Shown here in pieces: positions 1-34,642 of a stretch of 34,642 nucleotides of DNA; the stretch's first letter is position 1, and each line of letters starts with the position of its first letter. The stretch is from Methanobrevibacter sp. GTDB lineage: Archaea; Methanobacteriota; Methanobacteria; Methanobacteriales; Methanobacteriaceae. Both the position numbers and the translations under genes were made by a program. Location of the stretch: assembly GCA_017460025.1 (NCBI GenBank), contig JAFUBV010000119.1:1-34642 (forward strand), given 5' to 3'. Below the pieces are notes generated by a model, which worked only from the letters and a program-made list of their open reading frames with translations, was not told where the DNA came from and searched no databases.

Positions 1-252
1 ATAGCCCTATACAAACTACTAAACATGATAAAATACAAAAGTGAGTGGTATGGAAAAACATTCATACAAATAGACAGATTCTACCCTTCAAGCCAAAAAT
101 GTCATATCTGCGGATACCAAAAAAATGACCTAACACTCGAAATACGAAAATGGACGTGCCCACACTGCAAAACACACCACCACAGAGACATAAACGCCGC
201 AAAAAACATCTTAAACGAAGGACTAAGGATACAAAACACAACAACAGTATGA
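1..252 (+). CDS. tnpB: TnpB (IS200/IS605-family RNA-guided nuclease), 3' part only
   Basis: The reading frame is open from the first base of the window, so the 5' part of the gene lies outside. The visible 83 residues are the C-terminal end of TnpB/OrfB: a zinc ribbon with two CxxC pairs (CHIC and CPHC) and then HRDINAAKNIL, which holds the last RuvC aspartate (the RDxNAAxN signature). TnpB proteins are transposon-encoded, RNA-guided DNA nucleases related to Cas12. The stop is followed at once by sequence that looks like the right end of the element. Whether the nuclease is intact cannot be judged from this end. The family call is secure from the zinc ribbon plus the RuvC-III motif. Confidence 0.9.
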   Translation: MALYKLLNMIKYKSEWYGKTFIQIDRFYPSSQKCHICGYQKNDLTLEIRKWTCPHCKTHHHRDINAAKNILNEGLRIQNTTTV

Positions 253-350
253 AAATATTTTTCACCAGAACCCGTAAGTCAACGAGGGGATAGCTTGATA
301 AACCTTAATACACAAGTATTAACAGCCCAAGAAAAATTTTACAAAAATGG
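253..350 (+). mobile_element. Right end of the IS200/IS605-type element, candidate omega-RNA region
   Basis: The roughly 100 bases after the tnpB stop are less A+T-rich than the DNA beyond (GAACCCG, GAGGGGATAGC) and contain a perfect hairpin near the expected right end. In this family the tnpB 3' end and the right end encode the omega-RNA scaffold, with the guide taken from the flank. That role is inferred from position. The exact element boundary and cleavage tetranucleotide cannot be fixed without the left end or an empty site. Confidence 0.5.
305..322. repeat. Subterminal hairpin of the IS element (7-bp perfect stem)
   Basis: TTAATAC and GTATTAA form a perfect 7-bp inverted repeat around the tetraloop ACAA. 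IS200/IS605 elements have short subterminal hairpins instead of terminal inverted repeats, and these are bound by the Y1 transposase TnpA. The place, about 55 bases after the tnpB stop, fits a right-end hairpin. Confidence 0.55.
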
Positions 351-787
351 TACAAACATTAAGTAAAAGACTATAATCTAATTCATATATTATTTAAAAG
401 TATCTCAATGATTTGAGCTTTTTTTGATGAATCATTACTCGAGTTCTTATGTTTGGAATTTCTGCCAATTTTTATTTAAAAATCCTGATTATAAAATATA
501 TTATCTATTTTATTATATAAATTATTATATATTCGATTTAAACCATATCCACTTATATATGATGTTTTACTGAGGTAAATTTTACAAAGTGAAAGCAATT
601 TTGTGAACTGAGAACAATTTTATATAATGGGAAAAATCAGATTGTTTTAACGTATCTTTGGGTCTAAAAGATACGTAAAATATTTTTGGCTGGAGGTTAT
701 TTGGTCTTATTGTGGTGTTGGTGAATTTTTTGGTACAATTTTGATAAAAACATTCAAACATGAATTTATAAATTTTTAAATATCTAA
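351..787. other. Non-coding stretch between the IS end and gene remnants
   Basis: I see no convincing gene here. It is A+T-rich with many stops on both strands. It holds one strong 10-bp inverted repeat (650-676), and a GGAGG-like ribosome-binding sequence near 693 that is followed only by a very short frame. Confidence 0.5.
650..676. repeat. Perfect 10-bp inverted repeat with 7-base loop
   Basis: ACGTATCTTT at 650-659 and AAAGATACGT at 667-676 are exact reverse complements around GGGTCTA. A few more T-A pairs follow on either side after one mismatch. It may be a transcript hairpin, an operator, or the scar of a mobile element. No gene next to it decides between these. Confidence 0.6.
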
Positions 788-994
788 TTACTTGGAAATT
801 ATATTGAGGATGCTCATGAAAAATATCAGATTCGACGTGTTGGATATTGCGGAATTAATAGTATTAGATTGTCTAAGGAGGACCTTTCGCAAGAAGGTAG
901 AAACAATTATATTCAAAGATATAAAAATAAACATCCCGATAAATGGCTCGCTTATGAACGCCGTGAACTTATGAGTATCCTAAATTATAATTAA
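788..994 (+). pseudogene. Remnant of an unrecognised protein gene (68-codon open stretch)
   Basis: This frame is open from just after a TAA at 785-787 to the TAA at 992-994. Its composition looks protein-like: a charged start (EDAHEKYQIRRVGYCGIN) and a basic, aromatic end (NKHPDKWLAYERRELM). There is no ATG, GTG or TTG near its beginning, so it is probably the tail of a broken gene. I do not recognise the family. The overlapping ATG-started frame at 792-974 has a less natural composition and is taken as a shadow. Confidence 0.4.
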
Positions 995-1014
995 AACACT
1001 CAATAGATGATTTT

Positions 1015-1158
1015 ATGGATTATGAGAATATGTCTTTTGAAGATTTAAGAAAATTGGCAAAAACAAATCCCGAAGAATTCAAGAAGATTCCTACAGAGTA
1101 TAAAAGGAAAGTTGCTATTGAACATGAAATTGAGGAAGCTAAAAAAATGGAACATTAA
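1015..1158 (+). CDS. Small acidic/basic helical protein, 47 aa
   Basis: ATG at 1015 opens a 47-residue frame. The start MDYENMSFEDLRKLAKTNPE is followed by a helical, highly charged tail ending EEAKKMEH. The FEDLRKLAKTNPEEF stretch resembles the short DUF3135-like proteins of bacteria, but only by eye. No strong ribosome-binding site is visible upstream, and it sits 20 bases after the remnant that ends at 994, so it could be part of the same decayed locus. It is too charged and ordered to be random A+T-rich sequence. The function is unknown. Confidence 0.45.
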   Translation: MDYENMSFEDLRKLAKTNPEEFKKIPTEYKRKVAIEHEIEEAKKMEH

Positions 1159-1232
1159 TTGATGATTCAGGGATTATAATTCGCTGAATAATGAAACTAT
1201 AAACTAAATGTAGTTGGGAGAATTAAAAAATT

Positions 1233-1388
1233 TTAATCTAATTTGGATAATATGCTGTCAACATGTTCCTGAAGAGCTTTTTCCCACTCTTCAAAAGTAA
1301 TTTCTCCTGAAAAAAGCTTTTTTTCTAACTCTTTAAGTTCAGTGTCGTCAAAGTCTAACTCCCATTTTATCGGCTGATTATCACTCAT
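1233..1388 (-). CDS. Small acidic protein, 51 aa, unknown function
   Basis: The minus strand reads ATGAGTGAT to a TAA and gives 51 residues: MSDNQPIKWELDFDDTELKE, then two amphipathic helical segments (LEKKLFSGEITFEEWEKAL and a short tail). A good ribosome-binding site, GGGAGT, lies about 6 bases before the start (plus-strand 1392-1397), which supports a real gene. It is downstream of, and on the same strand as, the two large repeat proteins at 1434-4548, with a 45-base gap, so it may be the last gene of that unit. I do not recognise the family. Its size and charge would fit an antitoxin or adaptor, but nothing shows this directly. Confidence 0.6.
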   Translation of the reverse strand: MSDNQPIKWELDFDDTELKELEKKLFSGEITFEEWEKALQEHVDSILSKLD

Positions 1389-1433
1389 TTAAACTCCCTA
1401 AAAATTATTCATTGCAGTTTATTATTGAAAAAA

Positions 1434-2645
1434 TTATATCACATAAGGGTCACTAGTCATATTGATCCTATTTTCAAAGTTGGTATTTTCCATAATCTCA
1501 TCATAATTCTTCTGAACATATTCCCAAAATTCCCCTATTAAAACTCCAGAGGCCTCACTCATATGCCAATAGTCATACTTCAAATCCTTTTTTCTCAGGC
1601 ATTCAACAAACAAGTCATGATTCATGCCCTGAACAAGGAAATTATTCCGGATATACATTCCCAAATTCAAATGAGTCCGGGCCCTATAATCATCCTTATC
1701 CGAAGCCCTGACAAAGTCAATATGCTCTTTAGAGGACATCTCAACCAAACGAGTTACTGATTCGTCAATGGTTTTTGGAATGGTCAAATGTCTGAAGTTT
1801 TTTAAATCCTCAAAATAGTTTCTATTCTTGAAATCAGTGTTTGCAATGATATTGTCATAATCGGAAGTTACTTTAAGGTATAAAGCCTTAAAAATCGTTA
1901 GGACTATCCAATTATCATCAAATTTTGGAACATTATAGAGTTCCGATTTGTAGCAGTCAAAATACAATTGGTTGGGATTGTAAATGTCATGGATAAAAAA
2001 TACTTCCTTGATGTTTCTAACGGATTTTGTCATATGCATCTTCATTGCATAATCATCCATATCCTTAAAGTTTCTGATATATTCAATGTACTCCTTGCTG
2101 GTGTTTTCAATCAGAAACTCCACTGCATCATCAACACTATATGATAAACTCAGGTCTAAGGACTTTTCAAAGTCGCCCAATACCTCATTAATGTTTGTTA
2201 TCTTAGAAATTTTTGAATGCTGGAGATAAAAGCGGAATGTATCGAAGTATTGTGCAAGTCCCCTTTCATTGAACTTCTCAATGCATTGCCTAACATCATC
2301 ATCACCTTCAAAGTATTGAATCAGATAGGATTTCATTTTGATGAAGGTGGGAAATGGAGTCCTGCAGAAATATTGGCTGAATTTCTTATCATCAAACTTA
2401 TAATAGGATTTATCATCATAGATTAAACTGAAGTTAAGCTTGATGTTTTTTACAATGCGAAATTTCCACATCAAACAATCGTCACCTTCACTGACGCCGT
2501 TCAATACTTCAAAAGCTTCCTTTTGAATTTCCAGACCATCCTCATAGGTCAAATTATAATATTTGAGAAGATCAATGAAACTCTTTGATAATCTGGCACT
2601 GCCTATTTTATCCGATAAGAACTCTTTTAAGTAATTGATAATCAT
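1434..2645 (-). CDS. Repeat-module protein with DUF6794-like domains, 403 aa
   Basis: This is a soluble, acidic protein with no signal peptide or membrane segment. Residues 20-50 (LLKYYNLTYEDGLEIQ) match segments found twice in the upstream neighbour. Residues about 290-388 carry a DUF6794-like domain: PKTIDESVTRLVE, then THLNLGMYIRNNF (about 324-336), then EASGVLIGEFWEYVQKNYDEI. A weaker copy lies at about 168-266 (VDDAVEFLIENTSKEYIEYI to KVTSDYDNIIANT). DUF6794 has no known function. The gene follows its paralogue by 37 bases on the same strand, so the two are probably co-transcribed. The start ATG at 2645 has only a weak GAGTG-like site upstream. The family call is by motif pattern only. 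Confidence 0.75.
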   Translation of the reverse strand: MIINYLKEFLSDKIGSARLSKSFIDLLKYYNLTYEDGLEIQKEAFEVLNGVSEGDDCLMWKFRIVKNIKLNFSLIYDDKSYYKFDDKKFSQYFCRTPFPTFIKMKSYLIQYFEGDDDVRQCIEKFNERGLAQYFDTFRFYLQHSKISKITNINEVLGDFEKSLDLSLSYSVDDAVEFLIENTSKEYIEYIRNFKDMDDYAMKMHMTKSVRNIKEVFFIHDIYNPNQLYFDCYKSELYNVPKFDDNWIVLTIFKALYLKVTSDYDNIIANTDFKNRNYFEDLKNFRHLTIPKTIDESVTRLVEMSSKEHIDFVRASDKDDYRARTHLNLGMYIRNNFLVQGMNHDLFVECLRKKDLKYDYWHMSEASGVLIGEFWEYVQKNYDEIMENTNFENRINMTSDPYVI

Positions 2646-2682
2646 TTTTACACTCTAAAAGTTTCTTTTAGTTACAAACTTT

Positions 2683-4548
2683 TTATTTAAGTATATATTT
2701 TCCCATATTTATTGTATTTTTAAATGTAGTGTTTTTTATGATTTCATCATAATTTTCCTGGACATAATCATAAAATTCATTTAGAATGACACCTGAATCA
2801 TCATCTGACCAAAGGGAAACAGTAGCATATTTTGATTCGGAAATATCTCCAAGTAATTTAGAGTTTGACCTGTCATTTATTCCGAAGTCATTTCTTATAA
2901 CCATTCCTAATGTAAAATGCAAGCGAATCATATCGTCCTGATTAGAATTATAAACTTCATCAATGAACTCCCTGGAAGTATTTTCAACAAGATATCTGTT
3001 TGATTCCATTATGCTTTGTGGTTTTGAGAAATCATAAGAATCTTCAAAATCATCCAAATACTTTTTAATTTTTTCCTTTGAATCTAGAGAAGTTCCATTT
3101 TTGTATAATTCAAGACAACCCCAATAATCCAGTAAATCTCTTCCAATCAATTCATCATGTAAAAATTCACACAATTCTTCATCTTTTAAATGATATTTAA
3201 AATACCTTTTGATTTGATATTCCTTAGTCAATTCATCTAATTTCTTATAATTGCTGTAGTTGAAAAATTTATCTAAAGATTTTCTATCTCTTTCCATTAG
3301 AAAATTATAATGCCATCTAAATGCCCTATAAAAGGTATCAACAATATGGTAGTTTCTAATTAATTTGGAATCATATTCCTTGTATTCAAAACAATATGCA
3401 TAACATTTATCCTTAATTTCAATCCCATTTTCTTCAGAAAGATTATAATATCTTATTAAATCATCATATTCCTCTTTCAAAAAGAGATTTTCTAAAAAAT
3501 TCAATGAATAATCATCAATTTCATCAAGAATATAACAATCCTCCTTTGTTTCAACCAGTCTGTCTTTAAAGTCAATGCTGATGATTTCATCATAATTCTT
3601 TTGAACTTTTTCTCTTAACTCATTTAAGATTATCAGTGCATCAAACCGCAGCGAAGTGAAAGCACCAAACTTATAATTTGAAATATCATCATAATCCAGA
3701 TTAATTGCTGTTGCTTTTTTGTCTTTTTCATCATCCCCTGCATAAATAGTATATTCGTCCTTTTTATAATTGTAATTTTTAATAACATAAGAATATTTCA
3801 AATCATTATATTTTGAATTAAAACATTCCATCATCAAATCAGGTTTATTTTCCAAATTGAAATAAGTTGATATGAAATTCAGCATGCCTCTTGAATCATT
3901 ACCTTCTTTATTAAATTCGGCATGGTTATATATGAAATCAATGAAATCCTTGTTTGAATTGGTTATAATAAAATCAAGTATTTCTTCAATTGTCTGTGGA
4001 GATTTCCCGTCCAATTCGTCTTTTCTTGAAGTCTCTTTTAGATAATTCAATATGTATTCACGAATATCACAAACCTCTTCAAACACTTCCAATGGAGTTG
4101 AAAGAAATTTTAAAGTAATTTCAAAGTAACTGCTTAATAAATTATATTCGGATAAGTCATTAAGATACTGATTACTTAATTTATCTTCACCCATGTACTC
4201 TTCAAGAATATTATTTACCTTGACAAATTCAGCCTTTTCTTTTAAGAACTCCTCATTAACTTTATAATTGTTCAAATACTCCAAATCCATTTCTTCAGAG
4301 GGAAATTTCTTTTTAAAATAATTGATGAATAATCGTTTGAATTCTTCAATAGCCCAAACTTCATAGACAATATTTTCATTATCATCCCTAGGAATAACCA
4401 AATCATAAGCAAATAGATTATCCCTAATCACATCACCATCTTTTCGGGTTAAATTATAATGCCTTAATAATTGTCTGAAATCCTGTGAAACTGAATGGTC
4501 TCCTACTATGTAATCAAATACATCTCTTAAGTAACCGAATAACAACAT
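2683..4548 (-). CDS. Two-module paralogue of the downstream protein, DUF6794-like C-terminus, 621 aa
   Basis: The protein is an internal duplication of the 403-residue neighbour. Module 1 spans roughly residues 1-335 and module 2 roughly 345-621. Matching landmarks are LLRHYNLTRKDGDVIR (27-42) and LIRYYNLSEENGIEIK (364-379), then VQKNYDEIISIDFKDR (315-330) and VQENYDEIIKNTTFKN (596-611). The second module keeps the cleanest DUF6794-like core, LHFTLGMVIRNDFG (543-556) and DDSGVILNEFYDYVQ. The first has lost it and gained a lysine/aspartate-rich insertion near 260-290. The start is well supported: AGGAGG lies 8 bases before the ATG. It has no membrane or secretion signal. It is upstream in a probable two- or three-gene operon. 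The function is unknown. Confidence 0.78.
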   Translation of the reverse strand: MLLFGYLRDVFDYIVGDHSVSQDFRQLLRHYNLTRKDGDVIRDNLFAYDLVIPRDDNENIVYEVWAIEEFKRLFINYFKKKFPSEEMDLEYLNNYKVNEEFLKEKAEFVKVNNILEEYMGEDKLSNQYLNDLSEYNLLSSYFEITLKFLSTPLEVFEEVCDIREYILNYLKETSRKDELDGKSPQTIEEILDFIITNSNKDFIDFIYNHAEFNKEGNDSRGMLNFISTYFNLENKPDLMMECFNSKYNDLKYSYVIKNYNYKKDEYTIYAGDDEKDKKATAINLDYDDISNYKFGAFTSLRFDALIILNELREKVQKNYDEIISIDFKDRLVETKEDCYILDEIDDYSLNFLENLFLKEEYDDLIRYYNLSEENGIEIKDKCYAYCFEYKEYDSKLIRNYHIVDTFYRAFRWHYNFLMERDRKSLDKFFNYSNYKKLDELTKEYQIKRYFKYHLKDEELCEFLHDELIGRDLLDYWGCLELYKNGTSLDSKEKIKKYLDDFEDSYDFSKPQSIMESNRYLVENTSREFIDEVYNSNQDDMIRLHFTLGMVIRNDFGINDRSNSKLLGDISESKYATVSLWSDDDSGVILNEFYDYVQENYDEIIKNTTFKNTINMGKYILK

Positions 4549-4707
4549 GGGGTTTCCTCCTTTTATTTTGACTAATTCAATAAATTCATCATATGGGCAT
4601 TTATGCCTTTAAAAGCACGTATATTGAATTGTCATTTTAATTGCCTTGGTATATAATATGTGTTTAAAATATTTAACTATTGTGTAAAGAAAAAAGAGTT
4701 GGCATTA

Positions 4708-5138
4708 ATGTTGACTATCGTCCAAAAATATAATGAAACTTTAGGTCCTCGGATTCTTAAGTACCATTCATTGAAGGATTCAGCGGATGAGATCATAAAA
4801 GCGAGGGAGAATGTCATTTTAGGGATACGAAATTAGTGAAGTGATTGCAAGGCGTGAAAATCTTTTAATCGTTAAAACGCATTACCAAGATGATGAGGAG
4901 CGTGGTGAAAATATCCTATTACAGTTTGAATGATGATATGAAAGGATATATGGTAAATGCCACAACAATGAATGATTGGGACGATACACGGCTCACAGGA
5001 CTTTCCCTGAAACTTCTTGTGGAAACTTTAAAGGAGCTTGGAATGGAAGATAATGCCAAGGAGTTTTCCAAAAAAGCAATATGGTGAAGCTTAAATCCTT
5101 TGGAAAGTGAATTTCTGGCAGAATACTTTCCATTGTAA
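4708..5138 (+). pseudogene. Decayed gene in several frames (unrecognised)
   Basis: Three protein-like fragments follow each other in different frames. The first, 4708-4836, starts MLTIVQKYNETLGPRILKYH and ends after ARENVILG. Skipping one G in the GGG at about 4821-4823 continues it as GYEISEVIARRENLLIVKTH and on to LLQFE, with a TGA at 4931-4933. A third frame then gives MKGYMVNATTMNDWDD and on to a TGA at 5085-5087, beyond which it stays open through LESEFLAEYFPL to 5138. The pattern suggests one gene broken by at least two frameshifts and a nonsense change, or two adjacent small genes. I do not recognise the family. Confidence 0.45.
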
Positions 5139-5424
5139 AAATGGATTATCATTATTTTGATAATGGTTATTATTGGAGTTAGTTCAATGATGTTTTAGTG
5201 GGGATTCAATTATTTAATTTAATTAGTAGGTAGAAAGGAATTTAAATGCAGGGAAGGAATCAATTTCTTATGTGCTTAGAGAAAAATCATGTAGAATATT
5301 ATCTTGTATACTATGTCTCTCATTGGCAAATCTTAAAGTAATTTTTACAATTAATTCATTTAATTCTCTTCATAATCATTTAAAAAATACAACATCATTA
5401 ATGCATCCATATTATTTGAATCAA
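5139..5424. other. Stretch without a convincing gene
   Basis: The only candidate is a 31-codon plus-strand frame at 5246-5341 (MQGRNQFLMCLEKNHVEYYL and on) with an AAGGAA ribosome-binding sequence 6 bases upstream. It is too short to claim. The rest is A+T-rich with no repeats that stand out. Confidence 0.4.
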
Positions 5425-7419
5425 TTATAATATTTTATTATAAATTTCCATAGCTTCATCAATTAAACCTTCATCAAGATATAATTTACCTATTTGAAAA
5501 TGTACATTAATATTGTTGGGATTATATTTCAAAGATTTATTAAAATTATTTAATGCATCTTCATAAGAATTTGACATGCGTCCTTTTAAATCATAACTTG
5601 CAGATAAAATAAAATCGTCTTTAGTTTCATTTATAAGTTTATTGATGATTATGGAGGCTTCTGAATACTTGTTATGCATTATTAAAAGTTCTGCTTTGGT
5701 TATTAAAGCAATTTCTTCATTTTCTTTTTCAAAAATAATGTTATCTAATAAATTAATGGCTTCGTTAAAGTAGCCATATTCATCAAATTCTTTAATGAGG
5801 CGTAATTTAATAGTTATATTGTCATCATTCAATTCTACTATACGATGATATCTGTTTTTTGCAAAAATTTTTTCACCCAATATTAAATGAGAAATAAAAA
5901 TGTCATGATTATTTGAACTGGATAGAGGATTAATTTTATTGGCTTCAATGAATTTTTCTTTTGCTCCAATTTCATTGTTATTCTCTCTCAAACATTTTCC
6001 CCATTCTGAATAGGTAGTATCCATTTTTTCATTACATTTTAAAGCTTTCTTGAAATATTCTTCTGATTCTTCATATTTCCCTAATTTATATAATGCAACC
6101 GCCTTATTCATCAATGCTTCAACACAATTAGGTCTTTTTTCTAAAACATGATTATAATATTCTAATGATTTGTCATAGTCTTCAAATTCATTTTTATAAA
6201 TATTCCCAAGATTAACATAAGCTTTTAAATATTTTTCATCATTTTCAATGCATTTTTCATAATAATATATGCTTTTTTCAAAATTAATTCCATGATGAGC
6301 ATGCCCTAAATTAAAGAAGACTGCAGCAGTTTCATTGACATTGTCTTCAACTAGTTCTTCACAGATATTTAAATATTCAATGGCTTTGTTTGAAAATCCT
6401 CTATCAATTAATATGATTCCGATGTTTAAGAATGTATTAATATTTTTATCATCCAAATCAATAGCTTTTTCAAAATATACTTCTGCACTTTCTAAATCAT
6501 TTGAAAATAGATATGCAGATCCCTCCGCAATATAATCCATTGAGTTTTTTTCATCAAATTGAGGGATGTAAACCTCATCAGAAAATTTTTTATAAATAGA
6601 TTCAAAATCATATCTTAATTCTTCAAAAGAATTATATCTTTCCTCTGGATTCTTATTTAAACATTTTTTCACAATAGGATAAAAAACAGACTCAAAATAA
6701 GGTAATTCATAAGTTTCATGTAATTCTTTCCATTCTTGAGGATTATTACCTTTAAATTCAAAAGGTAAATCTCCATTGTTAATCATTTGATATAATACTA
6801 AACCATAGCTATAAATATCAGACTGGATACTGTACTGTTTATTAAATGATTCGGGTGCTGAATATTCAAAAGTTCCAGGATACATGTTCACATCTGTAGA
6901 ATATTTTTCAATCAAATCAACTAGTCCGAAATCACAAATTTTAAGTTCATCAAACAAAATTAATATATTTGATGGCTTAATGTCTCTATGAGCATTTATT
7001 CCATTACTATTAGCATATTCCATTGCATAGCAAAATTGAATAGACCAATCTACTATTCGTTTATCATTAATTTCACTGAAATAATCGTTCAAATCATGCT
7101 TTCCATTAATTTTGAATATTGGCTCTTGAATGATGAAGAAATCATTATCAATTTTAGTAATGCCCATACTTTTAACAATATTTGGATGTTTAAATTTAGA
7201 AGAAACAATTCCTTCTTTAATAAATTCATCATGTTTTTCTTTATCGAATTTCAATGAGTCTTGTAATTTTTTTAAAGCAATAATTTTATTAATTTTTTCA
7301 ACATGAACAAGATATACTTCCCCATATCCACTTTTTCCTTCGCCACCATATCTTTCTAGGATGTTGATGCCATCTGCAAGTTGTCCTTTAATTTCAAAGT
7401 CAAAAAATATTTCAGTCAT
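5425..7419 (-). CDS. Serine/threonine protein kinase with C-terminal TPR repeats, 664 aa
   Basis: Residues about 20-280 form a complete Hanks-type kinase domain. It has a glycine-rich loop GEGKSGYGEV (26-35), the ATP-binding lysine in ALKK (K50), HRDIKPSN (144-151, catalytic D146), DFG (163-165) and APE (188-190), so catalysis is expected. Residues about 290-664 are tandem tetratricopeptide repeats, roughly nine or ten, with the usual alanine, glycine and tyrosine spacing (for example NLGNIYKNEFEDYDKSLEYY). TPRs bind protein partners. No membrane segment is seen. The ATG at 7419 has GGTG 5 bases upstream. It is the last gene of a tight operon, 13 bases after the membrane-anchored protein. Target and trigger are unknown. 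Kinases of this layout occur both in regulation and in phage defence. Confidence 0.92.
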   Translation of the reverse strand: MTEIFFDFEIKGQLADGINILERYGGEGKSGYGEVYLVHVEKINKIIALKKLQDSLKFDKEKHDEFIKEGIVSSKFKHPNIVKSMGITKIDNDFFIIQEPIFKINGKHDLNDYFSEINDKRIVDWSIQFCYAMEYANSNGINAHRDIKPSNILILFDELKICDFGLVDLIEKYSTDVNMYPGTFEYSAPESFNKQYSIQSDIYSYGLVLYQMINNGDLPFEFKGNNPQEWKELHETYELPYFESVFYPIVKKCLNKNPEERYNSFEELRYDFESIYKKFSDEVYIPQFDEKNSMDYIAEGSAYLFSNDLESAEVYFEKAIDLDDKNINTFLNIGIILIDRGFSNKAIEYLNICEELVEDNVNETAAVFFNLGHAHHGINFEKSIYYYEKCIENDEKYLKAYVNLGNIYKNEFEDYDKSLEYYNHVLEKRPNCVEALMNKAVALYKLGKYEESEEYFKKALKCNEKMDTTYSEWGKCLRENNNEIGAKEKFIEANKINPLSSSNNHDIFISHLILGEKIFAKNRYHRIVELNDDNITIKLRLIKEFDEYGYFNEAINLLDNIIFEKENEEIALITKAELLIMHNKYSEASIIINKLINETKDDFILSASYDLKGRMSNSYEDALNNFNKSLKYNPNNINVHFQIGKLYLDEGLIDEAMEIYNKIL

Positions 7420-7432
7420 GTTAACACCTTTA

Positions 7433-7981
7433 TTAATTTCTTCTTAATTTTGTTATTTCCTTTCTAATTTTATACAGTGACATTTCCATTGTTTCAGATT
7501 CAGAATTAAGAAAATGGATGTCTTTTAAATAATTCAAATCGGATTCATATTCCCTTTCAACTATCTCTCCATATATGTTCTCATAGGATATGATGAACTT
7601 ATTTTGAGGATGTTTTTTATATTTGCTATAATAACTATGAGTCATGTCAAAAAAGCTTTTAATTTTATAATTTGGAGGCAAATAAGATATTTTTTTTAAA
7701 GTATTGCTTTCACGACCTCTTGAGTTTATTAATTCAGGTTCAAATTTTATTTTAACATCTTTTGCAACTGTGCTTCCAACATTTTCAATTACTAAATACA
7801 TTCTATGAGCATCAACTTCAAAATACACTACTACTTCAGCAGAGTTTGCTTCTACTCGAGTTAATTTCATTTCATCGATTGATTTTTTTGAGTAATATGC
7901 CATTCCAACGGTTGATATTGCCATAGCAAAATTTGAAATGGCTGAAAAATTATTAATTATTAATTCTAACATTATTATCAT
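7433..7981 (-). CDS. Small membrane-anchored protein with beta-rich domain, 182 aa
   Basis: Residues about 4-28 are hydrophobic (LELIINNFSAISNFAMAIST) and look like a single membrane anchor. They are followed by a short basic, charged linker and a beta-rich domain around 48-150, where EVVVYFEVDAHRMYLVIENV and STVAKDVKIKFEPEL resemble an immunoglobulin-like fold. The tail is basic (IRKEITKLRRN). Its ATG overlaps the DUF3800 stop by four bases (ATGA), a sign of translational coupling, and the kinase gene follows 13 bases later. A second ATG, three codons in, is an alternative start. I do not recognise a named family. The context makes it a partner of the kinase and DUF3800 proteins, perhaps as a membrane sensor or anchor. 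Confidence 0.8.
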   Translation of the reverse strand: MIIMLELIINNFSAISNFAMAISTVGMAYYSKKSIDEMKLTRVEANSAEVVVYFEVDAHRMYLVIENVGSTVAKDVKIKFEPELINSRGRESNTLKKISYLPPNYKIKSFFDMTHSYYSKYKKHPQNKFIISYENIYGEIVEREYESDLNYLKDIHFLNSESETMEMSLYKIRKEITKLRRN

Positions 7982-8838
7982 CTCTTATTCTTTAAAGGAG
8001 CCTTATCTTCCTCATGCTGCGGTCTGTAAAACCAAAAGTTCAACGGCTTAAGTTTATCATATGTTGAAAAACCCTTATTTGTTTTCAATGACACTGTCCA
8101 GGATTTGCGTTTACAATGCCTGTCAATAAATTTGTAGATCTTAAATCTATTCTTGTCCTTACTTGAAATTTCCAATTTTGGCTTTTCATATCCAAACAAC
8201 GTTTGCTGGCCTTGATTTAACCATCTTTCATAGTTTTCATAGTCTTCATAAGATGTTCTTGCAAGTCCTGCAAAAATGTCAGCTATCTGAATCAGTGCAT
8301 TTTCACCAGTATTTGACTCTTCAATGAGAACTTTTGAATATCCGGCAATGCCAAAAGACAATCTTTTTGTGCTGTAAACTCCATCATTGGGCAGTATGTC
8401 TTCAATCAGATTCCAGTCAATGGAATTGTTGCGGTCAGGATAAATTGTCAATGTATCTCCATTTTTCAATTTGTCTTCAGCGAAATTCTTTATTAGCTTA
8501 TAGTACATTAGTGATAGGTTTTTAGTATCGTCACGTCCTAAAATATCATGTCTTGAGTCCGTAATGTCCCATATGATTGTATGGATAAAGACCAAATCAT
8601 CAGACATTAGTCTGAAAAGGTAATTTAAAAACTTTTCCATTGCATGAACTTTGTCCATGGTGTTGAATTTGTTCCATTTGAATCTTTTAGGATTGATATT
8701 ATATTTTTTAAGAATTTCGTCGAGTTTATCATTGACTTTTTGGAAGTGGTCTTTTGATATTACTATCATTGATATTGATCTGAATCGTTTTTTGTTTTGA
8801 CTTGATTCGTCTGCAAATGCTATAAATTCTTTGATTAT
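7978..8838 (-). CDS. DUF3800 protein (RNase H-like fold), non-canonical ATA start, 286 aa
   Basis: The first ATG (8769) gives 263 residues that lack the family's N-terminal DES motif. Upstream the same frame continues for 23 codons as IIKEFIAFADESSQNKKR and on, which supplies exactly that motif (D10 E11 S12). It is bounded by an in-frame TGA. No ATG, GTG or TTG occurs there, but AGGTGA at 8842-8847 lies 3 bases before an ATA codon, so I place the start at that ATA. The next codon, ATC, is also possible. Other family signs are IYPDRNN and IQIADIFAGLAR. DUF3800 proteins are predicted RNase H-like enzymes often found near mobile elements and defence genes. First gene of the operon with the membrane protein and kinase. 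A mutated ATG is the alternative explanation. Confidence 0.8.
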   Translation of the reverse strand: MIKEFIAFADESSQNKKRFRSISMIVISKDHFQKVNDKLDEILKKYNINPKRFKWNKFNTMDKVHAMEKFLNYLFRLMSDDLVFIHTIIWDITDSRHDILGRDDTKNLSLMYYKLIKNFAEDKLKNGDTLTIYPDRNNSIDWNLIEDILPNDGVYSTKRLSFGIAGYSKVLIEESNTGENALIQIADIFAGLARTSYEDYENYERWLNQGQQTLFGYEKPKLEISSKDKNRFKIYKFIDRHCKRKSWTVSLKTNKGFSTYDKLKPLNFWFYRPQHEEDKAPLKNKR

Positions 8839-8841
8839 GGT

Positions 8842-8850
8842 TCACCTCTC
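8842..8850 (-). promoter_or_regulatory. Ribosome-binding site GAGAGGTGA placing the DUF3800 start at ATA
   Basis: On the minus strand GAGAGGTGA is followed by ACC and then ATA. Other genes in this window use the same AGGTG or GGTG element 4-6 bases before their start. The first ATG is more than 70 bases further on and has no comparable site. Confidence 0.6.
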
Positions 8851-8866
8851 TTTGAGAATTGGTATG

Positions 8867-8958
8867 ATTTTCTCATTTTCAGATTTTATTCATTTTCGAG
8901 GATTTTCAATATTTTCTATATTTTTTTTGGAATGGTTGTTCTTATTTTCTGTATTTTC
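8867..8958. repeat. Seven ATTTTC hexamers upstream of the DUF3800 operon
   Basis: ATTTTC begins at 8867, 8875, 8892, 8902, 8911, 8944 and 8953; on the operon's strand this reads GAAAAT. The density is high even for A+T-rich DNA. It could be a repeated operator, or the remains of a low-complexity Glu-Asn coding stretch, since one minus-strand frame reads repeated EN. Confidence 0.4.
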
Positions 8959-9119
8959 AGTTGATTATTTGGTGGAAGTTATATAATTATTTTTTGTTTT
9001 ATTTTATTCTATTTAATATGAACTTCCTTTTTTATACGAATATATTATGATATATGTTTGATTGTTTTTTTACTTAGAATTTTAAAGTAGGGCTGATAAA
9101 TATATATTTGGTGTTAAAT

Positions 9120-10096
9120 ATGAAATTGGCGGTTGTCTTAGATACAAATAAACTTTATACAAATAAACCATCTAGTGACATATCAAAATGGAATTTGTGG
9201 AAATATGATGAAATTCAAAAGTTAATAGAGGACAATGCACTTGAAAATCAGGTTGAAATATTTATTCCAGAAATTGTTTTGTTGGAATCAAAAAAACATT
9301 ATAAGAAGATTTAAATTTAAGAATAAAGAAGATTAAGGAACTAAAAAATGAATTTAAAAATTTTAATGAAGTAAATATTGAGTTGAAGGAACTTGACATT
9401 GATGAATATTGTGATGAGTTATTCAGGTATTATCATAAAAACTTAAAAATAATTCCAATTCCATCAAATAAAACCAATTTATTTGATAAAATTTTGGAGA
9501 TGGCTATAAATAAGTATCCTCCTTTCAAAAAAGGAAAATCTGATCCTGGTTTTAAAGATGCAATCATTTACAAATCTCTTCAAGATTTCAATGAAAATAA
9601 CAAAGAATATGATAAATATGTGCTGGTTACTGGAGATTCTGAGTTTTTAAATCCAGATAATAACTTAAAGAAGAATTTTTCCAAAGATGGCTCTTCAAAA
9701 TTGGAAATTGTTAATAATAAGGAAATTATCTCGTATTTGGTTGATAAATTTGAATTATATGGTGATCTAAATAAATATATTGTTGAATATTTATATGACT
9801 ATGCTTGTAAGAAATTTTTCAAGTGTTTCACGGTTGAGGTAAATTCTGTGGATTATTGGATTAAAAATTGGAATCTTCAAGAAAAATCGACTAAAATTAA
9901 AAAATTGAATGAAAATGAATTTGAAGTTGCAATATTTATTTCTATTGATATTGGTTGTCGAGACGATGAGAATTGGCAACCGGTTTTAAGAAATCCTGTT
10001 GAGAAAACAGTTATCCATCAGGAAAACTATAACCTTTCTTTGGAGGGTGGTGAATGGAAAATGTCTCTAATTTATAGTAAATACTTATTTTTCTAG
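9120..10096 (+). pseudogene. PIN-domain protein (DUF4935-like), broken by one frameshift
   Basis: Two plus-strand frames belong to one gene. The first (ATG 9120, GGTG 6 bases upstream) has LAVVLDTNKLY with acidic D8 and EIVLLESKKH, and stops at 9312-9314. The second, open before 9383 to 10096, has KSDPGFKDAII and VLVTGDSEFLN. Together they supply the four acidic positions of a PIN nuclease. Adding one base near AAGAAGATTTAA (about 9303-9314) joins them into roughly 325 residues. PIN proteins are metal-dependent ribonucleases, common as toxins. A beta-rich C-terminal domain follows (about residues 230-325). It is convergent with the HEPN operon. It may be a real pseudogene, a sequencing error, or a programmed shift. 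The TTG at 9108 is a possible earlier start. Confidence 0.75.
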
Positions 10097-10126
10097 TTTA
10101 AATTAGATTTTTAGATGAATATAGGT

Positions 10127-11503
10127 TTATTCATCTAATTGTCTAAATAACAATGTATTAGATTTTTTGTTATATTCAACTAAAACATATTCATCATTTT
10201 CGTTAATGTCTTCACTTTCAAGATCGCATAATGGGAAATAATATTTTCCATCAAATTCAACTACATTATTCTTAGGATTATTATGAGGTTCATTTTTTGA
10301 ATCTCCTTCTTTTAAAAATTGTGCTACAAAATCTTTTGTATTAATATTTTCACTCCCGCAAACTGGTAGCTGAATACAGCAGTCAATTTCTAATAATCTT
10401 AAAAATAAAATTGTGACAAAAGATGATAATAAATAGAATATTTTAATATTTGAGACAGATTTACCATGAAATGCTTTATTTCTAATTGCATATATTTCAC
10501 TTATTATTCCATCGTTGCAAAGCAAATTTTTTTCTCTAAAAAACGAATCTAATTTTTTATCATCCAATTTCAATTCATCAAGAACATGATTTAATTTTTG
10601 GATAAATACTGGGACATTTCCTCTAATTTCAGTTTCATAAAGATTATTAAACATTTCAAGAACCATGCAGGATATTGCAATTTCTACATCACCATATTTT
10701 TCTCTATGTAAATAAGATAAATAATCTATAATATAATTTACATTGTCGATTTTATTACCCAACTTTAGATAATTTTGATAAGAAGACTTTATAAAATATG
10801 CAAAATTTCCATGATACTCCCCAATGAATGGAATTCTACAGTTAAAATGATTATACTTGGAGATAGGTTTAAAATTCAATTCAAAAGAATCATTTTCATC
10901 ACAACATTTGCACGAAATCCGCATACTTGCCAAATCAGCGGAATAATAACTTACAAGATGTTTTAATCTTTCTATTGCATTTTCATATTTCTTGTTGCAG
11001 TATTTTTCTTCAAAATAAAAACATCCATCGATAGCAAATATTGAAGGGTATGTTCTTACAATCAGTTTTAATTTATCTAAATCATTTATTTTAAAATTTT
11101 TTTCATCAATATTATTCAATTCAAGATTTTCAATAAAATAGAAAGTTCTATTAACTTTATTTCTTTTAAATCTGCCTTTTTTACAACTTATATTTGAAGC
11201 ATATCCATTGACATAATTTGGAGTCATATTTAATTTAAGGGAATTCAAATCAATTAACCATCCGTCCTCTGAAATAAAACTAATTTCATATTCAGTATTT
11301 TTTTCAATATTACAATCTTCAAATTCAATATAGATTTCATCATTTATGTAAACTGCAATATTTTGAGCTGAATATGCAATATTATTTATCTTCAATTCAC
11401 CTGTTTTATTTTCAAATACTATGCAATTATTTCCAAATTTATCGTATCCATTTTTTAAATTCATATTTGGCAAATTATAATCATTATCATTATTTAAAAA
11501 CAT
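10127..11503 (-). CDS. HEPN-like protein B of the SEC-C/HEPN operon, 458 aa
   Basis: This is a paralogue of the preceding gene. The N-terminal half is beta-rich (LKINNIAYSAQNIAVYINDE, ISCKKGR). The C-terminal half is helical and holds ISEIYAIRNKAFHG, an Rx4H motif (R341 and H346 from this start) of the kind that forms the active site of HEPN ribonucleases. It also shares FIKSSY and KDFV motifs with its paralogue. The layout recalls ApeA-type HEPN proteins, but that link is by eye. The start is set at ATG 11503 because GGTGG lies 5 bases before it. The upstream GTG codons at 11510-11515 are part of that site. It follows its paralogue with essentially no gap. Likely a ribonuclease effector or paired toxin subunit. 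Confidence 0.72.
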   Translation of the reverse strand: MFLNNDNDYNLPNMNLKNGYDKFGNNCIVFENKTGELKINNIAYSAQNIAVYINDEIYIEFEDCNIEKNTEYEISFISEDGWLIDLNSLKLNMTPNYVNGYASNISCKKGRFKRNKVNRTFYFIENLELNNIDEKNFKINDLDKLKLIVRTYPSIFAIDGCFYFEEKYCNKKYENAIERLKHLVSYYSADLASMRISCKCCDENDSFELNFKPISKYNHFNCRIPFIGEYHGNFAYFIKSSYQNYLKLGNKIDNVNYIIDYLSYLHREKYGDVEIAISCMVLEMFNNLYETEIRGNVPVFIQKLNHVLDELKLDDKKLDSFFREKNLLCNDGIISEIYAIRNKAFHGKSVSNIKIFYLLSSFVTILFLRLLEIDCCIQLPVCGSENINTKDFVAQFLKEGDSKNEPHNNPKNNVVEFDGKYYFPLCDLESEDINENDEYVLVEYNKKSNTLLFRQLDE

Positions 11504-11514
11504 AAAATCCACCA

Positions 11515-12894
11515 CTATCGTTTATCAATTTTAATATTGCGTAAGCATTTTCCACTTTCTCCCAATGTTTTAAATGTAATAATTCTATACCGATTATTTA
11601 CTTGTATTGAAGAAGTTATGTTAGGTGTGGTTAATGGCAAATATAGTTCTCCATCTTTTTTAAATATTTTAACAATATTATTTTCAGAATCGGTTTTTTC
11701 TATTTCCAATTCATCTAACTTGAATTTGTCAACAAAATCTTTAGAATTTTGAATTTCATCAAGTAGAGGTAAATAAATTGAACAATTTATATTTAATATT
11801 TTCAATAAAATTATTGTCAAAAAATTAGTTACTAGTAACGATAAATATTTGGAATTGACCACTACTCCATGTAAAATTTTACTTCTATATTTAATTAGGC
11901 ACCTCAGATAATCATCATAGTTTAATTTTTCAAGGTATTCAGCAAAAACATCATTTAAACTTTCTTTACTAATGTTTAAATCATTCAACAAATTATCCAA
12001 TCTGTCCTGAAGAAATGTGTCGTCATCTAAAAGTATTCCATTTCCCACGGCCAATATTTCAAGAGCAATAAATGAAGGCATTAAATCAAAGTCATGATTA
12101 TTTCCTAAAAGTATGGACATGTAATGAATAAAGCTATAAAATGCAATCTCACTATCTTTTTTGTTTATAAATGCAGGATATGAAGATTTAATAAAATTTA
12201 AAAGATTGTCTTTTTCATCAACATAAAAACAAGAATAATGATTTTTAACGAAATCTAAATCGGAACGAGATATTGAAATTTCACAATAAGTGTCAGAGAG
12301 AATGCACTCAATATTATTGAATGATTGTCCTGCCGAATATAACTTTAAAAGAAAATATAGTGATTTCCATAATTCTTCAATATTTTCCTTATTTGAATAA
12401 GTATTCTCTTTAAAAAGATATCCATTAATATTTGGAAATGAGTTATTTTGGTATAAAAGTAGTTGAACTCCATTTAATTCTTCAGTTTCAAAATCATAAA
12501 TTGAATTCATGATTTTTAAATTTTCAACAAACGAATAAAATCTAACATAATCTTTATCTCCACATTTTCCTTTTTTACAATTAATTGATAATCCCTTAAA
12601 TTTCATTAGGCCCATGCTTTTATAAGAATTACATTCAATTTCAATTTTAAAATTGTTATCAGATCGAAATTCAATGATTCCGTTGCCTTCAGGAACTTCT
12701 TGTGTGATTAATTCAAAACTACCTAAAATTTCATCATTAATTGTTATATGAATATTTTCAATTTCAAATGTTGTGTCGTTAATGAATAATTGTCCAGTAT
12801 CGCCATGTAATGACTTAATATGGGAAAATACTGATTTAATTTTTGTTTCATGTTCAAAATTGTTTAGATTCATATTAATACTATATTTTATCAA
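11515..12894 (-). CDS. HEPN-like protein A of the SEC-C/HEPN operon, 459 aa
   Basis: It has a beta-rich N-terminal half (INCKKGKCGDK at about 104-114) and a helical C-terminal half with LIKYRSKILHG, giving R337 and H342 of an Rx4H HEPN motif. The shared landmarks FIKSSYPAF, SKDFVDKF and the hydrophobic LLVTNFLTIILLKIL show common descent with protein B. HEPN domains act as metal-independent ribonucleases in many toxin-antitoxin and abortive-infection systems. The TTG start at 12894 directly abuts the stop of the SEC-C gene. An ATG seven codons later (12873) is the alternative, and neither has a strong ribosome-binding site, so translation is probably coupled. Serine replaces the usual asparagine after the motif arginine (RS rather than RN), so this copy may be weaker or inactive. 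Confidence 0.72.
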   Translation of the reverse strand: MIKYSINMNLNNFEHETKIKSVFSHIKSLHGDTGQLFINDTTFEIENIHITINDEILGSFELITQEVPEGNGIIEFRSDNNFKIEIECNSYKSMGLMKFKGLSINCKKGKCGDKDYVRFYSFVENLKIMNSIYDFETEELNGVQLLLYQNNSFPNINGYLFKENTYSNKENIEELWKSLYFLLKLYSAGQSFNNIECILSDTYCEISISRSDLDFVKNHYSCFYVDEKDNLLNFIKSSYPAFINKKDSEIAFYSFIHYMSILLGNNHDFDLMPSFIALEILAVGNGILLDDDTFLQDRLDNLLNDLNISKESLNDVFAEYLEKLNYDDYLRCLIKYRSKILHGVVVNSKYLSLLVTNFLTIILLKILNINCSIYLPLLDEIQNSKDFVDKFKLDELEIEKTDSENNIVKIFKKDGELYLPLTTPNITSSIQVNNRYRIITFKTLGESGKCLRNIKIDKR

Positions 12895-15800
12895 TTATTT
12901 GTATTTATCTAAAAGATCCAGTCCATTAGTTTTTATTTGTGAAAAAGGTATTATGTCCATAGGTGAGCTCTTTAAATAGATTGTTGGTAGCTCCTGTGAT
13001 ACTAAAAAAATTGAAAAAACTTTATAATCTTTTAAATCACACCCTATTTTTTCACCTAATTTATCCAAATTATCTGTAATCCACATACTCCTTCTTTGAT
13101 GCTTTTTTATCCATTCTTTTTTATTAAAAAAATTCTCCATTTCATGAACAATCTGGCGCGGATTTTTACCACTTTCAACGTCCTTACATTCAATTGAAAA
13201 TAAACGTTTATTATCATTATCCAATAATAAAATGTCGATGTCTCCATATTTTGGTTCAACTGTTACTATTTTATCTATCTTCACATTAGAATATATTTTA
13301 AAATCAAATTTTCCTGAAGTTTCTAACTCATCTTCAAACCATTTAAAAACATGCTCATTAAATTCTTTTCCTTTCTTATTAAGCATTTTGCCCATAAATC
13401 TCTTAAATTTTTTTGAAGAATTATCATTTGTTTTATATAATCCTTTAAAAATTAAATTTATCAAATTCAAACCTGAATAATAAGCATTTCTAAAACCATA
13501 AATGACCGTTTCATCTTTGTCATTTTTAATAATTAATGGTTTTAAATAATATGACAAAGGTCTTCTAAAAAACCAAGGATAAATATCATTTTCATCAAAA
13601 CCTTCAGGGGGGTTTTCCCAATTTGCACGAGAGGACAATGAAAAATTTTCTATTGCAAGTAAAGATTTATCATCACTCCATCCCAACTCCTCTTTCAAAA
13701 TATCAATTAATTTCAATTTTGAAATATAAACAATGTCCTTTTCATCATTTACAGCTAAACTTATTAACACTGAAACAAACTCTGCATAATCAGTTAATCT
13801 GATGCCAAATTCATATTTAAATGATTCATCGTCTTCATTGTTAGGGGGTTTTCCACCATTACTTTCATGAAAAATATTTGTGGATAAATTATTCACATGT
13901 TCTACTGTTCTGTTGGTTCTAAATGTGTCAAGAATATCATCCAAATTCGTTCTGGTTCCAATACGGCCAGACTCTAATGGAGTAATTTCAAAATTTATAT
14001 ATTCAGATTTAATATAGTCTCTAGCAAAAGCCCATTCAATATAATTATATGATAAAGCCATTAGATTGTCAAAACTTTCTTTGGATATTTCTAATGTGCT
14101 GTTGAAGTTCTGTTCTGCTGATAAAATTTCTATTAATGTCCTTGTTGGCAATCCTAGTTTATCCAATTCATGATCATCATTAACAATATCCTCCAGGATG
14201 TTGGAAGGATCATCATAACTATTTAATGTATACATGTTCGTTGTTGAAGTGTAATGTCTTGCATGCAATATATTTTCATAATTCAAAATTAATTTTTGGA
14301 TAAGGTCATCCCAATCATATTTAACTATTTCCTGTTTAATACAATCTAGTAAATAATCCACGATTTTGTTACTTAATTCAATAGATTCACCTTTACTCAG
14401 CTGTTGATTGTAGTCAAACTCGCATTGAACTTTATTTGCCAAATTATCCAGTATTAATTGGACATTATGTTCTTGTAATAATCGTATCTGATTTTTAACT
14501 GGAAAATTCATTGGATTTTCTGATGAATAAAGTAAAATATACTTTTTTAAACCCAATGGTGCTTTTTCATTTATAATTTCACAAATGCGTTCCTTAGTTA
14601 ATGTATTTTCAAAACCATTTTCTTCTAATATAATTCCCAACAGTTTTAAAATTTCCTTCATCATAATCCTGTCTGCTTCATTGTTTTTCTGATTTGCAAT
14701 AGATAATAGATATTTACTAATTTTTAAGTCAATTTCTGCTTCAGTTACATGACTTGAAATAATTAAATCTTCCTTAATTTCACTATTTAAATCTAAATCC
14801 TCATATGCTTCAAAACTAATAGAAATAAAAATTGAATGATTATTTAATGGTTTTAAATCAATTTGGAGTTCATCACTAAATTGCCAAATCCAATAACATA
14901 TTGCTTCAGCAATAGTTGATTCAATGTTATTCTTAAAATTAGTAATCCAGATGTTCTGGTCATGTATTTTAATCAAAAATAAATTAAATCCTGTTACATA
15001 CATAAATTCATTAACTTTATTGACTAAAATTAGTTTATCATCATATTTTTCTAAGTGAGGATCTTTATCATGAATTGCATTTTTTCTTAATTCTTTAGTA
15101 TTGATCGATGTTGAATCAAATGTTAAAAAGATTGAATCCACTTTTCTATCATCCAAGTAAAATGAATGATTTTTTTCAAGATATACACTGAATTTATCTA
15201 AAAAACTTTCTCCAATAATATCTTCTTTTTCTAATAATCTTGCAAATTTAAAAAGTGTCAAACTATCATAATGGTCTGTTTTAATCATTATGTCAAATTC
15301 TTCACAATTAATTGTTAATAACTTGATATTTTCCGGCAGGTATGTATAATACTGTCGTCCACTCATGCCCACAAATAAGATTATAATGATGTCTTTGATT
15401 GATTCATCAGAATTAAGATTACCAATAACGGAATCAATTCTGTTTTTTAATTTTGATTCATAGTTTAAGTCTATTTTTTCGCAGGGTCCATTTTCACCAT
15501 AACTTTTTAATGTATCATTGATGAGAATGCAATATGCCAACTTATCTGTGTCAATTTTAAAAATTTCATCTTTAAATATTGAATTTTTCCATTCAGACAA
15601 TTCATAATCATTTTCCTCAAAATATAACTTATTTTTTAATTTAAATTGAATATCTGACCATAAGTTATCCTGATAATATTTTATAAAATTCTCCTTTTCA
15701 TTAAACTTTGCTAGAGATACTAAAATATCATGTCTAAGTGAAATAGACATCAGTGGTGGAAAAATTACATATTCATCATCAATTTTTATTAATGGGGAAG

Positions 15801-16635
15801 TTAATAAGGGATTGTTATCCAAATATTGTGAAAAAACAATAGTTTTATCAAAAAAATCTTTAAATTCTTTTTCAACGGATAAAATATTGTTAAATTTATC
15901 ATCACCTATTTCAATAATAAAATTATCTGCTATTCTTTCATTTATATTTAAAAAATCCTTAAATTCTTTCAATTCATCAGTACTTAATCTAACACATTTT
16001 TTAAGATATTCCAATTCATTAATGTTTGGAATAAATATTTCTTGTCTAAATCTGTTGTCATAAATTTCATAACGCTCATGACCTGACTTTTTAGCAATGT
16101 AATCACTCAGGGATAAGATAAACATGGATGTTTGGTAGAAATGATTCAAAAAATCTTTTGAAAAACTTGAATGGTTAAAATGAATAGAATCAATTATTTT
16201 TTGCAATACATAATACTCAGAAGTAGAGGGTCCTGTAAATATTACATTATTTTTAAAGAATAAAATATTATTTGTAAATAGATTATCTAAAGGATCTTCC
16301 AATGAACCTATTGGCCCATGGGAAGGAAGATATTTTAAAAATAATTCATTTAACTCTGATGTAGTAATTAATTTATCTTCACAGTCAATATTTGAGCATG
16401 CAATTTGAGTTGCAATCTCAAGTCGAATATATTGTGATTGGTTTTCAGGACAAATTGATAAAGCTACTAATGTTTCAATTAAGTCTTTCTGATTATATTT
16501 TGAAAATTCTTCTTTTAATCTATTCAATGCATCATCTGGGAGATTTTTTAAATATCTATCTTTTTTAAGGCAACAATTTTTATATTTCTTTCCACTGCCA
16601 CAGGGACAGGGATCATTTCTACCGATTTTTACCAT
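12895..16635 (-). CDS. Large SEC-C zinc-motif protein with C-terminal PD-(D/E)XK-like nuclease domain, 1246 aa
   Basis: Residues 3-22 are a textbook SEC-C metal-binding motif (GRNDPCPCGSGKKYKNCC). The middle, about 1000 residues, matches nothing I can name; it is mostly helical, cytosolic and acidic. Near the C-terminus GDIDILLLD (D1132, D1134) is followed about 15 residues later by IECKD (E1149, K1151), the D...ExK layout of PD-(D/E)XK nucleases. An upstream helix (EFNEHVFKWFEDEL) could supply the first acidic residue. The start is ATG 16635: AGGTG lies 6 bases upstream and the in-frame GTG at 16644 is inside that site. First gene of a three-gene operon with no gaps to two HEPN proteins. A nuclease or sensor of a defence system is the likeliest role. 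Confidence 0.8.
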   Translation of the reverse strand: MVKIGRNDPCPCGSGKKYKNCCLKKDRYLKNLPDDALNRLKEEFSKYNQKDLIETLVALSICPENQSQYIRLEIATQIACSNIDCEDKLITTSELNELFLKYLPSHGPIGSLEDPLDNLFTNNILFFKNNVIFTGPSTSEYYVLQKIIDSIHFNHSSFSKDFLNHFYQTSMFILSLSDYIAKKSGHERYEIYDNRFRQEIFIPNINELEYLKKCVRLSTDELKEFKDFLNINERIADNFIIEIGDDKFNNILSVEKEFKDFFDKTIVFSQYLDNNPLLTSPLIKIDDEYVIFPPLMSISLRHDILVSLAKFNEKENFIKYYQDNLWSDIQFKLKNKLYFEENDYELSEWKNSIFKDEIFKIDTDKLAYCILINDTLKSYGENGPCEKIDLNYESKLKNRIDSVIGNLNSDESIKDIIIILFVGMSGRQYYTYLPENIKLLTINCEEFDIMIKTDHYDSLTLFKFARLLEKEDIIGESFLDKFSVYLEKNHSFYLDDRKVDSIFLTFDSTSINTKELRKNAIHDKDPHLEKYDDKLILVNKVNEFMYVTGFNLFLIKIHDQNIWITNFKNNIESTIAEAICYWIWQFSDELQIDLKPLNNHSIFISISFEAYEDLDLNSEIKEDLIISSHVTEAEIDLKISKYLLSIANQKNNEADRIMMKEILKLLGIILEENGFENTLTKERICEIINEKAPLGLKKYILLYSSENPMNFPVKNQIRLLQEHNVQLILDNLANKVQCEFDYNQQLSKGESIELSNKIVDYLLDCIKQEIVKYDWDDLIQKLILNYENILHARHYTSTTNMYTLNSYDDPSNILEDIVNDDHELDKLGLPTRTLIEILSAEQNFNSTLEISKESFDNLMALSYNYIEWAFARDYIKSEYINFEITPLESGRIGTRTNLDDILDTFRTNRTVEHVNNLSTNIFHESNGGKPPNNEDDESFKYEFGIRLTDYAEFVSVLISLAVNDEKDIVYISKLKLIDILKEELGWSDDKSLLAIENFSLSSRANWENPPEGFDENDIYPWFFRRPLSYYLKPLIIKNDKDETVIYGFRNAYYSGLNLINLIFKGLYKTNDNSSKKFKRFMGKMLNKKGKEFNEHVFKWFEDELETSGKFDFKIYSNVKIDKIVTVEPKYGDIDILLLDNDNKRLFSIECKDVESGKNPRQIVHEMENFFNKKEWIKKHQRRSMWITDNLDKLGEKIGCDLKDYKVFSIFLVSQELPTIYLKSSPMDIIPFSQIKTNGLDLLDKYK

Positions 16636-16676
16636 AGTGTACACCTAGATTCTTGTATAAATATTGTGAAAATATT

Positions 16677-16695
16677 ATATTTATAATATTTGGGA
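16677..16695 (-). promoter_or_regulatory. Candidate BRE/TATA promoter of the SEC-C/HEPN operon
   Basis: On the minus strand CCCAAATATTATAAATAT looks like an archaeal BRE plus TATA box. Transcription would start about 25 bases on, near 16657, leaving a leader of about 22 bases that contains the AGGTG site. This comes from spacing and sequence only. Confidence 0.4.
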
Positions 16696-17061
16696 GAGCA
16701 TTTGAAAACTATTGCTTTTCATCTACATTACCTTACATAATTTCTTTAAGGCTAGTGTTAACTTTCATTATTTTTAAAATTCACATAAATTTACATTAAC
16801 TTTTCATCTTAAATGTCTATTTAATTAACACTACATTCAAGTATTGTCGTGTTGTTTTCTGTTTACTTTTTTGTTGGGGGTGAATTTGTTAGCTGAAATA
16901 TTTCGTGTGTAAAATCAGTACTGGTTTTGGCAGATAATATTGAATGGTCATTAGAAAGATATTTTACAATGAATCTTAACTCATTTAAAGAGTAATGGTT
17001 GTAGAAATGGTGTGTATATTAATTTTTTGATGATTTGCATGTTGGATATCGAAGTTATCTC
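16696..17061. other. Stretch between convergent/divergent genes with a possible gene relic
   Basis: No intact gene is visible. A 33-codon plus-strand fragment ending at the TAA at 16993-16995 (SVLVLADNIEWSLERYFTMN and a few more) looks protein-like but has no start or ribosome-binding site. It may be a gene relic. Confidence 0.35.
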
Positions 17062-17559
17062 TCAGGCATTTTCCATTTCAAATATTTTCTTACAATCCTC
17101 ATCCAAATCTTTGAAAATTTCTTTTAAATCCTTTAAAATTTCATTATATTCTGTTTTATTGTCTGAATTTAAAATCAGAAATTCAAAAAAATTTTTTAAA
17201 ACAGGAACTGTAATGCAATATCCATATTTGATTGGCAGAAGTTGGTGTCGGATAAACTCTTCAATGGAAATGCAATCATAGTTTAATATTTCATTATCAA
17301 TCATTAGATTAATTTCACACAACCAACTTATCTTGTCCTTAAAATTCATGGGCAACTTGTACAATTGATGATTATACCATCTGACTGTATCAAAATAAAA
17401 TCCTAGAATGTAGAGAAGAGAAACTTCCTTCTGCAAACATTGAGCCTTATAAAACATTTGACAATTAAATACTTCATTTTCTATGAAATAATTTTTATCA
17501 TTGGATTTATCTTCAATTTCTTTTGCATTTGCCATAGATTTTGATATCATGCAGTTCAT
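17062..17559 (-). CDS. Hypothetical soluble helical protein, 165 aa
   Basis: I do not recognise this protein. It is predicted helical, cytosolic and acidic, with the segments FYKAQCLQKEVSLLYILGF, WYNHQLYKLPMNFKDKIS and a C-terminal EILKDLKEIFKDLDEDCKK that could be a coiled coil. Five cysteines are scattered without a metal-site spacing. There is no ribosome-binding site before ATG 17559; the later methionines at codons 4 and 9 are alternative starts. It sits between the SEC-C/HEPN operon and the glycan locus, 40 bases after the small membrane-protein gene on the same strand, so it could be the last gene of the flippase transcript. Confidence 0.6.
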   Translation of the reverse strand: MNCMISKSMANAKEIEDKSNDKNYFIENEVFNCQMFYKAQCLQKEVSLLYILGFYFDTVRWYNHQLYKLPMNFKDKISWLCEINLMIDNEILNYDCISIEEFIRHQLLPIKYGYCITVPVLKNFFEFLILNSDNKTEYNEILKDLKEIFKDLDEDCKKIFEMENA

Positions 17560-17599
17560 TTATAGCGTTTTTTTGGTCATGATAGACATTGTAGTAATA

Positions 17600-17776
17600 T
17601 CAGATGATGAATGATAAAATAATTGATGAAATCACTCCTGAAACATAAAATATGTTTGGTATAGATAAATATTGCCAAATTGTGAACAATACGGAAATTG
17701 CCAATAATATGATAAGAACCCATAGAAATATTTTTAATTTCTGTATTGTATTGATTTTCAGTGTGTCTAAAATCAT
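17600..17776 (-). CDS. Small protein with two predicted membrane segments, 58 aa
   Basis: The frame begins nearly at the flippase stop. ATG 17776 is preceded by AAGTGA 5-6 bases upstream, so the in-frame GTG at 17785 is more likely part of the ribosome-binding site. Two hydrophobic stretches (LWVLIILLAISVLF, about 20-33, and VSGVISSIILSFII at the C-terminus) flank a short loop. It has no recognised family. Its position right after the flippase suggests co-translation and perhaps an accessory role at the membrane. It could also be a meaningless frame in hydrophobic-coding DNA. Confidence 0.5.
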   Translation of the reverse strand: MILDTLKINTIQKLKIFLWVLIILLAISVLFTIWQYLSIPNIFYVSGVISSIILSFII

Positions 17777-17785
17777 TGTGTTCAC

Positions 17786-19216
17786 TTAATTTTTACCTAA
17801 AATCTCTTTTATTACATATTTATCATCATTGTCAAATACTCTTAACAAGTAAATGGCTGCAAAATAGATTATTATTCCAACTGGAAGAGCTACCCACATG
17901 TTCAGGTGCAGGAAGTAGAGTGCTATTCCTAAAATTCCTGATCCTATAATGATTTTGATTAAATCATAATATAACTTTTTATTTACTCTATAACCTAATT
18001 TATATATTACATATATTTGGATAACCATTATTAATAAATCACTCATAACTGTTGCAGTTGCTGCACCGTTATATGAGTAGTATGGTATCAAAATTAAATT
18101 TAAAACTACATTAAATACTGCAGCGATTGCATAAATTTTAGTAATTGTCACTTCTTTGTAAGATGCATTTAATAAATTATTGCATACTCCATTAACGAAT
18201 AGAAGTGAGATTGTCCAGATTAGTATTGATAATGGTATTGCTGATGCATCATATTCATGACCATATATTAAATGAATAATGTCTACTGAATAAAACATTG
18301 TAGCAATTGCAATTGGAATAATAAGTAACATCAAATATTTAATTGATTTTTCAAATGTTATGATGAGTATTTTTTTATCATTTTTAAATAATTTACTCAT
18401 TACAGGATATACTACTGCACTATAAACAGAATAAAACAAGGTTAATAATGAAATTAATTTATATGTTGCATTATAAATTCCGGTGGCATAATCTCCTACA
18501 AGTTGATTAAGCATAACTACATCAATTGAATAGTATATTGTATATAAAATGCTTGTAGCTGCAAAAGGTAGTGATAGGATAAAAATTTTTTTACAAAATT
18601 TTTTATCGAATTCAAAAGAAGGTTTTGTAATATTATTGTTAAATGAGTAATATGCATAAATTAATGCTATTAAATTTGCTAAAAGATAAGAAATGGTAAT
18701 TCCATATAATCCTAAATCTGTGTATACTGAAAGCAATATGAAAACTAATAAAATAAGATTTAATATTGTATTTCCAATTCCTTGATATTTTCCTTCTTCA
18801 AAAGCTTGGAAAGAACCATTTAATAATCCAATAAATGATTTCAAGATTCCTTCAAGCATGAATAATAATGTTACAATGATTGTAATTTCATTAGATTTTA
18901 AGATTATTAAAACTATTAATGTTAAAAATAATGAACCAATTGAAAATAAGGATTTTAATGGCATAATGTTTCCCAAATACTTTGGGGCAGAATCATAATC
19001 AGTGGCAATATGGCGAACAATTTGGGTACTAATTCCAAAATCAACGGTAATTCCTAAAATACCCGTTAATGAAATAGCAAAGCCTAATATGCCATACTCA
19101 TTAACTCCAAGATATCTTGCTATTAGTATTGTCCAAATAAAACCACAAATGCTAGCTATTATTTGTGAAATGAGTAACCAACTCATATTTTTAAAGATTG
19201 TTTGGACTTGGCTCAT
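17786..19216 (-). CDS. Wzx-type polysaccharide flippase (RfbX/MOP superfamily), 476 aa
   Basis: This is a polytopic membrane protein with about 12-14 hydrophobic segments along its whole length. The N-terminus (WLLISQIIASICGFIWTIL, then ARYLGVNEYGILGFAIS) is typical of O-antigen/teichoic-acid exporters of the MOP superfamily, and the length of 476 is normal. It would flip lipid-linked oligosaccharides made by this locus across the membrane. It is divergent from the methyltransferase gene, with 420 bases between. No ribosome-binding site precedes the ATG, which is common for leaderless or short-leader archaeal mRNAs. A TATA-like TAATATATAG lies very close to the start. The flippase call is firm; the substrate is inferred from the neighbours. 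Confidence 0.88.
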   Translation of the reverse strand: MSQVQTIFKNMSWLLISQIIASICGFIWTILIARYLGVNEYGILGFAISLTGILGITVDFGISTQIVRHIATDYDSAPKYLGNIMPLKSLFSIGSLFLTLIVLIILKSNEITIIVTLLFMLEGILKSFIGLLNGSFQAFEEGKYQGIGNTILNLILLVFILLSVYTDLGLYGITISYLLANLIALIYAYYSFNNNITKPSFEFDKKFCKKIFILSLPFAATSILYTIYYSIDVVMLNQLVGDYATGIYNATYKLISLLTLFYSVYSAVVYPVMSKLFKNDKKILIITFEKSIKYLMLLIIPIAIATMFYSVDIIHLIYGHEYDASAIPLSILIWTISLLFVNGVCNNLLNASYKEVTITKIYAIAAVFNVVLNLILIPYYSYNGAATATVMSDLLIMVIQIYVIYKLGYRVNKKLYYDLIKIIIGSGILGIALYFLHLNMWVALPVGIIIYFAAIYLLRVFDNDDKYVIKEILGKN

Positions 19217-19636
19217 AATAATCTATATATTAGATTTTATTTTATTTAAGGGTGTTCGCCATTTTTGGGTTTTTTAGAAAATGGTCATACAGGTTCTAAT
19301 TTAAGTCTTCTGATATATTTCCAAAAAAATTAATATTTATTCTAATTTAAGTTTAATTTACATTTGTTTTGTCTTTTAAATGTTTTTTCAAAGCATTAAC
19401 AAAATTATTTGAAGACAATATTATATTTCTGATAGAAGGGTACTTTCCAATATTTTTCTTTGTTAACAATGTTTGTTGATAAATTATTGAAGTGTTTATT
19501 TTCATTTATTTCACAGACTTTATTTTTCGTTTACGTTTGTATAATTTCATCAAAGTATTTTTCTATTAATAGAACTAATATATGTTTATATATTTCAAAA
19601 TCTTGCATAATTTAAAATATTAATAAGGTGGTAATT
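19217..19636. other. Intergenic region between flippase and methyltransferase genes
   Basis: I see no gene. It should hold divergent promoters: a TATA-like TTTATATATT near 19582-19591 would start transcription just before the methyltransferase ribosome-binding site. A 13-base direct repeat occurs on the flippase side. Confidence 0.5.
19294..19352. repeat. 13-base direct repeat TTCTAATTTAAGT, two copies
   Basis: Exact copies lie at 19294-19306 and 19340-19352, 46 bases apart start to start, upstream of the flippase. They could be regulator sites. Chance is possible in A+T-rich DNA. Confidence 0.4.
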
Positions 19637-20686
19637 TTGCAAAAATATGGAAAAGAAATAGATATGAGAAATTTAAATAGAAATTTGGAGAATATTCGTG
19701 TAATGAAGCAAAATAGGAAGGATGCATCTCTAAAATATTTAAATGAGTTTAATCCAGATGATGAAATCTCATGTCCAATATGTGAATCTGGGCAATACAA
19801 GTATTATGTTGATATCTATGGTTACAAATACTGTGAATGTCAGTACTGCAAATCAATATTTCTAGCTAATTTACCTAATGCAGAAGAACTCTACCAGGGG
19901 TCTGAAGAAGTTGCCGTTGAACATTATGTGGATAAGGAAATTTTTGAAAAAAGAAAAGAAATTATTTCAAAACCTAAACTTGAATTTGTTTTAGAATGTT
20001 TGAATGACTATAATGGGGGGGGCAATTTTAAAATTAATTCATGGCTGGATATAGGATGTGCAACCGGTGAATTATTGTCATTCGTTCAAGATATGGGTAT
20101 TAAAGCGGTAGGTATTGAAAGTGATTATAGGGAAGCTGAATTTGCACGAAAAATTGTTGGACTGGAAATTATTGAAGGTTATATTGATTCCAAAAATCCA
20201 AATGAAGAAATCAACAATGCGGTATATGATGCTTCTGTAATTTCATTTATTAATGTATTGGAGCATATTCCAAATCCGATTGATTTTATAAATGACATTT
20301 ATAAATATTCAAATGATGATTCCATTCTTGTTTTTGAAGTTCCAAGACATCCTTCTCTTGCATCATTTTCTAATCTTGTGTCTCATGATGCAGTTTACCG
20401 TCACATGGTTCCGCCACAGCACCTGCAAATTTTCACAGAAAAAGGTGTTGATGAAATACTGAAAGACAAATATGAAATCATTGGCAAATGGGGTTTCGGT
20501 CAGGGATTTTTTGATATATTGACAGAATCTGCAATTAATGCTGATTTGGATAATTTGGAATTGTACAATCAATTGATTGATCAGAGCAATCCAATTCAAA
20601 AAGTAATTGATGAAGTGGGATTTTCTGATACAATGATTTTTGTTTGTAAAAAATTAAGTAAATTAATGGATAGTAGTTCAAACTAA
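19637..20686 (+). CDS. SAM-dependent methyltransferase with N-terminal zinc ribbon (sugar methylation?), 349 aa
   Basis: Residues 46-71 hold a zinc ribbon (CPIC, CQYC). The class I methyltransferase core begins with motif I WLDIGCATGELL (136-147) and has a later acidic GIESDYREAEFA and NVLEHIPNP, as in the Methyltransf_23 group. It would transfer a methyl group from S-adenosylmethionine, probably to a sugar of the surface glycan. The start is TTG 19637, since GGTGG ends 5 bases upstream; the GTG at 19628 is inside that site. A run of eight Gs at 20015-20022 encodes the glycines just before motif I; gain or loss of one G would truncate the protein before its SAM site. Here the gene is in frame. 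Same strand as the acetyltransferase, 18 bases downstream. Confidence 0.85.
   Translation: MQKYGKEIDMRNLNRNLENIRVMKQNRKDASLKYLNEFNPDDEISCPICESGQYKYYVDIYGYKYCECQYCKSIFLANLPNAEELYQGSEEVAVEHYVDKEIFEKRKEIISKPKLEFVLECLNDYNGGGNFKINSWLDIGCATGELLSFVQDMGIKAVGIESDYREAEFARKIVGLEIIEGYIDSKNPNEEINNAVYDASVISFINVLEHIPNPIDFINDIYKYSNDDSILVFEVPRHPSLASFSNLVSHDAVYRHMVPPQHLQIFTEKGVDEILKDKYEIIGKWGFGQGFFDILTESAINADLDNLELYNQLIDQSNPIQKVIDEVGFSDTMIFVCKKLSKLMDSSSN
20015..20022 (+). repeat. G8 homopolymer tract inside the methyltransferase gene
   Basis: Eight consecutive Gs encode part of NGGGN at about residues 126-130. Apart from this and the G9 tract downstream, no G or C run longer than six was seen in the window. 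The reading frame is ON at eight. Confidence 0.9.
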
Positions 20687-20704
20687 AATTTTTAAAGTGA
20701 TAAA

Positions 20705-21209
20705 ATGATTAAAAAAATAAAAAAGAGAATCGCATCTTTTGTTGAAATTGGCAACATACTCAAAGAAATTCATAAAATGCAAAATTATTATAATAAGGAG
20801 GTTAGTGCTACTAACGGTTTTAATAGGGGAATTTATTTTTTGTTAAGAAAGTATCAACATCGAAAGATTTACTGTAAATTTGCATGTGATATTATCCATG
20901 ACTCCCAAATTGCGAATGTTAGTTTTCCACATCCAACAGGTATTGTGATTGGGGGGGGGAGCACGTATATCTGATGGAGTTGTCATTCATCAGAATGTGA
21001 CATTTGGTGCTTTGCGTTTTGATAAAAATCTCAGAGGAATTTTTTGCTATCAATATGTTGGTAAAAATAGTATTATTGGTGCTGGAGCAAAAATTTTAGG
21101 CGATGTGACTATTGGCGAAAATTGTATCGTTGGAGCTAATGCTATAGTAACTAGGGATGTGCCAGATAATGCAACAGTAGTTGGATATAATAGGATAATA
21201 ATTAAATAG
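20705..21209 (+). pseudogene. Hexapeptide O-acetyltransferase (CysE/serine acetyltransferase-like), out of frame at a G9 tract
   Basis: ATG 20705 opens a frame that reaches [11 protein letters not shown] and then stops at 20974. The adjacent frame continues exactly in the fold ([17 protein letters not shown], then [18 protein letters not shown]) to 21209. Removing one G from the nine at 20951-20959 gives a 167-residue left-handed beta-helix acetyltransferase with a catalytic histidine in VVIHQN. Members acetylate sugars or serine from acetyl-CoA. Next to sialic acid genes, O-acetylation of the surface glycan is the likely job. I score it as switched OFF and not as simply dead, because the break is precisely a hypermutable G tract. 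The ribosome-binding AAGTGA precedes the ATG. Sequencing error at the homopolymer is the alternative. Confidence 0.85.
20951..20959 (+). repeat. G9 homopolymer tract breaking the acetyltransferase frame
   Basis: Nine consecutive Gs follow ATTGTGATT. With nine, the frame ends at TGA 20972-20974. With eight, it reads through to 21209. This fits a slipped-strand mispairing switch. Confidence 0.9.
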
Positions 21210-21231
21210 GACCTATTGATAAATTCTTTCA

Positions 21232-21918
21232 TTAACTATTTATTTTTTTCAAAAAGAACTCTGCCAATTTAAAATCAAATGGAGTATCTAAATCAATGCT
21301 TCTTTCTTTTGGCATTACATAAGGAATGGTTCTTTTTGGAATAAATGTTTTCTTTTCTTTTAATATTTTTGGAGTTGTAATATATATTGCACCATTTGGC
21401 GAATAATAAGTGGGTAAATCTTGTCTTCGTTTGTTTAAGAATTTTTCGTCACAATTAGGAACTAAAAATTTATTTTTCAAAGCCATACTTAACATTGAAG
21501 TGTGATCAATTTCACAAACGCTAATTAAAGCATCACATTCATTTTCAATAAATAAATTTATGGCATTATTAATATCTTCAGTTGTTCTTAATGGTGAAGT
21601 TGGTTGCAATAACACAAAGACATCAGGTATCTCATCCTTTTTTTCTAAATAATTTAATGCATGTAATATTACATCAACACTTGTTGAGGTGTCTTCAGCC
21701 AATTCTTGAGGTCTGTTAATCACTTCTGCATTAAATTCCTTTGAAATTTTAGAAATTTCCGCATCTTCTGTTGTAACATAAGTTTTTTTAATTAAATCAC
21801 TTGTAACTGAAGGCTCAATTGAATAAGCAATTACAGGTTTTCCGTTAAGGTTTTTAATGTTTTTTCTAGGAATTCCTTTACTCCCACCTCTTGCGGTAAT
21901 AATACTACAAATATTCAT
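21232..21918 (-). CDS. neuA: CMP-N-acetylneuraminate (acylneuraminate) cytidylyltransferase, 228 aa
   Basis: NeuA activates sialic acid with CTP to CMP-sialic acid, the donor for sialyltransferases. The N-terminal nucleotide-binding signature ITARGGSKGIPRKNIK (7-22) and LLQPTSPLRTTEDIN are diagnostic of the NeuA/PseF/KdsB group, and the length of 228 is normal. It is on the opposite strand to neuB and neuC and convergent with the acetyltransferase (22 bases). A TATA-like box lies about 25 bases before the ATG and the leader has no G at all, so the mRNA may be leaderless. A legionaminate or related nonulosonate activator is the alternative. The absence of 4,6-dehydratase and aminotransferase genes nearby favours N-acetylneuraminate. 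Confidence 0.9.
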   Translation of the reverse strand: MNICSIITARGGSKGIPRKNIKNLNGKPVIAYSIEPSVTSDLIKKTYVTTEDAEISKISKEFNAEVINRPQELAEDTSTSVDVILHALNYLEKKDEIPDVFVLLQPTSPLRTTEDINNAINLFIENECDALISVCEIDHTSMLSMALKNKFLVPNCDEKFLNKRRQDLPTYYSPNGAIYITTPKILKEKKTFIPKRTIPYVMPKERSIDLDTPFDFKLAEFFLKKINS

Positions 21919-21940
21919 AATTTAATTTAATATTTTAAAT

Positions 21941-21948
21941 TATATAAA
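21941..21948 (-). promoter_or_regulatory. TATA box of neuA, probable leaderless start
   Basis: TTTATATA on the minus strand is centred about 26 bases before the ATG at 21918, the usual archaeal TATA-to-start-site distance. The bases between contain no purine-rich ribosome-binding sequence, so transcription may begin at or next to the ATG. Confidence 0.45.
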
Positions 21949-22017
21949 TATCTGCAAAAATAATAAATAAATAAATTTCTAAATTTTATATTAACATTAA
22001 TTTATTTGGGGTATCTG

Positions 22018-23049
22018 ATGAAAATTGAAAATAAGATTATTGGAAAAGATTATCCTCCATTAATTATTGCTGAAATTGGTATTAATCATGAGGGTTCGTT
22101 AGAAGTTGCAAAACAAATGGTGGATGCGGCTGTATCGTCGGGAGCGGAAATTATTAAGCATCAAACACATGTTGTCGAAGATGAAATGTCTCCAGTTGCT
22201 AAAGAGGTCATACCTGGAAATGCTGATGTTTCTATTTATGAGATAATGGAAAGGTGTGCATTATCATATGACGAAGAATTAGAACTAAAAAATTATGTTG
22301 AGTCTAAAGGAATGATTTTTTTAAGCACTCCCTTTTCTAGAGCAGCTGCTAATCGTTTAGAAGAGATGGATGTTTCAGCATATAAAATTGGATCAGGAGA
22401 ATGTAATAATTATCCTTTAATTAAACATATTGCTAAATTTGGAAAACCTATGATTGTATCTACAGGAATGAATGATTTGGAGAGTATTCATAAAACGGTA
22501 GATATTCTTGAAAAATATGAAATAGATTTTGCTTTAATGCATTGTACAAATATTTATCCAACAAAACCGGAGTTTATTAGGTTAGGGGCTATGAAACAAC
22601 TTATGGAGGAGTTTCCCGATATTCCGATTGGACTTTCTGATCATAGTTTAAATAACAATGCTTGTCTTGCAGCAACGGCTTTAGGTGCTAGTTTACTTGA
22701 ACGTCACTTCACTGACAGTATGTCCCGGCCGGGACCTGATATCATATGTTCAATGGATTCTACTGCATTAGCAGAACTTATTCAAGGTTCTAATGAAATC
22801 TTTAAAATGAGGGGAGGAGAAAAAAGGCCACTTGAAGAAGAGAAGGTGACAATTGATTTTGCTTATGCTACTGTGGTTGCAATTAAAGATATTAAAAAAG
22901 GAGATGAATTCAGTGAAGAAAATATTTGGGTAAAACGTCCAGGCACTGGCGAAATTCTTGCTGAACACTTTGAAACATGTTTGGGTCAAAAATCTAATAG
23001 GAATATCAAATCTGGTGAGCATTTAATGAAAAAAGATGTAATTTTTTAG
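22018..23049 (+). CDS. neuB: N-acetylneuraminate synthase, 343 aa
   Basis: NeuB condenses N-acetylmannosamine with phosphoenolpyruvate to sialic acid. The N-terminal barrel shows [58 protein letters not shown] and the metal-site ERHFTDS. The C-terminal part (about 280-343, [20 protein letters not shown]) is the SAF/antifreeze-like domain. Length is normal. I choose ATG 22018, with GGGGT 5 bases upstream, over the TTG at 22006, which overlaps that site. neuC follows after 11 bases, so the two are an operon. neuA is divergent. A legionaminate synthase cannot be excluded by eye. Confidence 0.93.
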
Positions 23050-23060
23050 GGAGATTATTT

Positions 23061-24194
23061 ATGAAAAAGCGAATTTTGTTTATAACAGGAACTCGTGCGG
23101 ATTATGGAAAAATCAAATCTTTAATGAAGATTTTAAATGATGATTTTAATTTTGAAGTATTTATTTTTGCTACTGGAATGCATATGCTTTCTAAATATGG
23201 TTTCACATATAAAGAGATAGAAAAAGATGGTTTTCCATATATTTATCCTTTTATTAATCAAAAATATAGTACTAATATGGACATTGCATTATCTAATACT
23301 ATTAATGGTCTTTCTTTTTATATTGAGGAAACAAATCCTGATGCCATTGTTGTTCATGGCGATCGCTTAGAAGCATTGGCTGGAGCTGTTGTTGGTGCAT
23401 TTAATAATATTCGTGTTTTTCATATTGAGGGGGGAGAAGTATCTGGAACAATTGATGAATCGATTAGGCATGCTATAACAAAATTTTCTAATTTTCATTT
23501 TGTAGCTAATGATGAAGCAAAAAAAAGAATCATTCAATTGGGAGAACCTGAAGATACTATTTTTGTTTTTGGTTCCCCTGACATTGATATAATGTATTCT
23601 AATGATTTGCCTGATATTGATGAGGTTAAAAAAAGATATGAAATCCCTTTCGATAATTATGATATTTTAATGTATCATCCAGTAACAACTGAAGTAGATC
23701 ATATTAAAGAGCATGTGGAATTTTTAGTTGATGAGATATTAAAATCAAATGATAATTTTGTAGTAATATATCCTAATAATGACATTGGAAGTAAAGTCAT
23801 CCTTAATGAGTATCAACGTTTTAAAAATAATGAAAATATTAGAATTTTTCCTTCAATGAGGTTTGAATATTTTTTATCTCTTCTTCGTTCATCAGATTGT
23901 ATGGTGGGAAATTCCAGTTCAGGTATTCGTGAAACAAGCATCTATGGAATTCCTACTGTAGATATTGGGTCTCGTCAAAATGGAAGGTATAATTCTGATT
24001 CATTTTCCCATATAATCCATATTGATGATTTTGATTCTATTAATGATGCGATTTCTAATGCTAAAAAGCTTAAGTTTAATAAGTCTTCTTATTTCGGTGA
24101 AGGAAATAGTGATGTTTTATTCCATGAGATGTTGTGTGATTCTAAAATTTGGGACAAAAAAGTTCAAAAACAATTTATTGATATCGATTTTTAG
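23061..24194 (+). CDS. neuC: UDP-N-acetylglucosamine 2-epimerase (hydrolysing), 377 aa
   Basis: NeuC hydrolyses and epimerises UDP-GlcNAc to ManNAc plus UDP, the first committed step of microbial sialic acid synthesis. Visible signatures are FITGTRADYGKIKSLMK, VVHGDRLEALAGA, HIEGGEVSGTIDESIRHAI and, in the second domain, SSSGIRETSIYGIPTVDIG, where the nucleotide is bound. The length of 377 is normal. GGGAG lies 7-8 bases before the ATG, 11 bases after neuB. Together with neuB and neuA it makes a complete UDP-GlcNAc to CMP-sialic acid path. A run of six Gs at 23429-23434 lies in the conserved EGG and is unremarkable beside the G8 and G9 tracts. Confidence 0.93.
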   Translation: MKKRILFITGTRADYGKIKSLMKILNDDFNFEVFIFATGMHMLSKYGFTYKEIEKDGFPYIYPFINQKYSTNMDIALSNTINGLSFYIEETNPDAIVVHGDRLEALAGAVVGAFNNIRVFHIEGGEVSGTIDESIRHAITKFSNFHFVANDEAKKRIIQLGEPEDTIFVFGSPDIDIMYSNDLPDIDEVKKRYEIPFDNYDILMYHPVTTEVDHIKEHVEFLVDEILKSNDNFVVIYPNNDIGSKVILNEYQRFKNNENIRIFPSMRFEYFLSLLRSSDCMVGNSSSGIRETSIYGIPTVDIGSRQNGRYNSDSFSHIIHIDDFDSINDAISNAKKLKFNKSSYFGEGNSDVLFHEMLCDSKIWDKKVQKQFIDIDF

Positions 24195-24253
24195 GTATTA
24201 ATTAATCTATAGTTCATATTATTATTTGATATTTTTAATAAATATTATTGAAT

Positions 24254-25300
24254 TTATAAATTTAATTTCGCGGAACCTTTTTCTATTAATAAATCTTTTG
24301 CTCTTTTAATGCAGGATAAATAATATTTGATATTTGAATAATTGCTATTTATTTTTATTATTAATTCTTTTAGTTCTGAATGTGTTTTTACTTCATCAAA
24401 TCCCCATAAATAACTAATTAATTCATACTGTTCTTTAGTTATATTTTCATGGTATTCTGAAAATAATTTTGCCATATTTGCAACATTATTGCTAAGTTTT
24501 ACTCTTGTTATTGCTTCATTTACAAGGTTTTCATCAAATTTATTGGTATGTTTATAAGTAATACTTTGATTAAATAAATAATGGGGTTTGTTAAGATAAA
24601 TACAATATCCTAAATGTGTTCCAATATTATTTGCCATTGTAATGTCCGATGTTTCAATAATACTTTTTAATCTAGGCATAAAATAATAATCATTATAGTT
24701 TCCAGCTGTTACAACTTCAAAACCTTCTTTTTGATAGGGAATATATCTTTTTAAGAACACATCCTGATAAAACATGCAAGTTCTAACACTGTCAAAATCT
24801 TTTGAAGTTTCTTTAATTTTATTTATAAATTCTTCAATATTGAACTTAGAAGTTGAAGTGCTAACAGAATGTGAAGGAAATACTAATAAAGTCCTACCTA
24901 ATCTTTCTTTTTCAGCTTTAATTTCTTCTTTTGATAATAAAGGGTCAGCATAATGTATGTATGGTCCAATAGCATAAGCTCCTTTGTATCCTTCTTGCTG
25001 TTTAAGTATATTTATTCTGTATTGTGATGCAACCATGCTGGGAAGATACTCATGAATTCTAAATCCTCCAGTAACATTATCTGTATAATTCACTCCATGC
25101 TCAAAAAAGACATGAATTTTATAATCCATTGGAAATCCAGCATATTTTTTTAATACACTGTTCATTCCAAATCTTGCTAAAAATATTTCGCCTCTTAATA
25201 CTTCAGAAAAATTGGTGTCTTTAACATTTTTAGATAAATTTTCCAAATCAGTAAAAGGTAATTTTTTTCTAGATTCAAATTCTTCTTCCATATGACACAT
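24254..25300 (-). CDS. Putative GT-B-fold glycosyltransferase (sialyltransferase candidate), 348 aa
   Basis: No membrane segment or signal peptide. HVFFEHGV (about 83-90), LLVFPSHSVST and the late segment NNIGTHLGYCIYLNKPHYLF resemble surface-carbohydrate glycosyltransferases with a two-domain GT-B fold, in which a C-terminal S/NxxGTH...GKP-like loop binds the nucleotide sugar. I cannot assign a CAZy family. It faces neuC tail to tail and no known sialyltransferase family is seen in the window, so this or the DUF4422 protein is the best candidate to use CMP-sialic acid. The start is uncertain: ATG 25300 is only 2 bases after GAGG, while ATG 25291 is 11 bases after it. Confidence 0.6.
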   Translation of the reverse strand: MCHMEEEFESRKKLPFTDLENLSKNVKDTNFSEVLRGEIFLARFGMNSVLKKYAGFPMDYKIHVFFEHGVNYTDNVTGGFRIHEYLPSMVASQYRINILKQQEGYKGAYAIGPYIHYADPLLSKEEIKAEKERLGRTLLVFPSHSVSTSTSKFNIEEFINKIKETSKDFDSVRTCMFYQDVFLKRYIPYQKEGFEVVTAGNYNDYYFMPRLKSIIETSDITMANNIGTHLGYCIYLNKPHYLFNQSITYKHTNKFDENLVNEAITRVKLSNNVANMAKLFSEYHENITKEQYELISYLWGFDEVKTHSELKELIIKINSNYSNIKYYLSCIKRAKDLLIEKGSAKLNL

Positions 25301-25708
25301 ATCCTCTTTACTATATTTTGAATATCGAGTGTTAATTGAACATTTATTATTAACAATTTGAGTTAAATTATTTTTTTTTGATTTATATATATTGTGAATT
25401 ATAATATATTCTTTATTAATAGAAGATATTTTCTTCTTTTATTAATAAATATAAAAATAAAGATTATTGGTGTTGTGTATGTTGGTTAGATTCATGTAAT
25501 CTAGTAAATGCATTCAATTAATATTTTCAGACATTTAAAAGTAAATTTTGAATGTATTGAATAAATGTTCTAGAAACTATGTTGAATATTTGAAAGAGAG
25601 ATTATTGATTTTGTTGAGTATTAACTGTAAAAATTTTTTTCATTACTTTAAATTTACATTATTTTAGTTTGTGAGTTATTTTGCATAGGTGAATTAAATC
25701 AGAATAGT
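25301..25708. other. Intergenic region with no visible gene
   Basis: It is very A+T-rich, with stops in every frame. No tandem repeat or RNA gene is recognised. It probably contains only the promoter of the glycosyltransferase gene and the 3' region of the DUF4422 gene. Confidence 0.5.
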
Positions 25709-26500
25709 TTATAAATTAGCTAATCTATTTTCTAAATTTCTAAATATTGGAAAACGGCGTCCGATAATATGACCTATTGGAAATTTCCTCTCATTAATGT
25801 ATAAATAGTGTTCTTTTATTTTTAATTCGTGTTTTTTTACATATACATTTAATAACAATTCACTCATAAAACCAAAAACACGTTTATTACTTTCAGCATA
25901 TGTATTTAAATCAATTTCTGAGCTAACCGTATTAAGTACTTCAAAAACCCATTCCAGATATCTATCGGATAATTTTTTATTACAAATAAACATATTGTTT
26001 TCATATGCTTCTTTACCATGCATCACATCAATAAATACCTCATAATACTCCGGAAATTTTTCTTTTATTACCTCAGTTAATTTATCATAGTCTTCTAGTT
26101 TAGGTCCATAATCAGGGGTAATTTTTAGACGGTTTTTAACAGTATTATAGATTGTTCGGTTTAATATGGATTTTTGTGGGAGAATAATGTCATAATTATT
26201 TAAATCATTTATAATTTCTGTCTTTGTTAACTTTTCATATTTTAAATTTTTAACAAACCATCTGCGATAATGGCAAAATCCAACAATGTCCGCTTTTGAA
26301 TTTTTCCAAGCCCAATATTCTCCAGTAAGTTCTGCAAAGTAAGGATTTAAATTAGATATATTATCTCCAGTATTGTCTTTTATATATCCATAATCTCCAT
26401 TAATTTTTTCAGAACCAACTAATAATGGTTTATATATTGATGGATCATATTCTTCATTAAATTTTTTATGGGTTAATATATATATTTCAACTTTAACCAT
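25709..26500 (-). CDS. DUF4422 glycosyltransferase, 263 aa
   Basis: The signature of DUF4422 is clear: IYILTHKKF at the start, LNPYFAELTGEYWAWKN (about 51-67), then VGFCHYRRWF and DIILPQKSIL. The later NNMFICNKK and ERVFGFMSELL-like stretch is also typical. These are exopolysaccharide-associated glycosyltransferases, usually cytosolic and about 230-270 residues. AGGTG 5 bases before the ATG supports the start. It is on the minus strand next to, but 408 bases from, the other candidate glycosyltransferase. The donor sugar is unknown. Confidence 0.88.
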   Translation of the reverse strand: MVKVEIYILTHKKFNEEYDPSIYKPLLVGSEKINGDYGYIKDNTGDNISNLNPYFAELTGEYWAWKNSKADIVGFCHYRRWFVKNLKYEKLTKTEIINDLNNYDIILPQKSILNRTIYNTVKNRLKITPDYGPKLEDYDKLTEVIKEKFPEYYEVFIDVMHGKEAYENNMFICNKKLSDRYLEWVFEVLNTVSSEIDLNTYAESNKRVFGFMSELLLNVYVKKHELKIKEHYLYINERKFPIGHIIGRRFPIFRNLENRLANL

Positions 26501-26627
26501 ATTTTCACCTAAATATAGACATAATTATATTAATTTTTCATTAATAAAATTTGTTGCATATTCAATGGAATCTTTCAAACTTATGTGATTTGAATTTTTG
26601 TTAAATTTGGATTACAAAATTTTTTTG

Positions 26628-26646
26628 TTCTATTTTTAAAATAGAA
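26628..26646. repeat. 19-base palindrome TTCTATTTTTAAAATAGAA
   Basis: Nine-base arms TTCTATTTT and AAAATAGAA flank a single T. It lies 50 bases before the gene fragments and could be an old mobile-element end, an operator or chance in A+T-rich DNA. Confidence 0.45.
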
Positions 26647-26696
26647 AAGGACTTTTAACAGTAGTCATACTAAACTAAATCATTGGAACATAAAAA

Positions 26697-27086
26697 ATGA
26701 AAAAGAAAAAATCATATAAGTTTTTGAAAGAGTCAAAAGCCACCTTTGCGAATTATTTAAATATTATGCAATTTATATTTAATATAACAGATGGAAAAAA
26801 TTTAATCTTAATGGATTTTATTAAGACCGCTTATTCGCCAGTTTTCGATAGGTTACTGCTTTTAATCAAGGCGGTAAAATAGGTGATGTTCATTCCATTG
26901 ATGCTACTTGCACTAGTTTGAGAGAATATAATTCAGAATAAATAAAAAGTATTTTTATCAAGTGATGGGATTAGCTTTGAACTTGTTGCTTTTGCAAAAG
27001 TAATTGAATTGAATAAAAATAATTCATATGTTGATTTTGCTATCTCTCAGGTTATTGTCAAATTATGGAAGATTCGAGAAAGGTAA
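26697..27086 (+). pseudogene. Fragments of a decayed gene, possibly a transposase
   Basis: Three protein-like pieces follow each other in different frames: 26697-26882 (KATFANYLNIMQFIFNI, then AYSPVFDRLLLL), 26852-26941 (AFNQGGKIGDVHSIDATC, then TSLREYNSE), and 26946-27086 (SSDGISFELVAFAKVIEL and more). The DVHSIDAT piece is reminiscent of the second catalytic region of DDE transposases, but this is weak. At least two frameshifts separate the pieces. A relic of an insertion sequence inside the glycan locus is the simplest reading. Confidence 0.35.
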
Positions 27087-27123
27087 TATAAAACATATTA
27101 ACAAATATTATTAACGTGATTTT

Positions 27124-28158
27124 ATGGATTTTGAAAAGTTATATTCAAAGTTACCTAGTTTTATTAAATACAACAGATTTGTATTAGATTTTTTTCTTAA
27201 AATTCCAAAGAAATTAAATAAATTAAATAAAAAATCTAGAATAAATGAATCTCATCAGCAATTATTTGAGTTGATGTTGCTTCATTCAGATTTCAAAGCT
27301 AAAGGAACTTTAAGAAATATCCAATTATTATATGTTGAATTGTTGCGTTTTATTGATAATGTCTGCAATAAACATTCCATAAAGTATTGGATTTCTGATG
27401 GAACCCTTATTGGTGCTGTTCGCCATGGAGGATTTATTCCATGGGATGATGATATTGATGTTTCAATTTTAAGGGATGATTATGAAAAATTAATTGAGAT
27501 ACTCCCAAAGGAAATAGAGAAATATGATTATTTTAAGCAGGAATGTGGTTTGTCACTATTAAGAGATAACCATGAAAACTATTTTAAAGATTTTAAAAGT
27601 GTTTATGATTTTGAAGGGGATGCGAAATTATTAGATGAGAATAAATTTATGTTTCTTCAAATTGCATGGCTTAAACCTTATATTAAAATTGATTTTTTCC
27701 CAAAATGTTATCTTAAAGAAGAAAAAATAGATTATTTCAAAAAGCATTTTGTTTCAACTAAATATAAATTCAATAAGGAAATAAAAAATGGTGAAAAAAA
27801 CTTTGATTCTGAATTTAAAATCAAATCAGAAGAATTAGGTTTTACTCGAACTGAAACTAATTATTTCAACGATTGTATTGATGCTCTGCAGTTGGATCCG
27901 GTTTGGATATATGATGTTGATGAAGTATTTCCTTTAGAAAAAATTAATTTTGAAGGTTATGAGTTTAATTGTCCTAAAAATACTGATTATTATTTGAAAG
28001 TGATGTTTGGACCTAATTATATGCATTTGCCGGATGTTATTGAGACACATAATTTGATTCCATTTATTGAAAGCCAATTTTCATCTAGAAAAGAAATGGA
28101 TGATAAATTTAAAAAAGACATTGAATATTTAAGAGAAATTAATGATAATTTTGAATGA
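27124..28158 (+). CDS. LicD-family phosphotransferase, 344 aa
   Basis: LicD proteins have a nucleotidyltransferase fold and transfer phosphocholine or a similar group from a CDP- or NDP-linked donor to glycans. The diagnostic block is SDGTLIGAVRHGGFIPWDD (91-109), directly followed by DIDV, with the metal-binding aspartates in WDDDIDV (107-113). A later IDFFP and KVMFGPNYM are also typical. Cytosolic, with a basic N-terminal helix that may touch the membrane (FLKIPKKLNKLNKKSR). Only a weak GTGAT site precedes ATG 27124. It begins a plus-strand run that leads to the GT2 and glycyl radical genes. The transferred group is unknown; no choline kinase or cytidylyltransferase for it is in the window. 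Confidence 0.9.
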   Translation: MDFEKLYSKLPSFIKYNRFVLDFFLKIPKKLNKLNKKSRINESHQQLFELMLLHSDFKAKGTLRNIQLLYVELLRFIDNVCNKHSIKYWISDGTLIGAVRHGGFIPWDDDIDVSILRDDYEKLIEILPKEIEKYDYFKQECGLSLLRDNHENYFKDFKSVYDFEGDAKLLDENKFMFLQIAWLKPYIKIDFFPKCYLKEEKIDYFKKHFVSTKYKFNKEIKNGEKNFDSEFKIKSEELGFTRTETNYFNDCIDALQLDPVWIYDVDEVFPLEKINFEGYEFNCPKNTDYYLKVMFGPNYMHLPDVIETHNLIPFIESQFSSRKEMDDKFKKDIEYLREINDNFE

Positions 28159-28269
28159 TTGAATAAAATATAAAATTCATTGATTCTTTTAATTTTTAAC
28201 AGGATAAAAATTTTATATATTTCATAAGAATATATAAGTGTATAATTAAATTATAGTTAGGTTAAGATT

Positions 28270-29319
28270 ATGCCAATTGTATCTGTAGTTGTGCCATTTT
28301 ATAATGGGGAAAAATATTTTAAAAGGGCTTTTGAATCTATTTTAAGCCAAACAATAGGTTTTGAAAATATTGAAGTTATTCTCATCAACGATTGTTCCAC
28401 TGATTCAAGCCCTCAAATTGCTAAAGACTATGCCAATACATATGAAAACTGCAAGTATATTGATTTGAGCGAAGTCTATGGTTCTAATCTGGGATTTCCC
28501 GGAAGACCCAGAAACATTGGCGTTAAAGAAGTAACAACAGATTATGTGATTTTTTTAGACATAGATGATACATATCATGACGATGCATTCGAAACCCTTT
28601 ACAACACTATTCTAAAAGAGGGCAGCGACTTTATAATTGGAAACTATTATATCCAATCTGAAGAAAATACTGTAAAGCATGTCTTATGCAGTAGCGAGAA
28701 GCAATCAATTACATTCAATCCTCAAAAAAACCAGGAAACATTCAACAAGGTTTCCAGACTGCCTTTTACAGGACCTTATGCAAAACTGTTTAAAAAAAGT
28801 CTTATAGATAAATACAATGTGGAGTTTCCCGAAGATGGTCCTGTTGAAGATGCATACTTTTATTTCAGCTATCTAAATCATGCCGATACAATTACAATTT
28901 TGCCGAATACCTATATGTATCAGTATAATGAATATTCAGATTCATTGATTCATACTCATGACAAAAAACTATTCTTCAGTTATTTGACAGTATTTAGACG
29001 TTTTGTTGATTATTTAAACAATAATTATGATTTATCCTGTGATTTGATTGTTAATGATTATTTGGCAACTTTGCTTGCAGTATTCATAAATGTTGATGCT
29101 TCTAAAAATGAGAAAAAGGAGCTTTTGCAGGAGTTATATGATTTTGAAAAGGATTATGTAAACGTTAATCTTGAAGGCATTGAAGTGAAAGTGCTGAACA
29201 ATTGCATTTTGAAAAGACATTTCACATTGGCATTAATTCTTTCCAGATTATATTATTTCCTGTATAATAACAGGTTTATCATTAATCTTTATCGTAAATG
29301 GAGATATTCTAAATCTTAA
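28270..29319 (+). CDS. Family 2 glycosyltransferase, 349 aa
   Basis: GT2 enzymes add a sugar from a nucleotide donor with inversion. The GT-A fold is shown by VSVVVPFYNGEKYFKRAF (4-21), SILSQTI, VILINDCSTDSS and the metal-binding FLDIDD near residue 99. An unusual GRPRNIGVKEVTTDYV stretch precedes the DxD, as in many capsule enzymes. The C-terminal part ends in a hydrophobic, then basic tail (LALILSRLYYFLY) that may associate with the membrane. AGGT precedes the ATG. The glycyl radical enzyme gene follows after 11 bases, so they are probably one transcript. Confidence 0.92.
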   Translation: MPIVSVVVPFYNGEKYFKRAFESILSQTIGFENIEVILINDCSTDSSPQIAKDYANTYENCKYIDLSEVYGSNLGFPGRPRNIGVKEVTTDYVIFLDIDDTYHDDAFETLYNTILKEGSDFIIGNYYIQSEENTVKHVLCSSEKQSITFNPQKNQETFNKVSRLPFTGPYAKLFKKSLIDKYNVEFPEDGPVEDAYFYFSYLNHADTITILPNTYMYQYNEYSDSLIHTHDKKLFFSYLTVFRRFVDYLNNNYDLSCDLIVNDYLATLLAVFINVDASKNEKKELLQELYDFEKDYVNVNLEGIEVKVLNNCILKRHFTLALILSRLYYFLYNNRFIINLYRKWRYSKS

Positions 29320-29330
29320 GAGGTTTAAAC

Positions 29331-31370
29331 ATGGCATCTGTTAAATTTATCAATATTGCAAAATCAGTTTTTTTCAAACTGGAGCAGTATGATTTCACTA
29401 AAAAATTCTTAATCTATTCACTGATTACACGTAAACAGAATTGGAAGAATAAGAATTTACCTAAAACATTAACTGGTGCTCTTCCAAATTATGCTCATTT
29501 CTACACTCCTAGTTTGAAAGATTCAAAAGGCGTTCAGCTTAAAAATTTATTTTCAAAACTTGACATCAATATTTCAAAAGATAATTTTATTTTCACCATT
29601 GATGAGTTTAAAACAGTCAATTATAAATATAGAATTGCAGATAATCTGTCAATTGATTATTCAAAGGTATTGAATACTTCTATAAATGAATTAAAAGAAC
29701 AATTCAATGATTTTGATGATTATTCTCTAAATCAGATGTCAACATTAGAGGCCATTGAAATTCTCATTGACAGAATTGTTCAAAAGTTAAATGCATCTGG
29801 GAGAACCGATAGACAGGAATTAATTGATTATTTTGAAAATATCAAAACTGACAAAGTAAAAACGTTCAAGGAAGCATTGCAGAGAATATTATTCTTCAAT
29901 CAATTATTATGGCAAACTGGACATAATTTAAATGGTTTTGGACGATTAGATTATGTTTTAGACGAAATCTACAACAGAGATGATATTACAAAAGATGAGG
30001 CATTAGGGTTGATTAAACAGTTTTTAAAATCTGCACATTCCTACTATGAATACAAGAGCAATTCATTAATTGGTGATACTGGCCAAATCATTGTTCTTGG
30101 AGGTTTAAACGGTGAAAATGATTATTTTAGTAATGATTTGACTTACCTGTTTTTAAAGGCAGTTAAAGACTTAAATCAGCCAGATCCTAAATTGATTTTA
30201 AGATATTCAAAAGAAACTCCAAAAGATTTGTTGAGTCTTGCAATTGAGACTATGGCAACAGGTGTTGGATCACCATTGATATCAAATGATGAAATGGTCA
30301 TACCAAATCTAATTAATTTTGGATATAACGCTCAGGATGCATACAATTATGTAGTGTCAGCATGCTGGGAACCGGCTCCTGTCGGTAAGGGATTGGAACT
30401 GAACAATGTTGACAGTTTTGTGTTCATTGTGCCTTTAAATCAATTGCTTGACAGCGAAGACTTATCACAATTCTCCAATTTCGATGAATTCTTAAGCTCC
30501 TATAAAAATTATCTAATCAAATACACAAATAATCTACTTGATGAAATAAACTCCCAAAACTGGGAAATGGATCCTCTTTTATCATTATTCATTGATGATT
30601 GCAATCAAAACCACCTGGATTTTTCTGAAGGTGGTGCAATATATAACAATTATGGATTGACATCTGTTTCACTTTCAAATACAATAAACAGCTTATATAA
30701 TGTTAAAAAGCTGGTTTTTGATGATAAAAAATACACTTTAAAGGAATTAAATGATGCAAGAAAAAATAATTTCAACGATGAATTCATTTTGGATGATTTA
30801 AAATCTCAAATAAAGTTTGGAATGGATAATGATGAAATATTAAATCTAACAAATGAAGTTACTGAATTTGTCAGTGAAGTTTTTAAATCAAGAAACAACA
30901 AGTTCGGTGATAAGTTTAAATTCGGATTAAGTGCACCCTCATATATTTCAAAATCAAATGTTGATGCTTCACTGGATGGCCGAAAAAATGCAGAACCATT
31001 CAATGTCCACATTTCCTTAGAAGAAAATAATGATTACACTGAACTAATGAGGTTTGCTTCAAAGCTTGACTACTCAAAACATAGATTCAACGGCAATGTG
31101 GTTGATTTTATGGTTTCACCGGATTTCATCAAGAAAAACTTTGAAAAATTCACAGATTTCATAAAGTTAAGCCTTGATATGGGTGTTTTCCAGATGCAGT
31201 TGAATGTTGTTGACTCTAAAACATTGATTGATGCACAGCAAAATCCCGACAAGTTTCCAAACTTGATTGTTCGCGTATGGGGATTTTCTACATACTTCAA
31301 TGACCTGCCGAAAGATTATCAGGATGTATTAATTAAAAGAGCATTGGAACATGAAGGTAAGAGTAACTGA
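29331..31370 (+). CDS. Glycyl radical enzyme (PFL/diol-dehydratase-like superfamily), 679 aa
   Basis: A glycine near the C-terminus carries a radical installed by the partner activase. The glycyl motif is RVWGFSTYF (648-656, Gly651). The thiyl-radical loop is SACWEP (343-348), Cys345-x-Glu347. A CxE loop is the hallmark of dehydratase/lyase-type members, not of pyruvate formate-lyase, which has two adjacent cysteines. GDTGQIIVLGGLNGENDYFS (248-267) and DGRKNAEPFNVHIS (549-562) are family landmarks. At 679 residues it is short for the superfamily (about 750-850) and has an unusual, basic N-terminus. GAGGT precedes the ATG, and it overlaps the activase gene by 20 bases. The substrate is unknown. 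Its place in a glycan operon next to LicD is odd. The enzyme would be oxygen-sensitive. Confidence 0.9.
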   Translation: MASVKFINIAKSVFFKLEQYDFTKKFLIYSLITRKQNWKNKNLPKTLTGALPNYAHFYTPSLKDSKGVQLKNLFSKLDINISKDNFIFTIDEFKTVNYKYRIADNLSIDYSKVLNTSINELKEQFNDFDDYSLNQMSTLEAIEILIDRIVQKLNASGRTDRQELIDYFENIKTDKVKTFKEALQRILFFNQLLWQTGHNLNGFGRLDYVLDEIYNRDDITKDEALGLIKQFLKSAHSYYEYKSNSLIGDTGQIIVLGGLNGENDYFSNDLTYLFLKAVKDLNQPDPKLILRYSKETPKDLLSLAIETMATGVGSPLISNDEMVIPNLINFGYNAQDAYNYVVSACWEPAPVGKGLELNNVDSFVFIVPLNQLLDSEDLSQFSNFDEFLSSYKNYLIKYTNNLLDEINSQNWEMDPLLSLFIDDCNQNHLDFSEGGAIYNNYGLTSVSLSNTINSLYNVKKLVFDDKKYTLKELNDARKNNFNDEFILDDLKSQIKFGMDNDEILNLTNEVTEFVSEVFKSRNNKFGDKFKFGLSAPSYISKSNVDASLDGRKNAEPFNVHISLEENNDYTELMRFASKLDYSKHRFNGNVVDFMVSPDFIKKNFEKFTDFIKLSLDMGVFQMQLNVVDSKTLIDAQQNPDKFPNLIVRVWGFSTYFNDLPKDYQDVLIKRALEHEGKSN

Positions 31371-32067
31371 TATCCAACATTTTTCACTCCATGACGGTCC
31401 GGGAATTAGGACAACAGTATTTCTGAAAGGTTGTTCAATCAGCTGTCCTTGGTGTGCTAATCCCGAGTGTATTTCATCAAAAATTCAAGGTGATTTTGGA
31501 TATGATATTTCTCTTGAAAAATTGGAAGATGAAATCCTTAAAGATGAACCGTATTATGAAACTGGTGGTGGAGTTACCTTTTCAGGCGGAGAGCCTTTAC
31601 TTCAAATAAAAAATCTTGAATCATTGTTAAAATCATTAAAACTTAAAAATATTAATATTTGTTTTGAAACATCATTATTTGTTAAAAAAGATTACTTAAA
31701 TATTGCTAATTTTTATGCTGATGAGTTTATTGTTGATATCAAACTGTTAAACAAAGAAAATGCCAAAAATATATTAAATGGAAATATTGATCAATATTTG
31801 GATAACTTAAATAGTTTGGATTTAAATAAGACTACTTTCAGAATTCCTGTAACAGAATATAGCTTAAATGATGAAGATTTGATTTTAGAATTAATCAAAA
31901 AATACGTGCCAAAAAAGATAGAGATTTTTAAACTTCATAATCTTGCTAAAAAAAAGTATGAAATTTTAAATAAGGAATTTTATTATAAAGAAGTTTCAGA
32001 TGTTAATTTAATAAATTTTAGAGATAAATTAAACGAATTTGTTCGAACTGAAATAATTGAAATTTAA
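31351..32067 (+). CDS. Glycyl radical enzyme activase (radical SAM), 238 aa
   Basis: The protein uses a [4Fe-4S] cluster and S-adenosylmethionine to make the radical on the neighbouring enzyme. The cluster motif is GCSISCPWC (C28, C32, C35) followed by ANPEC, and GGGVTFSGGEPLLQ (73-86) is the GGE/SAM region. WCxNPE is typical of activases that carry an extra ferredoxin-like insert with two further clusters. Here only about 30 residues separate this motif from the GGE region, and the cysteine-rich insert is missing. The gene overlaps the glycyl radical enzyme by 20 bases, so translation is coupled. The assignment is secure by motif and partner. Confidence 0.92.
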   Translation: MKVRVTDIQHFSLHDGPGIRTTVFLKGCSISCPWCANPECISSKIQGDFGYDISLEKLEDEILKDEPYYETGGGVTFSGGEPLLQIKNLESLLKSLKLKNINICFETSLFVKKDYLNIANFYADEFIVDIKLLNKENAKNILNGNIDQYLDNLNSLDLNKTTFRIPVTEYSLNDEDLILELIKKYVPKKIEIFKLHNLAKKKYEILNKEFYYKEVSDVNLINFRDKLNEFVRTEIIEI

Positions 32068-32138
32068 TAGTAATCTTTTTATATGAAAAATTTCTTTAAA
32101 ATATATTTAATCAAAAATTTAGATAGGGTACGAGTATA

Positions 32139-34289
32139 ATGCATGAAGTAATAATTTGCGAAAAACCGAGTTCAGCAGAAAAAATAGCAAAAGCACTTTC
32201 ACCAAGTGCTAAAAAGAAAATGTACAACAAAAAAGTCAAATACTGGGAACTTAAACGTGACCATAAAGATATTACAGTGGTTTCTGGTGTTGGACACCTT
32301 TATTCTTTAGTTCCAAACAAACAAAAATACAAAGTATCATTCGATCTTCACTGGGTTCCCTCACATGAGGCAAGCAAGGCCAGTGCATTCACTAAAAATT
32401 ATCTAAATGCAATTAAAAAATTCGGTAAAAATGCTGATTCATACATTCATGCATGCGATTACGATGTTGAAGGAACTTTAATTGGTTACAATGCATTGAA
32501 ATATGCGTGTGGCCAGGACTCTTTAAACAAAGCTTCAAGGATGAAATTTTCCACTTTAACCAAAAAAGACATCATCGATGCCTATGAAAACAGAATTGAC
32601 ATTGACATGCACCAGGTGGACAACGGTATTGCAAGACATATCTTAGACTATTACTTCGGAATGAACATTTCTATCGCCCTATCAGATTCAGTTAAAAAAA
32701 CCAAGCACAGATTTTTAAAATTATCAGTAGGACGTGTACAAACTCCTACATTATCCATTTTAGTTGACAGAGAAAAGGAAATCAGAGAATTCGTACCTGA
32801 ACCTTACTGGAACTTAAAAGCAATACTTGATTTTGAAGACATTGAAATCAAGCATGTAGACGGTAACATATTTGACAAAGAGCGTGCTGAAGAGATTTAC
32901 AACAAATGTAACGGCAAAGATGCAACTGTTGATAAGATTACATTTTCAAAGTCAAAAACCAAACCTCCAGTACCGTTCAACTTAAGTGGTCTTCAGGCTG
33001 AAGCTTATAATGTATTTGGATTTTCACCAAAAAGAACTCAGATTGCTGCTCAAAACTTATACAGTGCAGGATACACTTCTTATCCAAGAACATCATCTCA
33101 AAAATTACCTGAAAGCTTAGGTTTTGAAAATATTTTCAAGCAATTGGCTCACAACCATGAATTCAAACCACACATTGACAAACTACCAAACAAGTTAGTC
33201 CCTCACAACGGTAAAAAGGATGATGCAGCTCACCCTCCAATTCACCCGACTGGAATCTTGCCGGATAAACTAAGTAAGGACGAAGAGAAAATCTATAAAT
33301 TAATCGTCTACCGATTCATTGCAGTATTTTTCGAATCAGCAGAGTTTGAGTCAATGAGGACAACCCTTGACATTGAAGGTGAAAAGTTCAAGTTCTCAAG
33401 AAGACGAGTGACCCATAAAGGTTGGATGGAACACTATCCTTTCAAAAAAATAGATGATGAAAAGTTTCCTGATGTTAAGGAAGGAGATCTTATGAGCGTT
33501 AAGGAGCTCATAAAAGAAGAAAAGGAAACCAAACCTCCTGCAAGATATAATCAGGCATCATTAATAAAAGAACTTGAAAAGAAGAATTTAGGAACTAAAG
33601 CAACAAGGGCTGACATTGTTGACAAACTATATGACAGAAAATACATTTCAGGAACTAAAATCGAAGTTAATGAGTTAGGTGAAAACCTAATAGATACTTT
33701 AAACACTTACTGTAACAATCTGACTTCTGAAAAGCTCACAAGAGATTTGGAAGAGCAACTGGAAGGTATCAATCAGGACAAGACCACAAAGGAAAGCGTT
33801 GTAAAAGAAGGGGAAAAGGACGTTAAGGAAATCCTCACAGACATTGACAAAAACCAGCAAGGAATTGGAAATAAACTTTACGAAGCATACCAGGCAAGTA
33901 ATATTGTAGGTGACTGCAAATGCGGCGGAAAACTTATCAAGAGATACTCACCAAAAACCAAATCTTCATTTGTGGGATGTTCCAATTATCCGGACTGTAC
34001 TACAATCTATTCAATTCCAAAGGGAACAAATTTCCTTAAAAAAACCTGTGAGAAATGTGGTCTTCCAATAATCTCATTTGGAAAACCAAGACAAAGGGCA
34101 TGTCTTGATCCGAACTGCGGCAAAGACACCACCAAACCACATAAGCCAACAGAAGTAGGTGAGTGTCCTGAATGCGGTAAACAACTTCTAAAACGTTCAG
34201 GCCGTTACGGTGAGTTTATCGGCTGCAGCGGATTTCCGAAATGCAGATTCACATGTTCAGTTGAAGAACTTGAAAGTAAATTAAAATAG
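32139..34289 (+). CDS. topA: DNA topoisomerase I (type IA), archaeal, 716 aa
   Basis: It relaxes negatively supercoiled DNA by passing a strand through a transient single-strand break. The Toprim domain has IICEKPSSAEKIAKAL (5-20) with the catalytic glutamate, and HACDYDVEG (104-112). The active-site tyrosine is Tyr315 in YTSYPRTSS. The C-terminus holds four-cysteine zinc fingers (from about 614: DCKCGGK, SNYPDC, then KTCEKCGLP, then GECPECGKQ and GFPKC). Length and domain order are normal for Methanobacteriales. It is a core gene, so it probably marks the right edge of the accessory region. A TATA-like TTTTTATAT near 32076-32084 and AGGGT before the ATG fit an independent promoter. Confidence 0.96.
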   Translation: MHEVIICEKPSSAEKIAKALSPSAKKKMYNKKVKYWELKRDHKDITVVSGVGHLYSLVPNKQKYKVSFDLHWVPSHEASKASAFTKNYLNAIKKFGKNADSYIHACDYDVEGTLIGYNALKYACGQDSLNKASRMKFSTLTKKDIIDAYENRIDIDMHQVDNGIARHILDYYFGMNISIALSDSVKKTKHRFLKLSVGRVQTPTLSILVDREKEIREFVPEPYWNLKAILDFEDIEIKHVDGNIFDKERAEEIYNKCNGKDATVDKITFSKSKTKPPVPFNLSGLQAEAYNVFGFSPKRTQIAAQNLYSAGYTSYPRTSSQKLPESLGFENIFKQLAHNHEFKPHIDKLPNKLVPHNGKKDDAAHPPIHPTGILPDKLSKDEEKIYKLIVYRFIAVFFESAEFESMRTTLDIEGEKFKFSRRRVTHKGWMEHYPFKKIDDEKFPDVKEGDLMSVKELIKEEKETKPPARYNQASLIKELEKKNLGTKATRADIVDKLYDRKYISGTKIEVNELGENLIDTLNTYCNNLTSEKLTRDLEEQLEGINQDKTTKESVVKEGEKDVKEILTDIDKNQQGIGNKLYEAYQASNIVGDCKCGGKLIKRYSPKTKSSFVGCSNYPDCTTIYSIPKGTNFLKKTCEKCGLPIISFGKPRQRACLDPNCGKDTTKPHKPTEVGECPECGKQLLKRSGRYGEFIGCSGFPKCRFTCSVEELESKLK

Positions 34290-34338
34290 AATTTACTTTT
34301 ACTTATTTTTTCCTTAATGCATTCCTAGAAACTTAAGC

Positions 34339-34369
34339 TTTTTTTGATTTTTTCTATTTTTAATTTTTT
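34339..34369 (+). terminator. Oligo-T terminator cluster after topA
   Basis: Runs of seven, six, five and six Ts follow each other within about 30 bases on the coding strand, 50 bases after the topA stop. Archaeal RNA polymerase terminates at such T tracts without a hairpin. Confidence 0.5.
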
Positions 34370-34507
34370 GTTAAATGTCTAATATTTATTTATTTTAGTT
34401 AATTCTTTAGTTAATTATTATAATACTTTAATAAATAGTTTTAATTTACTTATATATTATTTTAATAATTATTAATAGTTTATTTTAAATATTATTAATT
34501 ATAAATA

Positions 34508-34517
34508 TTTATATAAG
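34508..34517 (+). promoter_or_regulatory. TATA-like promoter element of the last gene
   Basis: TTTATATAAG lies about 50 bases before the ATG at 34566. Initiation about 25 bases on, near 34538, leaves room for the GGAGGT site at 34553-34558. Confidence 0.5.
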
Positions 34518-34565
34518 TGATTAAAGTTTTTTAGTCACGAATTTAACAGTTTGGAGGTTGAATTC

Positions 34566-34642
34566 ATGTATTCTTTTGATAGATTTGTCAAAGAATTTTT
34601 TCGATTATTTGATTATTTTATATCAAAAAAATATATTACTGA
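34566..34642 (+). CDS. Start of an unrecognised gene, cut by the window end
   Basis: ATG 34566 is preceded by a perfect GGAGGT, 7 bases away, and a TATA-like element further up, so this is a real gene start. Only 25 residues are visible (MYSFDRFVKEFFRLFDYFIS and a few more), aromatic and helical. They do not identify a family. Confidence 0.7.
   Translation, partial: MYSFDRFVKEFFRLFDYFISKKYIT

Follow-up and report, generated by a model that had tools for sequence, protein, structure and literature searches.

Three adjoining genes for a DUF3800 protein, an Ig-like membrane protein and a TPR kinase: a possible mosaic operon in a candidate Methanobrevibacter defence island

Introduction

Little has been described of archaeal defence other than CRISPR and R-M (PMC12988326). 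The described systems closest to the locus considered here resemble it in the kinase (MADS and the single-gene defence kinases PD-T4-6 and Stk2), in the DUF3800 protein (CRISPR V-A2/VI-F loci and two Methanothermobacter plasmids) or in the membrane protein (CBASS and PDC-S54 operons). DUF3800 proteins have an RNase H fold and accompany TPR proteins in Cas12a2 loci (PMC10910872; PMC12669027).

The window, i.e., the whole stretch of DNA analyzed (34,642 nucleotides), is one contig of the draft genome (MAG) of a gut-type methanogen, 2.36 Mb in 423 contigs. It contains three genes that run in one direction, in the order DUF3800, membrane protein and kinase-TPR along the transcript (Table 1). Judged from sequence comparisons, there is about an even chance that they form a mosaic operon, put together locally in a Methanobrevibacter defence island from genes that elsewhere stand apart, each in the company of defence or mobile genes, and acting by a mechanism that we infer.

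Table 1. Coordinates, strands and bases of assignment of the main features (window positions, except for the last row)
Feature	Position	Strand	Basis
Ser/Thr kinase domain with some 9 TPRs (664 aa)	5425-7419	-	Pfam, motif/TPR scan, G019 relative
Probable out-of-frame rest of the last TPR of the kinase, reading IIIDSNNMDALMMLYFLNDYEEN up to a stop (frame 0)	5355-5424	-	
Membrane protein, 182 aa, one helix; start perhaps at the second ATG (7972)	7433-7981	-	
DUF3800-family protein, predicted RNase HII-like fold, 286 aa from ATA start	7978-8838	-	Pfam, conserved residues, AF2 model
Shine-Dalgarno-like stretch AGAGAGGTGA ahead of the ATA start	8841-8850	-	Sequence
Divergent PIN_12 nuclease gene, frameshift-broken near 9314	9108-10096	+	Pfam, frame reading
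Two tandem paralogues without family match	10127-11515 and 11515-12894	-	
SEC-C protein, 1249 aa	12895-16644	-	Pfam
CBASS cyclase (frameshift-split), 2TM effector and tail membrane gene	L114:1148-2907		

Results

The three genes and their products

The stop of the DUF3800 gene overlaps the membrane-protein ORF by 4 bases (ATGA), and a gap of 13 bases separates the stop of the latter from the ATG of the kinase, an arrangement that implies translational coupling. The first-pass annotation had claimed three genes coupled by this overlap and this gap, and had described them as encoding an RNase H-like DUF3800 enzyme, a single-pass membrane protein with a beta domain, and a kinase with full catalytic motifs and nine or ten TPRs; both junctions were borne out, and the three descriptions agree with the data given below. 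A scan for promoters and terminators gave nothing better than shuffled sequences.

The DUF3800 gene product passed the curated Pfam gathering cut-off of PF12686 (23.5 versus 21 bits). Its frame opens with an ATA codon at position 8838, immediately downstream of an in-frame TGA. At position 8769 the frame has its first ATG, and starting there removes D10-E11-S12, the DE(S) catalytic motif, which is invariant across all relatives; the ATA was taken as the start because it is the only one that keeps this motif. The relative in genome G050 has an ATG at the matching position, and the gene may either start at ATA or have lost an original ATG. Six relatives share residues D10, E11, D94, D135 and D187 without exception. 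The AF2 model (pLDDT 74.8, pTM 0.79; confident in one of five models only) gave RNase HII/H2-type structures as its ten best PDB matches, with 1eke at the top (E 6.6e-6). An RNase H-like fold is what this one confident model out of five predicts, in agreement with the published RNase H fold of DUF3800 (PMC10910872; PMC12669027), and the catalytic acids D10/E11/D135/D187 are conserved. Upstream of the gene, no Rfam DUF3800-type RNA was matched even at E<=5, and the fold z-score was -1.06. The GC3 of the gene is 0.34, versus 0.20 and 0.17 for its two operon partners, and this high value is not a family trait, since that of the G050 relative is only 0.16. The mismatch makes it probable that the DUF3800 gene came from elsewhere and joined the other two.

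The membrane protein belongs to no Pfam or NCBIfam family, and it is matched by phrog_9607 and phrog_11802, two phage families of unknown function (5e-10). Its AF2 model (pLDDT 78.8) displays a long N-terminal helix, an Ig-like beta sandwich and C-terminal helices, for which Foldseek returned only generic Ig-like folds, the phage matches being weak.

The kinase matched Pkinase (PF00069) with 5.9e-40 and 137.8 bits (cut-off 31.7), and several TPR models of Pfam also matched. The glycine-rich loop, K50, the HRD motif with D146, DFG and APE were all found, and a simple TPR scan scored 9 TPR positions. The closest relative, in genome G019, is 41% identical over 661 aa. Directly after the stop, a TPR-like tail, IDSNNMDALMMLYFLNDYEEN up to its own stop, can be read in another frame. 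Since the tail continues in this way and most relatives run past the stop of the window protein, it is likely that a single-base frameshift at the 3' end cut the last 22 or so amino acids of the kinase.

Occurrence of the three genes in other genomes

Among 139 family genomes, and leaving aside that of the window, the membrane protein was matched in 11 and DUF3800 in one. Among 152 phylum genomes, the DUF3800 subfamily was matched in three others, and kinase-TPR proteins occur in G018, G019, G073, G089 and G138, while G063 yielded a fragment. The relatives that bear names are mostly from Methanobrevibacter. Within the genus, DNA-level similarity to the trio extends only to the membrane gene and to short stretches that look AT-rich or TPR-coding.

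The genome of the window is the only one, among the family and phylum genomes searched, with the kinase and either partner. No two of the three genes were side by side in the other loci inspected, and the trio was present in 0 of 151 other Methanobacteriota genomes, these co-occurrence counts being those obtained from draft genomes with profile thresholds. Bacterial chromosomes were searched with the membrane protein only. Phage and plasmid searches gave no visible joint match, with flanks inspected for a minority of the kinase matches. On viral contigs, single-protein scans found no relative; an alignment-based search did not find DUF3800 relatives either, while the alignment of the membrane protein led to one phage-like contig. 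A keyword literature search (archaeal defence, CoCoNuTs, DefensePredictor) returned no description of such a trio in the portions of text that it covered. The idea of the trio as a module, put forward in the first-pass annotation together with conserved gene order as the way to check it, is thus not sustained: the homologues were never together in the 139 family and 152 phylum genomes, an outcome that the annotation itself had named as refuting the idea. As no relatives are adjacent in the other genomes searched, the trio looks like a local assembly and not like an established immune system.

Defence context of the relatives

Neighbourhoods were compared between 17 relatives (the membrane protein accounting for 12 and the kinase for 5) and 17 control positions. 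The controls came from five of the genomes only, and one control position was replaced by hand owing to overlap with a test locus. At E<=1e-20, the 93 neighbour ORFs of the relatives matched 169 PADLOC families, versus 6 for 130 control ORFs, a real contrast, yet one made larger by redundancy among the methyltransferase profiles and by the relatedness of three of the provirus loci. The co-occurrence with defence genes that had been proposed for analysis is observed. As to the view that kinase and DUF3800 genes are each found near defence and mobile genes, both contexts were seen, the control covering the kinase and the membrane protein.

In locus L114, a relative of the membrane protein follows a CBASS 2TM effector at 9 nt, downstream of the cyclase; in the proviral loci L020 and L022, both of which have a C5 methyltransferase, relatives follow PDC-S54 at the same distance. 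Four loci, the window among them, place the membrane protein no more than 9 nt from a gene of effector type. The L114 contig was binned as Mycoplasmataceae, and the 66% identity of its tail membrane protein to that of the window suggests that it is a Methanobrevibacter contaminant of that bin. The relative in L018 has type I RM genes as neighbours, together with an integrase, SPbeta-like phages carry others, and those of L019, L023, L027 and L028 are orphans among housekeeping genes. Separately, PDC-S54, the membrane protein and a family-less protein of 331-337 aa make up a recurring Methanobrevibacter provirus cassette beside the C5 methyltransferase (L020:8057-9784, L022:8591-10327), and in the SPbeta-like phage Goe11 the relative (26% identity) is two genes before aimR (L109:3956-4558).

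DUF3800 relatives are carried by plasmids pFZ1, counted as an R-M plasmid, and pFV1, which we take to be one too. Others are placed directly after an N-6 DNA methylase (pRMAS01), beside DUF1156/DUF499 genes (T. roseum), and next to both a C5 methyltransferase and an Eco47II-type enzyme (G050), the latter enzyme being also present in a proviral locus of PDC-S54 type (G043).

Concerning the kinase, its relatives also adjoin R-M genes. In G019 the gene sits ahead of a type II methyltransferase and 13 nt after a 462-aa gene, which follows an MrcB_N/AAA_5 gene; by eye, the 462-aa gene appears McrC-like and the pair McrBC-like. The upstream gene is different in each of the three best-matching kinases, that of the window included.

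Neighbouring genes in the window

PIN_12 exceeded the Pfam cut-off in 4 of the 139 family genomes. It is divergent from a TPR kinase at about 1.7 kb in the window and at about 6.6 kb in G073, and the two PIN proteins are 37% identical; a third PIN_12 copy is in a type I RM locus. It is unlikely, from these positions, that two rare genes met twice within a few kb by chance. The link of PIN_12 to the kinase, which has better support than the trio, would be explained by a hotspot common to both in the island or, equally, by a functional pairing.

The C-terminal half of the SEC-C protein is distantly related to Upx, an anti-phage protein (5e-38 in PADLOC; 151.5 bits in NCBIfam, versus a cut-off of 1900), and the SEC-C gene is in a tight three-gene run with the tandem paralogues. 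The latter gave no HEPN profile match; the RNxxxH/RxxxxH-like motifs RNKAFH and RSKILH near their C-termini look HEPN-like by eye only. Thus, of the neighbours previously named as PIN, HEPN and SEC-C, the SEC-C protein and the PIN gene, although split, were found, and HEPN was left without a profile match. The idea of an island fared well, in that relatives of all three operon genes adjoin defence or mobile genes and the window itself holds the distant Upx relative and PIN_12. A defence-island setting of the operon is supported by these comparisons.

Elsewhere in the window, an adjoining DUF6794 pair (1434-4548, - strand) differs in GC3 (0.41 and 0.24), the contig edge (1-252, + strand) resembles, by eye, the zinc-ribbon terminus of a transposon protein of TnpB type, and 17786-31370 is a surface polysaccharide cluster (flippase, NeuB, UDP-GlcNAc 2-epimerase, cytidylyltransferase and LicD).

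Discussion

A kinase-gated, membrane-tethered module of RNase H-like type, local in nature, is a plausible reading of the mosaic operon. The DUF3800 protein would be its nuclease effector, cleaving RNA or RNA-DNA hybrids; the single-helix membrane protein would hold the complex at the membrane or report envelope events; and the kinase-TPR protein would act as sensor or switch, with the TPRs binding a partner. During infection, phosphorylation by the kinase would release or activate the nuclease. The set of partners would be interchangeable and not fixed, following the logic of other kinase-regulated restriction or abortive systems. This mechanism of kinase switch, membrane tether and RNase HII-like effector is drawn from homology and layout.

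It is possible, though doubtful, that three unrelated accessory genes came to be adjacent in a hotspot and share no mechanism, namely an abortive kinase like PD-T4-6 or Stk2, an orphan DUF3800 nuclease and a phage moron. The lack of co-occurrence elsewhere, the different GC3 values, the good scores of the kinase domain with single-gene PD-T4-6 models and the changing gene upstream of the best-matching kinases would all be expected in that case; however, the translational coupling implied by the overlap and the short gap, and the repeated placement of the membrane gene next to effector-type genes, go beyond loose adjacency.

That the operon is the inert remnant of a decaying island, with genes that were once functional, seems unlikely. 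The ATA at the place expected for the start codon, the 3' frameshift of the kinase and the split PIN gene suggest that the locus may be decaying. Nevertheless, 286 (DUF3800) and 664 (kinase) codons have been kept open in a sequence of 28% GC with the catalytic residues retained, and the kinase has lost only about half a TPR. Errors of MAG assembly could account for the changes as well as decay could.

A broader and still more improbable reading would make the kinase-TPR protein a portable core of modular archaeal defence, joined to the McrBC-like pair in G019, to DUF3800 here and to PIN_12 in G073 and here, with the Ig-like membrane protein as a tether common to CBASS and PDC-S54 operons. Finally, a true conserved but rare kinase/DUF3800/membrane defence system, missed in bacterial chromosomes, is very hard to credit in view of the absence of the trio from the 151 other Methanobacteriota genomes and of visible joint matches in the phage and plasmid searches, even if Cas12a2 loci are known to have DUF3800 as an accessory alongside TPR proteins (PMC10910872).

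Returning to the mosaic operon, if its kinase does switch a nuclease effector, immunity gated by a kinase would here be encoded in an archaeal operon. Mosaic or not, the locus brings forward two reusable defence-associated parts with no assigned function, one being the Ig-like membrane protein of phage and defence loci and the other the TPR kinase, whose link to PIN_12 offers a testable pairing.

The earlier statement that the trio is not a named system agrees with the comparison with MADS, BREX and CRISPR V-A2/VI-F. The MAD6 kinase of MADS, also tied to restriction genes, is the best PADLOC match of the window kinase domain (2.5e-47), but it aligns to this domain only; membership was rejected since NCBIfam MAD6 gave 55.9 bits versus a cut-off of 460, and no mad model matched in the other seven island ORFs tested. 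BREX was rejected too, on a PglW kinase score of 27.6 bits (equivalog cut-off 990). PD-T4-6 and Stk2 are similar in the kinase domain, and the PD-T4-6 profile matched strongly; their profiles cover the kinase part only, whereas the window kinase carries an extended array of TPRs and has partners in its operon. The DUF3800 accessory nucleases of Cas12a2 (V-A2) and VI-F have in common with the window the DUF3800 protein, the RNase H fold and the association with TPRs (PMC10910872; PMC12669027), but in the window the TPRs lie on a separate kinase; this assignment was rejected, with no cas family in the ORFs scanned and no CRISPR-like array in 1-20000. The DUF3800 proteins of Methanothermobacter pFV1 and pFZ1 belong to one subfamily with that of the window (aligned over 98% of the length at 34-35% identity, with a common NFW-Y-PQ-DKAP tail), although no kinase or membrane partner is annotated beside them. 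In the CBASS and PDC-S54 operons, a homologous membrane protein is encoded directly downstream of the effector gene, as in the window, with a 2TM effector or PDC-S54 in the place that DUF3800 occupies here, and without the kinase that completes the trio.
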